Source: Sphingobium sp. 15-1
GTDB taxonomy: Bacteria > Pseudomonadota > Alphaproteobacteria > Sphingomonadales > Sphingomonadaceae
Length of the DNA: 64,000 nt
Direction of reading: 5' to 3'
Assembly: GCF_013375535.1 (NCBI RefSeq)
Contig: NZ_JABXJG010000002.1
Span: forward strand, 186,001 to 250,000
Part shown: in pieces, positions 1 to 64,000 of the stretch
Layout: the number at the start of each line of letters is the position of its first letter
How positions within the stretch are numbered: the first letter of the stretch is position 1
Position numbers and translations under genes: made by a program
The notes under the pieces: generated by a model
Databases searched by the model: none
Told to the model about the DNA's origin: nothing
The model's input: only the letters and a program-made list of their open reading frames with translations

Positions 1-686
1 GCGCGAAGGGCGCGAAGGTCGGGATCATCATGGCCAAGTCCGACGAGGGCGCATGCATGTTCCTGGTCGACCTGCCCGATCCCGCGATCCGGATCGAGCG
101 GGTGTTGGACACGATCGACAGTTCCATGCCCGGCGGCCATTCGATGGTGGCGATCGACAATCTGCGCGTCCCGGCGGGTCAGATGCTGGGCAATGCTGGC
201 GACGGGTTCAAGCTGGCGCAGATCCGGCTGTCCCCGGCGCGGCTTTCGCACTGCATGCGCTGGCTCGGCGCGTGCATCAGGGCCAACGAGATCGCCACCG
301 ACTATGCCTGCCGGCGGCACGCCTTCGGCAAGGCGCTGATCGACCATGAAGGCGTCGGTTTCCAGCTTGCCGAAAATAGGATCGATCTCAAGCAGGCCGA
401 ACTGATGATCGATTGGTGCGCCTCTGTCCTGGACGAAGGGCATCTGGGCACGGCGGAAAGTTCGATGGCCAAGGTCGCCGTGTCGGAAGCGCTGTTCCGC
501 ATCGCTGACCGCTGCGTGCAGATCATGGGCGGAACCGGCGTTTCAGGCGACACCGTTGTCGAACAAATATTCCGCGAAGTCCGCGCCTTCCGCATTTATG
601 ACGGCCCGACCGAAGTCCACAAATGGTCGCTCGCCAAGCGGATCAAGGGCGAGCACCGGTCCCGCATGGAGGCCCAGGCGGCATGA
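1..686 (+). CDS. Acyl-CoA dehydrogenase, C-terminal part (cut by window start)
   Basis: FAD-dependent acyl-CoA dehydrogenase that would introduce a double bond into an acyl-CoA thioester. The reading frame is open from base 3, before the first ATG at base 30, so the gene begins outside the window and about half is missing. What remains is the middle beta domain and the C-terminal helical domain. It includes the RLSPARLSHCMRWLG helix, the stretch from RRHAFGKAL, the QIMGGTGVSGD motif and an end (REVRAFRIYDGPTEVHKWSLAKR) typical of the family. The stop overlaps the ATG of the next gene, an APH-like phosphotransferase. That pair is a recurrent arrangement in proteobacteria and suggests a shared acyl-CoA or steroid/lipid catabolic role. 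The substrate cannot be told from this part. Confidence 0.93.
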   Translation, partial: AKGAKVGIIMAKSDEGACMFLVDLPDPAIRIERVLDTIDSSMPGGHSMVAIDNLRVPAGQMLGNAGDGFKLAQIRLSPARLSHCMRWLGACIRANEIATDYACRRHAFGKALIDHEGVGFQLAENRIDLKQAELMIDWCASVLDEGHLGTAESSMAKVAVSEALFRIADRCVQIMGGTGVSGDTVVEQIFREVRAFRIYDGPTEVHKWSLAKRIKGEHRSRMEAQAA

Positions 687-1744
687 GCGGGGGCGCGAGC
701 CAGGAAGAGAATGAAGGCACGATCCCGGTCCGCGCTGGCTCCGCCTTTGACGAGGGGGGCCTGGCGCGCTGGATGGCAGCGCATGTGCCGGGCTTCGCCG
801 GGCCGATGACCGTCGAGCGGTTCAAGGGCGGCCAGTCCAATCCGACCTACAAGCTGGTCACGCCCGGCGCTTCCTACGTGCTCCGCCGCAAGCCGCCCGG
901 CCCGATCCTCCAGGGCGCGCATGCGGTGGAGCGCGAGGCGGCCGTGCTGGTCGCGCTGGAGAAGGCGGACTTCCCCGTGGCGCACGTTCATGCGCTGTGC
1001 ACGGACGATGCGATCATCGGCACCGGCTTTTATGTCATGGACATGGTGGAAGGCCGCATCTTCTGGGATGCGACCCTTCCGAACATCGCGGCAGTCGACC
1101 GGCCCGCCTATTTCGACGCGATGAACGAAACGATCGCGGCGCTCCATAAGGTGGATTACCGGGCGATCGGCCTTGCGGATTACGGGAAAGCCGGAAATTA
1201 TTTCGCCCGGCAGATCAGCCGCTGGTCAAGGCAATATCTGGACGACGAACTCGCCGGCCGCGATCCGAACATGGACAGGCTGATCGAATGGCTGCCCGCC
1301 AACATCCCGCCGGGCGAGGAGGTGTCGATCGTCCATGGCGATTTCCGCATCGACAATATGATCTTCCATCCGACCGAACCCCGCATCCTTGCGGTGCTCG
1401 ATTGGGAATTGTCTACCCTAGGCCATCCGCTCGCTGATTTCGCCTATCATGCGATCATGTACCACATGCCGCCGCACATCGTCGCGGGGCTGGCAGGCAG
1501 CGATCTGGCTGCGCTCAACATCCCGCGCGAGGCGGACTATATCGCCGCCTATTGCGCCAGGACCGGCCGCGACGGCATCGCCGGCTACCGTTTCTACACG
1601 GCGTTCAATTTCTTCCGGCTCGCGGCGATCTTCCATGGCATAAAGGGCCGCGTGCTGCGGGGGACCGCCGCTTCCGGGCAGGCTGCGGAGCGGGCGAAGA
1701 TGTTCCCCGAACTGGCCGCGATCGCGCGGCGCCAGATGGAATGA
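683..1744 (+). CDS. APH-like phosphotransferase family protein (acyl-CoA dehydrogenase partner)
   Basis: A 353-residue protein with an aminoglycoside-phosphotransferase/choline-kinase fold. Visible landmarks are the nucleotide-binding lobe (FKGGQSNPTYKLV, VLRRKPPG), the Brenner motif VHGDFRIDNMIF with the catalytic Asp, and the metal-binding LAVLDWELSTLGHPLADFAY. The family is often encoded beside, or fused to, acyl-CoA dehydrogenases (ACAD10/11 type). There it is thought to phosphorylate a hydroxyacyl-CoA, which is general knowledge of the family and not visible here. I chose the ATG at 683 because it forms an ATGA overlap with the preceding stop; an in-frame ATG at 623 would lie inside the upstream gene. 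Antibiotic resistance is unlikely in this context. Confidence 0.9.
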   Translation: MSGGASQEENEGTIPVRAGSAFDEGGLARWMAAHVPGFAGPMTVERFKGGQSNPTYKLVTPGASYVLRRKPPGPILQGAHAVEREAAVLVALEKADFPVAHVHALCTDDAIIGTGFYVMDMVEGRIFWDATLPNIAAVDRPAYFDAMNETIAALHKVDYRAIGLADYGKAGNYFARQISRWSRQYLDDELAGRDPNMDRLIEWLPANIPPGEEVSIVHGDFRIDNMIFHPTEPRILAVLDWELSTLGHPLADFAYHAIMYHMPPHIVAGLAGSDLAALNIPREADYIAAYCARTGRDGIAGYRFYTAFNFFRLAAIFHGIKGRVLRGTAASGQAAERAKMFPELAAIARRQME

Positions 1745-1765
1745 GCGGCGACGCCGGATCGGCCG

Positions 1766-2419
1766 TCAGGTCAGGATCAGGCGCCGCGCTTTGGCGAGGT
1801 TCGCGACGAGTTCCGGCTTGGTCTGGTGATTGAGCGCCACCCATGCGGGCTGACCGGGGGCGCTGCGCCAGGCTTCGCTGAGGGGGCTGTTGTCGACGGT
1901 GTCGAACCCTATCCGATCGAACAGTTCCGCGACCAGATCGATCGCTTCGGGAAAGTTGCTGGAGATCGGCACCGCAATTCGGTCCGGCGCGCCCGCCGGT
2001 CTTGCCGCCGTGAGGATGCGGGGAGCCTGGATATGGGTGAACGCCTGGATCACCCTGGAGGTCGGAAGCTGTTCCTGGCGCAGTTCATAGACGGTCTTTC
2101 ATCCGGAATCGATTTCCGGATAATTGCCGTCGCGCCAGATCATGTAATTGTTCGTGTCGAGGACTATCTTGCCCGCCAGTTCCTCCACGGGCATGTCATT
2201 GACGGGTTTGAGCGGAACCGCAATGACGACGAAGTTGCCCGCTGCCGCCGCCTCGGCGGCTGTCGCGGCGCGCGCCGAGGGGCCGAGGTGACGGACAAGC
2301 TGCTTCAACGTGTCGGGCCCGCGTGAATTGGCGATGACGACCTTGTAGCCGAGATTGATCGTCGCGAGCGCGACATGGGCGCCGATTTCGCCTGCGCCGA
2401 TGATGCCGATGGTCGTCAT
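1766..2419 (-). pseudogene. NADPH-dependent F420 reductase-like oxidoreductase, interrupted by an in-frame TGA
   Basis: Read as one frame this is a 217-codon Rossmann protein of the NADP oxidoreductase/F420-reductase-like family. The N-terminus (TIGIIGAGEIGAHVALA) carries the GxGxxG dinucleotide site. A TGA at 2099-2101 follows ...GNYPEIDSG, about residue 106. The same frame continues immediately with KTVYELRQEQLP and the conserved second half FTHIQAPRILTAARP...ISSNFPEA. No frameshift is needed; one base change (for example from GGA or CGA) explains it. The natural start at 2419 overlaps the stop of the preceding short frame. The halves could in principle be made separately from a GTG at 2053, but a split Rossmann enzyme is unlikely to work. 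It could also be a sequencing error. Confidence 0.8.
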
Positions 2420-2619
2420 TCTGTCGTCTCGCCTTTGTCCACATTCGCGGCCGGCGTGCCGCCGCCCTCCGTTGTTTCAGAAATAGAGTCAGGCCCCGGC
2501 AACCGATCGCCCCCCTCCCCGCCCGCCGGCGCGCCAGCGATGAAGCAGGCGACGTCAGAACAGATCGGAGCGAAGGAATGACCCAGGTCGATCCAGGCGA
2601 GCGAAGGGCGTCTGGTCAT
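2416..2619 (-). CDS. Possible 67-residue protein of unknown function
   Basis: A short frame that starts on an ATGA overlap with the DsbA-like gene stop at 2616-2618 and ends on another ATGA overlap with the start of the oxidoreductase at 2419. That double coupling is the only argument for it. The product (begins MTRRPSLAWIDLG) has two cysteines in its first third, then a Gly/Pro/Thr-rich low-complexity tail. I recognise no family and see no signal peptide or membrane segment. It may instead be non-coding spacer in GC-rich DNA. Confidence 0.3.
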   Translation of the reverse strand: MTRRPSLAWIDLGHSFAPICSDVACFIAGAPAGGEGGDRLPGPDSISETTEGGGTPAANVDKGETTE

Positions 2620-3281
2620 GCGCGCCCCTCCTTTCCCTTCCCGGAATCCGCCAGGGTGCGGCGGATCACCTGCTCCAACGGCGGCTGTGCGCCGGAAACG
2701 GCATAGAGCCCGTTGAAGATCATCGCCGGCACTGACCGCACGCCGGCATCCAGCCAGACCCGTTCATCGGCGCGAACCTCCCCGGCATAAGCATCGCCCG
2801 CCAGAATGTCGCGCGCCCCGCCCGCGTCCAGTCCAACCGATTGCGCGACATGGGAGAGCATGTCCTGATCCCTGAGATCTTTGCCCTGGGTAAAATGAAC
2901 CGTGAACAGGGCCTGCTTTAGCTCTTTCTGCTTGCCATGGATGCCCGCCCAATGCAGCAGCCGGTGCAGGTCGAAACTATTGTAGACATGACTGTCCCGA
3001 TCGATCCGGAAGTCGATGCCGACCGGCTCGCCGCTGCGGCGCACCTGTTCCATGGCCTCGACCGTATAGGTTTCGTCCCAACCATATTTCTCGCGCAGAT
3101 GTTCGAAAAGATTCTGGCCGCTCGCCGGCATTTGCGGATTCAGTTCGAACGGACGGAAACGGATTTCAACCTCCACTTCGCCGCCAAGATTGCCGATGGC
3201 CTGCTCCAGATTGCGCAAGCCGACGGCGCACCAACTGCACGACACGTCGGACACGAAATCGATATGCAGCTTCTCCGGCAT
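2616..3281 (-). CDS. DsbA family oxidoreductase (FrnE-like)
   Basis: A 221-residue cytoplasmic thioredoxin-fold protein of the DSBA/FrnE branch. After HIDFVSDVSCSWCAVG, with the redox CxxC at about residues 16-19, it has the long helical insertion typical of 2-hydroxychromene-2-carboxylate isomerase/FrnE proteins. The cis-Pro region VRSVPAMIFNG is near residue 185. There is no signal peptide, which fits the cytoplasmic FrnE type rather than true periplasmic DsbA. Family members act as thiol oxidoreductases or in polyketide and aromatic metabolism; the substrate here is unknown. A strong hairpin at 3381-3408 separates it from the SDR genes upstream, so it may have its own promoter in 3282-3380. 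Confidence 0.88.
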   Translation of the reverse strand: MPEKLHIDFVSDVSCSWCAVGLRNLEQAIGNLGGEVEVEIRFRPFELNPQMPASGQNLFEHLREKYGWDETYTVEAMEQVRRSGEPVGIDFRIDRDSHVYNSFDLHRLLHWAGIHGKQKELKQALFTVHFTQGKDLRDQDMLSHVAQSVGLDAGGARDILAGDAYAGEVRADERVWLDAGVRSVPAMIFNGLYAVSGAQPPLEQVIRRTLADSGKGKEGRA

Positions 3282-3380
3282 CGCACTTCCTTAATCTCTG
3301 GCCTTGACCTGCGGCCGGGTTTCCCTGTCCCAATGCAGGCAGGCCGAATTTGTGCCGGGCGACAAGCGCCGGACAAGGAA

Positions 3381-3408
3381 TGGGATGGCGAGCCCCCTCG
3401 CCATCCCA
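3381..3408 (-). terminator. 12-bp hairpin ending the SDR transcript
   Basis: TGGGATGGCGAG and its exact complement CTCGCCATCCCA are separated by a CCCC loop, just past the stop of the SDR gene at 3420. On the minus strand the stem is followed by TTCCTTGTCC, a weak T-rich tail. This probably ends or attenuates the two-SDR transcript before the DsbA-like gene. Confidence 0.65.
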
Positions 3409-3419
3409 CCCAAACCAGT

Positions 3420-4382
3420 TCAGGCGGCGGCGATCAGCTCTTCGCTCTTCGTCCAAAGCTGCCTGGCCTTGTCCGCATCGAGCGCATAGGACCGCACGCC
3501 ATCCGCGAAGGGGTTCGGCGCATCCTCGATGGGTGCGACCGCGACATCTTCCAGATATTGGCCGCCAATCTCCTCTCCGTCGGCCACGACCGCCGCCCAT
3601 ACCGACGTGGCGGCCGCCTGCGAAATCTCCTTCAGTTCCAGGGGCGGCAGCCCAGCCTCGACGCGGGCGTTCCCGACGGTCGTGAGAAGGCCATGCAGTT
3701 CTTCTTCCGTGAAATTGCGGGGCAGATCGGTAATGCTGTTCCCCGGCATGACCGATGCCGCGCGAATGCCGCGAGCGCGGTGACGGCGGTCGAATTCCAT
3801 CGCGAAGAGCGCATTGGCGGTCTTTGATCGGCCATAGGCGACGAAGGGTTCATAATCCTGACGCTCGAAATTCGGATCATCAAGGTCGATGTCCGAGACG
3901 CGATGCGCTTGCGACGACAGCACGACCAGTCGTCCATTGTCGACCAGCAACGGCTCGATCTGGTTGACGAGCGCGAAATGGCCAAGATGGTTGGTCCCGA
4001 ACTGGGTTTCGAAACCATCCGCCGTCTTGCCGAGCGGCGTCGCCATGACGCCGGCATTGGCAATGACGGCATCGAACGGACGGCCGTCGGCCAGCAGCTT
4101 CTCCGCGCTCGTGCGAACGCTCTGCAGGGACGCCAGATCGAGTTCGATCAGTTCGAAGCTGCCGCCGCCTTGGGCAGCGGCGTCGCGGACCTGCGCGGTG
4201 GCGGGCTCGGCTTTCGCGATGTCCCGGACGGCGCCCACGACCTGGGCGCCATGAGCGGCCAGCGCCCGAGCGGTTTCGCGCCCGATGCCTGCGGCCACGC
4301 CCGTGACCAGATAGCGCTTGCCCTTGAGATCGACTCCGGAAAGCACGTCATCGGCGGTCGACTTTGCATTGAACTTGGTCAT
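3420..4382 (-). CDS. SDR family NAD(P)-dependent oxidoreductase (retinol/protochlorophyllide reductase-like)
   Basis: A classical short-chain dehydrogenase of 320 residues, longer than the usual 250. The cofactor motif is TGVAAGIGRETA near residue 30. NAGVMATPLG follows in the middle, and the active site reads LSSQAH...YGRSK, with Tyr and Lys in the expected YxxxK spacing. The long gap between Ser and Tyr and the C-terminal extension resemble the retinol dehydrogenase/WW-domain oxidoreductase subgroup. The start at 4382 is chosen because AGGAA lies just upstream; an ATG at 4424 is in frame but lacks a ribosome site. It lies 90 bp after another SDR gene on the same strand, behind a TetR-type operator, so both are probably induced by the same compound. 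The substrate is unknown. Confidence 0.9.
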   Translation of the reverse strand: MTKFNAKSTADDVLSGVDLKGKRYLVTGVAAGIGRETARALAAHGAQVVGAVRDIAKAEPATAQVRDAAAQGGGSFELIELDLASLQSVRTSAEKLLADGRPFDAVIANAGVMATPLGKTADGFETQFGTNHLGHFALVNQIEPLLVDNGRLVVLSSQAHRVSDIDLDDPNFERQDYEPFVAYGRSKTANALFAMEFDRRHRARGIRAASVMPGNSITDLPRNFTEEELHGLLTTVGNARVEAGLPPLELKEISQAAATSVWAAVVADGEEIGGQYLEDVAVAPIEDAPNPFADGVRSYALDADKARQLWTKSEELIAAA

Positions 4383-4472
4383 TTCTATTCCTGACTTTTT
4401 GGTAGGGGGAAGGGTTTCGGCCATGGCCCGGAACGTCCGGTCGGGCGGTTCCGCAAGCGCTGGCCGCGATGG

Positions 4473-5234
4473 TCAGATTCCAAGCCCGCCGGCCACGTCG
4501 ATCACGCCGCCGGTCATATAGCCCGCGTTCGGCCCGGCCAGGAAGGCGACGACGGCCGCCACTTCCTCCACCGTCGCGATCCGCCTTATGGCGTGGAGGT
4601 CGAGGAACGCGTCGGGCGCGACCGTGCCACCCATGACTTCCGCCATCATGTCGGTCGGCATGGCGCCGGGCTGCACGACATTGACCGTGATGTTGCGCGG
4701 GCCCAGATCGCGGGCGACGCCCCGCGCATAGCCGTTCAGCGCGGCCTTGGTGCCGGTATAGTCGGCAACGCCGGAAACCAGCGAGTGCGTGCCGTTGAGG
4801 GAGCCGATGAAGATGATCCGGCCGCCGTCGGAAAGGACCGGCGCCGCCGCGCGCGTGGTCGCCACCGGGCCCTGGACGTTGATCCGCCACTGACGGTCCT
4901 GGGTCTCCGCGTCGAAAGCGGGATCGTCGACCAACTGGCCCTTGGCCACGACCGCCGCGTTGTTGACGAGGATGTCGAGTTTCCCGAAGTGCGAAACAAC
5001 CCCCTCGATCAGCGGCTTGGCGGCGGCGCTGTCGCCCTGATCGCTCTGGATCGCAAGAGCTCGAACGCCCTTCGCCTTCAGCTTTTCGACAACGGCCTCC
5101 GCCTTCGCGGCAGAGGCGACATAGCTGATCGCCACGTCCGCTCCCTGATCGGCAAACGCCTCCGCAATGGCGGCGCCAAGACCGCGCGAACCGCCCGTGA
5201 CCAGGGCGACCTTGCCCTTCAACTCATTCGACAT
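4473..5234 (-). CDS. SDR family oxidoreductase (FabG-like)
   Basis: A 253-residue short-chain dehydrogenase. The N-terminus KGKVALVTGGSRGLGAAIAEA binds NAD(P). DILVNNAAV is the structural NNAG-like motif, and the catalytic Ser and YxxxK are in FIGSLNGTHSL...YTGTK. It ends with the usual GGVIDVAGG. The start at 5234 has GGAAGGG upstream; the in-frame ATG at 5345 would place coding sequence across the promoter and operators. A consensus-like promoter (TTGACA, TATTAC) and a perfect palindrome at 5287-5300 sit directly upstream, facing the tetR gene. It is probably repressed by that TetR protein and followed by the second SDR. It acts on an unknown alcohol or ketone. Confidence 0.92.
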   Translation of the reverse strand: MSNELKGKVALVTGGSRGLGAAIAEAFADQGADVAISYVASAAKAEAVVEKLKAKGVRALAIQSDQGDSAAAKPLIEGVVSHFGKLDILVNNAAVVAKGQLVDDPAFDAETQDRQWRINVQGPVATTRAAAPVLSDGGRIIFIGSLNGTHSLVSGVADYTGTKAALNGYARGVARDLGPRNITVNVVQPGAMPTDMMAEVMGGTVAPDAFLDLHAIRRIATVEEVAAVVAFLAGPNAGYMTGGVIDVAGGLGI

Positions 5235-5286
5235 ATTGACCCTTCCGTTCGGCCGCCAATCGCATCGCGGGCGGCAGGATGATTTA

Positions 5287-5300
5287 ATAACGATCGTTAT
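5287..5300. promoter_or_regulatory. TetR operator 1 (perfect 14-bp palindrome)
   Basis: ATAACGATCGTTAT is a perfect inverted repeat 52 bp upstream of the FabG-like SDR start. It would lie just downstream of the predicted transcription start of that gene, a position suited to repression. The same motif recurs at 5346 and 6192. Confidence 0.75.
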
Positions 5301-5308
5301 GGTAACGG

Positions 5309-5338
5309 GTAATATGGAATCTGGACAAGCCGTGTCAA
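5309..5338 (-). promoter_or_regulatory. Predicted promoter of the SDR operon
   Basis: On the minus strand TTGACA (5338-5333) and TATTAC (5314-5309) are 18 bp apart, a near-consensus sigma-70 promoter pointing at the SDR genes. Transcription would begin near 5302, immediately before operator 1. Confidence 0.55.
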
Positions 5339-5350
5339 GCGTCATATAAC
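5322..5350 (+). promoter_or_regulatory. Predicted promoter of tetR
   Basis: TGGACA (5322-5327) and TATAAC (5345-5350) with a 17-bp spacer match the sigma-70 consensus at five of six positions each. The -10 box overlaps operator 2, which predicts autorepression of the regulator. Confidence 0.55.
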
Positions 5351-5359
5351 GATCATTAT
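5346..5359. promoter_or_regulatory. TetR operator 2
   Basis: ATAACGATCATTAT differs from the perfect palindrome of operator 1 by one base. It overlaps the predicted -10 box of the tetR promoter, and is identical, base for base, to the site at 6192-6205. Confidence 0.7.
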
Positions 5360-5380
5360 GAAAATGACGGAATTGTCCTG

Positions 5381-5983
5381 ATGGGCCGCCATCGCGAGTT
5401 CGACGTCGAGAAGGTTCTCGACGCCGCGCTCTGCGTCTTCTGGCGCAAGGGGTATGAGGGCGCGAGCTACGCCGATCTGGTCAAGGCGGCTGGGGTCGAG
5501 CGCCCCGCCCTTTACTCGGCCTTCGGCAACAAGGAGGCGCTGTTCCTGAAGGCGCTGGCCCGTTATGACGAATTATATCTGGACTATATCCCTGAGGCGC
5601 TGGCGCAGCCGACGGCGCGCGGTGTCGCGGCGCACATGCTGTACAAGGCCATAGAGCTGAACACGCGCTATCCCGATCGCATGGGATGCCTGGGCATCAA
5701 CGGCGCCTTGGCGGGATCGGATGACGCCGAACCTGTGCGTCAGGCGCTGGTGGAGTTCCGGAAGGCCGGTCAGGAGCGGCTTCGCGAGCGGTTCGACCAG
5801 GCGAAGGCCGATGGCGATCTCCCCCAATCGGCGCGATCCGATGTGCTCGCCGCGTTCGTCATGGCCATCAACCAGGGATTGGCGGTGCAGGCCAAGGCGG
5901 GATTGAACCGCGCAATGCTTGAGATGGTTGCCGAGCAGGCGCTTGCCTCCTGGCCCGCCAACCCCCTGCCCTCCGCGGCGTAA
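5381..5983 (+). CDS. TetR/AcrR family transcriptional regulator
   Basis: A 200-residue one-component regulator. The N-terminal helix-turn-helix spans about residues 8-55 (VLDAALCVFWRKGYEGASYADLVKAAGVERPALYSAFGNKEALF), with recognition helix RPALYSAF. The rest is the helical ligand-binding and dimerisation domain, with the CLGINGAL stretch common in one TetR subgroup. It lies divergent from two SDR genes with palindromes in the shared promoter region. An identical palindrome precedes the TBDR at 6377, so this protein most likely represses itself, the SDR genes and possibly the receptor until a ligand related to the SDR substrate appears. The ligand is unknown. Confidence 0.93.
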   Translation: MGRHREFDVEKVLDAALCVFWRKGYEGASYADLVKAAGVERPALYSAFGNKEALFLKALARYDELYLDYIPEALAQPTARGVAAHMLYKAIELNTRYPDRMGCLGINGALAGSDDAEPVRQALVEFRKAGQERLRERFDQAKADGDLPQSARSDVLAAFVMAINQGLAVQAKAGLNRAMLEMVAEQALASWPANPLPSAA

Positions 5984-6003
5984 CAAGCGTGATTTTCGCG
6001 ATC

Positions 6004-6022
6004 CGCCGCCATTAAGGCGGCG
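6004..6022 (+). terminator. Hairpin after tetR
   Basis: CGCCGCC, loop ATTAA, then GGCGGCG, 20 bp after the tetR stop. There is no clear T-tract, so it may be a weak or Rho-assisted terminator. Confidence 0.4.
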
Positions 6023-6376
6023 ATGGGCGCGCTGGGTGGGCCGTGTACGAATGTCCATGCCCGGCGCTTGGCGACTCCGCCGAGTCTTCTCCCTCTCGTC
6101 TGTTCGACAGCCCTATCCAACCACGCCGCGGAGCCGTCATGGCCTCCATCAAGGGATTATCAGGTCTGTAAATCGCCGCTTATTTTCGATCATAACGATC
6201 ATTATCGAATTTCCTTGACGAAATATCACGGCTGTGCGAATGAGAGGATGAGAGCGAACGGTAGTCACCGATTTTTCGAGTCCGCTCTGAACCATGTTGC
6301 GACTGTCAGCGGGTATCCACCTGAAAAGGTGACGAAGACAAGCGCACTGGAAACATATAATATTGGAGAGGGGTAA
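6023..6376 (+). promoter_or_regulatory. Leader and promoter region of the TBDR gene
   Basis: About 350 bp without a convincing gene. Apart from the TetR-type site at 6192-6205, I see TTGACG at 6215-6220 as a possible -35 box starting 10 bp past that site, but no good -10. GGAGAGGGG just before the ATG at 6377 is a clear ribosome-binding site. The remainder is a 5' leader of unknown content. Confidence 0.4.
6192..6205. promoter_or_regulatory. TetR operator 3, upstream of the TonB receptor
   Basis: ATAACGATCATTAT is identical to operator 2 at 5346-5359 and lies 171 bp before the TBDR start. A 14-base identity, in the same near-palindromic form as two sites around tetR, argues that the receptor gene is in the same regulon. 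Confidence 0.7.
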
Positions 6377-8866
6377 ATGAACGTGCAAGTTCATGATGCA
6401 TCGCGCATGTCTTTAAAAGCTGGCGTCGGATTGGCCGCGCTTATTCTCGCTTGGGCGCCGAGTGCGCTCTATGCGCAGTCGGGTTCGACATCTTCGACAT
6501 CAACTTCACCCGAGGTGCAGGATTCCTCTGGAACGACTGCGGCCGGCATTGGTGACATCATCGTCACCGCTCAAAAGCGCGAGCAGAGCCTGAACGACGT
6601 TGGCATGTCGATTACGGCCTTGAAGCCCGACAGTCTGGCCGTTCGCGGCGTGCAGAGGCCCGAAGATCTCATCCGCGTCATCCCCAGCTTTACCGTGACG
6701 AAGCAGGAGTTCGACATCCCGAACTATACGCTGCGCGGCATCGGTTCCCAGAATTCGAGCCTGGCCGCATCGCCCACCGTCAGCATGTATGTGGATCAGG
6801 TTCCGCTGGCCTATCCGATCATGGCGCGCGGCGCGACGCTGGACTTGGCGCGCGTAGAGGTGCTGAAGGGTCCGCAAGGAACGATCTTCGGCCAGAACTC
6901 CACCGGCGGCCTGGTCAATTACATCGCCGCCCGGCCGACCAAGACGTTCAGCGCCGGCGCGAGCGCGAGCTATTCCCGCTTCGGCCTGTTCGAAGGCGAC
7001 GGTTTCGTCAGCGGCCCCATCACCGATAAAGTACAGGCCCGCCTTGCGGTCGCGACGTCCCAGGGCGGCGCGTGGCAGGTCAGCGCCACCCGCCCCGACG
7101 ATCGTCTGGGCAACCAGCGATTTTCCCGCGCGCGGCTAAGCCTGGACGCGCAGCCGAGCGAGGCGCTGCGCATTGCGTTCACCTTGAGTGGATGGACCGA
7201 CCATGGCGACACCACCGCGCCGCAGGCGATTGACGACTTCCCCTCGACCAACGGCCAGTACGTCAATCCCCTCCTCGACATCTCCCGCAATCTCCAGAAG
7301 CTGCAACCCACCAATCCGCGCATCGCGGACTGGAATGATACCGGCCTGCTGCGGAGGAACGATTATTTCTTCCAGCCGGCGCTTCGGATCGATCTCGACC
7401 TGTCGTCGCAAGTCACGCTGACGTCGATCACCGAATATGCCCAGTTCAAGCGCAACAGCCTTCAGGATGGCGACGGTGTTGCCGCCGAAAACCAGGGTGG
7501 CCGTCTGATCGGGCATATATATGACTTCAATCAGGAACTTCGGCTCGGCGGAAAGGCGTTGGACAGCAAGCTGAACTGGTCCGTCGGCGGGAATTTCCAG
7601 CACTCGATCATCCAGGATGATATTCACTTCCAGCAGAATGCGGATGCGGGCGGCTTCCAGCTTCCGGGTCTCGGCGCCTTCATCTTCGGCCGTACCGAGG
7701 CCAATTCCCGCATCCGGACCCTGGCCGCCTTCGCGAATGGCGAATTCGCGCTGACCGACAGCCTCACCATCCTGGGCGGCGTCCGCTATACGGAAAGCCG
7801 GACCGCCTTCAAGAGCTGCACCGGGGATGAAGGACAGGGCGATCTCGCGGGGGTCGTGGGGAATCTTCAGGAAGCGCTCGGCGTGCCGCGCACGACCGTT
7901 CCCGGCCAGTGCATCCTGCTGCTCGATCACCCCGGCGTGTCTTCGTCCGAATATCTCACGACCGGCTATTATCGCGACACGCTCAAGGAACATAATCTGT
8001 CCTGGCGCGCCGGGATCAACTGGAAGCCGTTCCAGAACAAGACCCTTATCTATGCGAATGTGAGCCAAGGCTACAAGTCGGGCTCCTATTCCTTGCTGCC
8101 GGGTTTCGTGTCGAGCCAGCTCACCCCCGCCACGCAGGAAAAGCTGCTCGCCTATGAAGTCGGCGTCAAGGCGCCGATCGGCAGGCGCTTCCAGATCAAC
8201 GGTTCCGCCTTCTATTACGATTATAGCGATCAGCAGGCCCATGCCAATGTGACGACGATCCTGGGCCAGCTTCAGAAGCTGGTGAATATCCCGCGGTCGC
8301 GCCTATGGGGTCTGGAACTGGAAGCGCAGGCCAATCCGTTCGACGGCCTGTCCATCAACGGCAGCGCGACTTATCTCAACTCCAGGATTCTCAAAAATCC
8401 GGACGGAACCGACTTCACGGTGCCGCCAGCCCGGCAACATGATCCCGATGCCTCGGTGCCGGTCACTGGCAGCAGCTTCCCGGTCACGCCCAAATATTCC
8501 GCCACCGCCGACATGCAATATGATTGGAAGCTCTCTTCGCAACTCGGCGCCTTCGTCGGCGGCGCGCTTACCTATCAGGGCCGGTCGCAGGCCAGCCTGA
8601 TCCCGGCGGACCCGGGCAAGCCGGTCGACATCTCCCCCTCCGCCACCACCAGCTACAATGATCCCGTCTTCTCGCTTCGGCCTTATACGCTGATCGACCT
8701 GCGGGCGGGCATCAAATCCGAAAGCGGCGGCTGGACCCTGACGGCCTGGGGGCGCAACATCTTCAACACCTATTACACGCCTTCCATCTCGCGCGATTTC
8801 GACACGATCGTCCGCTATGCCGGGCAACCCGCCACCTATGGCGTGACTTTCGGCTGGAGGATGTAG
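6377..8866 (+). CDS. TonB-dependent outer-membrane receptor
   Basis: An 829-residue TBDR for active uptake of a large or scarce substrate across the outer membrane. It has a signal peptide ending ALYAQS near residue 35, then a TonB-box-like GDIIVTAQKREQSLNDV. The plug domain follows, with LKGPQGTIFGQNSTGGLVNYI near residue 170, and then a long beta-barrel ending in an amphipathic strand (YGVTFGWRM). The FGQNSTGG and TAQKRE motifs put it with the many sphingomonad receptors linked to aromatic or plant-compound catabolism rather than classical siderophore receptors. That is an inference. It sits downstream of tetR with a shared operator and faces the amine-oxidase operon tail to tail. The ATG at 6377 follows GGAGAGGGG. 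Confidence 0.93.
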   Translation: MNVQVHDASRMSLKAGVGLAALILAWAPSALYAQSGSTSSTSTSPEVQDSSGTTAAGIGDIIVTAQKREQSLNDVGMSITALKPDSLAVRGVQRPEDLIRVIPSFTVTKQEFDIPNYTLRGIGSQNSSLAASPTVSMYVDQVPLAYPIMARGATLDLARVEVLKGPQGTIFGQNSTGGLVNYIAARPTKTFSAGASASYSRFGLFEGDGFVSGPITDKVQARLAVATSQGGAWQVSATRPDDRLGNQRFSRARLSLDAQPSEALRIAFTLSGWTDHGDTTAPQAIDDFPSTNGQYVNPLLDISRNLQKLQPTNPRIADWNDTGLLRRNDYFFQPALRIDLDLSSQVTLTSITEYAQFKRNSLQDGDGVAAENQGGRLIGHIYDFNQELRLGGKALDSKLNWSVGGNFQHSIIQDDIHFQQNADAGGFQLPGLGAFIFGRTEANSRIRTLAAFANGEFALTDSLTILGGVRYTESRTAFKSCTGDEGQGDLAGVVGNLQEALGVPRTTVPGQCILLLDHPGVSSSEYLTTGYYRDTLKEHNLSWRAGINWKPFQNKTLIYANVSQGYKSGSYSLLPGFVSSQLTPATQEKLLAYEVGVKAPIGRRFQINGSAFYYDYSDQQAHANVTTILGQLQKLVNIPRSRLWGLELEAQANPFDGLSINGSATYLNSRILKNPDGTDFTVPPARQHDPDASVPVTGSSFPVTPKYSATADMQYDWKLSSQLGAFVGGALTYQGRSQASLIPADPGKPVDISPSATTSYNDPVFSLRPYTLIDLRAGIKSESGGWTLTAWGRNIFNTYYTPSISRDFDTIVRYAGQPATYGVTFGWRM

Positions 8867-8892
8867 AACGCCTCGCAAGAGGATCCTCCGCC

Positions 8893-8962
8893 CGGCGCCG
8901 ATCGACCATAGGCAGAGTTGATCGGCGCCGTCCCCTTTCCTGCGCCATGTAGCGGGAAAGGG
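8893..8962. terminator. Tandem hairpins between convergent genes
   Basis: CGGCGCCGATC (8893-8903) pairs exactly with GATCGGCGCCG (8920-8930). CCCTTTCC (8933-8940) pairs with GGAAAGGG (8955-8962). They lie between the ends of the TBDR and the cytochrome c gene and could stop transcription from both sides. Neither has a long T-tract. Confidence 0.6.
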
Positions 8963-8974
8963 CGGCGTCTTCCC

Positions 8975-9382
8975 TCACTCCGCGCTTCGGACCGGCTTGG
9001 CGATGCGCTTGACGTCCGCTTCCGTGACGGGCTGGGGATAGGCGTTGCCGAAATGGGTCCGCACATAGGTAATGACCGCCGCCACCTGCGCGGGCGAGAG
9101 CATGTCGCTCATCGGCGGCATCGCGCCCTTGCCCTTCATCACGATCGTGATCGGATAGGCGGGATCGGCCAGCTTCTTGTCCTTCGCCAAAGCCGGAATG
9201 GCGCCGCCGCCGCTGCCCATGGCGTTGGGCATGTGGCAGGCGGCGCAAATCTGCTTGTAGATCTTCTCCCCGTCGACGGCCTTGTTCTTCGCCTGCACGC
9301 CGCCAGGCGTGTCGGCGTGGCCCGGCGCGGCCAGAAGGGCCAGGAGCGGCGGGATCAGGATCAGGGCCCGTCGCATCGTCAT
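8975..9382 (-). CDS. Small monohaem c-type cytochrome, probable electron acceptor of the amine oxidase
   Basis: A 135-residue exported class I cytochrome c. The signal peptide (RRALILIPPLLALLAAPGHA) is followed by the haem-binding C46-A-A-C-H50. A Met-containing loop (KGKGAMPPMSDMLSP) supplies the likely sixth ligand. The ATG at 9382 overlaps the stop of the flavin amine oxidase as ATGA, so the two are translationally coupled. Coupling of a flavin amine oxidase to a small cytochrome c recalls NicA2/CycN of nicotine degradation, where the cytochrome and not oxygen takes the electrons. I infer a similar periplasmic amine dehydrogenase role here. It is the last gene of the five-gene minus-strand operon. 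Confidence 0.9.
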   Translation of the reverse strand: MTMRRALILIPPLLALLAAPGHADTPGGVQAKNKAVDGEKIYKQICAACHMPNAMGSGGGAIPALAKDKKLADPAYPITIVMKGKGAMPPMSDMLSPAQVAAVITYVRTHFGNAYPQPVTEADVKRIAKPVRSAE

Positions 9383-10965
9383 GCCGCCTGCGTCCGCTGG
9401 TGGATGCGGGCGATAGCGTCGAGGCCGGAGAGCAGCGATCCTTCCATCCAGCCACCATAATAGCTGGCATGCTCGCCCGCCAGCACCACGCGTCCGTCGA
9501 TAGCGACCAGATTCTGGTAATGCGCCGTCCGGTTCTCCTCGCTCCAGCGCGAGGTGCAGCCCAATATCCAGGGCACGCGGCTCCACGGCACCGACACGCC
9601 GTTCAGAAACTCCTTGCGATATTGGGGATGGAAGATCTCGCCCTGCGCCAGCGCGGCCTCGATCCGCTCCTGCGGGGTCATGCCGGTCAGTTCGAAGGCC
9701 CCCGCATCGCGCGCGAAGGCGCCCAGCAGCACCGCCGGTCCCGGCGCGAAGAAGCGGTCATTGGGATAGGATAGCTGCGCAATCGGCTGGTCGGTGAAGC
9801 TGTGGCCGCCATAGATATTATCGTCCTCCTCCCAGAAGCGGCGCTTGAACTCCAGCCCCATTTTGAGCTGGCCCGCATAGGGCACCGCCTTCATCGCCGC
9901 CGCCAGCTTCGGGCCCACCTGCATCTCGACCTGGCTGATGATCGACAGCGGGATGGTGCACACGCACCAGTCGGCGCTGACGCTGCTCATCTTGCCGCTC
10001 GGCACGTCCTTGTAGCTGACGGTCACGCCCTTGCCGTTCTGGGCGACTTTCATAACCTTTGCATTATAGGTTATCAGCTTGCCGACTTTCGCAGCGAAGG
10101 CCTTGCCGATCATGTCCATGCCGCCCACCGGCTGGAACATCGTCGTCTGCATCACATAGTTGAAATAGAAGCTCATCGCCGTCCAGACCTGCGGGTCGAG
10201 CACGTCGCCCAGCTTCGCGATCTGGGAAGGCGTGGGCGCGCCGCCGACGCCACCGCCGGGCGGGCGGTCATAGCCGCGCTGGGCGGAGACGGCGACGCTG
10301 CTGGTATAGGCCATATTGCCGTCGAGCACGCCCCAGTGGCGGAGCGCCTCCAGCAGCTTCTCCTTGTCCTCCGCGCTCACGCTGCCGTCCAGCGCCTTGG
10401 CGTTCGCGGCCTTCGCCAGCAGTTCCGACGTGTGGCCCCGAAAGTCGGTCGCCACCGCCTTGTAGCGCTGCGGCGTGCCGCCAAAGGCTTCGCTCGAATG
10501 GATGAAGCCATTGTGATTGAGCTGGATGAAGGGCTCCAGCGCCACGCCGAACTGCCGGCAATAATGCAGCAGGCAATTATGGTGATGCGGGATGCGCCAG
10601 GGGCCGGGATTGATGTAATTGCCCGGCGCGAACTGCACCTTCTGCACGGTGCCGTCGCTTTCGGTGAAGCTATCGCCGCCGCGCAGCGTATAGTTGCGGC
10701 CGCCGGGACGGTCCTGGAACTCCAATAGCTTGACCTGATAACCGGCCTTTTCCAATTCATAGGCGGCGACCATACCGGCAAGGCCCGCGCCCAGCACGAC
10801 GACCGACGCGCCCGGCTTCGCGCCGGAGAGGACGGGCGGTCCGTCGAACTGGGTTTCGGCGGCGTGGCCCAGCGCGGTCATCGCCTGGTACATGGCCGCC
10901 GTGCCGCCCACCTTGCCGATCAGGCCCAGGAGCTGGCGGCGGCTCGGCTGCGTGCTATTCTCCAT
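9379..10965 (-). CDS. Tat-exported flavin-dependent amine oxidase/dehydrogenase
   Basis: A 528-residue flavin monoamine oxidase family enzyme that oxidises an amine to an imine. The N-terminus has a twin-arginine signal (SRRQLLGLIG, residues 8-17). The FAD dinucleotide motif is VVVLGAGLAGMVAAYELEKAGY, followed by EFQDRPGGRNYTLRGGD, the second FAD loop. The C-terminus carries the other FAD contact in VVLAGEHASYYGGWMEGSLLSGLDAI. The gene is followed without a gap by a cytochrome c gene and preceded by an exported RidA, which would deaminate reactive imines. I therefore propose a periplasmic amine dehydrogenase passing electrons to the cytochrome. The substrate is unknown; the gamma-glutamyltransferase upstream suggests an amine released from a gamma-glutamyl or acyl conjugate. 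Confidence 0.92.
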   Translation of the reverse strand: MENSTQPSRRQLLGLIGKVGGTAAMYQAMTALGHAAETQFDGPPVLSGAKPGASVVVLGAGLAGMVAAYELEKAGYQVKLLEFQDRPGGRNYTLRGGDSFTESDGTVQKVQFAPGNYINPGPWRIPHHHNCLLHYCRQFGVALEPFIQLNHNGFIHSSEAFGGTPQRYKAVATDFRGHTSELLAKAANAKALDGSVSAEDKEKLLEALRHWGVLDGNMAYTSSVAVSAQRGYDRPPGGGVGGAPTPSQIAKLGDVLDPQVWTAMSFYFNYVMQTTMFQPVGGMDMIGKAFAAKVGKLITYNAKVMKVAQNGKGVTVSYKDVPSGKMSSVSADWCVCTIPLSIISQVEMQVGPKLAAAMKAVPYAGQLKMGLEFKRRFWEEDDNIYGGHSFTDQPIAQLSYPNDRFFAPGPAVLLGAFARDAGAFELTGMTPQERIEAALAQGEIFHPQYRKEFLNGVSVPWSRVPWILGCTSRWSEENRTAHYQNLVAIDGRVVLAGEHASYYGGWMEGSLLSGLDAIARIHQRTQAA

Positions 10966-10995
10966 AAATACCCCCTGTGCGCGGCGGCGGAAGGT

Positions 10996-11499
10996 TCAGT
11001 TGCCCTTGGCCGCGATCGCCTCGATCTCGATCAACTGTTGCGGCCGGGCGAGACCCGCAATCTGGAAGGCCGACCGCGTCGGCAGATTGGGCTGCTCCGC
11101 CGTGCCGAAATATTTCTTGTAGGCCCGGGTCATGCCGTCGCGGTCCATCTTCCCGCCCAGCTTGGGGTCTCCCACCAGGAAGACGGTCAGCTTGACGACA
11201 TCGCCCATGGTGAGACCCATTTCCGCAAGCTGCGCTTTCATCTTGGTGAAGATCGACAAGGCCTGCGCCTCGGTATCGCCAAAGGCGTTCGGGCTTTCCA
11301 TGTCCTTGGCATCGATGGGCGCCCCTGTCGCGCCGGACAGGAAATAGAGCGTGCTGCCGGGCGGAACCACGGCGGCGCTGGCGATCATCGCGCCGGGGGT
11401 CTGTTTATGCTCGACCGGCGCGGCATGGGCCGTCGATGACAAGGAAGCGGCGGCCATGATGCCGACAAGAGAAAGCCTGAACGCCGACGGATTTGCCAT
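10996..11499 (-). CDS. RidA family protein with signal peptide (imine/enamine deaminase)
   Basis: A 167-residue member of the RidA/YjgF/UK114 family. Such proteins hydrolyse reactive enamines and imines to ketones plus ammonia. It keeps the conserved NLPTRSAFQIAGL stretch with the key Arg, and the final LIEIEAIA with the conserved Glu. Unlike the usual cytosolic family members of about 130 residues, it begins with a signal peptide (AFRLSLVGIMAAASLSSTAHA) and so is probably periplasmic. The start at 11499 is preferred because GGGGG lies six bases upstream; in-frame ATGs at 11517 and 11568 are alternatives. Its place next to the Tat-exported amine oxidase makes the oxidase's imine product the obvious substrate. 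Confidence 0.88.
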   Translation of the reverse strand: MANPSAFRLSLVGIMAAASLSSTAHAAPVEHKQTPGAMIASAAVVPPGSTLYFLSGATGAPIDAKDMESPNAFGDTEAQALSIFTKMKAQLAEMGLTMGDVVKLTVFLVGDPKLGGKMDRDGMTRAYKKYFGTAEQPNLPTRSAFQIAGLARPQQLIEIEAIAAKGN

Positions 11500-11582
11500 G
11501 AACGCCCCCAATCCCATATTGCTGATGTCTGTATCCGGGAGAACGAGGCGGGGAGGAAAATCCGCCATGCTTATGTTGCGAT

Positions 11583-14531
11583 CTATTGCCCGCCGGAAAT
11601 AAGTTCTCCGACGTCATAATATTTCCCATTGGCGATCACCTTCCTCACGTTGAAAGTGTTCGCGATATTCTCACGCGGATCGCCCGCCAGCAGGGTAATG
11701 TCCGCCAGCTTGCCAGCCTCCAATGTCCCCGCATCCAGATTGAGCGACTTGGCGGAATTGACCGTCGCCGTCTGCAAGGCCTGGAAGGGCGTCAGCCCCG
11801 CATCGACATAGGAGGCAAGCTCCGCATGCAGGTTGGTCGCGATCATCGTGTCGGTGCCCGCCGTGACCAGCGTACCCGCGTCGAACATCTTCTTCAGGCT
11901 TGTCAGGCTTCCCGCCATCATCGGCCGCAGCATGGCCGCCATCGGGTCGCTTTCCGTCACCGTCTTGCGCGCCCAGACCGGATAGAGGTTCAGGCGCGGA
12001 TCGTCGCGATAGGACGGATTCTTCTCCAGATAGCTGACGAGCGCGCCGAAATTGGTGGGCGTCAAGGTCCGGCCGCTCCTGCCGAAAAGCTGGATGACAT
12101 CCTCATAGGCCATGCCCATCGGACCCTGCTTGGGCGAATAGCCGCGGCGGCTGGTCGCGCCCAGATGCTCGGTCGCGTCAACGCCCGAATAGGCGGCGGG
12201 GAAGATTTCATGGCCCGTGACCGGCACGCCCATCTGGTGCGCGGCCTCCACGATGCGGCGCTGGTAGATGTCGGGCATGCGGACATAGCTTTTCAATATG
12301 TCATATTTCAGGATGCGGGCACGCTCGAGTTCCCGCTCCAGATGGGCCGGGCCGGAGACGGCGACGCCCATCTTGTAATAGACGCGCTGCCATTCAAACA
12401 GTGGACCGTTGACATAGAGGCGCGGACTGATGCGCACGCCCGCTTCGGCCGCCTCCCGGTCCTCTATCGCGTCATAGACCTGATTGCCGGGATCGCGCAC
12501 GGTGGTGATGCCATAGGCCAGCCATGCGCGCTCCAGATTGGAGCCGAAATCCTTTTGCAGATGGGCATGATGCTCGATCAGGCCGGGAATGGCGGTCAGG
12601 CCGGTGCCGTCGACAAAATGCTCCGCCTGATGCAGCGCCGGATCATGATCGCGGATCGCGGCTATCCGGTTGCCCTCGATCACGATGTCCTTGTCATGCT
12701 GGGTCTCGTCATGGACGGAGTCGACCAGATTGCTGACATGAATCACCGTCCGCCCGGTGGGATTGGCGAGGCGGTAGGTAAGGTTGACCGGAACCTCCCG
12801 GATCACGCCGGTTTCGGTATCGATGGCCTTCAGCTTGTCGGAAGATTGATAGAGGATGGTGCGGCTATCCGCGGTCCAAGTCGGGAAATAGGAGATTTCG
12901 GAGGTATAGCTGCGCGGCGGCCCCATCGGCTTGCCGTCGGCGGCGACGGGCCAAATCTTCAGCAGGCCTTCATAGATCGCCGCCATCTTCGTGCCGTCCG
13001 GCGACCAAGCGGGACCGCCGCCGCCCCGCGTGTCGGTTCCGGCATTGGGCTGCGGGATCTGCCAGAAGGGCTCGCCCTTGCCATCGGCGGGGATCACATA
13101 AATCTGGTTGGTGCCCTCACGGAAGCTGTTCGAATATTTATAGGACAGCGCGATGGCGACATATTTGCCATCCGCCGACCAGGTGGGGCTGCCCGGCTGG
13201 CCGAGCGAGGCCTGAAGCCGCGTCACCTTCCCGCTGGCCACATCCACGACGCAGACGCCCGCGACGCCCCAGCGCCCGTCGACATCGAGGAAGGCGATGC
13301 GGCCGCCGTCATGCGACCAGGCGGCGCCCAAAGGCTGGGTGTCGATATTGGTGAGCTTGCGGTCCTTGCCGCTCTTGAGGTCGCGTATCCAGAGTTGCGG
13401 CAGACCGCCGCCCTTGTCGGAGGTGTAGACGATGCTTTGCCCGTCAGGCGACCATGCGGGATCGGCATCCAGCGCGGCGTCCTTGGTCAGATTTTCGGGC
13501 ATCCCGCCCTTGGAGGATAGGAGGTAGAGATCGCCCAGCGCCACGAAGGCGATGCGACTGCCGTCGGGCGAGATGGCAGGATGGACGATGCCCAACGCCT
13601 TGCGGGGCGCGGTGGAATCCCAGTCGCGTTTCGCCCGCGCATAGCTGGGCTTCACCACCTCCAGCGTGGCGGCAAAATCGACGGTGGAGAGGCGTCCGCC
13701 GCTACGCCGCCTGATCTTGCCGTCCGAGACATAATAATAGCCGCCCTTCCCCCAGCTTATGCGGAAGGGAAAGACATTTTCGGTTCCGCTGACGGCCTTT
13801 CCGTCCAGTTCCAGATGACTGCCCTTGGCGTTCTGCACCACATAGGCCAGTTCGCCGCCGGGGCCGAAGGAGGGCGCGTCGACCTTCCCCTCGACCTGCT
13901 TGAGCAGGCTTTCCTGCCCATCGGCCAAAGTGACCGCATAGAGCGCCGTCTTGCTGCCCTCTATCCCGGCATAGGCGATCCTTGCGCCGTCGGGCGACCA
14001 GTTCGGTATCCGGTCCTCGCGCCCATTGCTGCTGATCTGCTTCACCGCCCCGCTGGCCACATCCAGCGTCCAGATGTCGTAATTGCCGCTGCGGTCGGAG
14101 GAAAAGGCGATGGTCTTGCCGTCCGGCGACCAGGCCGGTTCGCGATCATCCCACGCGCCTTCCGTCAGCTTGCGCATGTCGCTACCGTCCGGTTTGATCG
14201 TCCAGAGGTCATAGCCGCCGTCGCGATAGGCGAAATAGGCGAGCCGCGACCCGTCGGGCGACCAGACCGGCTGGCGCGCATCGTTGAAATAGTCGGTGAT
14301 GCGCTTCGCCTGTCCGCCCTTGGCCGGGATGATCCAGAGGCTTCCCTGAAGGTCCACCGCCAGCCATTTGCCGTCGGGGGAGACGGACACGGCCATGGAG
14401 GTGCCCTCATGCACGTCGAAGGTGACGGGCTTTTCCCCACCCGGCGGGGGCAGATTGGCGGGCTGGGCATAGGCCTGCACGGCGCAGGCCGACAGCAGGG
14501 CGATGGAAAACAGCTTCAGCGGAGACTTCAT
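11583..14531 (-). CDS. Secreted beta-propeller (TolB/PD40)-amidohydrolase fusion
   Basis: A 982-residue periplasmic protein with two parts. After a signal peptide (PLKLFSIALLSACAVQAYA), residues 30-590 hold many PD40/WD40-like blades with repeated WSPDG motifs, forming a TolB-like propeller. The C-terminal part, about 590-980, is a metal-dependent amidohydrolase with GLIEHHAHL (HxH at H655 and H657), later His residues in GVPVTGHEI and ATEHLGA, and the metal Asp region VTAGTDTMI. Such fusions are thought to act on peptides or amides, with the propeller gating access. Imidazolonepropionase-like members also exist. It lies between gamma-glutamyltransferase (12 bp upstream) and RidA in one operon. 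The exact substrate is unknown. Confidence 0.88.
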   Translation of the reverse strand: MKSPLKLFSIALLSACAVQAYAQPANLPPPGGEKPVTFDVHEGTSMAVSVSPDGKWLAVDLQGSLWIIPAKGGQAKRITDYFNDARQPVWSPDGSRLAYFAYRDGGYDLWTIKPDGSDMRKLTEGAWDDREPAWSPDGKTIAFSSDRSGNYDIWTLDVASGAVKQISSNGREDRIPNWSPDGARIAYAGIEGSKTALYAVTLADGQESLLKQVEGKVDAPSFGPGGELAYVVQNAKGSHLELDGKAVSGTENVFPFRISWGKGGYYYVSDGKIRRRSGGRLSTVDFAATLEVVKPSYARAKRDWDSTAPRKALGIVHPAISPDGSRIAFVALGDLYLLSSKGGMPENLTKDAALDADPAWSPDGQSIVYTSDKGGGLPQLWIRDLKSGKDRKLTNIDTQPLGAAWSHDGGRIAFLDVDGRWGVAGVCVVDVASGKVTRLQASLGQPGSPTWSADGKYVAIALSYKYSNSFREGTNQIYVIPADGKGEPFWQIPQPNAGTDTRGGGGPAWSPDGTKMAAIYEGLLKIWPVAADGKPMGPPRSYTSEISYFPTWTADSRTILYQSSDKLKAIDTETGVIREVPVNLTYRLANPTGRTVIHVSNLVDSVHDETQHDKDIVIEGNRIAAIRDHDPALHQAEHFVDGTGLTAIPGLIEHHAHLQKDFGSNLERAWLAYGITTVRDPGNQVYDAIEDREAAEAGVRISPRLYVNGPLFEWQRVYYKMGVAVSGPAHLERELERARILKYDILKSYVRMPDIYQRRIVEAAHQMGVPVTGHEIFPAAYSGVDATEHLGATSRRGYSPKQGPMGMAYEDVIQLFGRSGRTLTPTNFGALVSYLEKNPSYRDDPRLNLYPVWARKTVTESDPMAAMLRPMMAGSLTSLKKMFDAGTLVTAGTDTMIATNLHAELASYVDAGLTPFQALQTATVNSAKSLNLDAGTLEAGKLADITLLAGDPRENIANTFNVRKVIANGKYYDVGELISGGQ

Positions 14532-14543
14532 GTACGCGCCCTC

Positions 14544-16424
14544 TTACCAACCAAAGACATAGCGTTCGCGGCGCACATCCGCCCCGCCGCGCAGGGTGCC
14601 GCTGCCGGGCACGACGCCCGCAGCGACGATGCCGGTGGAGACGGCGAAAGGCCCCAGCACGTCGAGCTTGTGCCCGCGCGCGGCCAGATCGTCGCGCACC
14701 GCCTGCGGCACGCGATTTTCGATCTCCAGCACGCCCGGCTCATCCTTCTTGATCGCGAAGGAGGCGTGGAAATGGTTGCTGTTGATGCGTGGCGCCTCGA
14801 TCGCGGCCTGGAGCGGCTGGTCGAAGGCCAGCACGCGCAGCAGCACGTTCATGATCTGCTGGTCCTGATTGTCGCCGCCGGGCGTGCCGATGGCCAGATA
14901 AGGCGCACCGTCCTTCAGCACCATGGAGGGGGAGAGCGTCGTGCGCGGCCGCTTGCCCGGCACCAGCACATTGGGGCTTTCCGGATCGAGATCGAAGACG
15001 GTGAGCCGGTTGCTCATCGGCACGCCGGTATCGCCCGCAATATAGGCGCCGCCCAGCAGCCAGCCCGAACTGGGCGTGGCGCTGAACAGATTGCCGTCCT
15101 TGTCGACCACTTCGATGGCGGTGGTGTCGGCGGTCGGGCGCGGCGGGGCCTTCAGCATATGGGGAGTGAAGGCGGGCGTGGTGCGCGCCTTGCCTTCGAA
15201 CGCCCACGGATCGCCATAGCGATGCTCCATCGATGCTTTCGGCCCGATCTGCTTCGCCCGCTCGGCGGCATAGGCCTTGGACAGCAGGCCCTGCATCGGC
15301 ACGGTCGCGAAATCCGGGTCTCCGAAAAAGGCGTTGCGGTCGTCGAAGGCGAGCTTGATCGATTCCGCGACGATGTGGAGATAGGGGGCGGACCCCGGCT
15401 CCATCGACGCGATGCCCGCAGCCTCCGCGATGTTGAGCGCCATCAGCATGGCCGGGCCCTGGCTCCAGAAGCCGCCCTTGTAGACTTCATAACCAAAGAC
15501 GCTGGTCATCGTCGGGGTTTCGACCTTGCCCTTATAGGCGGCGAGGTCTTCATAGCGCATCAGGCCGCCGTCGCGCTCCATCGCCGCGCCGATCCGCCGG
15601 GCGATGTCGCCCTTGTAGAAGGCATCACGCCCCGCCTGGATCGCGGCCTTGCGGTTCTTCGTCTTCTTATAGGCGGCCCGGTCCGCTTCCGCGATGGTGC
15701 GGATAGTCCTCGCCAGATTGGGCTGGCGGAAGATTTCGCCCACTTTCGGCAATGCCCCACCCGGATAATAGGTGTCATAGGCATCCTTCCACTTGGACGT
15801 CGCTTTCTTCTGGCTGACGAAGACTTCGGCCAGGAAATTATACATGACGAAACCGTCGGCCAGCTCGATGGCGGGTTGCAGCACCTGATCCAGCGTCATC
15901 GTGCCATTGAGCTGCAACGCCAGCGCCATGGCGTCGACCATGGCGGGCACCGTGCCGCCATTGGGGCCATTGCCGGGAATGACGCCCGCCTTGGCGAACT
16001 TGTCCGGCGTGGCGAGCATGGGCGCGACGCCCTGCCCGTTCACCAGTGAGACCTTCTTTGCCTTCGCGTCATAGATGATGGTCGGCGCTTCGCCGCCAAA
16101 GCCGAAATGCGAAATCTCCGTCACGGCCGCCGCGAACACCGCCGCGACGCCTGCGTCCGTGGCGTTTCCACCCGCCATCAATATGCGCGTCCCCGCCGCC
16201 ACCGCATAATGGCGCCCGGCGGCGACGATGCCGAAATTGCCGACAATCTCCGGCCGCAGCGTTTCGCCGGCGCTGACCAGCCGGGTCGGTTCCAGCGGCG
16301 CCTTGGCCGTGGAGGCCGCCTCTTGCGCCGAAGCAGGCGCCCCGGCCTGGGCCAGAACGGCGCCCCCAACAGCCAATGCCGCGAAGTCGCGACGGCTCAA
16401 TCCCTGCTTTGCGCTCTCGCTCAT
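14544..16424 (-). CDS. ggt: Gamma-glutamyltransferase (Tat-exported), first gene of the amine operon
   Basis: A 626-residue Ntn-hydrolase that cleaves gamma-glutamyl bonds. The proenzyme self-processes at a Thr; the candidate is the TT pair at 434-435 in ADTTAIEVVDKDGN, matching the TTHYSVVDKDGN site of the E. coli enzyme. The large-subunit motifs AGGNATDAGVA and GTIPAMVD-like NGGTVPAMVDAMA are present, as is the small-subunit GTPGGDNQDQQ oxyanion loop. The N-terminus has a twin-arginine signal (LSRRDFAALAVGG). AGGGGGAT lies before the ATG at 16424. It opens the operon with amidohydrolase, RidA, amine oxidase and cytochrome c, so it may release the amine that the oxidase consumes. It could instead be a cephalosporin/glutaryl acylase-like member of the family. 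Confidence 0.92.
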   Translation of the reverse strand: MSESAKQGLSRRDFAALAVGGAVLAQAGAPASAQEAASTAKAPLEPTRLVSAGETLRPEIVGNFGIVAAGRHYAVAAGTRILMAGGNATDAGVAAVFAAAVTEISHFGFGGEAPTIIYDAKAKKVSLVNGQGVAPMLATPDKFAKAGVIPGNGPNGGTVPAMVDAMALALQLNGTMTLDQVLQPAIELADGFVMYNFLAEVFVSQKKATSKWKDAYDTYYPGGALPKVGEIFRQPNLARTIRTIAEADRAAYKKTKNRKAAIQAGRDAFYKGDIARRIGAAMERDGGLMRYEDLAAYKGKVETPTMTSVFGYEVYKGGFWSQGPAMLMALNIAEAAGIASMEPGSAPYLHIVAESIKLAFDDRNAFFGDPDFATVPMQGLLSKAYAAERAKQIGPKASMEHRYGDPWAFEGKARTTPAFTPHMLKAPPRPTADTTAIEVVDKDGNLFSATPSSGWLLGGAYIAGDTGVPMSNRLTVFDLDPESPNVLVPGKRPRTTLSPSMVLKDGAPYLAIGTPGGDNQDQQIMNVLLRVLAFDQPLQAAIEAPRINSNHFHASFAIKKDEPGVLEIENRVPQAVRDDLAARGHKLDVLGPFAVSTGIVAAGVVPGSGTLRGGADVRRERYVFGW

Positions 16425-16878
16425 GAATGAAGATCCCCCTTAATCGGCATAGTCGGAGCTATCCGAGGGAAAGGACGCGCCTGCCTTGCCGGTCTTCCTC
16501 CCTGTAACGAGGTCGGTCCCTATTTCCACTATGCTTCAGAAAATTTCACGGAATTTAAAAAATATTCATCCCAGCATGGCGGAAATTATGATCTCATCAG
16601 TTCTACTATGTTGAACGGGCGCGGAAGTGGGCGCTTCGTCCGTCAATGCATGCTGCCAGCGTGGGGCTGGAAGCAAAAAGCCCATGCGGGGGATGGTGCC
16701 GGAACTCCAGTTATCGGGGGATCCGCGAATGCACAGTCTGGGCAAATTCCCGTTTTCCAAGAATAATAGCCTGTCGTGCACCGGATTCATCGGCGCGCAC
16801 CTGCCCGATAGCTGAACCGCGCAAAGCCCTTTCGCCGGAGGGATCGACGACAGGGCTTCATCACAGGGGAACAGCAAG
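16425..16878. promoter_or_regulatory. 454-bp divergent promoter region
   Basis: This lies between the gamma-glutamyltransferase operon (leftward) and the TBDR at 16879 (rightward). The middle, about 16530-16610, is much more AT-rich than the flanks and probably holds both promoters. I find no convincing box. Near the TBDR, AAGCCCT (16824-16830) and AGGGCTT (16852-16858) form a possible 5'-leader hairpin. AGGGGAA precedes the ATG at 16879. No gene is supported here. Confidence 0.4.
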
Positions 16879-19800
16879 ATGAGGGTGAGAAGAAACAGTA
16901 TTTCGACGCTGGCGGGAGCCAGCCTTTGGGCTTTGACGGCAGGCGCCCTCCACGCGCAGACAGCGGCCGACACCGCTCCGCAGAGCGAGGCTGACAAGGG
17001 CGCCGAAATCGTCGTCATCGGCTCCCAGATCAGGGGCGCGAACACGACCGGCACCCTGCCCGTCAGCGTCGTGGGCGAACAGCAGATCGAGGCGGTGGCC
17101 GCGGTTTCCGGCGCCGATCTCTTCCGGTCCATCCCGCAATTGGGCGGCGTGACCTTCAACGAACAGGTGCTGGGCGGCGGCAACGCCAATGCCGCGCGCG
17201 GCGACGTTTCCACCGTATCGCTGCGCGGTCTGGGCCAGGGCAACACGCTGCTGCTGATCAACGGCCGCCGCACCGTGCTCCACCCGACGTCGCAGGCCAT
17301 TACCGGCGTCATCGATTCCGGCGTTCCAACCTTCGGCTATAATGCCAACACCGTCCCGGTCGGCAATATCGCGCGCGTGGAAGTGCTGCGCGACGGCGCG
17401 GCGGCCCTCTATGGTTCGGACGCAGTCGCCGGCGTCGTCAACAATGTCCTCAATTCCGATTTCAACGGCGCGAAATTCGACGCGCAATATGGCGGGGCCG
17501 AAGGCACCAATCTTCGTGAATTCACCGTCAACGGCCTGATCGGCAAGGATTTCAGCGAAGGACGCGGCAACATTACGCTGTTCGCGGGCTATGCGCAAAA
17601 ATCCAAGCTCTATCTCAGCGATCAGGATTATACCGCCAATGTCGACCGCCGCGGCTATGTCGTGGGCACGCCCTTCGCCAATGTCGCGGCGTTCAACGGC
17701 ACCAGCACCAGCACGCCATGGGGCACGTTCCGCGCGCTCAGCCCCGCTGCGAACGGCACTTTCCTGAACCGCACCATCACCAGCAATGGCGTCGCTTTCA
17801 CCAACAGTTCCAGCCAGTTCCACATTCAACCCAGCGCCAACAGCGGGTGCCGGATCGCTTCGGGCACGCCGGGAACCTGCTATGACGACGGCAACGGCGC
17901 GACGGAAATGGCGACCGTCGATACCAATCTGCGCTTCAATTCGCCGGCGACATTCGACGAGCTGACCACTCAGCCCTCGGTCAAGCGCATCAACCTGTTC
18001 GCCAACGCCCATTATGACCTGACCGACGAGTTGACCATCTATGGCGAAGCGGGTTTCTATCGCGGCAAGACGGAAGCGATCATCGGCGCACCCGGCTCGC
18101 TCGCGAACATTCCGATCACCGTCGCCGCCAATGCCTATTGGAACCCGCTCGGTCCGGTCGGCTCGCCCAATCGGCTGCCCGGCCTGAGCACGGCCGTGGT
18201 TTCGGCCACTGGCCTGCCGATCCAGATCACCTCTTTGAGCTATGTCGACGTCGGATCGCGCAAAGTCGATGTCACCAATTACCAATATCGCTTCCTGGGC
18301 GGCCTGAAGGGCAATATCGGGGACTGGGACTGGGATACGGCCGGTCTCTATACCTGGGCGACCGCCGCGGATACGCAGGAAAACTTCTCCAATACTTTGC
18401 TGCAGGCCGCGATCAACCGCACCACGCCCGACGCCTATAATCCGTTCAACGGCGGCTGCGTGGATGCGCCATCCATCGGGGATTGCACGCCGAACAATGC
18501 GGCGACCATCGACAGCTTCCGCATCAAGGCGACCCGCAAGACGCGCACATCGCTGGCCCTGTGGGATTTCAAGATTTCCAACGCCCATCTGCTGGGCCTG
18601 TGGGCGGACAACAGCATCGGCATCGCGGCAGGCATCGAATATCGCCGCGAAACCTATCATGACAATCGTTCGACCTATCAGGGCGGCATCAGGGGGGTCG
18701 ACACCACCTATACCGACGCCGTCACGGGCATTTTCTACGGCTCCGACCTAGGCGGCGCCAGCCCCAGCCCCGACGTCCGCGGCAAGCGCAATGTGAAGTC
18801 GGCCTATGCCGAACTCGCCATCCCGATCTTCAGCCCGGACATGGAAATCCCCTTCTTCCGCAGCCTCGATTTCCAGATCGCCGGGCGTTACGAAGATTAT
18901 AGCGACGTCGGATCGGTGGCGAAGCCCAAGATCGCGGGAAGCTGGGAACTGCTTCAGGGCCTGCGCCTGCGCGGTTCCTGGTCGCAGGGTTTCCGCGCCC
19001 CGAACCTGGAGGTCATCAACACCTCCACGCTGGACCGCGTGAATACCGGCGTCGACTATGTGCTGTGCGAAGCGGACCTGCGCGCCGGGCGCATCGCCAA
19101 TTTCTCCCAGTGCAACCGCAGCATCTCCGTCCTACGGCGCAGCGGCGGCAATCCGAACCTGAAGCCGGAGGAATCCCAGAGCTGGAGCTTCGGCGCGGTC
19201 TTCTCCCCGCAACTGGGCGATGGCTGGGGCAAGGTGACGTTCACCGTCGACCGCTGGAAGATCAAGCAGAAGAATGTGGTCGGTCTGCTCGACTATCAGA
19301 ACGGCCTCAACCTCGACTATCTGCGGCGCGTGCAGGGCAGTAGCAACCCCAATGTCGTGCGCCGCGATCCGACCGCGGATGACGTCGCGCTGGTGGCGGG
19401 AACCGGCCTCGCCCCGGTGGGCGAGCTGCTCTATGTCGTCGCCAATTTCGAGAATCTGCTGCCGGTTACGGTGCAGGGCATCGACTTCAACCTCGACTAT
19501 CTGCTGCCGACCGCATCGATCGGTACCTTCTCGCTCAACGTCAACGCATCGCGCCTGATCAGCTATTATGTCGACGCCCCGGCCGGGGTGACGGCGGTGA
19601 TCGACGGCCGCTCGGCGGGCCTGGTTAATGCGGGCGTGCCGATCCAGGGCGGCGGCGATGTCGTCGGTCGCGACGGCCAGCCGCGCTGGCGCATCGCGGC
19701 GACGCTGGACTGGACTTTGGGACCGGTGAAGATCGGCGCCTATACCCAGTTCATCGACAGCGTGTATGAAAATGCGGTGCGCGACGCGGCGACCAATCCC

Positions 19801-20004
19801 TGGATCGTGAAGGGTCAGACTACCGTCAATCTCTACGCCCAATATACGTTCAAAAATGGCGGGCCGCTCAACAACACCAGCTTCCAGATCGGTGCGCGCA
19901 ATATCTTCGACAAGGACCCGCCATTGTCATCGGGCGGCTATCTGTCGAACCTCTATCAGCCGCAGGCGCGCTATTGGTACACCAGCATCAAGAAATCCTT
20001 CTGA
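16879..20004 (+). CDS. Large TonB-dependent receptor
   Basis: A 1041-residue TBDR of the large sphingomonad/xanthomonad type (often annotated as an OmpA-related or Oar-like receptor). The signal peptide ends near LHAQT. The TonB box is GAEIVVIGSQIRG, and the plug has SLRGLGQGNTLLLINGRR and VEVLRDGAAALYGSDAVAGVVN. A long barrel with extended loops ends in YWYTSIKKSF, with the expected terminal Phe. Receptors with the ALYGSDAVAGVVN plug motif commonly accompany peptidases and are suspected of peptide or polymer uptake. That fits the gamma-glutamyltransferase directly downstream and the peptidase further on. It is divergent from the amine-oxidation operon, consistent with co-regulation. Confidence 0.93.
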   Translation: MRVRRNSISTLAGASLWALTAGALHAQTAADTAPQSEADKGAEIVVIGSQIRGANTTGTLPVSVVGEQQIEAVAAVSGADLFRSIPQLGGVTFNEQVLGGGNANAARGDVSTVSLRGLGQGNTLLLINGRRTVLHPTSQAITGVIDSGVPTFGYNANTVPVGNIARVEVLRDGAAALYGSDAVAGVVNNVLNSDFNGAKFDAQYGGAEGTNLREFTVNGLIGKDFSEGRGNITLFAGYAQKSKLYLSDQDYTANVDRRGYVVGTPFANVAAFNGTSTSTPWGTFRALSPAANGTFLNRTITSNGVAFTNSSSQFHIQPSANSGCRIASGTPGTCYDDGNGATEMATVDTNLRFNSPATFDELTTQPSVKRINLFANAHYDLTDELTIYGEAGFYRGKTEAIIGAPGSLANIPITVAANAYWNPLGPVGSPNRLPGLSTAVVSATGLPIQITSLSYVDVGSRKVDVTNYQYRFLGGLKGNIGDWDWDTAGLYTWATAADTQENFSNTLLQAAINRTTPDAYNPFNGGCVDAPSIGDCTPNNAATIDSFRIKATRKTRTSLALWDFKISNAHLLGLWADNSIGIAAGIEYRRETYHDNRSTYQGGIRGVDTTYTDAVTGIFYGSDLGGASPSPDVRGKRNVKSAYAELAIPIFSPDMEIPFFRSLDFQIAGRYEDYSDVGSVAKPKIAGSWELLQGLRLRGSWSQGFRAPNLEVINTSTLDRVNTGVDYVLCEADLRAGRIANFSQCNRSISVLRRSGGNPNLKPEESQSWSFGAVFSPQLGDGWGKVTFTVDRWKIKQKNVVGLLDYQNGLNLDYLRRVQGSSNPNVVRRDPTADDVALVAGTGLAPVGELLYVVANFENLLPVTVQGIDFNLDYLLPTASIGTFSLNVNASRLISYYVDAPAGVTAVIDGRSAGLVNAGVPIQGGGDVVGRDGQPRWRIAATLDWTLGPVKIGAYTQFIDSVYENAVRDAATNPWIVKGQTTVNLYAQYTFKNGGPLNNTSFQIGARNIFDKDPPLSSGGYLSNLYQPQARYWYTSIKKSF

Positions 20005-20013
20005 TGCCGCAAT

Positions 20014-20046
20014 ATGGGGCGCCCTGATTGGGGCGCTCCATTTTTT
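20014..20046 (+). terminator. Rho-independent terminator after the TBDR
   Basis: ATGGGGCGCCC (20014-20024), a 6-base loop, then GGGCGCTCCAT (20031-20041) form an 11-bp stem with one G-U pair. The stem runs into TTTTTT (20041-20046). This is a textbook terminator between the receptor and the second gamma-glutamyltransferase. Confidence 0.88.
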
Positions 20047-20073
20047 CGCTCTACCAGGATTGAAAGTTCCTCC

Positions 20074-21951
20074 ATGACCGCTCCCGATCAGCCCCAGCGC
20101 TCGGAAGCGCTCGACCGTCGCGAATTGCTCGCCGCCAGCCTTGCGGGGCTGACGCTTGCCAGCCTTCCTTCCGTAGCCCGCGCCCAATCGGGCGCCCGCG
20201 CTCCCGATGCGCCGCGTTCGGGCGGCGCAAGCGTCGCGGCGCACCGCGTCGAGGTGCCGATGCCGCATGGCGGCGTCACCGCCGGTCATCCGCTCGCCGC
20301 CATGGCGGGCACGCGCATGCTGATGCAGGGCGGCAGCGCCGCCGATGCGGTGGTCGCCGCCATGGCGGTGATGAACGTCGTCGAACCCTGGGCATCGAGC
20401 GTGGGCGGCAACGGCTTCGCGACCTGCCTCGACCGCAAGGCGGGGAAGGTCCATTCGCTCGCCTTCACTGGCGGCGCGCCCCGACTGCTCGATCCGCAGG
20501 TCGATCCCAAATTGCTCGACCATGGTCCCAAGGCGCTGACCGTGCCGGGCGCTTTCGGCGGCTGGATCGCGCTCGCCCGGCGGTTCGGCAGGCTGCCGCT
20601 CGCCACATTGCTGGAACCGGCGATCGGCTATGCCCGCGACGGCCATCCATTGGACCCCTCCATCGCCCTGTTCATCGCCCGAGCGCAAAAGACGCTCGCG
20701 CTTTATCCCACCAGCGCCGCCCTGTTCCTGCCGGGCGGACAGCCGCCCGCGCCCCGCTCCATCTTCCGCAATCCCGGCCTCGCCCGCACCCTTCAGGCAC
20801 TGGCCGATGCCGAGAGCATGGCGCTGAAAGGCGGCGCTGACCGCGACAGCGCCCTGCAAGCCGCCTATGACCATTTCTACACCGGCCCGATCGCACAGGA
20901 ATTCGCCCGCTTTTCCACCGAGGTCGGCGGCTGGCTGCGCCTCGACGACCTTAAAGCCTATCGGCCGCGCTGGAGCGATCCGGTCAACACCAGCTATCGC
21001 GGCCTCGACGTCTATAGCAGCCCGCTGACCTCCCGCACCGGCCTTGAACTGTGCGAGCAGCTCAATCTGGTCGAAGGCTTCGACCTGGCCGCCCTGCCCG
21101 CCGACGGGCCGCAATTCACCCATTTGCTGATCGAGGCGATCAAGGTCGCCAAGGCCGATGTCTATCGCTATGCGGCGGACCCCCGTTTCGCGCAAACGCC
21201 GGTCGAGGGGCTGCTTTCCAAACGCTTCGCGGCGGAGCGGCGCAGGCTGATCGATCCGGCCAGGGCAGGACTTTATCCAGAGGGCGGCAATGCGGCGGCT
21301 TTCGATCATGCCGCGCTGGAACAGGCCCGGCTGCGTTTCGCGGCGCGGGGCGAAGACCGCACGCGCGGCGGCGACACCACCAGCCTGCCCGCCGTCGACG
21401 CGGACGGCAACGCCATTGCCGTCACGACCACGGTCGGCGGCGGCTTCGGCACTTTCCTGGTGATGGGCAATACGGGCATCCTCTTCAACAACGGCCTGCG
21501 ACTGGGATCGACCGCACCCTATGACGGCCATCCCAACAAGGTCGCTCCCGGCAAGGTCGCGCTGCTCGGCAACGGCCCCACCATTGTCCTCGACAAGGGC
21601 CGCCTGCACCTGGTGTTCGGATCGCCCGGCGGGGAGACGATCGGCCAGACGCAATTCCAGTTTCTGGTGAATGTCGTCGATCGCGGCATGCCGATCCAGG
21701 CGGCGATCGAAGCGCCCCGCTTCGCGCTGGATGCCGATCCGAATTTCTACAAGCCCGGCGCGGCCATTACCGTGCAGGCGGAGGGGCGCTTTGCCGATCC
21801 GGTGCTGCAAGGCCTGACCGCCATGGGCCACCAGATCGAGAAAGTCGGCCCCTATGCCATAGGCAGCGTGCAGGGCATATTGGTCGACCCGTCGGGCGCG
21901 CGCATGGGCGGGGCCGACCCCCGCCGCATGGGCTATGCTATGGGCTATTGA
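20074..21951 (+). CDS. ggt: Gamma-glutamyltransferase, second copy
   Basis: A 625-residue gamma-glutamyltransferase paralogous to the one at 14544. The putative self-processing Thr is at 435-436 in GGDTTSLPAVDADGN, followed by the GSPGGETIGQTQ loop. The large-subunit motif QGGSAADAVVAAMAVMNVVEP is present. The N-terminus ALDRRELLAASLAGLTLASL looks like a Tat or Sec signal. The ATG at 20074 is the natural start, since an in-frame ATG at 20014 lies inside the terminator. Because that terminator separates it from the TBDR, it is expressed at a reduced level by readthrough or from its own promoter in the 30 bp left. It is convergent with the M20 peptidase gene. Two copies within 6 kb suggest different gamma-glutamyl substrates. 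Confidence 0.92.
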   Translation: MTAPDQPQRSEALDRRELLAASLAGLTLASLPSVARAQSGARAPDAPRSGGASVAAHRVEVPMPHGGVTAGHPLAAMAGTRMLMQGGSAADAVVAAMAVMNVVEPWASSVGGNGFATCLDRKAGKVHSLAFTGGAPRLLDPQVDPKLLDHGPKALTVPGAFGGWIALARRFGRLPLATLLEPAIGYARDGHPLDPSIALFIARAQKTLALYPTSAALFLPGGQPPAPRSIFRNPGLARTLQALADAESMALKGGADRDSALQAAYDHFYTGPIAQEFARFSTEVGGWLRLDDLKAYRPRWSDPVNTSYRGLDVYSSPLTSRTGLELCEQLNLVEGFDLAALPADGPQFTHLLIEAIKVAKADVYRYAADPRFAQTPVEGLLSKRFAAERRRLIDPARAGLYPEGGNAAAFDHAALEQARLRFAARGEDRTRGGDTTSLPAVDADGNAIAVTTTVGGGFGTFLVMGNTGILFNNGLRLGSTAPYDGHPNKVAPGKVALLGNGPTIVLDKGRLHLVFGSPGGETIGQTQFQFLVNVVDRGMPIQAAIEAPRFALDADPNFYKPGAAITVQAEGRFADPVLQGLTAMGHQIEKVGPYAIGSVQGILVDPSGARMGGADPRRMGYAMGY

Positions 21952-21957
21952 AGCATC

Positions 21958-23376
21958 TCAATCCTTCTGATCGGCATAGGCCTTGACCAGCCCATAGAGG
22001 AATTTCCGCCCCTCCATCACCGACCGCACGCGGATGCGTTCGTTCAGGCCATGGACGCCATTGCCGTCGGGATCGCGGAACAGCCCACTCACCCCATAGG
22101 TCGGGATGCCCGCCGCGTTCATCGTCACCGCGTCGGTCGCGCCCGTCGCCATATGCGGCACCACCGGCACGCCGGGCCAGACCAGCGCCGACATCTTGAT
22201 CGCCGGGCCCAGCACCTTGTCCGTCACCGGCGCGGGATTGGCCGGACGATAGCCTCGCGATGCCGTCACCTTGACCTCCGGATCGTCGACGACCTTGGTG
22301 AGCGTCGCCAATATCTCATCCGTGGTGACGCCCGGAATGACCCGGCAATTGACCGTCGCCGTGGCCCGCTGCGGCAGTGCATTGGCGGCGTGCCCAGCCG
22401 ACAGCAAGGTCGCCACGCAAGTGGTGCGAAGCATCGAATGATAGCTGGGCGATGTGTTGAGCAGATCGCTGGCCGCCTTGTCCTCCGGATTGGCGACGAT
22501 CGCGGTCATGGCCGCGCCTTCCGCGCCGCCGACCACCTTGGCCATTTTGGTGAAATAGCCGCGATTGGCGTCGATGAACTGCACCGGGAAATCATAGCGG
22601 CTCAGCCGGTCCAGCGCCCGCGCCAGGCTGTAGATCGCATTGTCCGGGCGCGGCAGCGACGAATGGCCGCCGGGATTGGTCGCCTCCAGCGCGAACTGCA
22701 TCACCAATTTCTGCGCGGCCTGGAATGTCTGGTCGATCCGGTTGCCCTTCTCGTCCAGCTCACCATAGCCGCCTTCATTGAGCGCGATGCTCGCGTCGAC
22801 CAGCTCCTTCTGATTGTCCACCAGCCATTTGGCGCCGTTCAGGTAAAGCCCCTCCTCCCCGCAGGTCAGCGCCATCTTGACGGTGCGCAGAGGGCGGTAT
22901 TTCTCGGCCTGGAAGCGCAACAGAGTATCGATCCAGATGGCGTCCTGCGCCTTCATGTCAGCAACGCCCCGGCCGTAATAATAGCCGTCCTCCTCGATGA
23001 AGGCATAGGGATCGCGGGTCCAGTCGGCGCGGCGGGCATTGACCACGTCGATATGCCCCAGCATCAGCACGGCCTTCAGCCTCGGGTTGCGCCCCGGATA
23101 GACGGCGACCAGCGCGCCCGCCTTGGGGTGCCCCTCCGGCACGAAGAGATGCAGATTTTGCTCCGGGAAACCCGCCGCCTTCATCCGCGCCGCGACCTTT
23201 TCCGTGACGGCGGTGCAATTGCCGGTATCGAAGCTGCTGTCGGTCTCCACCATCTCCTTCAGCAAGGCGCGGAAGGACGCCTCGTCCGGCGGCGCGGCAT
23301 GGGACGGGGAAGCAGCCAGGTTGGAAGTCATGACCACCATCATCGCGGCGGCACGCATCAGCACGGATCGGCTCAT
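21958..23376 (-). CDS. Exported M20/M25/M40 family metallopeptidase
   Basis: A 472-residue zinc peptidase/amidohydrolase. A signal peptide (VLMRAAAMMVVMTSNLAASPSHA) is followed by the catalytic domain with metal ligands H108 and D110 in LGHIDVV, D140 in GRGVADMKA, and the base/ligand pair E174-E175 in TCGEEGLY. The lid/dimerisation domain with GGHSSLPRPDNA follows, and a C-terminal H region reads MATGATDAV. Family members cleave dipeptides, acylated amino acids or carbamates. The signal peptide puts it in the periplasm with the gamma-glutamyltransferases. The ATG follows AGGGGAA. It is divergent from the TBDR at 23627 and convergent with gamma-glutamyltransferase 2. Confidence 0.92.
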   Translation of the reverse strand: MSRSVLMRAAAMMVVMTSNLAASPSHAAPPDEASFRALLKEMVETDSSFDTGNCTAVTEKVAARMKAAGFPEQNLHLFVPEGHPKAGALVAVYPGRNPRLKAVLMLGHIDVVNARRADWTRDPYAFIEEDGYYYGRGVADMKAQDAIWIDTLLRFQAEKYRPLRTVKMALTCGEEGLYLNGAKWLVDNQKELVDASIALNEGGYGELDEKGNRIDQTFQAAQKLVMQFALEATNPGGHSSLPRPDNAIYSLARALDRLSRYDFPVQFIDANRGYFTKMAKVVGGAEGAAMTAIVANPEDKAASDLLNTSPSYHSMLRTTCVATLLSAGHAANALPQRATATVNCRVIPGVTTDEILATLTKVVDDPEVKVTASRGYRPANPAPVTDKVLGPAIKMSALVWPGVPVVPHMATGATDAVTMNAAGIPTYGVSGLFRDPDGNGVHGLNERIRVRSVMEGRKFLYGLVKAYADQKD

Positions 23377-23536
23377 CTGATTTCCCCTGTCATCAAACCC
23401 ACATGGTCAAACGCAGAACGACCGTCTTTCCACGCCCGCGATGCATATCTTCGCGCAAATAAGTGGTTCCGGCCTTTCGAGCGAAGCATCTTTGCCACAG
23501 CGCCGATTTTTCCGCCTGCCCATATCGTCTATTTCT

Positions 23537-23583
23537 AAATATGCATTGACATGCACTTTTTAGCGCTCTAGCCAAATATGCAT
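23537..23583. repeat. Direct repeat AAATATGCAT in a divergent promoter region
   Basis: AAATATGCAT occurs at 23537-23546 and again at 23574-23583, 37 bp apart start to start, in the AT-rich gap between the peptidase and the TBDR. It may be a regulator-binding repeat; the core ATGCAT is palindromic. No nearby regulator gene is an obvious partner. Confidence 0.4.
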
Positions 23584-23626
23584 CACCGTATATATTTGAA
23601 TAATAATCACCATCAGGATAGGAGAT

Positions 23627-26518
23627 ATGATGAGGCTGCCCGTCGCTTCCGCCATGTGCATCAGCGTGAGTTTGCTGGCGTTGACCGCCCCGGCCATGGC
23701 CCAGGATGCTCCCCAGACGGGCGGTGCGGAGGCTCAGGGCGAAGGCCCGGCCAGCACGGGCGACATCATCGTCACCGGGTCGCGCATCGTCCGGGACGGC
23801 TATACCGCCCCCACCCCCGTGACGGTCGCCACAACCGAGGATCTGGTGAAGGCGACGCCGACCAACGTCCCCGACGCGCTCAACAAGCTGCCGCAATTCC
23901 AGAACAGCTCCAGCCCTTCGCGCAGCTCGCATAATTTCGCCAACAGCGCGAGCCATGGCAACGTCCTCAACCTGCGCGGCGTGGGCGGCAACCGCACGCT
24001 GATCCTGTTCGACGGCATGCGCGTGCCGCCGACAACCTATGTCGGCACGGTCGACACCAATGTCATTCCCAACGCTTTGCTTCAGCGCGTCGACATCGTG
24101 ACCGCGGGCGCATCCGCCGCCTACGGGTCGGACGCGGTGGCGGGCGTGGTCAATTTCGTCCTCAACCGCAAATTCACCGGTCTGACCGGCAGCATCCAGG
24201 GCGGCGTGTCGCAGCGTGGCGACAACGGCAATCAGCGCATCAGCCTGGCCGGCGGCATGGACCTGTTCGGCGGGCGCGGCCATCTGCTGCTGTCGGGCGA
24301 ATATTATAATAATGACGGCATGCTGCGGTCGGACCGCAAGGGCGGCAATTCCAATTACGTCTATGTCGGCAGCGTTCCCGGCAGCGCGGCTGCCCCAGGC
24401 TCGAACGCCAATCCTCGCGTGCTTCAGGACAATATCCACCTGATCTTCGCCAGCGACAACGGCAAGATATTGGATGGTCCCTTCGCAAATTATCAGATCA
24501 ACGGCGACGGCACGATCCGGCCCTTCAATAATGGCACGACGACAGGCACGGCCGCGTTCAATATTGGCGGCGACGGCTTCGTTATCCCGTCGGACGTTCA
24601 CGCCGTCGCGCCGCTGCGCACTTATCAGACCTTCGGCCGTTTCAGCTATGATGTGACCGACGACATCAATTTCTTCGTGCAGGGCAATTTCACCCGCAGC
24701 GAACTCAATTATATCAGCCAGTCCAACGCCTGGGTCGGCACGCAAAATGCGCCGGTCTTCCAGGGCAACCCCTTCATCCCCGCGCAGATCGAAGCGGCGC
24801 TGACGCCCGGCCAGCAGTTCAACATCGGCAAATATTCGGGCGACAGCTCGAAGAAGCCGTTCACCAACGAACGCACCGATTTCTGGATGGCGACGGCCGG
24901 CCTTGAAGGCAATCTGGGCGACAGTTGGAAATGGTCGGTCAACTATACCCATGGCGATTCCAAGCACAGCGTCGACCAGCATGGCCTGTACGACTATCAA
25001 AAGGCCTATGCCGCGCTGGACGCGGTGCGCGACACCAACGGCAATATCGTCTGCCGCCCGACTCTGAGCGCCGATCCCGTCGTCCGGGCGCGCTTCGCCG
25101 GATGCCAGCCGCTCAACATCTTCCTGACCGGCGACGCCTATACCAACCAGCCGGGCTATGATTATGCGACCGGCACCATGTCCTATGATGCGCGGATCAA
25201 GCATGACGCCGCCGCATTGCAATTCCAGGGTTCGCCCTTCAGCCTGCCGGGCGGGCCGGTCGACATCGTGGTCGGCGGCGAATGGCGCAAGCAGTCGCTG
25301 GACCTCACCAGCAACAGCGACCCCTCGCTGCTCGACACCGCCGCCGAACGCAGCGAATATTTCGCGGGCCTGCGTGGCGTATCCTCGACCTCGCTCTTCT
25401 ACTGGCTGACCAATGTCGGTCAGGCGCAGGGCAGCGTGACGGTCAAGGAAGCCTTTGGCGAAATCAACCTGCCGATCGTCAAGGACATGCCGTTCCTCAA
25501 CTCGCTGGAACTGAACGGCGCGGGCCGCATCACCGACTACAGCACCTCCGGCCAGGTCGAGACGTGGAAGGTCGGCCTCACCTGGAAGCCGGTGCAGGAC
25601 ATATTGCTGCGCGGCACCATCTCCCGCGACATCCGCGCGCCCACCCTGTTCGACCTTTATGCGGGCGACCAGAGCGGCATCGGCCTGCTGACCGATCCGG
25701 TATCGGGCCAGACCGGCAACGTCTCCACCGTGTCGGGCGGCAACCGCCTGCTCGAACCGGAAAAGGCGAAGACCAAGACCTTCGGCTTCGTGTTGACGCC
25801 CAGCTTCCTGCCCGGCTTCAGCCTGTCGGCGGACTATTTCGACCTGAAGATCGAAGGGGCGATCGGCACGCTCAACACCGGGCAGATCGTACAGAACTGC
25901 GTCGCCAACGCGGCGGCGCCCGAATGCGCGCTCATCACACGGCCAACGCCGACCGCCTTCCCCAGCCTGATCCGCGTCGCGGCGGCCAATATCGCCAAGC
26001 TGGAAACGGCGGGCGTCGACATTGACGCCAGCTATACGACGCGGCTGGGCAACGGCAATTTCAGCGCCCGCGCCTATGTGAGCTGGCTCGACAAATATGT
26101 GACTCAGCAGAGCGCGGCAGTGGCCGCCTATGACTCGGCGGGTTACGGCATCAACAACGGCCCGATCGCCCGGCCGAAATGGCGGGGCACGCTGAACCTC
26201 AATTATGTGAGCGACGGCGGCCTCACCATCTTCGTTTCGGAACAATATACCGGGCCGGTGAAGGTCGGTTCGCGCGAACCGAACAATAATTATTCCGGGG
26301 CGAAGGCGCCTTCGGTCTGGTACACCGACCTCACCATCAGCCAGAAGATAGAGGGCTGGGGCGGCAGTCTGGAGCCTTTCATCACGATCAACAATCTGTT
26401 CGATCGCGATCCGCCGCTGATCGCCGCCGATATTCCGGGCGTGAACCTGCCGACGATCATTTCCACTTATGACACGGTGGGACGGGCGTTCACCGCCGGG
26501 GTGCGGTTCAAATTCTGA
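23627..26518 (+). CDS. Large TonB-dependent receptor
   Basis: A 963-residue TBDR similar in design to the one at 16879. The signal peptide ends TAPAMAQ, the TonB box is GDIIVTGSRIVRDGY, and the plug reads LNLRGVGGNRTLILFDGMR and IVTAGASAAYGSDAVAGVVNFVLN. The barrel closes with AFTAGVRFKF. GGAGAT precedes ATGATG, so the start is 23627 or 23630. It is followed by a terminator, then by an esterase and an alpha/beta hydrolase on the same strand. Transport of an esterified or peptide-like substrate is plausible but unproven. Confidence 0.93.
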   Translation: MMRLPVASAMCISVSLLALTAPAMAQDAPQTGGAEAQGEGPASTGDIIVTGSRIVRDGYTAPTPVTVATTEDLVKATPTNVPDALNKLPQFQNSSSPSRSSHNFANSASHGNVLNLRGVGGNRTLILFDGMRVPPTTYVGTVDTNVIPNALLQRVDIVTAGASAAYGSDAVAGVVNFVLNRKFTGLTGSIQGGVSQRGDNGNQRISLAGGMDLFGGRGHLLLSGEYYNNDGMLRSDRKGGNSNYVYVGSVPGSAAAPGSNANPRVLQDNIHLIFASDNGKILDGPFANYQINGDGTIRPFNNGTTTGTAAFNIGGDGFVIPSDVHAVAPLRTYQTFGRFSYDVTDDINFFVQGNFTRSELNYISQSNAWVGTQNAPVFQGNPFIPAQIEAALTPGQQFNIGKYSGDSSKKPFTNERTDFWMATAGLEGNLGDSWKWSVNYTHGDSKHSVDQHGLYDYQKAYAALDAVRDTNGNIVCRPTLSADPVVRARFAGCQPLNIFLTGDAYTNQPGYDYATGTMSYDARIKHDAAALQFQGSPFSLPGGPVDIVVGGEWRKQSLDLTSNSDPSLLDTAAERSEYFAGLRGVSSTSLFYWLTNVGQAQGSVTVKEAFGEINLPIVKDMPFLNSLELNGAGRITDYSTSGQVETWKVGLTWKPVQDILLRGTISRDIRAPTLFDLYAGDQSGIGLLTDPVSGQTGNVSTVSGGNRLLEPEKAKTKTFGFVLTPSFLPGFSLSADYFDLKIEGAIGTLNTGQIVQNCVANAAAPECALITRPTPTAFPSLIRVAAANIAKLETAGVDIDASYTTRLGNGNFSARAYVSWLDKYVTQQSAAVAAYDSAGYGINNGPIARPKWRGTLNLNYVSDGGLTIFVSEQYTGPVKVGSREPNNNYSGAKAPSVWYTDLTISQKIEGWGGSLEPFITINNLFDRDPPLIAADIPGVNLPTIISTYDTVGRAFTAGVRFKF

Positions 26519-26528
26519 TATGAAAGCC

Positions 26529-26560
26529 GGGCGGCGATCCAACAGGTCGCCGCCCTTTTT
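26529..26560 (+). terminator. Rho-independent terminator after the TBDR
   Basis: GGGCGGCGA and TCGCCGCCC form a perfect 9-bp stem with a 9-base loop, followed directly by TTTTT. It ends 14 bp before the esterase start and should limit esterase expression from the receptor promoter. Confidence 0.87.
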
Positions 26561-26574
26561 CCGGGAGAGGCAGG

Positions 26575-28101
26575 GTGAAGGCAGCACAATTTCTGGCGGG
26601 CATGGCCGCCCTTTCGCTCATCGGCGGCAGCCTGATTGCGGCGGCTCCGGAACGGCCGGTGGTAATGACCGCATCCGGCCCGGTGCGCGGGGTGGCGCAG
26701 GGCGCGGGCGGCGTCTTCAAGGGCATTCCCTTCGCCCAGACGACCGGCGGCGATCACCGCTGGACCCCGCCGCGGCCGGTCGCGCCCTGGACCGAGCCCT
26801 TCGACGCCTCGCAATTCGGCCCGATCTGCCCGCAGCCCGAAACGCCCAATGAACGTAGCGCCCGGCAAAGCGAGGATTGCCTGTCGATCAATGTCGCCAC
26901 CCCTTCGCTCAAGGGCAGGATGCCGGTTCTGGTGCTGATCCATGGCGGCGCTTTCTTCGTCGGCTCAGGCGCGGAACTGTTCGACGACGCCGCCAAGGCC
27001 TATAACAAGCGCGGCATATTGGTGGTGTCGCTCAATTACCGGCTAGGGCGGCTCGGCTTCTTTTCCCATCCCGGCCTGCGCGCCGAACAGCCGGGGGTGC
27101 CGACCGGCAATTACTGGCTGATGGATCAGGTCGCCGGGCTGAACTGGGTGCGCGACAACATCGCGCGCTTCGGCGGCGATCCCGACAAGGTGACGATCAT
27201 GGGATGCTCAGCCGGTGGTTCCAGCATCAACGCGCTGGTCGCTTCGCCCAAGGCACGCGGCCTTTTCGCCCGCGCCAGCGCGCATAGTGGCGGTGGCATC
27301 AACAACGCGACCCGTCCGCAGGCACAGGCGGAACAGGAAGGCATCGCCTTCGCCAGCCGTGCAGGCGTGACCGGCGAGGGCAAGGATGCCATCGCCGCGC
27401 TGCGCAAGCTCGATCCGGCGGCGGTTATGGCCGCCGATCCCGGCCCGCCCAATTTCGGCGCGGTGGTCGACGGCGCGATGATCACGGAGGAAACCGCCGT
27501 CGCCTTCGCGAAAGGTCATATCGCCCGCGTCCCCTATATCGCCGGATCGACCAGCAATGAGGCAAGCATTTTCGGCCTGATGGGCTTTGATGAAAAGGTG
27601 CTGAAGGACCGCTTCGGCATCGACATGGCGGCGGTACGGAAGGCCTATGATCCGCAGGGCAAGCTGCCCCCGGCGGAACTGCTGCGGCAGGTGCAGACCG
27701 ATTTCATCTTCACCTCGGCGGCGACCGCGACGGCGGGTCTCGCGGCGCGCTGGCAGCCAAGCTGGTCCTATCATTTCGCCTATGTCTCCCCGGCCGAGCG
27801 CGGCAAGGCGGCGGGTGCGCCGCATTGCGCCGATTTCGGCTATACGTTGGGCGCGGCCAAGGCGTCGCAAGGCGCGGAAAATGCGCGGCTTGCGGCGATG
27901 ATGCAGGATTATTGGGCGAATTTCATCCAGACCGGTAATCCCAATGGTCCCCGCCTGCCGAAATGGCACGAATATAAGGGGCCGCATCGCGGGCCGCTGC
28001 TGATCGACGGCAAGACCGCCGTCGCTCCGGATTTCCGGGCGCGGCAGATCGCCTATTGGTGGCAGCTCTGGGCCGACCGCACCGGCCAGCAACTGCCCTG
28101 A
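26575..28101 (+). CDS. Type-B carboxylesterase/lipase family protein, exported
   Basis: A 508-residue alpha/beta hydrolase of the carboxylesterase type B family, which cleaves carboxylic esters. It has a signal peptide (residues 1-24, ending IAAA), a signature around SEDCLSINV (99-107) and the oxyanion LIHGGAFFVG (121-130). The nucleophile is S212 in GCSAGGSS. The acid is probably the Glu of STSNEAS, and the His is in GAPHCADFGY. The start is a GTG at 26575 preceded by GAGAGG; no better ATG exists because the sequence immediately upstream is a terminator. It lies 15 bp before a second hydrolase gene, probably an operon. A role in opening an ester after TBDR import is inferred. Confidence 0.92.
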   Translation: MKAAQFLAGMAALSLIGGSLIAAAPERPVVMTASGPVRGVAQGAGGVFKGIPFAQTTGGDHRWTPPRPVAPWTEPFDASQFGPICPQPETPNERSARQSEDCLSINVATPSLKGRMPVLVLIHGGAFFVGSGAELFDDAAKAYNKRGILVVSLNYRLGRLGFFSHPGLRAEQPGVPTGNYWLMDQVAGLNWVRDNIARFGGDPDKVTIMGCSAGGSSINALVASPKARGLFARASAHSGGGINNATRPQAQAEQEGIAFASRAGVTGEGKDAIAALRKLDPAAVMAADPGPPNFGAVVDGAMITEETAVAFAKGHIARVPYIAGSTSNEASIFGLMGFDEKVLKDRFGIDMAAVRKAYDPQGKLPPAELLRQVQTDFIFTSAATATAGLAARWQPSWSYHFAYVSPAERGKAAGAPHCADFGYTLGAAKASQGAENARLAAMMQDYWANFIQTGNPNGPRLPKWHEYKGPHRGPLLIDGKTAVAPDFRARQIAYWWQLWADRTGQQLP

Positions 28102-28115
28102 ACGAAGGGAAGACG

Positions 28116-29099
28116 ATGCCGAAAAACTGGCTCCGCATCCTTCCCCTGCTGGCGCTGATCGGCGCGGGACCGCCGCCGCCGATCCATTTCGAGGTCGGCC
28201 GCCTTCGCCCCGAACCCTGGCCGGAGACCATCACCCGTTTCCCCGGCGGCGTCACGGCCACAGCCGACATCATCTACAGCCAGCCGCTCCACTATCGTCC
28301 CCTGCGGCTCGACCTCTACCGCCCTGAAAGCCGCAAGGGTCCGCTGCCCCTGATCGTCCATGTCCATGGCGGCGCCTGGGTCACGGGCACCAAACGCCAT
28401 GGCGGCCCGATCAAGGACTTTCCCGCCGTGCTGGCGCAATTCGCCGCCAGAGGCTTTGTTGTGGCGTCGGTGGAATATCGGCTCGACGGCGAAGCCCCTT
28501 TCCCCGCCGCCATTCAGGACGTCAAAGGCGCCATCCGCTTCCTGCGGCTCCATGCCAAGGATTATGGCATCGATCCGGCCCGCGTCGGCATATTCGGCGG
28601 ATCGGCGGGGGGACAGCTTTCCGCTCTGGCATCCACAAGCTGCGGCGTCGACAAGCTCGATCCTCCTGCCGACGCCGGGACGTCTGGCGCGGCCGCCTTG
28701 TCCGATTGCGTGCAGGCGGGCGTGTCCTGGTATGGCGTGCACGACTTCGCGACCGTGCCGACGCCGCCCGGCCAGACCGGGCCCGCCCCCTATCTCGGCT
28801 GCAAGGGCCGGTGTTCGCAGGATGTCCTCGCCTTCGCCAGCCCCATCGCTTATGTCGATGCCACGGACCCGCCGATGCTGCTGATCCACGGCCTGGCCGA
28901 TACGCTCGTCGCCGTCTCGCAGACGCGGGAGTTCGAGGCCGCGCTGAAAGCCGCGCATGTGCCTGTCGAGGCGATCTACATCGCGGACGTCGACCATGGC
29001 TTTGTCGGGAAAACGGATGCGGACACGGCGCGGGCCAATGCCAGGGCGCTTGCCGCTACCTTGACGTTCTTCGAACAAAGGCTGGGCGCGAAGCGCTGA
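28116..29099 (+). CDS. Alpha/beta hydrolase (BD-FAE/esterase type), exported
   Basis: A 327-residue esterase-like hydrolase of the hormone-sensitive lipase/BD-FAE group. The N-terminus is a signal peptide (LRILPLLALIGAG) followed by a PPPP stretch. The oxyanion HGGAW is at 84-88 and the nucleophile S163 is in GGSAGGQ. The acid Asp lies in LIHGLADTLVAV and the catalytic His in DVDHGF. GAAGGGAAG precedes the ATG at 28116; an in-frame ATG at 28056 falls inside the previous gene. Together with the upstream carboxylesterase it forms a two-gene hydrolase operon downstream of the TBDR. The substrate is unknown. Confidence 0.9.
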   Translation: MPKNWLRILPLLALIGAGPPPPIHFEVGRLRPEPWPETITRFPGGVTATADIIYSQPLHYRPLRLDLYRPESRKGPLPLIVHVHGGAWVTGTKRHGGPIKDFPAVLAQFAARGFVVASVEYRLDGEAPFPAAIQDVKGAIRFLRLHAKDYGIDPARVGIFGGSAGGQLSALASTSCGVDKLDPPADAGTSGAAALSDCVQAGVSWYGVHDFATVPTPPGQTGPAPYLGCKGRCSQDVLAFASPIAYVDATDPPMLLIHGLADTLVAVSQTREFEAALKAAHVPVEAIYIADVDHGFVGKTDADTARANARALAATLTFFEQRLGAKR

Positions 29100-29181
29100 T
29101 CCCGGATCAGTCAGACGCTCGGACCCCTGCTCCAAAAGCCGTTCCGCGTCGATCTTCGCAGGGGACCGCCCGGCGCAATCG

Positions 29182-29661
29182 TCATTTGGCGGTCGTTTCG
29201 ACCCTGGCGTGGCTGCCTTCCTCGCTTGGCCTGATCTTGCCGCCGAACAGCATCTTGAGCTTGCCGGTCAGCGACACGTCCGCCTCCCACAATTCCGCCT
29301 CGTCAATGTCGAAGCGCAACAGGGCAAGATCGGGGTCCGACTTGCCGCCGGGAAACCATGCCTCCACCGTGGTCGACCACAGCTTGTCGATCATCGCCGG
29401 ATCATTGTCGATGCGCACGCTACCCGCAAGGCAGGCGAAGAAATCATGCCCCTTGGAAATGAACTGGCCCATCGCCGCGCCGCCGCCCGCAAGACGATTG
29501 TCCTTGCCGACGAAGAACCACAGCCGGTCCACCTGATCTTTGTCCAACTGGACGGTGAGCGGCTCGCTATGCTGCCCGCTGCCCGTAAGGCCCAGCATCA
29601 TGAACGGGCTGTCCGACATGCGGTCCCAAAAATGTTCCTTCAGCTTGTGCGCGTCGGTCAT
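29182..29661 (-). CDS. Pyridoxamine 5'-phosphate oxidase family protein (general stress protein 26-like)
   Basis: A 159-residue split-barrel flavin-binding-fold protein resembling bacterial general stress proteins (ygaG/GS26 group). The start at 29661 is chosen because AGGAG stands six bases upstream; an ATG at 29667 is too close to it. Recognisable parts are FMMLGLTGSGQHSEPLTVQ, RLWFFVGKDN and the end LLRFDIDEAELWEAD...GGKIRPSEEGSHARV. The family binds FMN, FAD or haem-related cofactors with unclear physiological function; some are linked to salt or oxidative stress. It is convergent with the hydrolase at 28116 and divergent from the phosphatase at 29788. Confidence 0.87.
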   Translation of the reverse strand: MTDAHKLKEHFWDRMSDSPFMMLGLTGSGQHSEPLTVQLDKDQVDRLWFFVGKDNRLAGGGAAMGQFISKGHDFFACLAGSVRIDNDPAMIDKLWSTTVEAWFPGGKSDPDLALLRFDIDEAELWEADVSLTGKLKMLFGGKIRPSEEGSHARVETTAK

Positions 29662-29787
29662 GATCATCTCCTGAAAGGGTGAACCGACTATACGAACGGC
29701 GGGCGGGAAGGGTCCGTCCGCATCATGGCATGAAGCCGATCCGCCGTCCGGGCGTTGTCCCCCTTGCTTCACGGCTATGGGAGGAGA

Positions 29788-30561
29788 ATGTTCGAGATGA
29801 CGATCCGCTGGCCAGCCCAATTGATCATCGCCCGCCACGGCCAAAGCGCGGGCAATGTCGCGAGGGACGCGGCGCATGAAGCGGCGGCCGACCGCATCGC
29901 CCTGTCGGTGCGCGACGCCGACGTGCCGTTGAGCGATCTGGGTCGCGAACAGGCCGCCTCGCTGGGCCGCTGGTTCGCCCGCCAGCCGCAGGAAAACCGC
30001 CCGGAAGTACTGCTGTCTTCGCCCTATTTGCGGGCCTGCCAGACGGCCGCGACATTCCGGGACCATGGCGGCTCGGCGGGGGACGAGCCGATCTGCTTCG
30101 ATGAGCGGCTTCGCGAGAAGGAGTTCGGCATATTGGACGGGCTCACCACCGGCGGCGTCCGCAACCTCTACCCGCAACAGGCGGAATTCCGGCACATATT
30201 GGGCAAATTCTATCACCGTCCTCCAGGCGGGGAGAGCTGGTGCGACGTGATCCTGCGTCTGCGTTCCGTCATGGACACGATCTCTCTGCATTATGCGGGG
30301 CGCCGCGTGATGATCTTCAGCCATCAGGTCGTGGTCCTCTGCATGCGCTACATATTGGAAAATCTGGCGGAGGCCGACATATTGGCGATCGACGGACAGG
30401 GCGATGTCGCGAACTGCGCGGTCACCGATTACCGGCTCGATTCCCAGGCCGGCCGGGACGGACGCCTGGTGCTCCAGCGCTACAATGTCACCGCGCCGAT
30501 GGAAGACGACCAGACGCCCGTCACCAAGGCGCCCGACGCCATTGCAGGAGCGCGGGGATGA
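29788..30561 (+). CDS. Histidine phosphatase superfamily protein (phosphoglycerate mutase-like)
   Basis: A 257-residue histidine phosphatase. The catalytic RHG is at residues 16-18 in LIIARHGQSAGN. The second Arg is in SSPYLRACQTA, Glu in RLREKEFGILDGL, and the second His in MIFSHQVVVLCMRYIL. Members dephosphorylate small metabolites or proteins. The ATG at 29788 follows GGGAGGAG; ATGs at 29755 and 29797 are alternatives. The stop overlaps the next ATG (ATGA), coupling it to the NAD(P)HX dehydratase gene. That link suggests a housekeeping or metabolite-repair role rather than glycolysis. Confidence 0.9.
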   Translation: MFEMTIRWPAQLIIARHGQSAGNVARDAAHEAAADRIALSVRDADVPLSDLGREQAASLGRWFARQPQENRPEVLLSSPYLRACQTAATFRDHGGSAGDEPICFDERLREKEFGILDGLTTGGVRNLYPQQAEFRHILGKFYHRPPGGESWCDVILRLRSVMDTISLHYAGRRVMIFSHQVVVLCMRYILENLAEADILAIDGQGDVANCAVTDYRLDSQAGRDGRLVLQRYNVTAPMEDDQTPVTKAPDAIAGARG

Positions 30562-31454
30562 ACCGGCCAAGGATCGACGAAAGCTGGCTGCGCGATCATC
30601 CGCTGCCCGCCGTGGCGGATGGATCGGACAAGAATGCGCGCGGCCGGGCGATGGTGATCGGCGGGGCCGAATTCGTGCCGGGCGCCCTGCGCCTGACCGG
30701 GGAGGCGGCGCTGAGGGCGGGAGCGGGAAAGGTCCAGTTGGCGACGGTGGGTTCGGTCGCGACCGCCCTGGGCGTGCTCGTGCCGGAAGCGGCGATGCTG
30801 GCGCTGCCGTCCGACCGCAATGGCGAGATCGCCGCGGAGGCGGTGGAGATGCTGGAGGAGCAGGTGGCGCGATGCGACGCCCTGATCCTGGGACCGGGGA
30901 TGAGCGTCAGCGATCGCACCGACCGGCTCGTCGCCGGGCTGCTCGCCTCGCCCAGAAGCGGCCTTGGGACAGTGCTGGACGCCGCGGCCCTCACCTCCGC
31001 CCGCGGCCTGGCCAATGTCATAGCGGCGCATGACGGGCGCGTGATCATGACGCCCCATCGCGGCGAAATGGCGATATTGGCGGGGATGGACGAGGCGGGG
31101 ATCGCCGCCGATCCGGCACGCGTCGCCATCGACATGGCCCGGCGTTTCCGGTCCGTCATTCTGCTGAAGGGGCAGGAAAGCATCGTGGCCGATCCGCTGG
31201 GACAGGCGCTGCGCTTCGACGGGGGATGCGTGGGCCTTGCCACGGCAGGTTCCGGCGACGTGCTGGCGGGCGTCATAGGCGGCCTGCTCGCGCGCGGGAC
31301 CGAACCCCTGCTGGCCGCCGCCTGGGGATGCTGGCTGCACGGCAAGGCCGGGCAGCTCCTATCGGACGAGATCGGCAAAGTCGGCTTCCTGGCCAGGGAG
31401 CTAGCCCCCATTATCCCCCGCCTGCTGGACGGAAATTGGACCCGTCCTTGCTGA
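30558..31454 (+). CDS. nnrD: ADP-dependent NAD(P)H-hydrate dehydratase
   Basis: A 298-residue ribokinase-fold dehydratase that repairs hydrated NAD(P)H using ADP. Landmarks are KNARGRAMVIGGAEFVPGALRLTGEAALRAGAGKV at the N-terminus, the acidic core DALILGPGMS, the conserved TPHRGEMAIL, LLKGQESIV, and the nucleotide-binding TAGSGDVLAGVIGGLLARG. It stands alone, without the fused NnrE epimerase domain found in many bacteria. The ATG at 30558 overlaps the phosphatase stop. It ends about 160 bp before the Crp/Fnr gene. Confidence 0.93.
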   Translation: MNRPRIDESWLRDHPLPAVADGSDKNARGRAMVIGGAEFVPGALRLTGEAALRAGAGKVQLATVGSVATALGVLVPEAAMLALPSDRNGEIAAEAVEMLEEQVARCDALILGPGMSVSDRTDRLVAGLLASPRSGLGTVLDAAALTSARGLANVIAAHDGRVIMTPHRGEMAILAGMDEAGIAADPARVAIDMARRFRSVILLKGQESIVADPLGQALRFDGGCVGLATAGSGDVLAGVIGGLLARGTEPLLAAAWGCWLHGKAGQLLSDEIGKVGFLARELAPIIPRLLDGNWTRPC

Positions 31455-31611
31455 AAGGGGCCGCCACCCTCCATCACGGCGCGCAAGAAGTCGCTGGCCG
31501 GCGGAGAACCCTGCTGATAAGCCTTTCCGATCCGGCAACGGGGCAAGGCATGCGCGCTGAACCCTGGCCGGATTTCGCGCTCGCACCCTCGCGCTCCGGG
31601 ACAAGCCGCCG

Positions 31612-32322
31612 ATGATCTTTGCCGACTTCCTCCGCAACCGCCGCCGCGACCAATTGTCGGACGCGGACCTCGCGGCGCTCGAAGCCAGCATCGGCCAGGT
31701 CCGCAAGACGCACGCCCGGCAGGTCATCGCCCGCGCCGGCGAGCCGATCAGGATGAGCACCTATCTGATGGAGGGGTTCATATGCCGCTACATGGACGAC
31801 CGGAACGGTCTTCGCCAGCTCGTCGCGGTTCATGTTCCCGGCGATTTCGTCGATCTCCATGGCTATCCGCTGGGCCGGCTGGACCATGACGTCGCCACTC
31901 TGGGCGTCTGCAAGATAGCCTTGGTCCCGCACGAAGCGCTAGACGGCTTGCTGGTCGAGCGCCCCAATCTGACGAAGCTGCTATGGTTCAGCACGCTGCT
32001 GGACGCCGCCATGCATCGCGAGTGGATTTTCCGCCTCGGCCGCCTCGACGCGGTCGCCCGGATCGCGCATTTCTTCTGCGAGATCGAAGCGAAGCTGCGC
32101 GCCGTGGGGCTGAGCGACGGCCGCGACTTCGCCTTCCCTCTCACCCAGGCCGATCTGGGGGAGGCCTGCGGCATGACGCCGGTGCATATCAACCGGATGC
32201 TGCGGGATTTGCGGGAGAGGAAGCTGCTGGAGGTGCGGCGCGGCAAGGTCACCATCCACGACCTCGCCGCCCTGCGCCGGCTCAGCGATTATGATCCGTC
32301 CTATCTGTTCATAGAGGGATGA
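31612..32322 (+). CDS. Crp/Fnr family transcriptional regulator
   Basis: A 236-residue regulator. The N-terminal cyclic-nucleotide-binding-like barrel spans about residues 15-125 (RQVIARAGEPIRMSTYLMEGFICRY, LVAVHVPGDFVDLHGY). A long dimerisation helix and a winged helix-turn-helix follow, about 165-225 (FPLTQADLGEACGMTPVHINRMLRDLRERKLLEVRRGKVTI). There is no N-terminal cysteine cluster, so it is not an oxygen-sensing Fnr. The recognition helix VHINRMLRDL lacks the Glu-x-x-Ser-Arg set of Fnr/FixK proteins, so its target may differ from TTGAT-N4-ATCAA. Such solitary regulators are common in sphingomonads. The signal is unknown. It precedes a small gene and a KaiC-like gene with an Fnr-type box. 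Confidence 0.93.
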   Translation: MIFADFLRNRRRDQLSDADLAALEASIGQVRKTHARQVIARAGEPIRMSTYLMEGFICRYMDDRNGLRQLVAVHVPGDFVDLHGYPLGRLDHDVATLGVCKIALVPHEALDGLLVERPNLTKLLWFSTLLDAAMHREWIFRLGRLDAVARIAHFFCEIEAKLRAVGLSDGRDFAFPLTQADLGEACGMTPVHINRMLRDLRERKLLEVRRGKVTIHDLAALRRLSDYDPSYLFIEG

Positions 32323-32323
32323 T

Positions 32324-32350
32324 GGAACCGCATCGGCGTGCAATGCGTCC
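32324..32350 (+). promoter_or_regulatory. Possible EcfG (general stress) promoter
   Basis: GGAAC (32324-32328), 17 bp, then CGTCC (32346-32350), 29 bp before the small gene at 32379. The alphaproteobacterial stress sigma factor EcfG prefers GGAAC with CGTT at this spacing, so there is one mismatch in the -10 core. Confidence 0.4.
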
Positions 32351-32378
32351 TTCGTATCCGAGCAACAAAGGATGATCC

Positions 32379-32576
32379 ATGCCCCGAGACGGCGTATTCG
32401 ACGAATCCGGCAAAGCCTTTGCCGAGGAAGGACAAGTGATGCTCGATGGCCCCGATGGAGTCGCCATCAGCATGACGCCCGACGCCGCGGAAGAGACCGC
32501 GCATGAACTGATCCGTGCCGCATCGGAAGCGAGAAGGCAGATCGATGGGCATGAAGGGATGAATTCCGGCCTATGA
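32379..32576 (+). CDS. Small hypothetical protein, 65 residues
   Basis: A short acidic, soluble protein (begins MPRDGVFDESGKAF) with a central GPDGVAISMTPDAAEETAHELIRAASEA stretch that looks like a beta-hairpin plus a helix. AAAGGA lies eight bases before the ATG, and a possible stress promoter stands just upstream. No family is recognised. It sits between a Crp/Fnr regulator and a KaiC-like gene. Confidence 0.6.
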   Translation: MPRDGVFDESGKAFAEEGQVMLDGPDGVAISMTPDAAEETAHELIRAASEARRQIDGHEGMNSGL

Positions 32577-32600
32577 GGCGTCCTATCCTGGCCCCGTTGC

Positions 32601-32614
32601 TTGATCGAAATCAA
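32601..32614. promoter_or_regulatory. Perfect FNR/FixK-type box upstream of the KaiC-like gene
   Basis: TTGATCGAAATCAA matches TTGAT-N4-ATCAA exactly. It lies 84 bp before the start codon of the KaiC-like gene, and a Crp/Fnr-family gene lies 279 bp upstream. Whether that protein is the one that binds is not certain, because its recognition helix is not of the standard Fnr type. Confidence 0.65.
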
Positions 32615-32684
32615 TCTGAGACTCATTCAGGCCGGGCCTTTCCCATGGTAATCGCGAACGTTCCCGCTCTGAAAGGAGAATGAC

Positions 32685-34178
32685 GTGCCGCCGACCTATT
32701 CGACCGAACAAGCGCTTGCGGGCGTGGATGGGCTTGACGACATTCTCTCCGGCGGGCTGACGCGCGGCCGGGTGTTTCTCCTCGAAGGCAGCCCGGGCAC
32801 CGGCAAGACCACCATTGCGATGCAATTTCTGATCGAGGGCGCCAAACGGGCCGAACGCTGCCTCTACATCACCCTGTCCGAAACCGAGGATGAACTGCGC
32901 GAAAGCGCGCAGTCGCACCGCTGGGATCTCGCCGGGGTCGACCTTTTCGAACTGGTGCCCCCCGAAAGCCTGTTGGATGAGCAACAGCAGCAAAGCCTGC
33001 TCTATTCGTCCGACCTGGAACTGGGCGAGACCACGCGCCGCATCTTCGACGCGTTCGAGCGAGTGAAGCCCGACCGGGTGGTGCTGGACAGCCTGTCGGA
33101 AATCCGTCTGCTGGCGCAAAGCTCACTGCGCTATCGCCGCCAGATATTGGCGCTGAAGCATTTCTTCTCGAAACAGAACACCACCGTGCTGATGCTAGAC
33201 GATCTGACGGCGGAGGTCGCGGACAAGACCGTCCACAGCGTTGCCCATGGGGTTATCCGGCTGGAGGAGCTGTCGCCCGGCTACGGCCCGGAACGGCGGC
33301 GGCTGCGCATCATCAAATATCGCGGCCGGCACTTTCGCGGCGGGTTCCACGATTTCGTCATCGAGGAAGGGGGCGTCCGCGTCTTTCCGCGCCTGGTGGC
33401 GGCGGAACATAAGACCAGCTTCGTACGCGACCTCCTGAAAAGCGATTCCGCCGAATTCGACGCGCTGTTGGGGGGTGGCGTCGAACGCGGCTCCAGCGTG
33501 CTCGTCCTCGGTCCCGCGGGCACCGGCAAGTCGCTGCTCGCCCTGACCTTCGTGAGCGCGGCGGTGGCGCGGCGGGAAAAAGCCGCCATGTTCGTCTTCG
33601 ATGAGGAGATCGGCCTGCTCTTCAACCGCGCAAAGGGGCTTGGCATCGACATGCAGGCCATGACGGATGCAGGACATCTGGTGATCGAGCAGGTGGACGC
33701 GGCCGAATTGTCCCCCGGGGAATTCTCCCAACGCGTACGCAACTGCGTGGAACGCCATGGGGTAAGGACCGTCGTCATCGACAGCCTGAATGGTTATCAA
33801 TCCTCCATGCCGGAAGAAAACGCGCTGGTCCTGCATATGCATGAACTTCTGCAATATCTGAACCGGCAAGGCGCCACGACCTTCCTGACGGTCGCGCAAC
33901 ATGGCCTGGTGGGCGACATGAAGGCGCCGGTCGACGTTACCTATCTGGCCGACACGGTCATCCTCCTGCGTTATTTCGAGGCGTTGGGCCGGGTGCGGCG
34001 TGCCATATCGATCATCAAGAAGCGGACGGGATCGCACGAAGACACCATTCGCGAATTTCGCATCGGTTCTTACGGCATCCGCCTGGGCGAACCGTTGACG
34101 GGCTTTCAGGGCGTGCTGCGCGGCGTGCCCCATTTCGTCGGAAGCCCGCCGGTGCTGCTCGAAGACGACAAGGCGTGA
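32685..34178 (+). CDS. KaiC-like RecA-superfamily ATPase (double domain)
   Basis: A 497-residue protein with two KaiC domains. The first Walker A is G35-SPGTGK-T42 and the second is G276-PAGTGK-S283. Walker B-like VVLDSLSEIR and VVIDSLNGYQ each follow, and the second domain has an acidic DEE pair (FVFDEEIGLLF) at the catalytic Glu position. The end, HEDTIREFRIGSYGIRLGEPL, aligns with the KaiC C-terminal segment that carries the phosphosites in cyanobacteria. KaiA and KaiB are absent here. Such noncyanobacterial KaiC proteins are tied to stress or signalling rather than a complete clock. The stop overlaps the GTG of a hybrid kinase (GTGA), indicating a functional pair. An Fnr-type box lies upstream. 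Confidence 0.9.
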   Translation: MPPTYSTEQALAGVDGLDDILSGGLTRGRVFLLEGSPGTGKTTIAMQFLIEGAKRAERCLYITLSETEDELRESAQSHRWDLAGVDLFELVPPESLLDEQQQQSLLYSSDLELGETTRRIFDAFERVKPDRVVLDSLSEIRLLAQSSLRYRRQILALKHFFSKQNTTVLMLDDLTAEVADKTVHSVAHGVIRLEELSPGYGPERRRLRIIKYRGRHFRGGFHDFVIEEGGVRVFPRLVAAEHKTSFVRDLLKSDSAEFDALLGGGVERGSSVLVLGPAGTGKSLLALTFVSAAVARREKAAMFVFDEEIGLLFNRAKGLGIDMQAMTDAGHLVIEQVDAAELSPGEFSQRVRNCVERHGVRTVVIDSLNGYQSSMPEENALVLHMHELLQYLNRQGATTFLTVAQHGLVGDMKAPVDVTYLADTVILLRYFEALGRVRRAISIIKKRTGSHEDTIREFRIGSYGIRLGEPLTGFQGVLRGVPHFVGSPPVLLEDDKA

Positions 34179-36187
34179 TCCCACATCTCTCCGAACGGGC
34201 ACTCATCCTCGCTCCGGTCGGACGCGATGCGGAGATCGCCGCCTCCATGCTGGGCGAAGCGGGATTGCGGTCGCAGGTCTGCGCGGATCTTCCCTCCCTG
34301 CTCAGCGGAATCGACCATGGGTCCGGCTTCGCGCTCGTCACGGAAGAGGCGCTGCACAATCGCGATCTCCATCCTCTGGTGGGCTGGCTGCAGAAACAGC
34401 CGGAATGGTCGGACTTCCCGTTCATCCTGCTCACGCGCAGAGGGGGCGGGCTGGAACGCAATCCGTCGGCTTCCCGCTATCTGGAGATGCTGGGCAACGT
34501 CAATTTCCTTGAACGTCCCTTTCATCCCACCACTCTGATCAGCCTGGCCCAATCGGCCCTGCGCGGCCGGCGCCGGCAATATGATGCAAGGGCGAGGCTG
34601 GAGGACCTGCATCGCGGCGCGGAAAAATATCGGTCGCTGTTCGATTCGATCGAAGCGGGCTTCTGCATCATAGAGGTGATCTTCGACGAGACGGGCAACC
34701 CCGCCGACTATCGCTTCATCGAAACCAATCCGGCCTTTTCGCGGCATATGGGTCTGACCGACGCCGTGGGGAAGACGATGCGATCCCTGGTGCCGGGGCA
34801 TGAACAGCATTGGTTCGACATTTACGGCCGCGTCGCCCGAACGGGGGAAAGCGTCCGTTTCGAGGATCAGGCTGAAGCGCTGGGCGGCTATTGGTACGAT
34901 GTCTACGCCTTCCGCGTGGGCGGGCCGGACACGCCGCAGGTCGCGGTGCTGTTCAACGACATCACCGAACGGCGCCGCATGGAGGCGGCCTTGCGCCAAA
35001 GCGAGGAGCGATTGCGCGCTCTCAACGAGACGCTGGAAGAGCGGGTGCAGCAGCGGTCCCGCGAACTGGAACTGGCGCAGGAGGCGCTGCGCCAGTCGCA
35101 GAAGCTGGAATCCATGGGGCAGCTTACCGGTGGCGTCGCCCATGACTTCAACAATCTGCTGACGCCGATCGTCGGCAGTCTCGACCTTCTCCATCGCCGC
35201 GGCCTGGGAACGGATCGGGAGCGCCGGCTGATCGAAGGCGCGCTGCAATCGGCGGACAGGGCCAAGATGCTGGTGCAGAGGTTGCTCGCCTTCGCCCGGC
35301 GGCAACCGCTGCAACCCACCGCCATCGACATTGGCGGGCTGGTGCGGGACATGCGCGACCTGATCGTCAGCACGTCCGGCCCCCGGGTGCAAGTCGATCT
35401 GGCGATCACCGACGGTCTGCCCGCGGCCCATGCCGACGCGAACCAGATCGAAATGGCGCTGCTGAACCTGGCGGTCAATGCGCGCGACGCCATGCCCGAT
35501 GGCGGACAACTCCGGATCGACGTGACATGCGAGGTCATGGCGCCCGAAAACGGCCTGCGTCTGCGGGAAGGCCGCTATATCCGGCTGTCGGTCGCGGACA
35601 ATGGCATCGGCATGGATCAGGATACCGCCGAAAAGGCGATCGAACCCTTTTTCACCACTAAGGGCGTGGGCCAGGGAACGGGGCTTGGCCTGTCGATGGT
35701 GCATGGACTGGTCGCGCAGTTGGGCGGCGCGCTGACGATCGAAAGCGCCATCGGTCAGGGCACGACGATCAGCCTCTGGCTGCCGACGAGCGCGATCGAG
35801 ATAGGGCAGGATGCCGCCGGACCGGAGCTGTCCGCGGTCAAGCTCGATCACGGCATGGCGCTGGTGGTCGATGACGAGGATCTGGTGCGGGCAAGCACCG
35901 TGCACATGCTGCGCGAACTGGGTTACGACGTGCTGGAGGCCAATTCCGCCGAACATGCGCTGGCGATCATGAAGACCGAACCGGACATCGACGTGCTCGT
36001 CACCGACCATCTGATGCCCGGCACGACGGGCACCGACCTGATCGAACAGGCAAGGCTACTCAAGCCGGAGATACGTGCATTGCTCATATCGGGCTATGCG
36101 GAGAATGCCGGCATTTCGGCGGAGCAGCCGCGACTGACCAAACCCTTCAAGCAGATCGACCTGGCCAAGAGCCTGGCAGCGCTGTGA
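34175..36187 (+). CDS. Hybrid histidine kinase with PAS and receiver domains
   Basis: A 670-residue cytoplasmic sensor kinase, partner of the KaiC-like protein. The N-terminal 130 residues look like a receiver-type fold (LILAPVGRDAEIAASMLGEAG) but lack an evident acidic phosphorylation pocket. A PAS domain follows, about 150-270, then a coiled coil. The HisKA box has H323 in GGVAHDFNNLL. The HATPase has N box LNLAVNARDAMPDGG and G boxes VADNGIG and GQGTGLGLSMV. A C-terminal receiver carries D611 in VTDHLMPG. Translation starts at GTG 34175, overlapping the upstream stop. No membrane segment is visible, so it senses a cytoplasmic signal, perhaps through the KaiC-like ATPase. No separate response regulator gene adjoins it. 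Confidence 0.9.
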   Translation: MIPHLSERALILAPVGRDAEIAASMLGEAGLRSQVCADLPSLLSGIDHGSGFALVTEEALHNRDLHPLVGWLQKQPEWSDFPFILLTRRGGGLERNPSASRYLEMLGNVNFLERPFHPTTLISLAQSALRGRRRQYDARARLEDLHRGAEKYRSLFDSIEAGFCIIEVIFDETGNPADYRFIETNPAFSRHMGLTDAVGKTMRSLVPGHEQHWFDIYGRVARTGESVRFEDQAEALGGYWYDVYAFRVGGPDTPQVAVLFNDITERRRMEAALRQSEERLRALNETLEERVQQRSRELELAQEALRQSQKLESMGQLTGGVAHDFNNLLTPIVGSLDLLHRRGLGTDRERRLIEGALQSADRAKMLVQRLLAFARRQPLQPTAIDIGGLVRDMRDLIVSTSGPRVQVDLAITDGLPAAHADANQIEMALLNLAVNARDAMPDGGQLRIDVTCEVMAPENGLRLREGRYIRLSVADNGIGMDQDTAEKAIEPFFTTKGVGQGTGLGLSMVHGLVAQLGGALTIESAIGQGTTISLWLPTSAIEIGQDAAGPELSAVKLDHGMALVVDDEDLVRASTVHMLRELGYDVLEANSAEHALAIMKTEPDIDVLVTDHLMPGTTGTDLIEQARLLKPEIRALLISGYAENAGISAEQPRLTKPFKQIDLAKSLAAL

Positions 36188-36319
36188 AGGCTTGGATGAG
36201 AGAGGGAGGCGGACGCGGGAATGATGGGCGAGACGACCGATGCAGGATCGGCTATCCCCTTGCGATCGCATCAGTCAGCGAGTGGGAGATCATGGTCAAT
36301 GGATCAAAGAAGCTGCATG

Positions 36320-36345
36320 GGAACTTTTCCAGCGCGCCTGCGTAA
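36320..36345 (+). promoter_or_regulatory. Possible EcfG-type promoter before the receptor-YfiR-kinase operon
   Basis: GGAAC (36320-36324), 16 bp, then CGTAA (36341-36345), 44 bp before the ATG at 36389. It matches the stress-sigma consensus GGAAC-N16-CGTT except in the last base. Confidence 0.4.
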
Positions 36346-36388
36346 CGACCGGTGGCGCGCGGGAGACCCTGCTTAGGGGGCAGTCCGG

Positions 36389-38335
36389 ATGCATGCGCAG
36401 GGGGGAATGATAGAGATGTCTCGGGCTTGGGCTTTTGGCAATGCGGCGTGTGCGGCTTTCATGGCCATGGGCCTTCTGCCATCATCTTTCTCCATCGCGC
36501 ATGCGCAGAGCATCGAAGAGCTGCGCGACATGCCGATCTCCGCCCTGTCGAAGCTGGACGTCACATCGGTCACCCGCTCGACCGCGTCGCTGGCGGACGC
36601 CCCCGCCTCCATCTATGTCATCACCCATGACGACATCGTGCGGTCCGGCACGCTGACGTTGCCGGGCATATTGCGGCTCGCGCCCAATCTGCAGGTCATG
36701 CGCGGCGGTCCCAACAATACGGTCGTCGCCGCGCGCGGGCTTAGCGGCAATGACCAGGCGCAGAATTTCTCCAACAAGCTGCTCGTCCTGATCGATGGCC
36801 GCAGCGTCTATTCGCCGCTCTATTCGGGGGTCTATTGGGACATGCCGGACATCCTGCCGGAGGATGTCGAACGGATCGAGGTGATCTCCGGCCCCGGCGC
36901 CACGCTATGGGGATCGAATGCGGTCAATGGCGTGATCAACATCATCACCCGCGATGCGGGGGCGTCGCAGGGCCTGTACGGAACGGGCGTGATCGGGAAC
37001 AGGACCTATGATCTGGGCCTGCGCTATGGCGGCCATGCGGGGGAAAATGCCAGCTACCGCCTGTTCGTCAAACGCCACGAAAATTTCGAAAGCGCGTCCG
37101 GCCTGGACGACGGCAACCGCCGGACGCAGGGCGGCTTCCGCTTCGACTGGAATGCGACCCCCGCCGATGCGTTGATGGTCCAGGGGGACGGCTATTACGG
37201 CTCCCGCTCGCAAGGCGCGGCGGCGGACGAGAATTTTCACGGCTATGACCTGCTCGCCCGCTGGCGCCATGCCGCGGCATCGGGCGCGACCCTGCAACTC
37301 CAGGCCTTTTACGATCACACGGCGCGCAGGATCGAGAATGACGGAGGCCGCTTCGCCCTGGATACGTTCGACGTCGAGGGGCAGCACAGCTTCACCCTGG
37401 GCGACGCCCACAACATCGTCTGGGGCGGCGGGGCGCGGATCAGCCATTATGTGATCGAGAAGATCCCCGGCCTGGACTTCGTGCCCCGCCAGCGCGACCT
37501 GTTCGTCGGCAATCTGTTCGCACAGGACAGCATCGCCATCACCCCGTCCCTGACGGGCACGATCGGCGCCAAGCTGGAACAGCGGAGTTATACGGACCTG
37601 ACCTTCCTGCCCAGCGTCCGCCTGTCCTGGAAGCCGGCGCCAACCACGCTGATCTGGGGCGCTGTGTCCCGCGCCGTGCGGTCGCCCACGCCGTTCGACG
37701 AGGATGTGGTGGAGACCATCGGCCAGACGGTCATCCTGACCGCCCTCTCCAGCTTCCGCTCCGAAAAGCTGACCGCCTATGAGCTTGGCACGCGGCTGAC
37801 GGTTTCGCCCCGCGCGTCGCTGTCCCTATCGACCTTCTACAATGTCTATGACGATCTGCGGTCGGTCGAACCCGCTCCCGGCGGTTTCCTGCCGCTGCGC
37901 TGGGGCAATGGGATAGAGGGGCACAGCTATGGCTTCGACGCCTGGGCCGACATTCGGGTGGCGGACTGGTGGCGGCTGAAGCCGGGTTACAGCCTGCTGA
38001 TCCAGAAATTCCGCTTCAAGCCGGACGCGGTGCCGCTGCTGGGCGTTTCCCAGGTGGGCAATGATCCCAAGCATCGCGCAACCCTGCGGTCCTCCATGGA
38101 CATCGGGCCGGAGGTGAATGTCGATTTCGACCTGCGCTATGTCTCCGCTTTGCCGGACCCGCATGTCCCGGCCTATGTCGAGCTGGGCGCCCGGCTGGGC
38201 TGGCAGTTCGACGAACGGGCCGAATTGTCGGTTTCGGGCTTCAACCTCCTCCACCGCCGCCATCAGGAGCTGCCCGCCTCGCAGGCGACGCCGCTCGGCC
38301 GCAGCGCGTTCGTGGCGCTCAAATGGACGATCTGA
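36389..38335 (+). CDS. TonB-dependent receptor of the YfiR-linked type
   Basis: A 648-residue TBDR, much shorter than the others here. After a signal peptide ending SIAHAQS, the mature N-terminus reads IEELRDMPISALSKLDVTSVTR. That motif is shared by receptors encoded beside YfiR/DUF4154 genes. The plug contains LVLIDGRSVYSPLYSGVYWDMPDILPEDVERIEVISGPGATLWGSNAVNGVINII, and the barrel ends FVALKWTI. The last 13 bases overlap the yfiR-like gene. Start codons at 36389, 36407 and 36416 are all possible; AGGGGG stands eight bases before 36389. The operon context suggests it takes part in signalling as well as, or in place of, bulk uptake. Confidence 0.9.
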   Translation: MHAQGGMIEMSRAWAFGNAACAAFMAMGLLPSSFSIAHAQSIEELRDMPISALSKLDVTSVTRSTASLADAPASIYVITHDDIVRSGTLTLPGILRLAPNLQVMRGGPNNTVVAARGLSGNDQAQNFSNKLLVLIDGRSVYSPLYSGVYWDMPDILPEDVERIEVISGPGATLWGSNAVNGVINIITRDAGASQGLYGTGVIGNRTYDLGLRYGGHAGENASYRLFVKRHENFESASGLDDGNRRTQGGFRFDWNATPADALMVQGDGYYGSRSQGAAADENFHGYDLLARWRHAAASGATLQLQAFYDHTARRIENDGGRFALDTFDVEGQHSFTLGDAHNIVWGGGARISHYVIEKIPGLDFVPRQRDLFVGNLFAQDSIAITPSLTGTIGAKLEQRSYTDLTFLPSVRLSWKPAPTTLIWGAVSRAVRSPTPFDEDVVETIGQTVILTALSSFRSEKLTAYELGTRLTVSPRASLSLSTFYNVYDDLRSVEPAPGGFLPLRWGNGIEGHSYGFDAWADIRVADWWRLKPGYSLLIQKFRFKPDAVPLLGVSQVGNDPKHRATLRSSMDIGPEVNVDFDLRYVSALPDPHVPAYVELGARLGWQFDERAELSVSGFNLLHRRHQELPASQATPLGRSAFVALKWTI

Positions 38336-38904
38336 CCCCTCCCCCCCGCAAGAGGCGTCCGGGCCGCCTGCGATGGGCGGCCCTGTTGTGCCTGTCGGTT
38401 CTGGCCGGGGGCGCGCCAGCGGCGGGAGCGGCCAATTCACCCTCCTCGCTGGAACGCGCCATCCAGGCGAATTTCCTGTTCAAATTCGCGCCCTTCGTGG
38501 AATGGCCGCCCGGAGCCTTTTCGGCCACGGACAGGAATTTCATCATCTGCGTCGTCGGAGAGGACCCTTTCGGCACGCTGTTGAACGACGTGGTGCGCGG
38601 CCAGAAGATGGTGGGCCGCCCCGTCGTGGTGCGGCGGACCGGCAATGAAACCGGCCCCGCGGGATGCCATATATTATTTGCGGGCGCATCGGCGGACCCC
38701 GGCTATGCGCCCTTCGCGACGACCCAGGGACAGCCGGTCCTGACCGTCGCGGACAGGAGCGCGGGGCCGACCGGGGCGATGATAGAATTTGTCAAGCAAA
38801 GCGGCCGCGTCCGCTTCCAGATCAACGACGGCGCGGCCCGCGCCCATGGCCTCAAGATCAGTTCCAAATTGCTTGGCCTTGCAATCGCGGTGGACAGGAA
38901 ATGA
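38323..38904 (+). CDS. yfiR: YfiR family periplasmic protein (DUF4154)
   Basis: A 193-residue exported protein of the YfiR family. After an Arg-rich start the signal peptide covers about residues 16-37 (WAALLCLSVLAGGAPAAGA). The mature part begins AIQANFLFKFAPFVEWP, the family hallmark, then FIICVVGEDPFG and ends VRFQINDGAARAHGLKISSKLL. Two cysteines, C76 and C115, are 39 residues apart, the same spacing as the C71-C110 disulfide of Pseudomonas aeruginosa YfiR as I recall it. A second conserved pair is not seen. There YfiR restrains the membrane cyclase YfiN. Here the partner encoded with an ATGA overlap is a hybrid histidine kinase. Confidence 0.88.
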   Translation: MDDLTPPPRKRRPGRLRWAALLCLSVLAGGAPAAGAANSPSSLERAIQANFLFKFAPFVEWPPGAFSATDRNFIICVVGEDPFGTLLNDVVRGQKMVGRPVVVRRTGNETGPAGCHILFAGASADPGYAPFATTQGQPVLTVADRSAGPTGAMIEFVKQSGRVRFQINDGAARAHGLKISSKLLGLAIAVDRK

Positions 38905-40628
38905 CGCAAGTACCCCAAAGCCGGCTCAGCCTGGGTAATGTCATTGCCCAGATGGCGACGCCCCTTTCCGCCGTGCTGATCGCCCTGATGCTGCTCGCCG
39001 CCGGTCTGGCGGCCACCTTCCAGCTCGAACAGCTCGCCCGCATCGAAAAGCTGCGGCAGACCACGGCCCAGGCGCAAATCCTGGCCAGCGGGATCGCCGC
39101 GCCGCTGGCCTTCGACGACGATGTCGCATTGCAGGAATATCTGAACGCGTTGAAGGCCGATCCTCAGATCGTCGCGGTAGCCGCCTATGATGGTCAGGGC
39201 GGCCTGGCGGGCGGTTTCGCCCGCGCGCCCGCCCGGCTGCCCGGAAGCGCGGAGGACGCCAGGCGGGACGCCCCCTCAAACGCGCTGGCCGTCGCCGTGC
39301 CGGTCAAGCAGGGCAGCACGCGACTGGGTTCCGTCTATCTCATGTCCACCCTGGACAGCCTGTCGCGCCGTCTGACGCGCTATCTGGGCATCGCGGTCAT
39401 CGTGCTTGCGGCATCGGTGCTGATCGTGATGCTCGCGGCATCCTATTCTTCCCTGCGCCGGGCGCATCAGACGCTGCAGGCGGAAATTGCCGGCCGCCAG
39501 CAAGCCGAGGAGGCGCTGCGCCAATCGCAGAAGATGGAGGCGATGGGCCAGTTGACCGGCGGCGTCGCGCATGATTTCAACAATCTGCTGATGGTCGCTT
39601 CCGGCGGGCTCGACCTGATGGAACGCACCAGCGATCCGGTCAGGCTGGAGAAGTTGAAGGCCGGGATACGCCAGGCCGTCGATCGCGGCGCGAAACTGAC
39701 GCGGCAGCTCCTCGCCTTTTCTCGCCGCACGCCGCTGAACCCGGAGGTCATCGATCTGCGCGAGCGGATCAAGGGCATGGACGCGCTGCTCGAACGCTCC
39801 CTGGGCGAAAGCATAGAGGTCGCCATGCACCTTCCCGCCGGTCTCTGGCCGGTGGAGGTGGATGCGTCGGAACTGGAAGTCGCGATCCTCAACATCGCCC
39901 TCAACGCGCGCGACGCCATGCCCAGGGGCGGCACCATCGTCATCGAGGGCGCGAACCTGCCCGGCGGCGGCGACCTGCCCGACCGGACGCAGATCGCCGT
40001 GACGGACGGCGGCGCAGGCATCGCGCCCGATCTGATCAACAAGATCTTCGAACCTTTCTACACGACGAAGGAAGTGGGCCAGGGAACCGGCCTGGGGCTC
40101 AGCCAGGTCTATGGCTTCGCGCGCGCATCGGGCGGCGAGGTGCTGGTCGACAGCATCGTCGGCCAGGGGACGACCATCACCCTGCTGCTGCCCCGCTCCC
40201 TGCTCCCCGCCCGGCACAGCGACAGCCTGGCCGAACCGGTGGCCGCTTTCGGCAAGCAGCGCATCCTGCTGGTCGAGGATGACGACAATGTGGCCGATAC
40301 GGTCGGCGGCATGCTGGTGGCGTTGGGCTATGAGGCGGAACGGGTCGACAATGGCGACGAGGCGCTTCGCCGGCTGGAGGAAAATGGCGAGTTCTCGCTG
40401 ATCCTCTCCGACATGATCATGCCGGGGGAGGTCAGCGGCATGGACCTGGCGCTGAAGATCAGGCAGCTTTGGCCGCATCTGGGAACGATGTTGATGACGG
40501 GCTACAGCGCGGCGGCGGCCTCCGCCGCGAAGGAGGGCATACCCCTTCTGGCAAAGCCGTTCACGATCCAGGATCTCTCGGTCCAGCTCATGACCGCGCT
40601 GGATCAGACGGGAGCAGGCAGGGCATAG
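38901..40628 (+). CDS. Membrane hybrid histidine kinase with CHASE8-like periplasmic sensor
   Basis: A 575-residue kinase. Transmembrane helices lie at about 20-40 and 161-180. Between them is a periplasmic domain (ILASGIAAPLAFDDDVALQEYLNALKADPQIVAVAAYD) that looks like CHASE8, the sensor of YfiN-type cyclases. The HisKA box has H224 in GGVAHDFNNLL. The HATPase follows with LNIALNARDAMPRGG and GQGTGLGLSQV. A C-terminal receiver carries D504 in LSDMIMPGE. The ATG overlaps the yfiR-like stop and has GGACAGGAA before it; longer in-frame starts fall inside yfiR. I infer that YfiR in the periplasm controls this kinase, replacing the usual diguanylate cyclase. The final output is unclear; no response regulator gene adjoins it. 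Confidence 0.9.
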   Translation: MTQVPQSRLSLGNVIAQMATPLSAVLIALMLLAAGLAATFQLEQLARIEKLRQTTAQAQILASGIAAPLAFDDDVALQEYLNALKADPQIVAVAAYDGQGGLAGGFARAPARLPGSAEDARRDAPSNALAVAVPVKQGSTRLGSVYLMSTLDSLSRRLTRYLGIAVIVLAASVLIVMLAASYSSLRRAHQTLQAEIAGRQQAEEALRQSQKMEAMGQLTGGVAHDFNNLLMVASGGLDLMERTSDPVRLEKLKAGIRQAVDRGAKLTRQLLAFSRRTPLNPEVIDLRERIKGMDALLERSLGESIEVAMHLPAGLWPVEVDASELEVAILNIALNARDAMPRGGTIVIEGANLPGGGDLPDRTQIAVTDGGAGIAPDLINKIFEPFYTTKEVGQGTGLGLSQVYGFARASGGEVLVDSIVGQGTTITLLLPRSLLPARHSDSLAEPVAAFGKQRILLVEDDDNVADTVGGMLVALGYEAERVDNGDEALRRLEENGEFSLILSDMIMPGEVSGMDLALKIRQLWPHLGTMLMTGYSAAAASAAKEGIPLLAKPFTIQDLSVQLMTALDQTGAGRA

Positions 40629-40734
40629 CGCAGCCATGCCGGGGCGGCGGCGCCCACGATGCGTAACTCTACCTATAGCGCCGGAGGGCGCGCTGATCGA
40701 AGCTCGTCCTTGGTCTGACGAGGAGGATCGCTTC

Positions 40735-41034
40735 ATGCGCCGTTTCCTGAGCATCTTGAGTCTGTCGACTCTCGTGATCGCCAATGCGGCATTCGCCCAG
40801 TCCGCCGTAACCGGCGGCCATGCCGGCCATCATCCCGCCGATGCGGCGACGCCCTCCCCCGCTCCGGCCTGCGACGCGGCGCATCCCTGCCCGATGATGA
40901 AGGGCGGGCATGACGCACAAGGGCCGGATGGAACCCAAGCGGCGGACCCCCATGGCCGGGCCGGACCTATGGAGGACTGCAAAGCCATGCATGGGCCGGA
41001 CCATGACGCGAAGACCCGCCCCTCCGCGCCATGA
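40735..41034 (+). CDS. Small exported His/Met/Cys-rich protein
   Basis: A 99-residue protein with a clean signal peptide (RRFLSILSLSTLVIANAAFAQ) and a mature part dominated by histidines, methionines and three cysteines (GGHAGHH, CDAAHPCPMMKGGHD, MEDCKAMHGPDHD). That composition suggests binding of copper or another soft metal in the periplasm, but no known family is recognised. AGGAGG stands eight bases before the ATG at 40735. An in-frame ATG at 40636 is less likely because it would bury the signal peptide. A short hairpin (GCGCC-GGAG-GGCGC) lies at about 40678-40691 in the leader. Hsp20 follows 52 bp downstream. Confidence 0.65.
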   Translation: MRRFLSILSLSTLVIANAAFAQSAVTGGHAGHHPADAATPSPAPACDAAHPCPMMKGGHDAQGPDGTQAADPHGRAGPMEDCKAMHGPDHDAKTRPSAP

Positions 41035-41086
41035 GCAAACAGGCGGCGGCTTTCATCTCGCACAAGGATAGGCAAGGAGAAGGACA

Positions 41087-41581
41087 ATGGCTGAATATCG
41101 CTCGTTGATACCCTTTGGCCGCGGCAACCTGTTGCGCGGCGGCTTTGATCCCTTTGTCGATTTTCGCAAGGAGATGGACCGGCTGGTCGATGATTTCGGC
41201 CGGGGCTGGACCGCCCCGCAGAGCGGCGACACCAAGGGCTTCCTGATCCCCAAGGTCGACATCGCTGAAACGGACAAAGGGCTTGAGCTGACCGCCGAAC
41301 TGCCGGGCTTCGATGAAAAGGACGTATCGCTGGACATTCACGAGGGCATGCTGACGATCAAGGCCGAGCATAAGGAAGAGCGCGAGGAAAAGGACGAGAA
41401 GAAGCATTATCATCTGGTCGAACGCAGCCAGGGCAGCTTCCTGCGCCGCTTCGCCCTGCCGTTCGAGGCTGACGCCGACAAGGCGACCGCTCAGCTTCAG
41501 AAGGGATTGCTGAAGGTCATCGTGCCCCGTCTTGCGACCGCGGAAAAGAAGCCGACGTCGATTCCGGTCGGGGGGGCATAG
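41087..41581 (+). CDS. Hsp20/alpha-crystallin family small heat-shock protein
   Basis: A 164-residue ATP-independent chaperone that holds unfolding proteins. The alpha-crystallin domain covers about 58-150: FLIPKVDIAETDKGLELTAELPGFDEKDVSLDIHEGMLTIKAEHKEEREEKDEKKHYHLVERSQGSFLRRFALPF. The GLLKVIVPR strand follows, matching the A-x-x-x-n-GvL motif. The C-terminal tail KKPTSIPV holds the I-x-I/V oligomerisation motif. AAGGAGAAGG precedes the ATG. I see no ROSE-type thermosensor or heat-shock promoter. It lies between the His-rich protein and an exporter operon. Confidence 0.94.
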   Translation: MAEYRSLIPFGRGNLLRGGFDPFVDFRKEMDRLVDDFGRGWTAPQSGDTKGFLIPKVDIAETDKGLELTAELPGFDEKDVSLDIHEGMLTIKAEHKEEREEKDEKKHYHLVERSQGSFLRRFALPFEADADKATAQLQKGLLKVIVPRLATAEKKPTSIPVGGA

Positions 41582-41615
41582 AAGCGCCTGACCGCATGAT
41601 GCTATAGCAAGGGGA

Positions 41616-42614
41616 ATGAAACGCATCACGCTCTGGCTGTTGCTGCCGGTGCTGCTGGCGGGCGCGGCGGCCTATGCGCTGCTGGCCGGACGGACGCGCG
41701 AGGTGACGACCGCGACCGCGCGCGTCGGTGAGGCGGTGGAGCTGGTCTATGCCACCGGCTTTGTCGAGGCGGAGCATCCCGTGTCCGTCGCCGCTCGCCT
41801 CACCGCGCCCGTGCGGCAGGTGCTGGTGGACGAAGGCGACCGGGTGCGACGCGGCCAGCCGCTGATCCTGCTGGACGATGAGGAACAACGTCACGCGCTG
41901 CAACAGGCGGGCGCGCAACGACGGGTGGCGATGCAGGACGAACGGCGCGTGGTCGCGCTGTTCGCCAAGGGCTGGGTCACGCGGGCGGCCCGCGATCAGG
42001 CGGTGGCGGCGGCGGACGGCGCCAGGGCGGCGGAAGACAGCGCCGCCGCCCGGCTCGACCAGATGGCCGTGCGGTCAGGCATGGACGGCATCGTGCTGCG
42101 CCGGGATGTGGAGCCGGGCGACCTCGCCATACCCAGTCGCACGCTGATGACGCTGGGCGACCCCGCTCGCATCCGCATCACCGCCACGGTCGACGAGCGC
42201 GACGTGCCGCGCATCCATGCCGGACAGGCCGCGCTGATGTCCAGCGACGCCTGGCCCGGCCGGGTGCTGCGCGGTCATGTGCGGGAGGTGACGCCGGGCG
42301 GCGACCCCGAACAGCGCGCTTTCCGCGCCCGGATCGTCACCGACGCGCCCATGGCGTTGCCGCTCGGCCTGACGCTGGAGGTCAATATCGTGACGCGCCG
42401 GACGCCTGGGGCGCTGCTGATTCCGTCGGCGGCGGTGGTGGATGGCAGGGTCTGGGTGGTGCGCGACGGGCGCGTCCACAGCCGGGCGGTGCGTACCGGA
42501 ATCGTCGGCTCCAGCGATACGGAGATACTGGCCGGCCTGTCGCGAGGCGCAACCGTCATCGCCAAGCCCGACGACAGTCTACGCGAGAACAGCCGCGTAC
42601 GGGCCAGACGATGA
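41616..42614 (+). CDS. HlyD/MacA-type periplasmic adaptor of an ABC exporter
   Basis: A 332-residue membrane-fusion protein. One N-terminal membrane anchor (LWLLLPVLLAGAAAYALLA) is followed by a lipoyl-type half-motif (VAARLTAPVRQVLVDEGDRVRRGQPLILLDD), a short alpha-hairpin (about 90-145) and the returning half (MAVRSGMDGIVLRRDVEPGDL). A beta-barrel domain ends in ALLIPSAAVVDGRVWVVRDGR. AAGGGGA precedes the ATG, and the stop overlaps the permease ATG. Adaptor, permease and ATPase in this order match the DevBCA/MacAB-like exporters. The short hairpin suggests a DevB-like adaptor. Cargo is unknown. Confidence 0.9.
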   Translation: MKRITLWLLLPVLLAGAAAYALLAGRTREVTTATARVGEAVELVYATGFVEAEHPVSVAARLTAPVRQVLVDEGDRVRRGQPLILLDDEEQRHALQQAGAQRRVAMQDERRVVALFAKGWVTRAARDQAVAAADGARAAEDSAAARLDQMAVRSGMDGIVLRRDVEPGDLAIPSRTLMTLGDPARIRITATVDERDVPRIHAGQAALMSSDAWPGRVLRGHVREVTPGGDPEQRAFRARIVTDAPMALPLGLTLEVNIVTRRTPGALLIPSAAVVDGRVWVVRDGRVHSRAVRTGIVGSSDTEILAGLSRGATVIAKPDDSLRENSRVRARR

Positions 42615-43861
42615 CCGGGCAATCCGGCCTGCTTGTCGCCATCGCGCTCCGCCATCTGGCCGGGCGCCGCCGCCAGACATTGGTGGCGGTCAGCGGCGTC
42701 GCGGTCGGCGTCGGCTTTTTCCTGGCGGTGTCCGCGATGATGATCGGCAGCCAGAATGATTTCGTGAAGACGCTGATCGACGCCGCCCCCCATATCGTCA
42801 TTTCCGACGAGCTGCGCAGCCCCCCGCCCCAGCCGGGCATCCGCGCCTATCCCGGCGGCGCGGTCGACCTGCGCCATTACAAGGCGCGCAACGAGGTGCG
42901 GGGGCTGAAAGGCTGGCCCCAGATTCTGCGCGCCATCGATGCCGAGCCGGGCGCGATCGGATCGCCCAGCCTGACCGGCGCCATCACCCTGCGCAGCGGC
43001 GGGCGGGAGGAAGCGCTGACCATCATCGGCGTCGACCCGGCGGTCGAGGAGAAGGTCAGCACCATCGACGACAAGCTCCGCACCGGGCGGCTGCGCGATC
43101 TGGAAAGCACGCAGGGCGGCATCATCATCGGGGAGGAAATGGCCCAACGCCTGGGTCTCGCCATGGGCGACGTGGTGGGCGCGACCCCGGCTTCGGGCCA
43201 GAGCCGGTCGCTGCGCATCGTCGGCCTGTTCAAGCGGGGCCAAAGCCAGTTGGCCGCGACGGCGGGCTATGTGCTGCTGCGGGAGGCGCAATCGCTGCTG
43301 GGCCGCCCCTTCATCATCAACCGCATCGGCGTGCACCTGAACGATCCCTATGCCGCGCAGCCGATCGCCCGGCGGCTGGAGGCGCGCTTCTCCTACAAGG
43401 CGGAAAGCTGGCAGGAACGTTCCGCCGACTTCCTCTCCCTGCTCGTGACCCGCAACGTCATCATGTACAGCGTCGTGTCCGCGATCCTGCTGGTGGCCAG
43501 CTTCGGCATCTACACGGTGGTGTCGAACAGCATCAACGACAAGCGGCGCGACATCGCCATCATGCGCTCCATCGGCTTTTCGGAGCGCGACCTGCAACTG
43601 ATCTTCGTGATGGAGGGGTTGATGCTGGCGCTGATCGGCATCGCGGCGGGATGGCTGCTGGGTTATGGACTGATGGCGATCCTCGGCTCGCTGGAATTTC
43701 CGATTGCGGGCGAGGACCAGCGCCTGCCGCTCGACCGTTCCGCTCGGCAATATGCGATCGCCGCCGCCGCGTCGCTGCTGGCCGGGGCGGTCGCGGCCTG
43801 GCTGCCGGCGCGCAAAGCGGCGCGGGTCGATCCCGTCGACATATTGCGGGGCGCGATATGA
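42611..43861 (+). CDS. ABC transporter permease (FtsX/MacB family)
   Basis: A 416-residue inner-membrane permease of the type VII (MacB/LolCE/DevC) superfamily. The first transmembrane helix is at about 20-42 (LVAVSGVAVGVGFFLAVSAMMIG). A large periplasmic domain follows (45-280), then three helices near the C-terminus, starting at NVIMYSVVSAILLVASFGIYTVV. The coupling region contains DKRRDIAIMRSIGFSERDLQLIFVMEG, the family hallmark. It ends ARKAARVDPVDILRGAI, the usual closure. Both ends overlap neighbours by ATGA, so the three genes form one translationally coupled operon. Confidence 0.92.
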   Translation: MTGQSGLLVAIALRHLAGRRRQTLVAVSGVAVGVGFFLAVSAMMIGSQNDFVKTLIDAAPHIVISDELRSPPPQPGIRAYPGGAVDLRHYKARNEVRGLKGWPQILRAIDAEPGAIGSPSLTGAITLRSGGREEALTIIGVDPAVEEKVSTIDDKLRTGRLRDLESTQGGIIIGEEMAQRLGLAMGDVVGATPASGQSRSLRIVGLFKRGQSQLAATAGYVLLREAQSLLGRPFIINRIGVHLNDPYAAQPIARRLEARFSYKAESWQERSADFLSLLVTRNVIMYSVVSAILLVASFGIYTVVSNSINDKRRDIAIMRSIGFSERDLQLIFVMEGLMLALIGIAAGWLLGYGLMAILGSLEFPIAGEDQRLPLDRSARQYAIAAAASLLAGAVAAWLPARKAARVDPVDILRGAI

Positions 43862-44550
43862 GCGCGATCATGCAGGCGGAAGGACTGTCGCGCAGCCTGC
43901 CGGGCACGCCTCCGGTCACACTGGTGACGGACGTGGCGATCGCGATCGAGCCGGCCAGCTTCGTCGCCATTGTCGGGCCTTCGGGCTGCGGCAAATCCTC
44001 TCTGCTCTATCTGCTGGGGCTGCTCGACAGGCCGACTGGCGGCCATGTGCTGTTCCAGGGCAAGGATATGAACCCGCTGACCGGCGATCAGCGCGCCCAT
44101 ATCCGGTTGGCGAGCTTCGGCTTCGTGTTCCAATTCCATTTCCTGTTGCCGGAATTCACCGCGCTGGAAAATGTCATGTTGCCCATGCGGCGGCTGGGGT
44201 TGCTGAACCAGGCGCAGGCGCGGGACAAGGCGCAGGCGTTGCTGCAGACGATGGGCCTTGGCGCCAAGAGCGGCAAGACGCCCGACCGGCTGTCTGGCGG
44301 GGAACGGCAACGCGTCGCCATCGCCCGCGCCATCGCCAATGATCCCGTATTGGTGCTGTGCGACGAGCCGACCGGCAATCTCGACAGCCAGAACAGCGCC
44401 CGCGTGGTGGAGTTGTTCCGCAGCCTTGCCCATGATCAGGGCCGCGCCGTGGTCTGCGTGACCCATGATACAGATGTCGCCGCCGCCGCCGATGTGCAAA
44501 TTTCAATGCTGGATGGACGGATCAGCGAAACCAGTATCCGGGCGCGGTGA
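43858..44550 (+). CDS. ABC transporter ATP-binding protein (LolD/MacB-like)
   Basis: A 230-residue ATPase that powers the upstream permease. Walker A is G40-PSGCGK-S47. The Q-loop is FGFVFQFHFLLPEFTALENV, the signature L145-SGGERQR, and Walker B VLVLCDEPTGNLDSQNSARVVELF. The H-loop is CVTHDTD. The start at 43858 forms ATGA with the permease stop; a much earlier in-frame ATG at 43651 lies within that gene. It is the last gene of the exporter operon. A large inverted repeat 86 bp downstream may end the transcript. Confidence 0.94.
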   Translation: MSAIMQAEGLSRSLPGTPPVTLVTDVAIAIEPASFVAIVGPSGCGKSSLLYLLGLLDRPTGGHVLFQGKDMNPLTGDQRAHIRLASFGFVFQFHFLLPEFTALENVMLPMRRLGLLNQAQARDKAQALLQTMGLGAKSGKTPDRLSGGERQRVAIARAIANDPVLVLCDEPTGNLDSQNSARVVELFRSLAHDQGRAVVCVTHDTDVAAAADVQISMLDGRISETSIRAR

Positions 44551-44635
44551 TGGATGGGGTTCAACTGCCTGCTTCCATCGCTTCGTCGATCGCCTTGACT
44601 GCATGAACTTATTGCAGATGTCCGAAACATTGGAT

Positions 44636-44673
44636 GCGTATTCGGATATTCCTATGCGAATATCCGAATACGC
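44636..44673. repeat. 16-bp perfect inverted repeat between convergent genes
   Basis: GCGTATTCGGATATTC at 44636-44651 and its exact complement GAATATCCGAATACGC at 44658-44673, with a six-base loop. Each arm also contains TATTC twice, three bases apart. It stands in the 176-bp gap between the exporter ATPase and the convergent small membrane protein gene. No T-tract follows on either strand. It may work as a two-way terminator/mRNA end or as a protein-binding site. Confidence 0.7.
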
Positions 44674-44726
44674 TCAAAAAGCTGGCCCGAACCGAAATTT
44701 ACGCAAACGACCGAAAGCGAGAGAGT

Positions 44727-45017
44727 TTATTTCTCGCCATTATCCTTCACGCCCACGGTCGGCACGTCGATGGTTTCCTTCTTGGTTCCGACCACCACGG
44801 CCTTGGAATCGACATCGACCTTGGGCAATTCACCGCCCTTGACGCTGACCTCAGGAACGTCGCCGCCTGAAACATCGGCTTTCCAGAATCCAGTGGCGAA
44901 CAAGATGCCGACAATCGCCAGAATGATTACCAGCACCGCCGCGATGGTCCAGCCGCCGCGATTCTTGTGTACGACAACGCGATCGCCCGTATAGGGATCC
45001 CTATGCACTTCAGCCAT
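44727..45017 (-). CDS. Small single-pass membrane protein, unknown function
   Basis: A 96-residue protein. A short polar N-terminus (MAEVHRDPYTGDRVVVHKNRGG) is followed by one transmembrane helix, about 23-43 (WTIAAVLVIILAIVGILFATGFW). The outward tail contains spaced Val/Gly/Asp repeats (GGDVPEVSVKGGELPKVDVDSK). AAAGGAGG upstream sets the start at 45017; the ATG at 45023 sits directly on the ribosome site. A possible EcfG promoter lies at 45047-45071. Similar small anchored proteins with tails rich in Val and Asp occur in sphingomonads, but I know no function. Confidence 0.72.
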   Translation of the reverse strand: MAEVHRDPYTGDRVVVHKNRGGWTIAAVLVIILAIVGILFATGFWKADVSGGDVPEVSVKGGELPKVDVDSKAVVVGTKKETIDVPTVGVKDNGEK

Positions 45018-45046
45018 GTCCATCCTCCTCCTTTAGAGACTGAAGG

Positions 45047-45071
45047 AACATACAGCTTCCACTCTTGTTCC
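45047..45071 (-). promoter_or_regulatory. Possible EcfG promoter of the small membrane protein gene
   Basis: On the minus strand GGAAC (45071-45067), 16 bp, then TGTT (45050-45047). It differs from GGAAC-N16-CGTT by one base and ends about 30 bp before the start codon. Confidence 0.4.
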
Positions 45072-45100
45072 ATAAGCCGACCAACGGCTGGTCATTACGC

Positions 45101-45886
45101 TCAGGCCTTTGCGCAGGAGAAATGCGTTTCACCGATGCCGCTGACGACAGCCCGCACATGATCGCCAGGATGGAGCGCGACCATCGGCCCCAGAGCGCCG
45201 GCCAGCAGAATATCCCCCGCCTTGAGCGGTTCGCCGCGCCGCGCAAGCGTTCGGGCGAGCCAGGCCGCGGCGTTCAGGGGATTGCCCAGCACCGCCGCGC
45301 CCGCGCCAAAGGAAACCGGCGCGCCGTTGATTTCCATCACCATGCCGCAACTGTAGAGATCAAGCCCCACCAGCGGCCTGCCATCGCGGGCAAGGACGAA
45401 GAAAGCCGAGGAACCATTATCCGCGACCGTATCGGCAAAGGCGATCTTCCAGTCAGCGATGCGGCTGTCGACAATCTCTATGGCAGCGTGGACACTGGCA
45501 ACCGCCTTCGCGACGGCCGCGACGGCGGTTTCGGGATCGGGCAAATCCTCGCCTAGGATGAAAGCGATCTCCGCTTCCGCCTTTGGCTGCAAGGTCCGCG
45601 CGGGGTCGAGCGTGCCGCCATCGGCAATCCGCATGTCATCGAACAGGACGCCGAAATCCGGCTGATCGACGCCCAATTGCTGCTGAACCGCCTTGGCCGT
45701 CAGCCCCGCCTTGCGGCCGACGACGCGGCGGCCCTGCCCCTCCCAATAGCGCGTGTTGATCGTCTGGATCGCATAGGCGCCATCGGCATCACCAGGGTCC
45801 AGCCCATCGCGCAACGGCGGCACCGCGCCCCCGGCATAGGCAGCCCGCAGGCGGCTGGCGAGATCTTCATGACTGGGGGAAGGCAT
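45101..45886 (-). CDS. 2-keto-4-pentenoate hydratase family protein (MhpD/XylJ-like)
   Basis: A 261-residue fumarylacetoacetase-superfamily hydratase. The expected role is adding water to a 2-hydroxypenta-2,4-dienoate from meta-cleavage, giving 4-hydroxy-2-oxovalerate. Recognisable parts are GRKAGLTAKAVQQQLGVDQPDFGVLFDDM, the metal-binding KAEAEIAFILGEDL (Glu pair), and IEIVDSRIADWKIAFADTVADNGSS. The end includes NPLNAAAWLARTLARRGEPLKAGDILLAGALGPMVAL. GAGGAAC precedes the ATG. It is the last gene of the long minus-strand catabolic operon that contains monooxygenase, dioxygenase and C-C hydrolase. No adjacent aldolase (MhpE/HsaF) or acetaldehyde dehydrogenase follows. Confidence 0.88.
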   Translation of the reverse strand: MPSPSHEDLASRLRAAYAGGAVPPLRDGLDPGDADGAYAIQTINTRYWEGQGRRVVGRKAGLTAKAVQQQLGVDQPDFGVLFDDMRIADGGTLDPARTLQPKAEAEIAFILGEDLPDPETAVAAVAKAVASVHAAIEIVDSRIADWKIAFADTVADNGSSAFFVLARDGRPLVGLDLYSCGMVMEINGAPVSFGAGAAVLGNPLNAAAWLARTLARRGEPLKAGDILLAGALGPMVALHPGDHVRAVVSGIGETHFSCAKA

Positions 45887-45922
45887 ATTTTCCGTTCCTC
45901 TTTCTTTGCGCCGACTTGCTTC

Positions 45923-46657
45923 TCATGCGCCGATGGATCGCAGCAATTCGGGGAGCAATTGCCGGGCGTCGGCCACCACGCCGACCTCCGCATACCGGAA
46001 GATCGGCGCATCGGGATCGCTGTTGACCGCGATGATCCGGGTCGCGGCGCCGATACCGGCCAGATGCTGCGGCGTGCCCGATATGCCTGCGGCCAGATAG
46101 ACATGCGGCGTGACGAAATGGCCCGACTGGCCGATCTGGCGGGACACGGGGGCCAGGCCCAGGTCGACCGCAGGCAGGCTGGCGCCGATCGCGCCGCCAA
46201 GCCTGTTCGCGATAGCTTTCAGCGTCAGGAAACTTTGGGCGTCCAGCCCTCGCCCTCCGCTCACGATCAGCGGCGCGCCTTCCAGCGCGGCGTCACGCAT
46301 GGGCAATTCGACGCGTTCGAAGGCCGGAACCTCCGGCGCGGCAAGCGCGATCAGCCCGTCGCAGGCGGGTGGTTCGTTCATGGTCGCGACGGCGATGCCC
46401 TGCATCAACCGCAGGTCGAGCAGGATACGTCCGCCATAAGCGGGGCGCTTCACGATCAGCATGTCGCCATCCACGCCGACGTCGGACAGTCGGCCCAGCA
46501 AGACTGCGCCAAGGGACGCCGCCAGCAATCCCGCCAGCGCCTCCCCTTCGGGCGTCGCCGGGAAGATCAGCAGGCTACGGTCCCTCCGCCAGCCCGGCGC
46601 CGCCTTTCCCTCGCTGGCGGCGCCAAGCTCCACCCTCACCAACTGCCAATCGTTCAT
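45923..46657 (-). CDS. etfA: Electron transfer flavoprotein, alpha subunit
   Basis: A 244-residue protein, shorter than typical ETF alpha (about 310) because the N-terminal domain is reduced. The C-terminal FAD-binding domain is clear: APLIVSGGRGL, VDLGLAPVSRQIGQSGHFVTPHVYLAAGISGTPQHLAGI, and IIAVNSDPDAPIFRYAEVGVVAD. It shuttles electrons from a flavoprotein dehydrogenase to the quinone pool with the beta subunit. The ATG overlaps the beta gene stop. The likely electron donor is the flavoprotein at 47400, not an acyl-CoA dehydrogenase, since none lies in this operon. With the beta gene apparently interrupted, its function may be lost. Confidence 0.88.
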   Translation of the reverse strand: MNDWQLVRVELGAASEGKAAPGWRRDRSLLIFPATPEGEALAGLLAASLGAVLLGRLSDVGVDGDMLIVKRPAYGGRILLDLRLMQGIAVATMNEPPACDGLIALAAPEVPAFERVELPMRDAALEGAPLIVSGGRGLDAQSFLTLKAIANRLGGAIGASLPAVDLGLAPVSRQIGQSGHFVTPHVYLAAGISGTPQHLAGIGAATRIIAVNSDPDAPIFRYAEVGVVADARQLLPELLRSIGA

Positions 46658-47403
46658 ACCCGTTCACCCCTTAGCAGGGCTGCAAGCGCATGTGCCTGTT
46701 CCTGGACATCGCCTTCGATCATCCGGCAGTCAGTGATCGACCGCATGCCGGCCAACGCGGCGCTGCCCGCCAATTGCAGGCCGGTGGCGGCGACCGGCCG
46801 GGCGTCCCGATGCGCGATCCGCGCCTGGCGGGCCTGCATGACATTCTTCATCAGCGGCTTGCGCAGCCGGTTGCGACGGTCATTCGTCGCGCTGACGACA
46901 AGCGGACGATCGACCGTCAGCCATTCCTCATGGCTGCCCGCCTCGCGCATCAGGCGCACGTCCGGCTCTGCCTGCACCACCTGCGCCCGCCCGAAAAAGG
47001 GCAGGCCCAATATGGCGGCCAGCATCGGCGGCACCAGCCCATCGTCGCAATCCCCAAATTCGCGGCCTATGAGGATCAGGTCAGCGCCATGCGCCGCCTG
47101 AGCCAGCCTTTGCGCGGTCGCTGCCTGATCCCAGGCGTCCGGCAGGGCCAGGGTCGACACGTCCGCCACACGGAGCGCGCAAATCGAGCGGGCAAGCTTC
47201 TCTCCTTCGGAACCGCCCGCCACAATGGCGCTCAGCTCGACATCGGGCCGCGCATCGCGGATCTTGAGCCCAAGTTCCAGCGCCGCCTCATCGAAGGGAC
47301 TGAGCAGCAGCCGGTCGCCACTGCGCAGGGGCAATCCTCAGGCCACGGGCTTCACCGGCCATTTAGGGTCTAGCACCCCCGCGATCAGCACCATGATCTT
47401 CAT
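46654..47403 (-). pseudogene. etfB: Electron transfer flavoprotein, beta subunit, interrupted by TGA at codon 22
   Basis: The natural start is the ATG at 47403, which overlaps the preceding flavoprotein stop (ATGA). The protein begins MKIMVLIAGVLDPKWPVKPVA, the standard first beta-strand of ETF beta, then meets TGA at 47338-47340. The same frame resumes GLPLRSGDRLLLSPFDEAALELGLKIRD and runs intact to the end, including the AMP/FAD domain (DLILIGREFGDCDDGLVPPMLAAILGLP). A TTG at 47334 just after the stop could restart translation and give 226 residues, but that would lack the first strand of the fold. So it is either a recent nonsense mutation, a sequencing error or a reinitiation case. I treat it as probably broken. 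Confidence 0.65.
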
Positions 47404-48749
47404 GGGGCCGCCACCGCCTGTCCCGCGATCAGCCCGAATACCACCGCCTTGCCGAGCGCCGAACCGGTCATATAGGCGACGCCATGAAAGCCGCCCGTGA
47501 CTTCGCCAGCGGCGTAGAGTCCCTCGATCCAGTGACCGTCAGTGCGCAGGACGCGCGCTTGGCTATCGATACGCAGGCCGCAATAGGTGCCGAACACCAC
47601 GGCGGTCGAGGGATAGGCGTAGAAGGGCCCCCGATCGATCCTGCGCAACGCGCCATGGTGATGGACGAGATGCGATCGCCCGAAATCGGGATCATGCCCG
47701 GCGTCGACATGGCCGTTGTAGCGATCCACGGTCGCCGCCAGCGCATCGGGATCAATCTCGATCTGCGCGGCGAGGTCCGCCAGCGTCTCCCCGACATAGA
47801 AGAGTCCTTCCTCCAGCCGCCGCCCGAAATCCAGGATGCGGACGAGGTTGTTGCCGGTATCGAAAATCGCCTGGTCCATGATCTGATAGGCGCAATGCCA
47901 GGGCTGGGCCATGACCGCATCGCCCAGCAGCTTGTAGGAAATGCTCTCATCGACGAAGCGCTGACCGTCCTGATTGACGGCGATCGCGCCCTTGTAGACG
48001 GCTTGCAGGCTGTGGTCGTTGCTCTCGTCGGTCGGATGCTTGCCGAAGGTGCCCTTCACATAATCCATGTCGCGCAGGTCCGCGCCCAAGGCCTGCGCCA
48101 TCTGCAAACCGTCGCCCTGCGATCCTGCTCCCGCAACGAACACGGCTGGGGCATATTGAGGGGCATAGCGATCAAGCAGCGCCGGATTCTTGGCAAAGCC
48201 GCCGCTGGCGATGATGACGCCGCGTGCCGCTTCCAGCGTTTCGCCATTTTCGAGAACGACGCCAATGACACGCCCGTGCGGGCTCTGTAGCAGCGAGCGC
48301 GTAGCCATGCCGGGGCGATAGCCGATATGGCCGGTTGCTTCCGCCGCCGCATGAAGGGCGCGGACCATATCCGCGGGATCGACGCTGTGCACACGCGGCA
48401 CCGACTGGCCCGCCGCCGTCTCGATCACCGGGCTGAACGCCACGCCTGCGGACTTCAGCCATGCATAGGTGGCAAGCTGCGCATCGCAATAGGTCCTCAC
48501 CAAATCCGCGTCGTTTACCCGCTGGCCCACTTCGCGCAGGTCGGTGAACAGCAGGTCGGGACTGTCAACCACACCCTGATCTGCCTGAAGATCGGTGCCC
48601 GCAAAGGCGAGGCACCCACCGCTCATGGCCGAGGAACCGCCGGATTCAGCCAGTTTTTCCAGCAGCACGACGCTGAGGCCCTGCTGCGCGGCGGACAGGG
48701 CGGCGGCCCAGCCAGCCGCCCCGCCGCCAATGACGATCACATCCATCAT
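47400..48749 (-). CDS. FAD-dependent dehydrogenase (fumarate reductase/3-ketosteroid dehydrogenase-like flavoprotein)
   Basis: A 449-residue flavoprotein. The N-terminal FAD motif DVIVIGGGAAGWAAALSAAQQGLSVVLLEK is followed by GGSSAMSGG. The C-terminal FAD closure is DSQARVLRTDGHWIEGLYAAGEVTGGFHGVAYMTGSALGKAVVFG. The middle substrate domain has the fumarate reductase-like layout. It would introduce or reduce a carbon-carbon double bond in a pathway intermediate, with electrons going to the ETF genes that follow by ATGA overlap. It is itself coupled to the racemase-like gene upstream. The exact substrate is unknown. Confidence 0.88.
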   Translation of the reverse strand: MMDVIVIGGGAAGWAAALSAAQQGLSVVLLEKLAESGGSSAMSGGCLAFAGTDLQADQGVVDSPDLLFTDLREVGQRVNDADLVRTYCDAQLATYAWLKSAGVAFSPVIETAAGQSVPRVHSVDPADMVRALHAAAEATGHIGYRPGMATRSLLQSPHGRVIGVVLENGETLEAARGVIIASGGFAKNPALLDRYAPQYAPAVFVAGAGSQGDGLQMAQALGADLRDMDYVKGTFGKHPTDESNDHSLQAVYKGAIAVNQDGQRFVDESISYKLLGDAVMAQPWHCAYQIMDQAIFDTGNNLVRILDFGRRLEEGLFYVGETLADLAAQIEIDPDALAATVDRYNGHVDAGHDPDFGRSHLVHHHGALRRIDRGPFYAYPSTAVVFGTYCGLRIDSQARVLRTDGHWIEGLYAAGEVTGGFHGVAYMTGSALGKAVVFGLIAGQAVAAP

Positions 48750-49546
48750 GCCGGGTTCAATCCGTAGAAATCGAGTATCTCGTCGCGTCGGATCGGATCG
48801 GGAATCGCTCCGAAATAGCCTGTCCCCGCCGCTTGCCTGCCAGCCCGGCGGGCATCCACCGCCGCTTCCGCAGCCCGCACCCAGGCGCCAAGGGAATCGA
48901 TCACCGGCACGCCATCCACTTCACTGACGCCGTTCATGGCAAGCAGCACATTGAGCGGCGCCTCACCCGGCACGATCGCCTCCGCACCCTTGCCGATCAG
49001 ATCTCGGGCAGCGACACGGAAGCGATCGATCAACGGGCCGGGGCTCGCAAAGCCCGCAAGCACATCCGTGAACCGGAAGCCGACGTCGCAGGCGCCGACG
49101 AGCCGGCAACCGATGCCGTGGCGGCGGACATTGTCGCGATAGAGTTCGGCCAGTTCCGGAATGAAAACCAGCGCCCCGAACCGCCGCCCGTCGTCCACCG
49201 CCGCCCGTGCCGCGCATTCGCCATAGCCCACCACCGGAATGTCGACCAAGGCGCGGATTTCCCGCAGCCCCGGTTCCGGCAGGGTGCTGAGTGCGAAGGC
49301 ATCATAGCCCTGCCGTTCCGCCATCAGCGCGCCCTGCATGAACTGGATCGCGTGCAGGAACTGGAAGCCGACATGCTTGATGTCGTCGCCCGGATAGTTG
49401 GTCCGATAGGTGCCTTCGCGCATGCCGTGCATGTCGATCACCGTGCCGGGCCGCGCCACCCGCTTGAAATGCGCCTTCAGCGCGTCATCATAGGCCGCAA
49501 GGTCGCTGAGGACGGTGAAGCTCTGGTGCCAGATGCGGATGCCCAT
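48746..49546 (-). CDS. Asp/Glu/hydantoin racemase-fold protein lacking both catalytic cysteines
   Basis: A 266-residue member of the Asp/Glu/hydantoin racemase superfamily, which includes maleate isomerase and arylmalonate decarboxylase. By eye the family landmarks align with LSTLPEPGLREIR and VVGYGECAARAA, then VPGEAPLNVLLA and GVPVIDSLGAWVRAAE. At the two catalytic positions of hydantoin racemases (C in CFDDPGL and C in LGCAGM) this protein has Thr and Glu. A Cys remains only in GYGEC. Racemisation by the two-cysteine mechanism is therefore unlikely; a lyase, isomerase or hydrolase role on a pathway acid is more plausible. TGAGATG joins it to the monooxygenase gene, and ATGA to the flavoprotein. 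Confidence 0.78.
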   Translation of the reverse strand: MGIRIWHQSFTVLSDLAAYDDALKAHFKRVARPGTVIDMHGMREGTYRTNYPGDDIKHVGFQFLHAIQFMQGALMAERQGYDAFALSTLPEPGLREIRALVDIPVVGYGECAARAAVDDGRRFGALVFIPELAELYRDNVRRHGIGCRLVGACDVGFRFTDVLAGFASPGPLIDRFRVAARDLIGKGAEAIVPGEAPLNVLLAMNGVSEVDGVPVIDSLGAWVRAAEAAVDARRAGRQAAGTGYFGAIPDPIRRDEILDFYGLNPA

Positions 49547-49547
49547 C

Positions 49548-50750
49548 TCAGTCGGCCTTCGGCTTTTCGTAAAGCAGCGGCGGCAGCTCGCCGCTCAGCA
49601 GATAGCCGCCCAGGGCACCGGCATTATTGTCGGCATCCTGGGTGACATGGTTGGCGGCGACCAGCGTGTCGCGCAGATAGCGCTGGATCGGGTTGGACTT
49701 GTACACGCCCCGCGCCCCGGTGCATTTGTAGAGCGTCAGCACCGCTTCCTCGCACTCGCGGCCGATGCGCGCCATGTCGAGCATATAATGGATGCGATCC
49801 TCGGTGGAGACCAGTTCGCGCCGTTCGACGATCTGCGTGCAATGCGCCATCATCTGTTCCATGCGGGCCTGCGATGCGCGGACCTTTGCAACGGCATTGG
49901 CGAGGCGATCCTTGACATAGGGGCTGAGCCGCGTCGCCGCGCCCGATCCATTGTCGACCCGCACCTGCATCTGGTCGATGAAGACGTCGATCGCCCCCTG
50001 CGCGAAGCCGATGATGACCGAAGAGACCGACGAATAGAAGACCATCGCAAAGGGGAAGAGATAGTTGGTCGGCCGATCGTCCATCTTGTAATCGATCATC
50101 GAATGGGCGCGGTGATCGGGGATGAAGGCGTCCTTGATCAACAGGCTCTTGGAGCCGGTGCCGGACAGGCCGAACGTGTACCAGTCGTCGATGATCTCAT
50201 AATCCTCGCGCTTCACCAGCAGGGCATGGCGGTCGATCGGCACGCCCTTTTCATTGCGTTCCAGCGCGCCGATAAAGGCCCAGGCGCCATGGTCGCTGCC
50301 GCTGGAGGTGGGCCAGCGGCCCTTGAGGCGCCAGCCGCCCTCCACCTTGGTCAATTCGCCCACCGGCGGATAGGAGGATGCGATGATGGTCTGGTCATCC
50401 TCGCCCCACACATCCTGCGCGGCGCGATCGTCCATGACGCCGAATTCCCAGTTATGGACGCCCAGGATCATCATTGCCCATGCGCTGGCGCAGCAGCCTC
50501 GGCCCAGTTCGCCCAGCACCCGCATGAAGACGATCGGGTTCATTTCCCATCCGCCATATTTTTTCGGCTGGAGGATGCGGAAGAAGCCGGCTTCGCGGAA
50601 CATGTCGATCACATCGTCCGGCACGCGGCGCGCCTCCTCAATCGCGTCGGCGCGGGCGCGCAGGCCGGGAACCATGGCGGCGGCGCGGGCGACAAGTTCC
50701 TTGGCTGTAGGAATTTCACTGGCCTTCTGGTCCAGTACGGCAACGGACAT
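49548..50750 (-). CDS. FMN/FAD-dependent aromatic monooxygenase, oxygenase component (HsaA-like)
   Basis: A 400-residue flavoprotein with an acyl-CoA dehydrogenase fold, close to HsaA and other two-component phenol hydroxylases. It would hydroxylate a phenolic ring to a catechol with reduced flavin from the partner reductase. Recognisable parts are FREAGFFRILQPKKYGGWEMNP, GCCASAWAMMILGVHNWEF, the flavin contact SGSDHGAWAFIGA and WYTFGLSGTGSKSL, and RYLRDTLVAANHVTQDADNNAGALGGYLLSGELPP at the end. The start at 50750 follows AGGAG by eight bases; a GTG-type upstream start at 50780 is less likely. It lies 42 bp after the flavin reductase gene. Confidence 0.9.
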   Translation of the reverse strand: MSVAVLDQKASEIPTAKELVARAAAMVPGLRARADAIEEARRVPDDVIDMFREAGFFRILQPKKYGGWEMNPIVFMRVLGELGRGCCASAWAMMILGVHNWEFGVMDDRAAQDVWGEDDQTIIASSYPPVGELTKVEGGWRLKGRWPTSSGSDHGAWAFIGALERNEKGVPIDRHALLVKREDYEIIDDWYTFGLSGTGSKSLLIKDAFIPDHRAHSMIDYKMDDRPTNYLFPFAMVFYSSVSSVIIGFAQGAIDVFIDQMQVRVDNGSGAATRLSPYVKDRLANAVAKVRASQARMEQMMAHCTQIVERRELVSTEDRIHYMLDMARIGRECEEAVLTLYKCTGARGVYKSNPIQRYLRDTLVAANHVTQDADNNAGALGGYLLSGELPPLLYEKPKAD

Positions 50751-50792
50751 GGCGGGCTCTCCTTGTATCTTGTTATTCACGTATCTTGTTGT

Positions 50793-51335
50793 TCACTGGA
50801 TCGGGCGTTCGGGCAGGAATGCCCCGTCGAAATAGATGAGCGGGTCGCCCCCCGGTTCGCGCAGCAGCACGCCCAGCACATCGCAGATGAAGATGTCGTG
50901 CGTGCTGGCTTCGATGCTTTCGCCCACAAGGCAGTCGAAGCTGGCGAGCGCGCTTCCGAGCAAAGGCGCGCCGCTGGTGGCGGTGAGCCAGTTGCCTTCC
51001 GCGAATTTCTCCTCCGGCGGGACGCCTCCGGCAAAGCGCTTGGCCAGCGGCAGGGCATCATCACCCAGCACATTGACGCCCAATATGCGCGACTGGCTGA
51101 TGATATTATGCGCCCAGGTGGAGCGGTTGATGCAGACCAGCAGCCGCGCCGGTTCCGCCGTAACGGACGCCACCGCCGTCGCCGTCAGCCCGGCCCACCC
51201 CTCACGCCCCTGCCCTGGCGCGACCGAAGTGATGATCGTGCACGCCCCGGCCAGGCGCCGCATGCCCTGCCGAAACAGGTCGGGCTTGGGCGCCATGGGC
51301 GACGACGGGATGGAATGGGCGAGCGCGGCGGCCAT
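50793..51335 (-). CDS. Flavin reductase of the two-component monooxygenase (HsaB-like)
   Basis: A 180-residue flavin reductase-like split-barrel protein. The FMN-binding part is DLFRQGMRRLAGACTIITS, GWAGLTATAVASVTAEPARLLVCINRSTW, and FAGGVPPEEKFAEGNW. The end HDIFICDVLGVLLREPGGDPLIYFDGAF resembles HsaB/HpaC members. It supplies reduced flavin to the oxygenase encoded next. The ATG at 51335 has GGAGAGG upstream. It sits between the C-C hydrolase gene (5 bp) and the monooxygenase gene. Confidence 0.92.
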   Translation of the reverse strand: MAAALAHSIPSSPMAPKPDLFRQGMRRLAGACTIITSVAPGQGREGWAGLTATAVASVTAEPARLLVCINRSTWAHNIISQSRILGVNVLGDDALPLAKRFAGGVPPEEKFAEGNWLTATSGAPLLGSALASFDCLVGESIEASTHDIFICDVLGVLLREPGGDPLIYFDGAFLPERPIQ

Positions 51336-51340
51336 GGCTG

Positions 51341-52228
51341 TCAGACCTCTCCGGTGGTCAGATATTTGACCACCACGGCATCGAATTCCTCGGGGCTTTC
51401 ATATTGTGGCCAGTGACCGCAATCCTTCCGCATGACGTAGAGCTTGCCTTTCTTGAGGCGCGGCAGGGCGGCCTCGGCGGCGGGGACGTCATGGATCGGG
51501 TTGTGCGTGGTCCACAGCAGCAGGGCTTCCTGCTCGATCTTTTCCAGTTCCATCGCGTCGGGCATCGCCTTGCCGCCGCCAGCCTTGGCCTGGTTCAGAC
51601 GGGCGAAGACGAGTGGGGCGGACTTCTGAAAATCGGGCCGCGAATAGATGGCGAGGCGGGATTCGATCAGCTCGTCGGTCAGAAGATCCCAATTGCCTTC
51701 ATAGATGAGCCACTGCATCCGTTCCTTGATGCTCTCGAAGCTGGGCGGCTTACCGTAATTCTTCTCGGTCAGCGTGGCGAGGTTGACCAGATCCTGGCGG
51801 CCCTTGTCAGTCATGATCGGAATGCCGCCGGCGGTATTGAGGATCAGGCGCAGGCAGCGTTCGGGATATTTGACCGCGAACAGGCCGGTTACCAGCCCGC
51901 CCAGAGATTCGCCGGAAATATGCGCCTTCTCGATGCCGAGCACGTCCATCAACTCCTTGAGTTGATCGGCATAGATGCTGGCGGGATATTCGATGTCGGT
52001 CTTCTTTTCCGACAGGCCGTGGCCGACGAAATCGAAGGCGATGACGTGGAAATGCTCGCCCAATGGCACCACATTTTTGGAATAGGCCTCGATATGGCCG
52101 CCGATGCCGTGCATCAGGAACAGGGCTTCGGGTTTGCCCTTGCCCGCTTCGGCAATGCGTACGCGGCCGAAGCTGGGCGTGTCGACATAGCGGATTTCGG
52201 CGCCGAGAAAATCGATCCAGATAGACAT
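51341..52228 (-). CDS. Meta-cleavage-product C-C hydrolase (alpha/beta hydrolase, HsaD/BphD-like)
   Basis: A 295-residue alpha/beta hydrolase. It would cleave the 2-hydroxy-6-oxo-dienoate made by ring fission. Features are LFLMHGIGGHIEAY (oxyanion region), AFDFVGHGLSEK, the nucleophile S108 in ISGESLGGLV, and the catalytic His in KDCGHWPQYESPEEF. The last phrase is typical of meta-cleavage hydrolases. The start at 52228 has AGGGAG upstream, which rules out the GTG at 52234. It lies 29 bp after the extradiol dioxygenase gene, and the order dioxygenase-hydrolase-reductase-monooxygenase supports the pathway. Confidence 0.92.
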   Translation of the reverse strand: MSIWIDFLGAEIRYVDTPSFGRVRIAEAGKGKPEALFLMHGIGGHIEAYSKNVVPLGEHFHVIAFDFVGHGLSEKKTDIEYPASIYADQLKELMDVLGIEKAHISGESLGGLVTGLFAVKYPERCLRLILNTAGGIPIMTDKGRQDLVNLATLTEKNYGKPPSFESIKERMQWLIYEGNWDLLTDELIESRLAIYSRPDFQKSAPLVFARLNQAKAGGGKAMPDAMELEKIEQEALLLWTTHNPIHDVPAAEAALPRLKKGKLYVMRKDCGHWPQYESPEEFDAVVVKYLTTGEV

Positions 52229-52257
52229 AATCACTCCCTGATTGGATTGGCCACTAT

Positions 52258-53157
52258 TCAGTCGGCCATGTTCATGTTGCGGGCATGGCCCCAGTCCGAC
52301 ATGCGGTCGTAGATTTGCGGCTCCCAGTTCGCCTCGTCGATCACCAGGCCGCCATGACCCAGTTCCATCCCGAAGCCCGAGGGAGTCCGCATGTAAAAGC
52401 TGAACATCTGGTCATTCGGATGGTGCCCGAGTTCCAGCACGATCGGGATACCGGCCTTCTTGGCGCGATCGCAGGCCAGGCCGACATCATTCATGTCCCG
52501 ATATTCCAGCATCAGGTGATTGAGCCGCTTGGACGACGGGAAAGAGCCTGTCGCGAGCGAGTGGTGACGCCCAGTGGCGCTGTGGAAGAAGGTCGCGTCC
52601 GCGTAGACGCCCGGCGCGATGAGCTGCCGGATGCGGTCGCTGTAGCGCAGACCCAATATGTCGCGATACCAGGCGACGCCTTCGTCATAATCACGCGAGA
52701 CCGGCAGGATATGGCCGATGCCAAGGTCGCCGGTCGTGAAGCCCGCGCCGCGCAAGATGGGCGAAAGATGGCCGCCATCCTGAACGAAACCAGTGCGCCC
52801 GCTGAAAAATTCGTGGGTGACGCCATTCGGGTCGGTGAGGCTGTAGAGCCGGACAACGCAGCGCGCCGCCGCTCGCCCGGCATCTTCCTCACGCACGTCC
52901 GCACCCTTAGCGCGAAGCGCGGCGACATAGACGTCCAGTTCCTCCGCCGAGCCGACATCCCAACCCGCATGGGTCAGGTCATCGTCAACCCCCTGGGTGG
53001 CGAGCATCCGCCAGGGATGATCGTCCATGCGCAGGCCAAGGCCGCCGTCGGGTGTCGTCACCGTGCCCAGGCCAACGATGTCGGTTGCAAAGCTGCGCCA
53101 GGCGTCAAGATCGCTGACGCTGAAAACAACATAGGCGAGATTTTGCAATTCTGCCAT
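52258..53157 (-). CDS. Type I extradiol (VOC) dioxygenase, HsaC/BphC-like
   Basis: A 299-residue two-domain vicinal-oxygen-chelate dioxygenase that opens a catecholic ring next to its hydroxyls. The iron ligands in the C-terminal domain are H149 (GIGHILPV), H214 (RLNHLMLEY) and E265 (GFGMELGHGG), all in place. Active-site YMRTPSGFGMELG is the standard signature. The N-terminal domain is the degenerate copy. It is the first gene of the minus-strand operon and faces the LysR gene across a 123-bp gap. Substrate preference (steroid-type, biphenyl-type or other catechol) cannot be read from the sequence. Confidence 0.93.
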   Translation of the reverse strand: MAELQNLAYVVFSVSDLDAWRSFATDIVGLGTVTTPDGGLGLRMDDHPWRMLATQGVDDDLTHAGWDVGSAEELDVYVAALRAKGADVREEDAGRAAARCVVRLYSLTDPNGVTHEFFSGRTGFVQDGGHLSPILRGAGFTTGDLGIGHILPVSRDYDEGVAWYRDILGLRYSDRIRQLIAPGVYADATFFHSATGRHHSLATGSFPSSKRLNHLMLEYRDMNDVGLACDRAKKAGIPIVLELGHHPNDQMFSFYMRTPSGFGMELGHGGLVIDEANWEPQIYDRMSDWGHARNMNMAD

Positions 53158-53226
53158 CGATCCACTCCTGCCTCTCGCTTGCCGCGAGCTGATGGGACTG
53201 GATTAGCGCCGCCAGACTATTGCCAG

Positions 53227-53265
53227 AAACGATATATTTGGATAGTCACTATTGTCATAAACGAT
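53227..53265. promoter_or_regulatory. Probable LysR-binding region
   Basis: In the divergent gap, ATAGT-C-ACTAT (53242-53252) is a perfect inverted repeat. AAACGAT occurs at 53227-53233 and 53259-53265, exactly 32 bp apart (about three helix turns). This is a likely binding region for the LysR protein whose gene starts at 53281. Confidence 0.5.
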
Positions 53266-53280
53266 CACTGGGCGAGAGCG

Positions 53281-54183
53281 ATGCAACTGAGGGATTTCGA
53301 CGTCAACCTGTTGGTCACGATGGAGGCGATCTGGACCAACCGCAACGTATCCAACGCTGCAAGGACGCTGAACCTGGCGCAGTCCACGGTCAGCGCCGCG
53401 CTCAACCGGCTGCGGCAGGCGCTGGACGATGAACTGTTCACCTGGTCGGGCAGCGAAATGGTGCCGACGCCGCTGGCCGAACAAATCATGCCGGACGTGT
53501 CCCAATTGCTGAATGGTGTGCGGGCAGTCATCACCAAGTCACGCGGCCAGATCGATACTGTCGAGCGGCGGCTGGTGATTGCGACGGCAGACTATGTCGC
53601 GGCGCTGGTCGGCGGGCCGTTGCTGACGCGGGCGGCTATAGAGGCTCCACAACTGTCCTTCGACTTTGTCGAGATCCGGCCGCAATTCCTCAACCGCTCG
53701 ACCCGGCCAGACATCGACCTGTTCGTCTTTCCGGCCAATGCGCTGCGCGTATCGGGCATGGAACGGGAATTGCTCTATCGCGACACTTATGTCTGCATCG
53801 GCGCGGAGGATAATGACGCGCTCTACCCCGGAATGTCGGCCGATGAATTTCTGGCGCTGCGCCATGTCGGTTATTCGGCGCTGCCCCGCGTGTCGTTCAA
53901 CCATGAAACCATGTTGTGGGACGAGCTGGGCAAGGCCGCGAACCTCCGCCTCACCATGGGCAATTATCTGATCTTCGCCCGGATCGTCGCAGGCAGCGAC
54001 GCGGTCGCCATCCTGCCCAGGCGACTGGCCACGACGCTGAAGGGGGAATGGAAGCTCAAATGGATCGAGCCTCCCCTTCCCACCCCGGAAATCGACATCT
54101 CGGCCACCTGGCGGCCCGATCAATCGAAGGACATTGCGCTGACCTGGCTGCGTCAGGCGCTGGTCGACATCATGGCTATGTAG
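53281..54183 (+). CDS. LysR family transcriptional regulator
   Basis: A 300-residue regulator of the NodD/LinR-like branch. The winged helix-turn-helix covers residues 1-60 (MQLRDFDVNLLVTMEAIWTNRNVSNAARTLNLAQSTVSAALNRLRQALDDELF). The LysR substrate-binding domain fills the rest. GCGAGAGCG precedes the ATG. The same frame is open far upstream, but that part is antisense to the dioxygenase gene and not coding. It is divergent from the meta-cleavage operon and convergent with the flavoprotein at 54191, so it probably activates the operon in response to a substrate or ring-cleavage intermediate. Confidence 0.92.
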   Translation: MQLRDFDVNLLVTMEAIWTNRNVSNAARTLNLAQSTVSAALNRLRQALDDELFTWSGSEMVPTPLAEQIMPDVSQLLNGVRAVITKSRGQIDTVERRLVIATADYVAALVGGPLLTRAAIEAPQLSFDFVEIRPQFLNRSTRPDIDLFVFPANALRVSGMERELLYRDTYVCIGAEDNDALYPGMSADEFLALRHVGYSALPRVSFNHETMLWDELGKAANLRLTMGNYLIFARIVAGSDAVAILPRRLATTLKGEWKLKWIEPPLPTPEIDISATWRPDQSKDIALTWLRQALVDIMAM

Positions 54184-54190
54184 TCCGGCA

Positions 54191-55642
54191 TCAGCCCATG
54201 GCGGCGTGGGCACCGGCGATCCGGCCGAACACCGCGCCGCTGGTCAGGCCCGCGCCGCCGGGATAGCGATCATAATAAAGGCCGCCGACCAGTTCGCCCG
54301 CCGCGTAGAGCCCGGCGATCGCCTCGCCTTCCTCGCTCTGGACGCGGGCCTGCTCGTCGATCGCCAATCCGCCGAAGGTCAGCGTGATGCCGCATGTGAC
54401 CTCATAAGCGACAAAGGGCGGCTCGCGCAGCGCCCGCGCCCAATTGCTCTTGTTGATCGCAAGACCCCGGGTGCCGCGTCCATCCTTCACCGCAGGGTTG
54501 AAGGGCACGTCCTCATCCACCGCTGCATTGAATTCCGCGATTGTCCGCAGCATGGCGTCGCGATCAATGCCTTCCAGCTTGGCCGCCAATCCTTCCAGCG
54601 TATCCGATTCGAACCGCGCCGCTCGCGGCACGCGATATTCGTCGGGCAGGATAGGGATCGACTGGGCGTCGAACAATTGCCAGCCCGTGCCGCCGGGCTG
54701 GCGCAGAATCGCCGCGCCCATTTTCGAGTAGGTATAGTTGCGGAAATCAGACCCTTCGTCGAAAAAACGTTCGCCATTTCGGTTCACGACTATACCGAGC
54801 GTGAAATAATTTTTCTGCTGGTTGAGCATGGCGATATTACCGAAGTCCTCGGCTCCCGCGTCGAAGAAGACGCTGTGGCAGCCCGACCAGTTGCCGTGCG
54901 ACCGCGCCCCGATGGCGAAGGCGGCCTGGATTACGTTGCCCGTATTGTAGCGCGACCCTCGGACCTTCGCCAGATCCCAGCCCTGCCCCAAAGTGCGCAC
55001 CCGCCATTCGGCATTGGCATGATAGCCGCCCGCCGCCAACACGACCGCATCGGCCTGCAGCGCCTCGCCATTGACGATGACGCCCTCCACCCTATGCCGA
55101 TTGCCGATCAATTGTTCGACCTTATGGTCATAGCGGATCGTGACGCCCAGCGCTTCGGCACGGCGGAACAGCGCGTCCACCAGGCCGACTCCGCCGCCTG
55201 CCGTCTCGACCGTCAGGCCGCCCCAGAAGATGTTCCGCCCGTCGACCTTGAAGGATTGCCGGCCATAAGCGGGCAGGAAGCGCACGCCCTGATCGCGCAT
55301 CCATGACAGGGTCGGCAGGCTTTGCTGCACCAATATGTCGATCAGCAGCGGGTCGGCGCGATAGCCGCTGAGTTCGCACAGATCGAGGTAGAATTTCTCC
55401 GCATCATAGCGCCCGAAGTCGCTGCTGTCCCGTTCCTGCTCGGTAAGGTCGGGGACGAGGCGGACAATATCCTCCACCCCGTCATAGACGGTGCGGAACG
55501 CCCCGCCGGTAAAGGCGGAGTTGCCGCCCCGCGCCGTTTTCGGCGCCCGTTCCAGCACGGTGACCTTCGCGCCGCCCTCCGCCGCGGCGATCGCCGCGCA
55601 GAGCGCCGCATTGCCCGCGCCCACCACCAGGACATTCCGCAT
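54191..55642 (-). CDS. FAD-dependent dehydrogenase of the TcuA (tricarballylate dehydrogenase) type
   Basis: A 483-residue flavoprotein. The N-terminus NVLVVGAGNAALCAAIAAAEGGAKVTVLERAPKTARGGNSAFTGG has the FAD motif with the NAALCAA variant seen in TcuA proteins. The C-terminus is LTFGGLAIDEQARVQSEEGEAIAGLYAAGELVGGLYYDRYPGGAGLTSGAVFGRIAGAHA. TcuA oxidises tricarballylate to cis-aconitate. This protein is likely a relative acting on a polycarboxylate or other saturated acid. It is a single gene divergent from the TBDR and related to the paralog at 59607. Confidence 0.88.
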   Translation of the reverse strand: MRNVLVVGAGNAALCAAIAAAEGGAKVTVLERAPKTARGGNSAFTGGAFRTVYDGVEDIVRLVPDLTEQERDSSDFGRYDAEKFYLDLCELSGYRADPLLIDILVQQSLPTLSWMRDQGVRFLPAYGRQSFKVDGRNIFWGGLTVETAGGGVGLVDALFRRAEALGVTIRYDHKVEQLIGNRHRVEGVIVNGEALQADAVVLAAGGYHANAEWRVRTLGQGWDLAKVRGSRYNTGNVIQAAFAIGARSHGNWSGCHSVFFDAGAEDFGNIAMLNQQKNYFTLGIVVNRNGERFFDEGSDFRNYTYSKMGAAILRQPGGTGWQLFDAQSIPILPDEYRVPRAARFESDTLEGLAAKLEGIDRDAMLRTIAEFNAAVDEDVPFNPAVKDGRGTRGLAINKSNWARALREPPFVAYEVTCGITLTFGGLAIDEQARVQSEEGEAIAGLYAAGELVGGLYYDRYPGGAGLTSGAVFGRIAGAHAAMG

Positions 55643-55665
55643 ATAGTCTCTCCTATCATGAATGA

Positions 55666-55690
55666 CGATAATCGCTATCGATAATTATCG
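55666..55690. promoter_or_regulatory. Overlapping palindromes in the flavoprotein/TBDR promoter region
   Basis: CGATAATTATCG (55679-55690) is a perfect palindrome. Overlapping it, CGATA-N5-TATCG (55666-55680) is a second inverted repeat. They lie 24-48 bp before the flavoprotein start and about 95 bp before the TBDR start. A dimeric repressor site is likely; the regulator is not obvious, since LysR sites usually look different. Confidence 0.5.
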
Positions 55691-55783
55691 CTTCACTCGA
55701 TGATGGCGATGTTCTAGCCCTGTGGTCAAGGGGAAAGCCGAGGCATCGTCAAAACAAGCCGACGGCCAATGGGAGAGAAGAAG

Positions 55784-58093
55784 ATGACGTTCGCGCGCCT
55801 AGCAGCAGCCGTGTCCAGCACCGCAATTGCCATGTCCTTTCTGCCCGCCGGGGTCGCTCTGGCGCAGGAGGCGGCGCAGCCCGACATGGGCGCCGACATC
55901 ATCGTCACCGCTACCAAGCGGGCGGAATCGATCAACGATGTTCCCATGTCGATCAGCGCCGCTTCCGGAGACGAGCTGGTCAAGGCGGGCATCCAGAGCG
56001 CCAATGATCTGGGCAAGATCGTGCCGGGCTTCACCTTCACCCAGTCGGCCTACAGCACGCCGGTCTATTCGCTGCGCGGCGTGGGCTTCTACAATTACGA
56101 CATCGGTTCCACGCCGACCGTGACGGTCTATCAGGACGAGGCGCCCCTGCCCTTTTCCGCGATGACCCGCAGCGCCAGTTTCGACCTGGAACGGGTGGAA
56201 GTGTTGAAGGGTCCACAGGGCCTGTTGTTCGGGTCCAATTCGACCGGCGGTGCGGTGAACTATATCGCCGCCCGCCCGACCGACCATCTGACCGCCGGGG
56301 CCGACGCCAGCTATGGCCGCTTCGATAGCTGGGATCTGGGCGGCTTCGTGTCCGGCCCCCTGAGCGATACGGTTGCGGTGCGGATCGCGGCCCGGCATGA
56401 AGGATCGGGCGAATGGCAGCGCAGCGCAACCCGGCCCAATGATCGCAACGGCAAGCGCGACTTCACCCAGCTTCGCGGCCTCATCGATTATAAGGGAGAG
56501 CGTTTGAAGGCGAAGATCGGCTTCAACGCCTTCTGGGACAAATCCGACGTGCAGGCGGCGCAGCTTATCCAGGTCAATCCGCTGATACCGCCCTTCGTCG
56601 ATCCGCGCCTGGCGAACCAGCCGATCGTCACATCCGACGCCCGTGTGGGCGACTGGACGGCGGGCCTCAATCCCCGCCGCGACGACCGCCAGTGGCAGGT
56701 AACGGGCCGGTTCGACTATGAGCTTAGCGACAGCGTGACGCTGACCTCGCTCACCTCCTATTCCGACTATAAGCAGCATGACGTGGTCGACCCTGACGGC
56801 ACCGCGCTGGTGCTGGTCGACACGATCGACAGCGGGCGGATCAAGGCCTTCTTTCAGGAAGTGCGGCTTTCGGGCGAGTTCGGCTCCGGCAGTCGCTGGA
56901 TCGTGGGCGCCAACCATGAAAACAACAAGGTGGATGAAGTCCAGCGGCTGACTTCGACCGAAGCGTCCGGCTTCGCGCCCTTCGCCGTCTTCTTCGGCCT
57001 GCCGGTGCCCGACCAGATCCCGATTTCTTCGGAGCAGCGGTTCAAGACCTATGGCGTCTTCGGCAATGTCGACATGGTGCTGAGCGATACCATCACGCTG
57101 CATGGCGGGCTTCGCTATACCGACACGTCGGACAAGTTCACGGGCTGCACCGGCAACAGCGCCAATGGTAGTCTGGCGGTCGGCCTGGGCATCATCACCC
57201 AGGGCGATCCCCTGGCGCTCGGTCCCAATCCGCAATGCACGCAGCTCAATGCCGCTCTGCAACCGACGATCACCCGGACCAAGCTGGCGCAGGACAATCT
57301 GTCCTGGCGCGGCGGCATCGACTTCAAGCCCAATAAGGACACGCTGCTCTATGCCAGCGTCAGTCGCGGTTATAAGGTCGGCGCCTTCCCGTTGATCCCG
57401 GCATCGTCGGACTCGCAATATACGCCGGTGACGCAGGAAAAGCTGACCGCCTATGAAGCCGGTTTCAAGCTGACGCTGCTGGATCGGAAACTGCAACTGA
57501 ACGGCGCGATATTCCACTATGACTATCGCGATAAGCAGACTCTGGGCAGCGTTATTCTGACACCCAATATATTCGGCCCGCTGAACCTGCTGGTCAATAT
57601 TCCCAAGTCGAAGGTGACGGGTGCCGAACTACAGGCGGTGCTGCGTCCGGTGCGGGGGCTGACACTGAATGCAGGCGTGACTTATGTCCGAAGCCGCATC
57701 GGGGACTTCGTGAACTTCGATCCCTATGGCGTGGTCGAGAATTTCAAGGGCGAATCCTTCCCCAACACGCCGCGCTGGCAATGGTCGGTGGCCGCCGATT
57801 ACGAATTCCCGGTATCGCAGACGCTCAACGCCTTTATTGGCGGCAATATCAACGGCCGCAGCAAGACCAACGGCGCACTCGGGCAAAATCCGACGCTGGC
57901 GATCGACGGCTATACTCTTATCGACCTGCGCGCCGGAATTGCCAGCGCCAACGACCGCTGGCGCTTCAGCATCTGGGGCCGCAATGTCGGTGATAAATAT
58001 TATTGGACCAATGCCTACAAGATCGCGGACGTATCCGCCCGCTTCGCCGGTATGCCAGCGACCTACGGCGCGACGCTTTCTGTCCGTTACTGA
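55784..58093 (+). CDS. TonB-dependent outer-membrane receptor
   Basis: A 769-residue TBDR, similar in type to that at 6377. The signal peptide ends PAGVALAQE. The TonB-box-like GADIIVTATKRAESINDVPMSISA is followed by a plug with LRGVGFYNYDIGSTPTV and VLKGPQGLLFGSNSTGGAVNYIAARP. The barrel ends TYGATLSVRY with a terminal aromatic residue. GGGAGAGAAG fits the ATG at 55784 better than that at 55769. It heads a run of genes: isochorismatase-fold protein, lyase, flavoprotein and SDR. The substrate of that pathway is its likely cargo. Confidence 0.93.
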   Translation: MTFARLAAAVSSTAIAMSFLPAGVALAQEAAQPDMGADIIVTATKRAESINDVPMSISAASGDELVKAGIQSANDLGKIVPGFTFTQSAYSTPVYSLRGVGFYNYDIGSTPTVTVYQDEAPLPFSAMTRSASFDLERVEVLKGPQGLLFGSNSTGGAVNYIAARPTDHLTAGADASYGRFDSWDLGGFVSGPLSDTVAVRIAARHEGSGEWQRSATRPNDRNGKRDFTQLRGLIDYKGERLKAKIGFNAFWDKSDVQAAQLIQVNPLIPPFVDPRLANQPIVTSDARVGDWTAGLNPRRDDRQWQVTGRFDYELSDSVTLTSLTSYSDYKQHDVVDPDGTALVLVDTIDSGRIKAFFQEVRLSGEFGSGSRWIVGANHENNKVDEVQRLTSTEASGFAPFAVFFGLPVPDQIPISSEQRFKTYGVFGNVDMVLSDTITLHGGLRYTDTSDKFTGCTGNSANGSLAVGLGIITQGDPLALGPNPQCTQLNAALQPTITRTKLAQDNLSWRGGIDFKPNKDTLLYASVSRGYKVGAFPLIPASSDSQYTPVTQEKLTAYEAGFKLTLLDRKLQLNGAIFHYDYRDKQTLGSVILTPNIFGPLNLLVNIPKSKVTGAELQAVLRPVRGLTLNAGVTYVRSRIGDFVNFDPYGVVENFKGESFPNTPRWQWSVAADYEFPVSQTLNAFIGGNINGRSKTNGALGQNPTLAIDGYTLIDLRAGIASANDRWRFSIWGRNVGDKYYWTNAYKIADVSARFAGMPATYGATLSVRY

Positions 58094-58155
58094 TCCTTTC
58101 CGCCGGTCGGTGACCTGTCCCCGCCCGGCCTGTCCCGAAACCCGGAGAATGATGA

Positions 58156-58749
58156 ATGACGTCCGCGCTTCTACTGCTCGATCTGCAAAATGAAATGGTC
58201 GACCCCAAGGGCAAGGTCGGAGCGCATGGGCTGGCCAAGATCGTCGAGGAACGGGGCGTGCTGGCCAATGCCCGCCGCTGCCTCGACGCGGCACGCGGCG
58301 CCGGCATGGCGGTGGCCCACGTCCGGCTCGGCTTTCGTCCCGACTATGCTGATTGCCTGAGCGTCGCCGCCCGGATCGGCGGGCTGAAATCCAATCGCGC
58401 CGCGATCGTCGGGGAGTTCGGCACCGAATTCCATCCCGACGTCGCGCCGACCGATGGCGAGCTGGTGATCACCAAACAGTGCGTCAATCCCTTCTTCAAC
58501 ACGGGCCTGATGACCTGGCTGATGCAGAAGGGCATCAAGCGGCTCTATATGGGCGGGGTCGCCACCCATCTGGTCGTGGAAAGCACCGCCCGTTTCGCGG
58601 ACGATGCCGGCTTCGCGCCCGTCGTGATCGAGGATATCTGCGCCGCCCCCAATCCGGCGCTGCATGATCATTTCATCACGATGATCGCCCCCGCCGTCGG
58701 CACGGTCAGCAACAGCGGCCAGTTCGTCCAGGCGGCGCGGGAGGGCTGA
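58156..58749 (+). CDS. Isochorismatase-fold hydrolase lacking the catalytic cysteine
   Basis: A 197-residue isochorismatase/cysteine hydrolase-fold protein. The catalytic Asp is D9 in ALLLLDLQNEM and the Lys is in VITKQCVNPFFNTGL. At the nucleophile position, where most amidases read ATNVCVESTAR, this one reads ATHLVVESTAR, so the cysteine is Val. That resembles true isochorismatases and other members that do not use Cys. An amidase reaction by a thioester is therefore unlikely, and hydrolysis of a vinyl ether, hydration or another acid-base reaction is possible. It is the second gene of the plus-strand cluster, 4 bp before the lyase gene. Confidence 0.85.
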   Translation: MTSALLLLDLQNEMVDPKGKVGAHGLAKIVEERGVLANARRCLDAARGAGMAVAHVRLGFRPDYADCLSVAARIGGLKSNRAAIVGEFGTEFHPDVAPTDGELVITKQCVNPFFNTGLMTWLMQKGIKRLYMGGVATHLVVESTARFADDAGFAPVVIEDICAAPNPALHDHFITMIAPAVGTVSNSGQFVQAAREG

Positions 58750-58753
58750 TCCC

Positions 58754-59602
58754 ATGGCGCTGCGGGACATCGCGTCGCGCCGGGAAGCCGTGCTGGCGCC
58801 CGGCGCCGCCAACGCCCTCTTTGCGCGGATCATCGAGGATCTGGGCTTCGAATGCGTCTATGTGACCGGCGCCGGCATCGCCAATATGGCATTAGGCGCG
58901 CCCGACATTGGCCTGACGACGCTGGACGACATTGCCGGGACGGTGTCGCGCATGGCCGACGCCGTCAGCCTGCCGCTGATCGTCGATGCCGACACCGGCT
59001 TCGGCAATGCCGTCAACACGTTTCGCACGATGAAGGTGCTGGAGCGGGCGGGCGCATCCGCCATCCAGTTGGAGGACCAGCTTTTCCCCAAGCGCTGCGG
59101 CCATTTCAACGGCAAAGGCGTGATTCCGCTGGGCGAGATGCTACCCAAGATCCGCGCCGCCGCGGATGCGCGGACACGTGACACCCTGATCATCGCCCGC
59201 ACCGATGCGCTGGCGGTAGAGGGCATCGACGCCGCACTGGAGCGGGCCGAGGCCTTTGTCGAGGCAGGCGCGGACATCACCTTCGTCGAAGCGCCGCGCG
59301 ATGCGGCGCAGATGCGGCGCATCGCAGCTCTGCCCGTGCCGCAGATCGCCAATATCGTCCATGGCGGCAAGACCCCGCCCTTGCCCCAGTCCGAGCTGGC
59401 CGACATGGGGTTCGGTCTGGTCCTCTACGCCAATGCCGCCTTGCAGGTGGCGGTGCGAGCAAGCGCGACCGTGCTTGGTTCGCTCAAGGTCACCGGCTCG
59501 CTCGATGCCGTCCACGACCTGCTCGCCTCTTTCGAGGAACGGCAAGCAGCGGTGGCGAAACATCATTGGGACGCGCTCGAACAGCGGTTCAAACCGGAGT
59601 AA
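58754..59602 (+). CDS. Isocitrate lyase/PEP mutase superfamily lyase (methylisocitrate lyase-like)
   Basis: A 282-residue TIM-barrel enzyme. K113-R-C-G-H117 in LEDQLFPKRCGHFNGK is the isocitrate/2-methylisocitrate lyase signature, with the general acid Cys115 present. The Mg site includes IVDADTGFGNA and ARTDALAVEG. With the Cys intact, a retro-aldol lyase is favoured over PEP mutase or oxaloacetate decarboxylase, which lack it. It could cut a 2-alkylmalate or methylisocitrate-like acid into pyruvate or succinate plus a second fragment. It sits between the isochorismatase-fold gene and a TcuA-like dehydrogenase, which suggests a tricarboxylate or substituted malate as pathway intermediate. 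Confidence 0.9.
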   Translation: MALRDIASRREAVLAPGAANALFARIIEDLGFECVYVTGAGIANMALGAPDIGLTTLDDIAGTVSRMADAVSLPLIVDADTGFGNAVNTFRTMKVLERAGASAIQLEDQLFPKRCGHFNGKGVIPLGEMLPKIRAAADARTRDTLIIARTDALAVEGIDAALERAEAFVEAGADITFVEAPRDAAQMRRIAALPVPQIANIVHGGKTPPLPQSELADMGFGLVLYANAALQVAVRASATVLGSLKVTGSLDAVHDLLASFEERQAAVAKHHWDALEQRFKPE

Positions 59603-59606
59603 AATC

Positions 59607-61022
59607 ATGCACCTGATCGTTGTGGGCAGCGGCATTGCGGGCCTGAGCGCCGCGCTGACCGCGGCCGAAGCCGGAGCGCGGGTCACGCTCATCGAACGCG
59701 CTGCGGAGGGCGAGCATGGCGGCAACACCCGCTATACCGAAGCCTATCTGCGCATGAAGTCGATGGACGAGGTGGCCGACGATTTCGTCGATCATTTCAT
59801 GGCCAATGCCGGGGGCTATACCGACCCCAGCATCGAACAGGAAATGGTGCGTGACCATGCCGACTGGTCACCCCTTGCGCGCAGCCAGTCGATGGTCGAC
59901 CCGGACCTGCTGTCGGCCTTTGCCGACCATGCCGGGACGACCCTGCGCTGGCTGGAACGAGCCGGATTGCGCTTCGATTTCCTGCCCACCGCCTTCATCA
60001 CCACCACGACCACGCGCCTGCTGCCGGTCGGCGGCGGGCTGGCGATGGTCGAGACGCTGACGGAGGCGTGCAAGGCGAAGGGCGTGGAGTTCCGCTTCGA
60101 AACCACCGCCCGGTCGCTGCTGATGCAGGACGGGCGCGTCACGGGGCTGGCGACCAGCCGGGGCGCGATCGAGGGCGACGCCGTGATCCTCGCCTGCGGC
60201 GGGTTCGAGGGCAATCCGGAAATGCTCGCCCGCTATGTCGGCCCGCAGGCGATCAACCTGCGTCCCGTGGCGCGGGGAGGCCATTATAATAAGGGCGAAG
60301 GCATCCGCATGGCGCTGGACATCGGGGCCGCGCCCAATGGCGATTTCGGCAGCTATCATGCCGAACCCATCGATCCCCGTTCAGGTCTTGCGGAACCGGC
60401 GATCTTCACCTTCCCCTATGGCGTGCTGGTCAACAAGGACGGCCTGCGTTTCACCGACGAAGCGCCCGGCACGGTCGATGCCCATTATGAAAATGTCACC
60501 CGGCGCATCTATCAGCAGCGCGACGGCATCGCCTGGTTGATCGTCGACGCCCGGATCGAGGATGTGCCCAACTGGCAGAAGGGCAGCCGTACCGACCAGC
60601 CGCCGGTCAGGGCCGACAGCATAGAGGCGTTGGCGGATGCGATCTGCGTGCCCCGCGATGCGCTGGCCGACAGCATCGCCCGCTATAATGCAGCCTGCGG
60701 GGCAAGCGAATTCAAGCCGTTGGAGCGTGACGGTCTCGCCACCCAAGGCCTCACGCCGCCCAAGTCCAACTGGGCGCGGCCAATCGACCGGGCGCCCTAT
60801 CTCGCCTGGCCTATCATCTCGGCCAATGTCTTCACCTTCGGCGGATTGAAGGTCGATCGCCACGCCCGTGTGCTGGACCAGGACGGCCGCGCCATCGATG
60901 GCCTTTATGCTGCCGGGGAGACGATGGGCCTCTATTATCGCACCTATACCGGGTCGACATCCGTGCTGCGCGGCGCGGTGTTCGGGCGGCAGGCCGCGCT
61001 CCACGCGAGCGCAGGCGCATGA
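59607..61022 (+). CDS. FAD-dependent dehydrogenase of the TcuA type, second copy
   Basis: A 471-residue flavoprotein related to the one at 54191. The FAD site is LIVVGSGIAGLSAALTAAEAGARVTLIERAAEGEHGGNTRYTEA. Inner motifs include VILACGGFEGNPEMLARYVG. The C-terminus reads TFGGLKVDRHARVLDQDGRAIDGLYAAGETMGLYYRTYTGSTSVLRGAVFGRQAALHA. The ATG at 59607 lies four bases after the lyase stop. Its stop overlaps the SDR start. The tight packing with the lyase suggests it acts one step before or after it, dehydrogenating a saturated polycarboxylate. Confidence 0.9.
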   Translation: MHLIVVGSGIAGLSAALTAAEAGARVTLIERAAEGEHGGNTRYTEAYLRMKSMDEVADDFVDHFMANAGGYTDPSIEQEMVRDHADWSPLARSQSMVDPDLLSAFADHAGTTLRWLERAGLRFDFLPTAFITTTTTRLLPVGGGLAMVETLTEACKAKGVEFRFETTARSLLMQDGRVTGLATSRGAIEGDAVILACGGFEGNPEMLARYVGPQAINLRPVARGGHYNKGEGIRMALDIGAAPNGDFGSYHAEPIDPRSGLAEPAIFTFPYGVLVNKDGLRFTDEAPGTVDAHYENVTRRIYQQRDGIAWLIVDARIEDVPNWQKGSRTDQPPVRADSIEALADAICVPRDALADSIARYNAACGASEFKPLERDGLATQGLTPPKSNWARPIDRAPYLAWPIISANVFTFGGLKVDRHARVLDQDGRAIDGLYAAGETMGLYYRTYTGSTSVLRGAVFGRQAALHASAGA

Positions 61023-61771
61023 AGACGCGGTTCGCGCTGGACGATATGGTCGTGCTGGTCACTGGCGCGGGCGGCATGATCGGCGACGCGATCGCACGGC
61101 GTCTGGCCGAAGGCGGCGCGCGGCTGGCGCTTGCCGACCGGGAGGCGCCATCGTCGGCGGGCAATGGCCGGGGCTACGCGCTCGACCTTGCCGACGCGGC
61201 GCAGGTGCGCGAACTTGTCGATTTGGTGATCCGCGATTTCGGCCGGATCGACGCCCTCGTCACCGCGGCGGGGGTCACGTCGCTGGGATCGTTCGAGGAC
61301 ATCAGCCTGGAGGAGTGGGACCGGGTGCACGGCATCAACCTGCGCGGCCTGTTCCTTGCCAATCAGGCGGTGATCGCGCCGATGAAGGCGGCGGGTTTCG
61401 GCCGGATCGTCAATATCGGGTCCGTCCTTGCGAAGAATGGCGGCAATCCGCGTCCCTGGATCGACCCGCAGGAACAGGCGCGCGCCGGCAACGCCGCCTA
61501 TGGCGCGGCCAAGGCGGGCGTTCATGCGCTGACCCTCTATCTCGCCAAGGAACTGGCGGCGCACGGCATCACCGTCAACGCTGTCGCCCCCGGCCCGATC
61601 GCCAGCCCAATGACGGCCAGCTTCCCCACCGCGCTGGCGCAGCAAATCCCGGTGGGCCGGATGGGCCGGTCCGATGAGGTGGCCGGGGCGGTCGCCTGGC
61701 TCTGCACGCGCGAAAGCGCCTTTATCACCGGCGAGATTATCGATGTGAACGGCGGCCTCTGGATGGATTGA
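61019..61771 (+). CDS. SDR family NAD(P)-dependent oxidoreductase
   Basis: A 250-residue short-chain dehydrogenase. The cofactor motif is VVLVTGAGGMIGDAIARR near residue 12. LVTAAGVTSLG is the AAG/NAG element. The active site is NIGSVLAKNGG...AAYGAAKAG, with a longer than usual loop before YxxxK. The end ITGEIIDVNGGLWMD is typical. ATGA links it to the flavoprotein gene. It probably oxidises or reduces a hydroxy acid or alcohol intermediate of the plus-strand pathway. Confidence 0.92.
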   Translation: MKTRFALDDMVVLVTGAGGMIGDAIARRLAEGGARLALADREAPSSAGNGRGYALDLADAAQVRELVDLVIRDFGRIDALVTAAGVTSLGSFEDISLEEWDRVHGINLRGLFLANQAVIAPMKAAGFGRIVNIGSVLAKNGGNPRPWIDPQEQARAGNAAYGAAKAGVHALTLYLAKELAAHGITVNAVAPGPIASPMTASFPTALAQQIPVGRMGRSDEVAGAVAWLCTRESAFITGEIIDVNGGLWMD

Positions 61772-61872
61772 CCGCAAGATCCATCCCCTTGGCGGAAGAT
61801 CAGGGAAGCTACTTATGGGCGCATTCCGGCGCGCCTTCTATCATGCTCCGGCAGTCATCAACGGAGCAAGAC

Positions 61873-62115
61873 ATGTCGAATACGCCGCATATGCTTGGCG
61901 AGGAATTTCCCGGTCAGATGGAGAAGATACACAGGCTGAAGATGTCGGATGCGCGCTTCATGCAACTCCTTGCCGATTATGACGAGGTGAACGATGCAAT
62001 CCACCTGGCCGAGACGAATGTCAGACCCACGTCGCAGGATCATGAAACGGAGCTGCGCAAACGCCGCCTCGCGATCAAGGATCAGATCGCTGAGGCGCTG
62101 TCGCAAGCGGCTTGA
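61873..62115 (+). CDS. YdcH family protein (DUF465)
   Basis: An 80-residue helical protein (DUF465/YdcH). The sequence FMQLLADYDEVNDAIHLAETN and DHETELRKRRLAIKDQIAEALSQA shows the two amphipathic helices that form the family hairpin. GGAGCAAG precedes the ATG at 61873. Such proteins are abundant in proteobacteria with no known activity. The next gene, a cytochrome c, starts 25 bp after. Confidence 0.85.
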   Translation: MSNTPHMLGEEFPGQMEKIHRLKMSDARFMQLLADYDEVNDAIHLAETNVRPTSQDHETELRKRRLAIKDQIAEALSQAA

Positions 62116-62140
62116 TCTGAACGGGAGAGGAGTGTTCGGC

Positions 62141-62518
62141 ATGTGGAAACCCATATTCGGGATCGGTCTGTTGCTGACCGGGATCGCCGGCTATGCGGCG
62201 ACCGGCCGCGGAGATGCGGGCCGGGGCCGCGAGCTGGCGGAGCGGCAATGCGCGAATTGCCACGCCATCGGGGAAAGCGATGCGAGCCCGAACGCCGTCG
62301 CGCCGCCTTTCCGGGATCTCTACAGGCAGTATCCGGTCGACGCCTTGCGGCCCGCCTTCATGAAGGGCCTGGAAGTCGGCCACCGCGATATGCCGCGCTT
62401 CGTCCTGGCGCCTCAGCAAGTGACGGACGTCATCGCCTTCCTCCATGGCCTCAATCCCTGCGGCAAAGCGTCATCAGACAAGAAAGCCATGGCGCGGTGC
62501 TTCGCGCCTGCGGAGTAA
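62141..62518 (+). CDS. Small c-type cytochrome
   Basis: A 125-residue class I cytochrome c. A signal peptide or anchor (FGIGLLLTGIAGYAATG) is followed by the haem site C37-A-N-C-H41 in ERQCANCHAIG. PPFRDLYRQYPVDALRPAFMKGLEVGHRDMPRF supplies the Met ligand region, and the end is PQQVTDVIAFLHGL. Two extra C-terminal cysteines (NPCGK, ARCFAP) are unusual and may form a disulfide. AGGAG precedes the ATG. It faces the permease gene 7 bp away. The redox partner is unknown. Confidence 0.88.
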   Translation: MWKPIFGIGLLLTGIAGYAATGRGDAGRGRELAERQCANCHAIGESDASPNAVAPPFRDLYRQYPVDALRPAFMKGLEVGHRDMPRFVLAPQQVTDVIAFLHGLNPCGKASSDKKAMARCFAPAE

Positions 62519-62525
62519 GGGGCCC

Positions 62526-64000
62526 TTATAGCGCCCGCAACGCCCGCGCCGGTCGCACCGACATCAGCGGGATCGACCCCAGCAGCCCGATCCCCAGCGT
62601 CAGCACCGCGCCTGCGCCCAGAGTAGAGAGCACCAGCAGCCAATCCGGCGCCCAGTGAAAATCGAATATCCGCACGATCACGAACCAGGCCGCGCCCAGC
62701 CCCAACCCCAACGCCACCAGCGCCAGCACCCCAGCCAGCAGCGCATATTCGATGCTCTGCGCGCCCAATATCTGCCAACGGGTCGCGCCCACCGTCTTCA
62801 GGATCACGCTGTCATAGGCCCGCGCCTGCCGCGACGCCGCGATGGCGCCGATCAGCACCGCGATCCCTGCCAGGATCGCCACCGATCCCGCCAGCACGAT
62901 CGCGGTCGACATCTGCCCCAGCAGCACTGTGACCTGCGCCACCACCTCTCCCACGGCGATGATCGATACGGAGGGGAAGGCCGCCAGCAGCGCGCGCGTC
63001 ATCGCCCCTTCCGACGCGCCTTTCATCGTGATCGTCGCTGACAGGCTGTGCGGCGCGCCACGCAGCGTGTCGGGGGAGAAGACCATGATGTAATTGAAGC
63101 CCATCGTCTCCCAATTGACTTGCCGCAGGGAGGCGATGCGCGCCTCGATCTCGCGCCCGAGCACCGACACGGTGAGCGTGTCGCCAATGCCGACCCCCAT
63201 CACCTCCGCCGCCTCGCGGTCGAGCGAGATCAGCGGCGGCCCGGCATAGTTTCGCGGCCACCATTGCCCCTTCACCAGCTCCGATCCCTCGGGCAGCGTC
63301 TCGCTATAGGTGACGCCCCGCTCGCCGCGCAGGAACCAGGCGCCTTCGGGCAGCGTCTTCAGGTCCGCCACCCGCTGCCCGCCATAGGCGACGATCGTTC
63401 CGCGCAGGGTCGGCACCATATTGACCTTCGCAGCCGGCGCTTCCTTGGCGACCAGCGCAAGGAACCGCTCCTTCGCGGCGATGGGAATGTCCAGCACGAA
63501 CTGATCCGGCGCGGTGCGGGGCACGGTGTTGCGGATTTCGGCGCTGAGACTCGACTGGATCGCCGCCAGCGTCACGAACAGCGTCAGGCCCAGCCCCAGC
63601 GCCACCACCAGCGCCGAAGTCTGCGCGCCCGGCCGATGGAGATTGGCCACCGCCAGCCGGGCAAGCGGACGGCGCGGCGCGGGCAGTCGACGGGCGACGT
63701 GCCGGACCAGCAGCCCGATTCCGGTCAGCAGCGCCAGCATGGCCGCGACCGCGCCCAGCATCGCCGCCGCGAACCACGGTTCCCGCGCCGTGCCCAGCGC
63801 CAGCGCAAGGGCCGCCGTTCCCGCCGCGCCCACGGCGATCATGCTCGCCCGGTCGACGCCGCGCCGCCGGTCCACCATCTCGCGGAACAGGGCGGCGGCG
63901 GGCAGGGTCCGCGCATGGGCGAGCGGCGGCATGGTGAAAATGAAGGCGATCAACAACCCGTAAAGCGCGCTGGTGAAAAGAGGCCAGGGCGCGACGGCGA
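62526..64000 (-). CDS. FtsX-family ABC transporter permease (YbbP-like), cut by window end
   Basis: The frame is open to the last base, so the N-terminal part of the protein lies outside. The visible 490 residues hold a hydrophobic segment (SALYGLLIAFIFTMPPLAHA), then helices at AAGTAALALALG, AAMLGAVAAMLALLTGIGLLV, a periplasmic domain (SAEIRNTVPRTAPDQFVLDIPI...) and a final FtsX core (TVLLGQMSTAIVLAGSVAILAGIAVLIGAIAASRQARAYDSVILKTVGATRWQILGAQSIEYALLAGVLALVALGLG). It ends MSVRPARALRAL. The layout fits the second half of a two-core YbbP permease of about 840 residues, which exports lipophilic cargo with the ATPase YbbA. Confidence 0.9.
   Translation of the reverse strand, partial: AVAPWPLFTSALYGLLIAFIFTMPPLAHARTLPAAALFREMVDRRRGVDRASMIAVGAAGTAALALALGTAREPWFAAAMLGAVAAMLALLTGIGLLVRHVARRLPAPRRPLARLAVANLHRPGAQTSALVVALGLGLTLFVTLAAIQSSLSAEIRNTVPRTAPDQFVLDIPIAAKERFLALVAKEAPAAKVNMVPTLRGTIVAYGGQRVADLKTLPEGAWFLRGERGVTYSETLPEGSELVKGQWWPRNYAGPPLISLDREAAEVMGVGIGDTLTVSVLGREIEARIASLRQVNWETMGFNYIMVFSPDTLRGAPHSLSATITMKGASEGAMTRALLAAFPSVSIIAVGEVVAQVTVLLGQMSTAIVLAGSVAILAGIAVLIGAIAASRQARAYDSVILKTVGATRWQILGAQSIEYALLAGVLALVALGLGLGAAWFVIVRIFDFHWAPDWLLVLSTLGAGAVLTLGIGLLGSIPLMSVRPARALRAL

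Follow-up and report, generated by a model that had tools for sequence, protein, structure and literature searches.

The 16 genes at 45101-61771 of the window (the whole 64,000-nt stretch of Sphingobium sp. 15-1 DNA analysed here) may, in our preferred but tentative reading, form one catabolic system of two modules, in which ring cleavage releases a carboxylate and the second module degrades it. The grouping of these genes is not due to chance. In 13 other genomes or loci, 12-16 of the 16 genes are kept near each other, a count that takes in weak, probably non-orthologous matches to HsaD (26-29% in 8 loci) and the receptor (25-26% in 2 loci) and becomes 12-15 when these are removed. Because of this co-conservation, both strands were regarded as one system. 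The pathway was not found described in the literature searched and appears to be conserved. If the reading is true, it is a new catabolic route in which the opening of a phenol ring is joined to carboxylate chemistry with no CoA esters involved. Alignments show that several familiar enzyme folds in the cluster lack the catalytic residues usual for them.

Extent and conservation of the gene cluster

The initial annotation covered 54191-61771 and listed two flavoproteins, a KRCGH lyase, an SDR and a TonB-dependent receptor, all of which are present there. The unit itself is larger: the segment is flanked by a LysR gene and by minus-strand genes down to 45101, among them those for a third flavoprotein, the two ETF subunits, a racemase-fold protein and the ring-cleavage enzymes. 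The isochorismatase-fold gene, the third FAD_binding_2 flavoprotein and the ETF pair were missing from the earlier list; the flavoproteins thus number three (FAD1, FAD2 and FCC), plus the ETF pair. The genes are as follows.

45101..45886, minus: HYD, FAA-hydrolase-fold hydratase, 2-hydroxypentadienoate hydratase type (Pfam FAA_hydrolase)
45923..46657, minus: ETFA, electron-transfer flavoprotein alpha, short N-terminus (Pfam ETF_alpha, 88 bits)
46654..47334, minus: ETFB, electron-transfer flavoprotein beta, short N-terminus (Pfam ETF, 63 bits)
47400..48749, minus: FCC, third FAD_binding_2 flavoprotein, flavocytochrome c/urocanate reductase type without dicarboxylate-binding residues (TIGR01813, alignment, tree)
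48746..49546, minus: RACE, allantoin/hydantoin racemase fold, both catalytic Cys replaced (T88, E195) (Pfam Asp_Glu_race)
49548..50780, minus: HsaA-like oxygenase of a two-component phenol monooxygenase (NF045629, 313 bits, below the cut-off of 450)
50793..51335, minus: HsaB-like flavin reductase (top NCBIfam match RutF, 137 bits; none of the listed matches reaches its cut-off)
51341..52234, minus: HsaD/BphD-like C-C hydrolase (NF045632, 138 bits, below the cut-off of 400)
52258..53157, minus: HsaC/BphC-like extradiol dioxygenase (TIGR03213, 261 bits, below the cut-off of 366)
53281..54183, plus: LysR-type regulator (Pfam HTH_1 and LysR_substrate)
54191..55642, minus: FAD1, FAD_binding_2 dehydrogenase, TcuA according to the broader model only (NF006130, 548 > 369; TIGR02485, 288 < 372.55)
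55769..58093, plus: TonB-dependent receptor (Pfam barrel and plug; 67-93% in nine sphingomonad-type loci)
58156..58749, plus: ISOCH, isochorismatase-fold protein between receptor and lyase, nucleophile Cys replaced by Val (Pfam Isochorismatase, 122 bits)
58754..59602, plus: LYASE, isocitrate-lyase/PEP-mutase family, KRCGH, GGKTP pocket loop (TIGR02317, 273 bits < 354)
59607..61022, plus: FAD2, FAD_binding_2 dehydrogenase (NF006130, 361 < 369; TIGR02485, 217 < 372.55; tree group of its own)
61019..61771, plus: SDR family oxidoreductase (Pfam adh_short_C2; 62-88% in 13 clusters, 52% in Variovorax)

The carriers among the 13 include Methylocella and genome G384, and the conserved block is also found in S. 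chungbukense DJ77. The G384 lyase shows only 50% identity and sits roughly 5 kb beyond the block, adjoined by a 49% relative of the LysR-type regulator. The cluster is accessory: of 199 genomes sampled across the family, 3 (own genome counted) had a lyase with 86% identity or more, and no lyase match at E<=1e-60 was found in the 3 other same-genus genomes listed. In the sphingomonad set, HsaA distances did not follow the distances for lyase, ISOCH or receptor (Spearman 0.03, -0.25 and -0.14), suggesting that parts of the cluster may have been exchanged; once distant loci were added, the HsaA-lyase value was 0.66 over 78 pairs.

The two modules also occur apart. Plasmid 3 of Variovorax PBL-E5 carries the flavoprotein module (8 of the 16 genes: flavoproteins, ETF, SDR, isochorismatase fold and racemase fold) with no HsaA-D in the stretch, and the best lyase match on the whole plasmid was a single partial one (41%). 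On a Diaphorobacter plasmid, a stretch of 35 kb holds the ring-cleavage module without flavoproteins. Next to the Variovorax module are a PrpD gene and genes for binding proteins of tricarboxylate transporters. Since Variovorax and related bacteria abound in binding proteins of tripartite transporters, which the Diaphorobacter ring module has too, this transporter neighbourhood is weak evidence.

Proposed route and the ring-cleavage genes

In the order of reactions that we infer, the substrate would be taken up by the TonB-dependent receptor and would be, or become, an ortho-substituted phenol. The HsaA/HsaB-like enzymes would hydroxylate it to a catechol, whose ring the HsaC/BphC-like enzyme would open, and the HsaD-like hydrolase would cleave the resulting compound to give 2-hydroxypenta-2,4-dienoate plus R-COOH, an acid derived from the side chain. 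The dienoate could be removed by HYD and an aldolase encoded elsewhere in the genome, which contains five 4-hydroxy-2-oxovalerate aldolase genes over the cut-off. The second module (FAD1, FAD2, FCC with the ETF pair, SDR, ISOCH and RACE) would oxidise R-COOH, probably a di- or tricarboxylate, passing electrons to ETF and not to a TcuB-type partner. LYASE may cut a C-C bond in a 2-hydroxy acid resembling methylisocitrate or an alkylmalate.

The first module shares a two-component phenol hydroxylase, an extradiol dioxygenase, a C-C hydrolase and a hydratase with steroid A/B-ring degradation (KstD, HsaA-HsaD) and biphenyl meta-cleavage. However, all four Hsa-like enzymes scored below the NCBIfam steroid equivalog cut-offs (HsaA, 313 < 450; HsaB, 59 < 230; HsaC, 196 < 450; HsaD, 138 < 400). 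The initial annotation had suggested that the compound degraded might be lignin-like, terpenoid or steroid-like. The flavoprotein module is not known to belong to the steroid or biphenyl pathway. In Methylocella, the HYD ortholog (66%) adjoins HsaG/HsaF-type genes, and a regulator carrying XylR_N, a domain of aromatic catabolism, is present as well. HsaA, HsaC and HsaD themselves are described as steroid enzymes in PMC4810484.

Enzymes of the second module and the lyase

The TcuA identity proposed for FAD1 and FAD2 in the initial annotation was not supported. FAD1 (548 bits) exceeds the NF006130 cut-off of 369 and FAD2 (361) does not, and both fall below the TIGR02485 cut-off of 372.55 (288 and 217), a model on which all three TcuB-linked TcuA proteins scanned scored 556-588 bits. 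TcuB (TIGR02484) had no match in the own genome, whereas 14 of the 190 genomes from the class scored above the cut-off of this model. The basic residues of WPKRY and RPGITFTY were found in all six TcuB-linked TcuA proteins and in none of five aligned FAD1 sequences, although FAD1 does carry an Arg four residues ahead of the shared Tyr (FRNYTY). FAD1 is 35-38% identical to TcuB-linked TcuA, which forms a separate group in the tree, as do FAD2 and FCC. Compared with tricarballylate utilisation (TcuA/TcuB/TcuC), the cluster shares a FAD_binding_2 dehydrogenase with an adjoining LysR gene, but it has ETF genes. If the two-module reading is true, the "TcuA" annotation includes enzymes unlikely to be tricarballylate dehydrogenases.

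Basic residues present in TcuB-linked TcuA or in fumarate reductases are missing from FAD1, FAD2 and FCC, and this speaks against a substrate with a high charge. At the position that serves as the acid in fumarate reductases, all three have Tyr instead of Arg. FCC scored 293.7 bits with TIGR01813, above the cut-off of 285.45, and its Variovorax counterpart 274.1, below it. The adjoining ETF genes encode short proteins (ETFA 244 aa vs 341 aa in L013; ETFB 226 aa vs 259 aa), and their domain scores, above the cut-offs (ETFA FAD domain, 88 vs 27 bits; ETFB, 63 vs 26.7), identify them as an ETF pair; the N-terminal ETF domain of ETFA (26.4) is narrowly under its cut-off. Methylocella additionally has ETF-QO.

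In LYASE, D78, D80, K113, C115, G116 and H117 are invariant in 20/20 rows, and the KRCGH/KKCGH loop and the superfamily Asp are present. An assignment as PrpB was rejected: LYASE is under both cut-offs (TIGR02317, 273 vs 354.4 bits; NF008455, 245 vs 353) and has GGKTP instead of the PrpB substrate loop TEFGxTP. The GGxTP loop occurs in 27/27 lyase rows (K at x in 23), and the one remaining row of the 28, that of the own-genome paralog L002, reads TEFGRSP. In Diaphorobacter, a prpC-acnD-prpF run ends in a lyase that shares the loop of LYASE and is likewise under the PrpB cut-offs (284 and 259). The superfamily is common to the 2-methylcitrate cycle (PrpB, PrpF, AcnD/PrpD). The loop itself (xGGKTP) matches IEGGKTP of the petal death protein, a likeness confined to one loop. 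Among known systems, that protein and the 2-alkylmalate lyases, including the 2,3-dimethylmalate lyase of nicotinate fermentation, are thus a near comparison in this one feature, but the cluster has no isomerase or hydratase of known kind.

The earlier link of lyase and flavoproteins to polycarboxylates was borne out by loci outside the cluster. Among 14 examined lyase loci, PrpF occurred in 8 and PrpD or aconitase in 3 more (11/14), and the combination of lyase, PrpF and aconitase is like the final steps of nicotinate fermentation. At 4/5 FAD1-type and 8/17 FAD2-type loci (PrpF in 5), PrpF, PrpD or a tricarboxylate transporter was found, with no such marker at the remaining 9; L054 and L055 contain FAD2-PrpF-lyase runs, and in L078 RACE occurs together with lyase and aconitase. 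PrpF, PrpD and aconitase were, however, missing from every one of the 18 cluster stretches (those of 17 loci plus the window), leaving the hydroxy acid for the lyase without an obvious source there. Elsewhere, the own genome contains a single match to PrpF and three to PrpD. Overall, the earlier interpretation stands in its polycarboxylate gene neighbours and co-conserved strands, and finds no support in the TcuA identity and the plain dehydrogenase-then-lyase sequence.

The catalytic Cys pair of RACE is replaced by Thr and Glu in 14/14 cluster rows; in 14 broader rows, T88 is invariant and E195 at least 90% conserved. Its predicted structure (pLDDT 86) gave an allantoin racemase, 3qvk, as the top Foldseek match (TM 0.73 by query length), in agreement with this fold. 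In ISOCH, the nucleophile Cys is Val in 14/14 cluster rows and also in Variovorax and a Diaphorobacter relative. Isochorismatase is a vinyl-ether hydrolase that naturally lacks the Cys. It is conceivable, though rather unlikely, that RACE and ISOCH replace the isomerisation by PrpF and the hydration by PrpD/aconitase known beside relatives of this lyase at other loci, with phenol ring cleavage feeding an ETF-coupled polycarboxylate module. If the two-module reading is true, these two conserved families have known folds and a chemistry necessarily different from that of their cysteine-dependent relatives.

Alternative readings

The cluster could instead be an upper pathway of aromatisation, which we consider doubtful: the SDR would oxidise a ring alcohol to a cyclohexanone, the three FAD_binding_2 enzymes would desaturate it to a phenol for HsaAB, HsaC and HsaD, and the lyase would trim a side chain. 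Models for such desaturation are 3-ketosteroid dehydrogenases and ChcC1/ChcC2 of cyclohexanecarboxylate degradation, which likewise combines an SDR with FAD_binding_2 desaturases. FAD1, FAD2 and FCC score on these models, all below cut-off (74-158 bits vs 900-1000 for ChcC1/ChcC2), and an SDR with FAD enzymes ahead of HsaA-D resembles steroid A-ring degradation. The Tyr at the acid site also fits, but TcuB-linked TcuA shares it, and the site does not discriminate. The polycarboxylate genes beside FAD1- and FAD2-type loci and the Variovorax module without adjoining ring-cleavage genes speak against the aromatisation reading.

A true tricarballylate-type pathway, in which FAD1 and FAD2 as TcuA yield aconitate-like acids, a housekeeping aconitase hydrates them and a methylisocitrate lyase splits the product, is very improbable. 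It agrees with the NF006130 score of FAD1 and with the PrpF or aconitase accompanying lyase relatives, but conflicts with the TIGR02485 scores, the missing TcuB and the low identity, lost basic residues and separate tree position described above. Only slightly less improbable is the degradation of a nitrogen-containing aromatic with RACE, ISOCH and LYASE drawn from a hydantoin/pyridine-type toolkit. ISOCH and RACE lack the cysteines needed for those reactions, and a dihydroorotase-like profile had no match in the 18 cluster stretches; on the other side, dihydroorotase-like genes adjoin lyase relatives in L016, L048, L049 and L051, and in the last three Cys-containing isochorismatase-family genes do so as well.

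Extent and conservation of the cluster

The genes named in the initial annotation were recovered where it had placed them, with the start of the flavoprotein gene FAD2 at 59607. An isochorismatase-family gene was additionally placed between the TonB-dependent receptor gene and the lyase gene. The cluster boundaries should be drawn wider than initially proposed, and we list the following members in the window (G000:C2:186001-250000; genome of 5.8 Mb in three contigs):

45101-53157, minus strand: genes for a hydratase (HYD), electron-transfer flavoprotein alpha and beta (ETFA, ETFB), a third FAD_binding_2 flavoprotein (FCC) and a racemase-fold protein (RACE), and HsaA-, HsaB-, HsaD- and HsaC-like genes
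53281-54183: LysR gene, its end adjoining the end of FAD1
54191-55642, minus strand: FAD1, FAD_binding_2 flavoprotein
55769-58093, plus strand: TonB-dependent receptor gene
58156-58749, plus strand: ISOCH, isochorismatase fold
58754-59602, plus strand: LYASE, isocitrate-lyase/PEP-mutase family
59607-61022, plus strand: FAD2, FAD_binding_2 flavoprotein
61019-61771, plus strand: SDR

The ETFA and ETFB products (45923-47334) are short at the N-terminus, with 244 and 226 aa versus 341 and 259 aa in Methylocella. In the window, a MacB-type ABC cassette (41616-44550) is found to the left of the cluster, whereas a similar ATPase gene, identified by eye, lies right of it in Sphingobium chungbukense DJ77 (L004 13061-13750), suggesting rearrangement around the cluster. 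Further away, at 11583-31454, several TonB-dependent receptor-, gamma-glutamyltransferase- and esterase-like genes were recognized by eye only.

A LYASE scan of genome contigs gave 17 loci, and further loci came from sampled genomes; the nearest LYASE among named genomes was that of S. chungbukense DJ77 (95%). For this strain, 12 cluster genes were compared, with identities of 88-99%. Besides the window, 12-16 of the 16 genes were close together in 13 genomes or loci (12-15 without weak HsaD-like and receptor matches): S. chungbukense DJ77, S. estronivorans AXB, six sphingomonad or Hyphomonadaceae records (L006-L011), G033, G118, G384, Methylocella tundrae and one Roseiarcus MAG. For the genes missing from L004-L008, L010 and L011, the expected positions fall where the fetched DNA ends. 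No HsaD ortholog was found in L006-L011, L030, L066 and L067; a distant HsaD-like alpha/beta hydrolase (26-29%) followed SDR in eight loci, and weak receptor matches (25-26%) occurred in two. The stretches retrieved for Methylocella and Roseiarcus contained nothing matching the LysR and receptor genes, and Methylocella carried a sigma-54 regulator with an XylR_N domain, HsaF/HsaG-type genes, ETF-QO and a branched-chain-type ABC permease. Among the open-licence papers retrieved, none described the cluster as judged by titles and abstract openings, and a search requiring three of five cluster terms had no hits.

The lyase and its flavoprotein neighbours

LYASE retains the catalytic residues of its superfamily, and its model showed the expected fold (pLDDT 86, pTM 0.80). 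Methylisocitrate lyases were nearest in the structure search, in which the petal death protein ranked 16th. The substrate loop was GGxTP in all 27 aligned LYASE relatives (x being K in 23), whereas it reads TEFGxTP in PrpB and IEGGKTP in the petal death protein. LYASE also scored below both PrpB cut-offs, and these scores and the loop led us to reject it as the PrpB of the methylcitrate cycle. A paralog in the same genome (37%, L002/L088) has the TEFG loop and lies among CoA-transferase- and acyl-CoA-dehydrogenase-like genes (by eye), about 6 kb from the only PrpF gene of the genome. The last gene of a prpC-acnD-prpF run in Diaphorobacter (L103 3922-9843) encodes a lyase of the GGKTP type that scores below the PrpB cut-offs.

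Outside the cluster, 14 lyase loci (L012, L014, L016-L019, L048-L051, L054, L055, L078 and L103), called relatives by loop and identity (50-68%), were examined. PrpF occurred in the fetched DNA of 8 of them, and another 3 had PrpD or aconitase but no PrpF; of the other three, two had only a dihydroorotase-like gene and one only transporter genes. These are counts for an examined, non-random set with flanks of 8-20 kb, five of its members being plasmid records picked from among 202 that matched; the set excludes L020, whose match was weak and partial, and the short loci L021-L027. The counts were the same in an ORF scan (stop inside the stretch) and in a six-frame scan with profiles from 2-4 sequences each, the latter recovering the PrpF that ends L088. 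Many neighbour genes were identified by eye from translations and a subset was confirmed by family search; the dihydroorotase-like protein of L051 matched nothing in Pfam at 1e-15 and was detected solely through a profile built on annotated Methylobacterium proteins. A scan that recovers PrpF beside the paralog found no PrpF, PrpD or aconitase in the cluster itself (18 stretches, counting the window and 17 loci), indicating that LYASE acts there without the partners it usually has.

FAD1-type loci outside the cluster contained PrpF and PrpD (L012, L014), TctA (L032), PrpD and binding proteins (L093) or none of these (L033). Of 17 FAD2-type loci, 5 had PrpF, another 3 had PrpD or binding proteins, and 9 had none of these. 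The polycarboxylate association is thus strong for LYASE, fair for FAD1 and moderate for FAD2. The polycarboxylate-style context initially proposed was retained, and the TcuA and PrpB identities read into it were not.

Specifically, model NF006130 accepted FAD1 (548 bits) and narrowly rejected FAD2 (361 vs 369), and TIGR02485 rejected both, whereas all three TcuB-linked TcuA proteins scanned passed both models. No TcuB was found in the genome itself; across the class, the same search gave matches over the cut-off for 14 of 190 genomes. Aligned with six TcuB-adjacent TcuA proteins, FAD1 retained the shared tyrosines and lacked the basic residues of WPKRY and RPGITFTY, with an Arg near the lost positions. 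In a 55-row tree, FAD2, FCC and TcuA each formed one well-supported group; FAD1 formed one weakly supported group (91/55) nearest TcuA, in a tree that warns of long branches meeting. TcuA identity of FAD1 and FAD2 was rejected on the TIGR02485 cut-off, the missing TcuB, the lost basic residues and the separate TcuA group.

Among PDB entries, FCC most resembled urocanate reductase and flavocytochrome c. It has Tyr where most of these proteins have Arg, and their dicarboxylate-binding His and Arg are missing from it. Because the ETF genes adjoin FCC, ETF is the likely electron acceptor.

Racemase- and isochorismatase-fold proteins

RACE has the allantoin/hydantoin racemase fold, with the catalytic cysteines replaced by Thr88 and Glu195 in all 14 cluster members. 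An E. coli relative uses a Thr/Cys pair, and the consulted part of that source mentions no Thr/Glu pair (PMC12661438). RACE relatives occurred with FAD2 in L058 and with a lyase and aconitase in L078, which places RACE at least on the acid-handling side. Four RACE-type genes, 40-48% identical, were present in one genome of the class (G262, L077-L080), one of them beside the lyase relative and aconitase.

The ISOCH nucleophile position is Val in 14/14 cluster members. True isochorismatases also lack this cysteine, so vinyl-ether or hydration chemistry is possible for ISOCH. A nicotinate-type role of ISOCH and RACE on maleamate and maleate was considered because an alpha/beta hydrolase, an isochorismatase fold and a racemase fold co-occur, and was rejected since none of the 14 aligned cluster rows retains the cysteines.

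Two modules and their possible connection

On plasmid 3 of Variovorax sp. PBL-E5, FAD2 (62% identity to the window), SDR (52%), ISOCH (40%), RACE (59%), FCC (61%), ETFB and ETFA (ETF 41%) occur together, near a FAD1 gene (66%), three tripartite-tricarboxylate binding-protein genes and one PrpD gene. HsaA-D had no match in this 29 kb stretch, and the only lyase match on the whole plasmid was partial (41%). A Diaphorobacter plasmid carried HsaC (47%), HsaA (55%), HYD (49%), a 25% hydrolase and a flavin reductase; the flavoproteins were absent from its 35 kb stretch, and a 36% ISOCH relative lay about 13 kb away from this ring module, which has its own tricarboxylate binding-protein genes. The unit in the window thus combines two building blocks with lyase, transport and regulation genes.

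Both modules would be accounted for most simply if the ring module yielded a carboxylate for the flavoprotein module to degrade; Variovorax would import such an acid directly. We tentatively favour one catabolic system of this kind, with ring cleavage feeding the acid-degrading module, at somewhat less than an even chance. Within the sphingomonad set, HsaA distances were uncorrelated with those of LYASE (0.03), ISOCH (-0.25) and the receptor (-0.14). This shows no clean co-inheritance within sphingomonads and was counted as evidence against; it is consistent with modules having been exchanged and makes the case for a strict single pathway weaker. The 9 of 17 FAD2-type loci without a polycarboxylate marker slightly lower our confidence in the favoured reading and slightly raise that in a chemically attractive rival, in which the flavoproteins would first aromatise a cyclohexane ring; we regard that as rather unlikely. 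Membership in a steroid pathway was rejected because all four Hsa-like genes miss the cut-offs.

In two members, the cluster is followed by a gene with a Pfam sulfatase match (L030 4109-5653; L053 12291-13718), hinting at aryl sulfate substrates.
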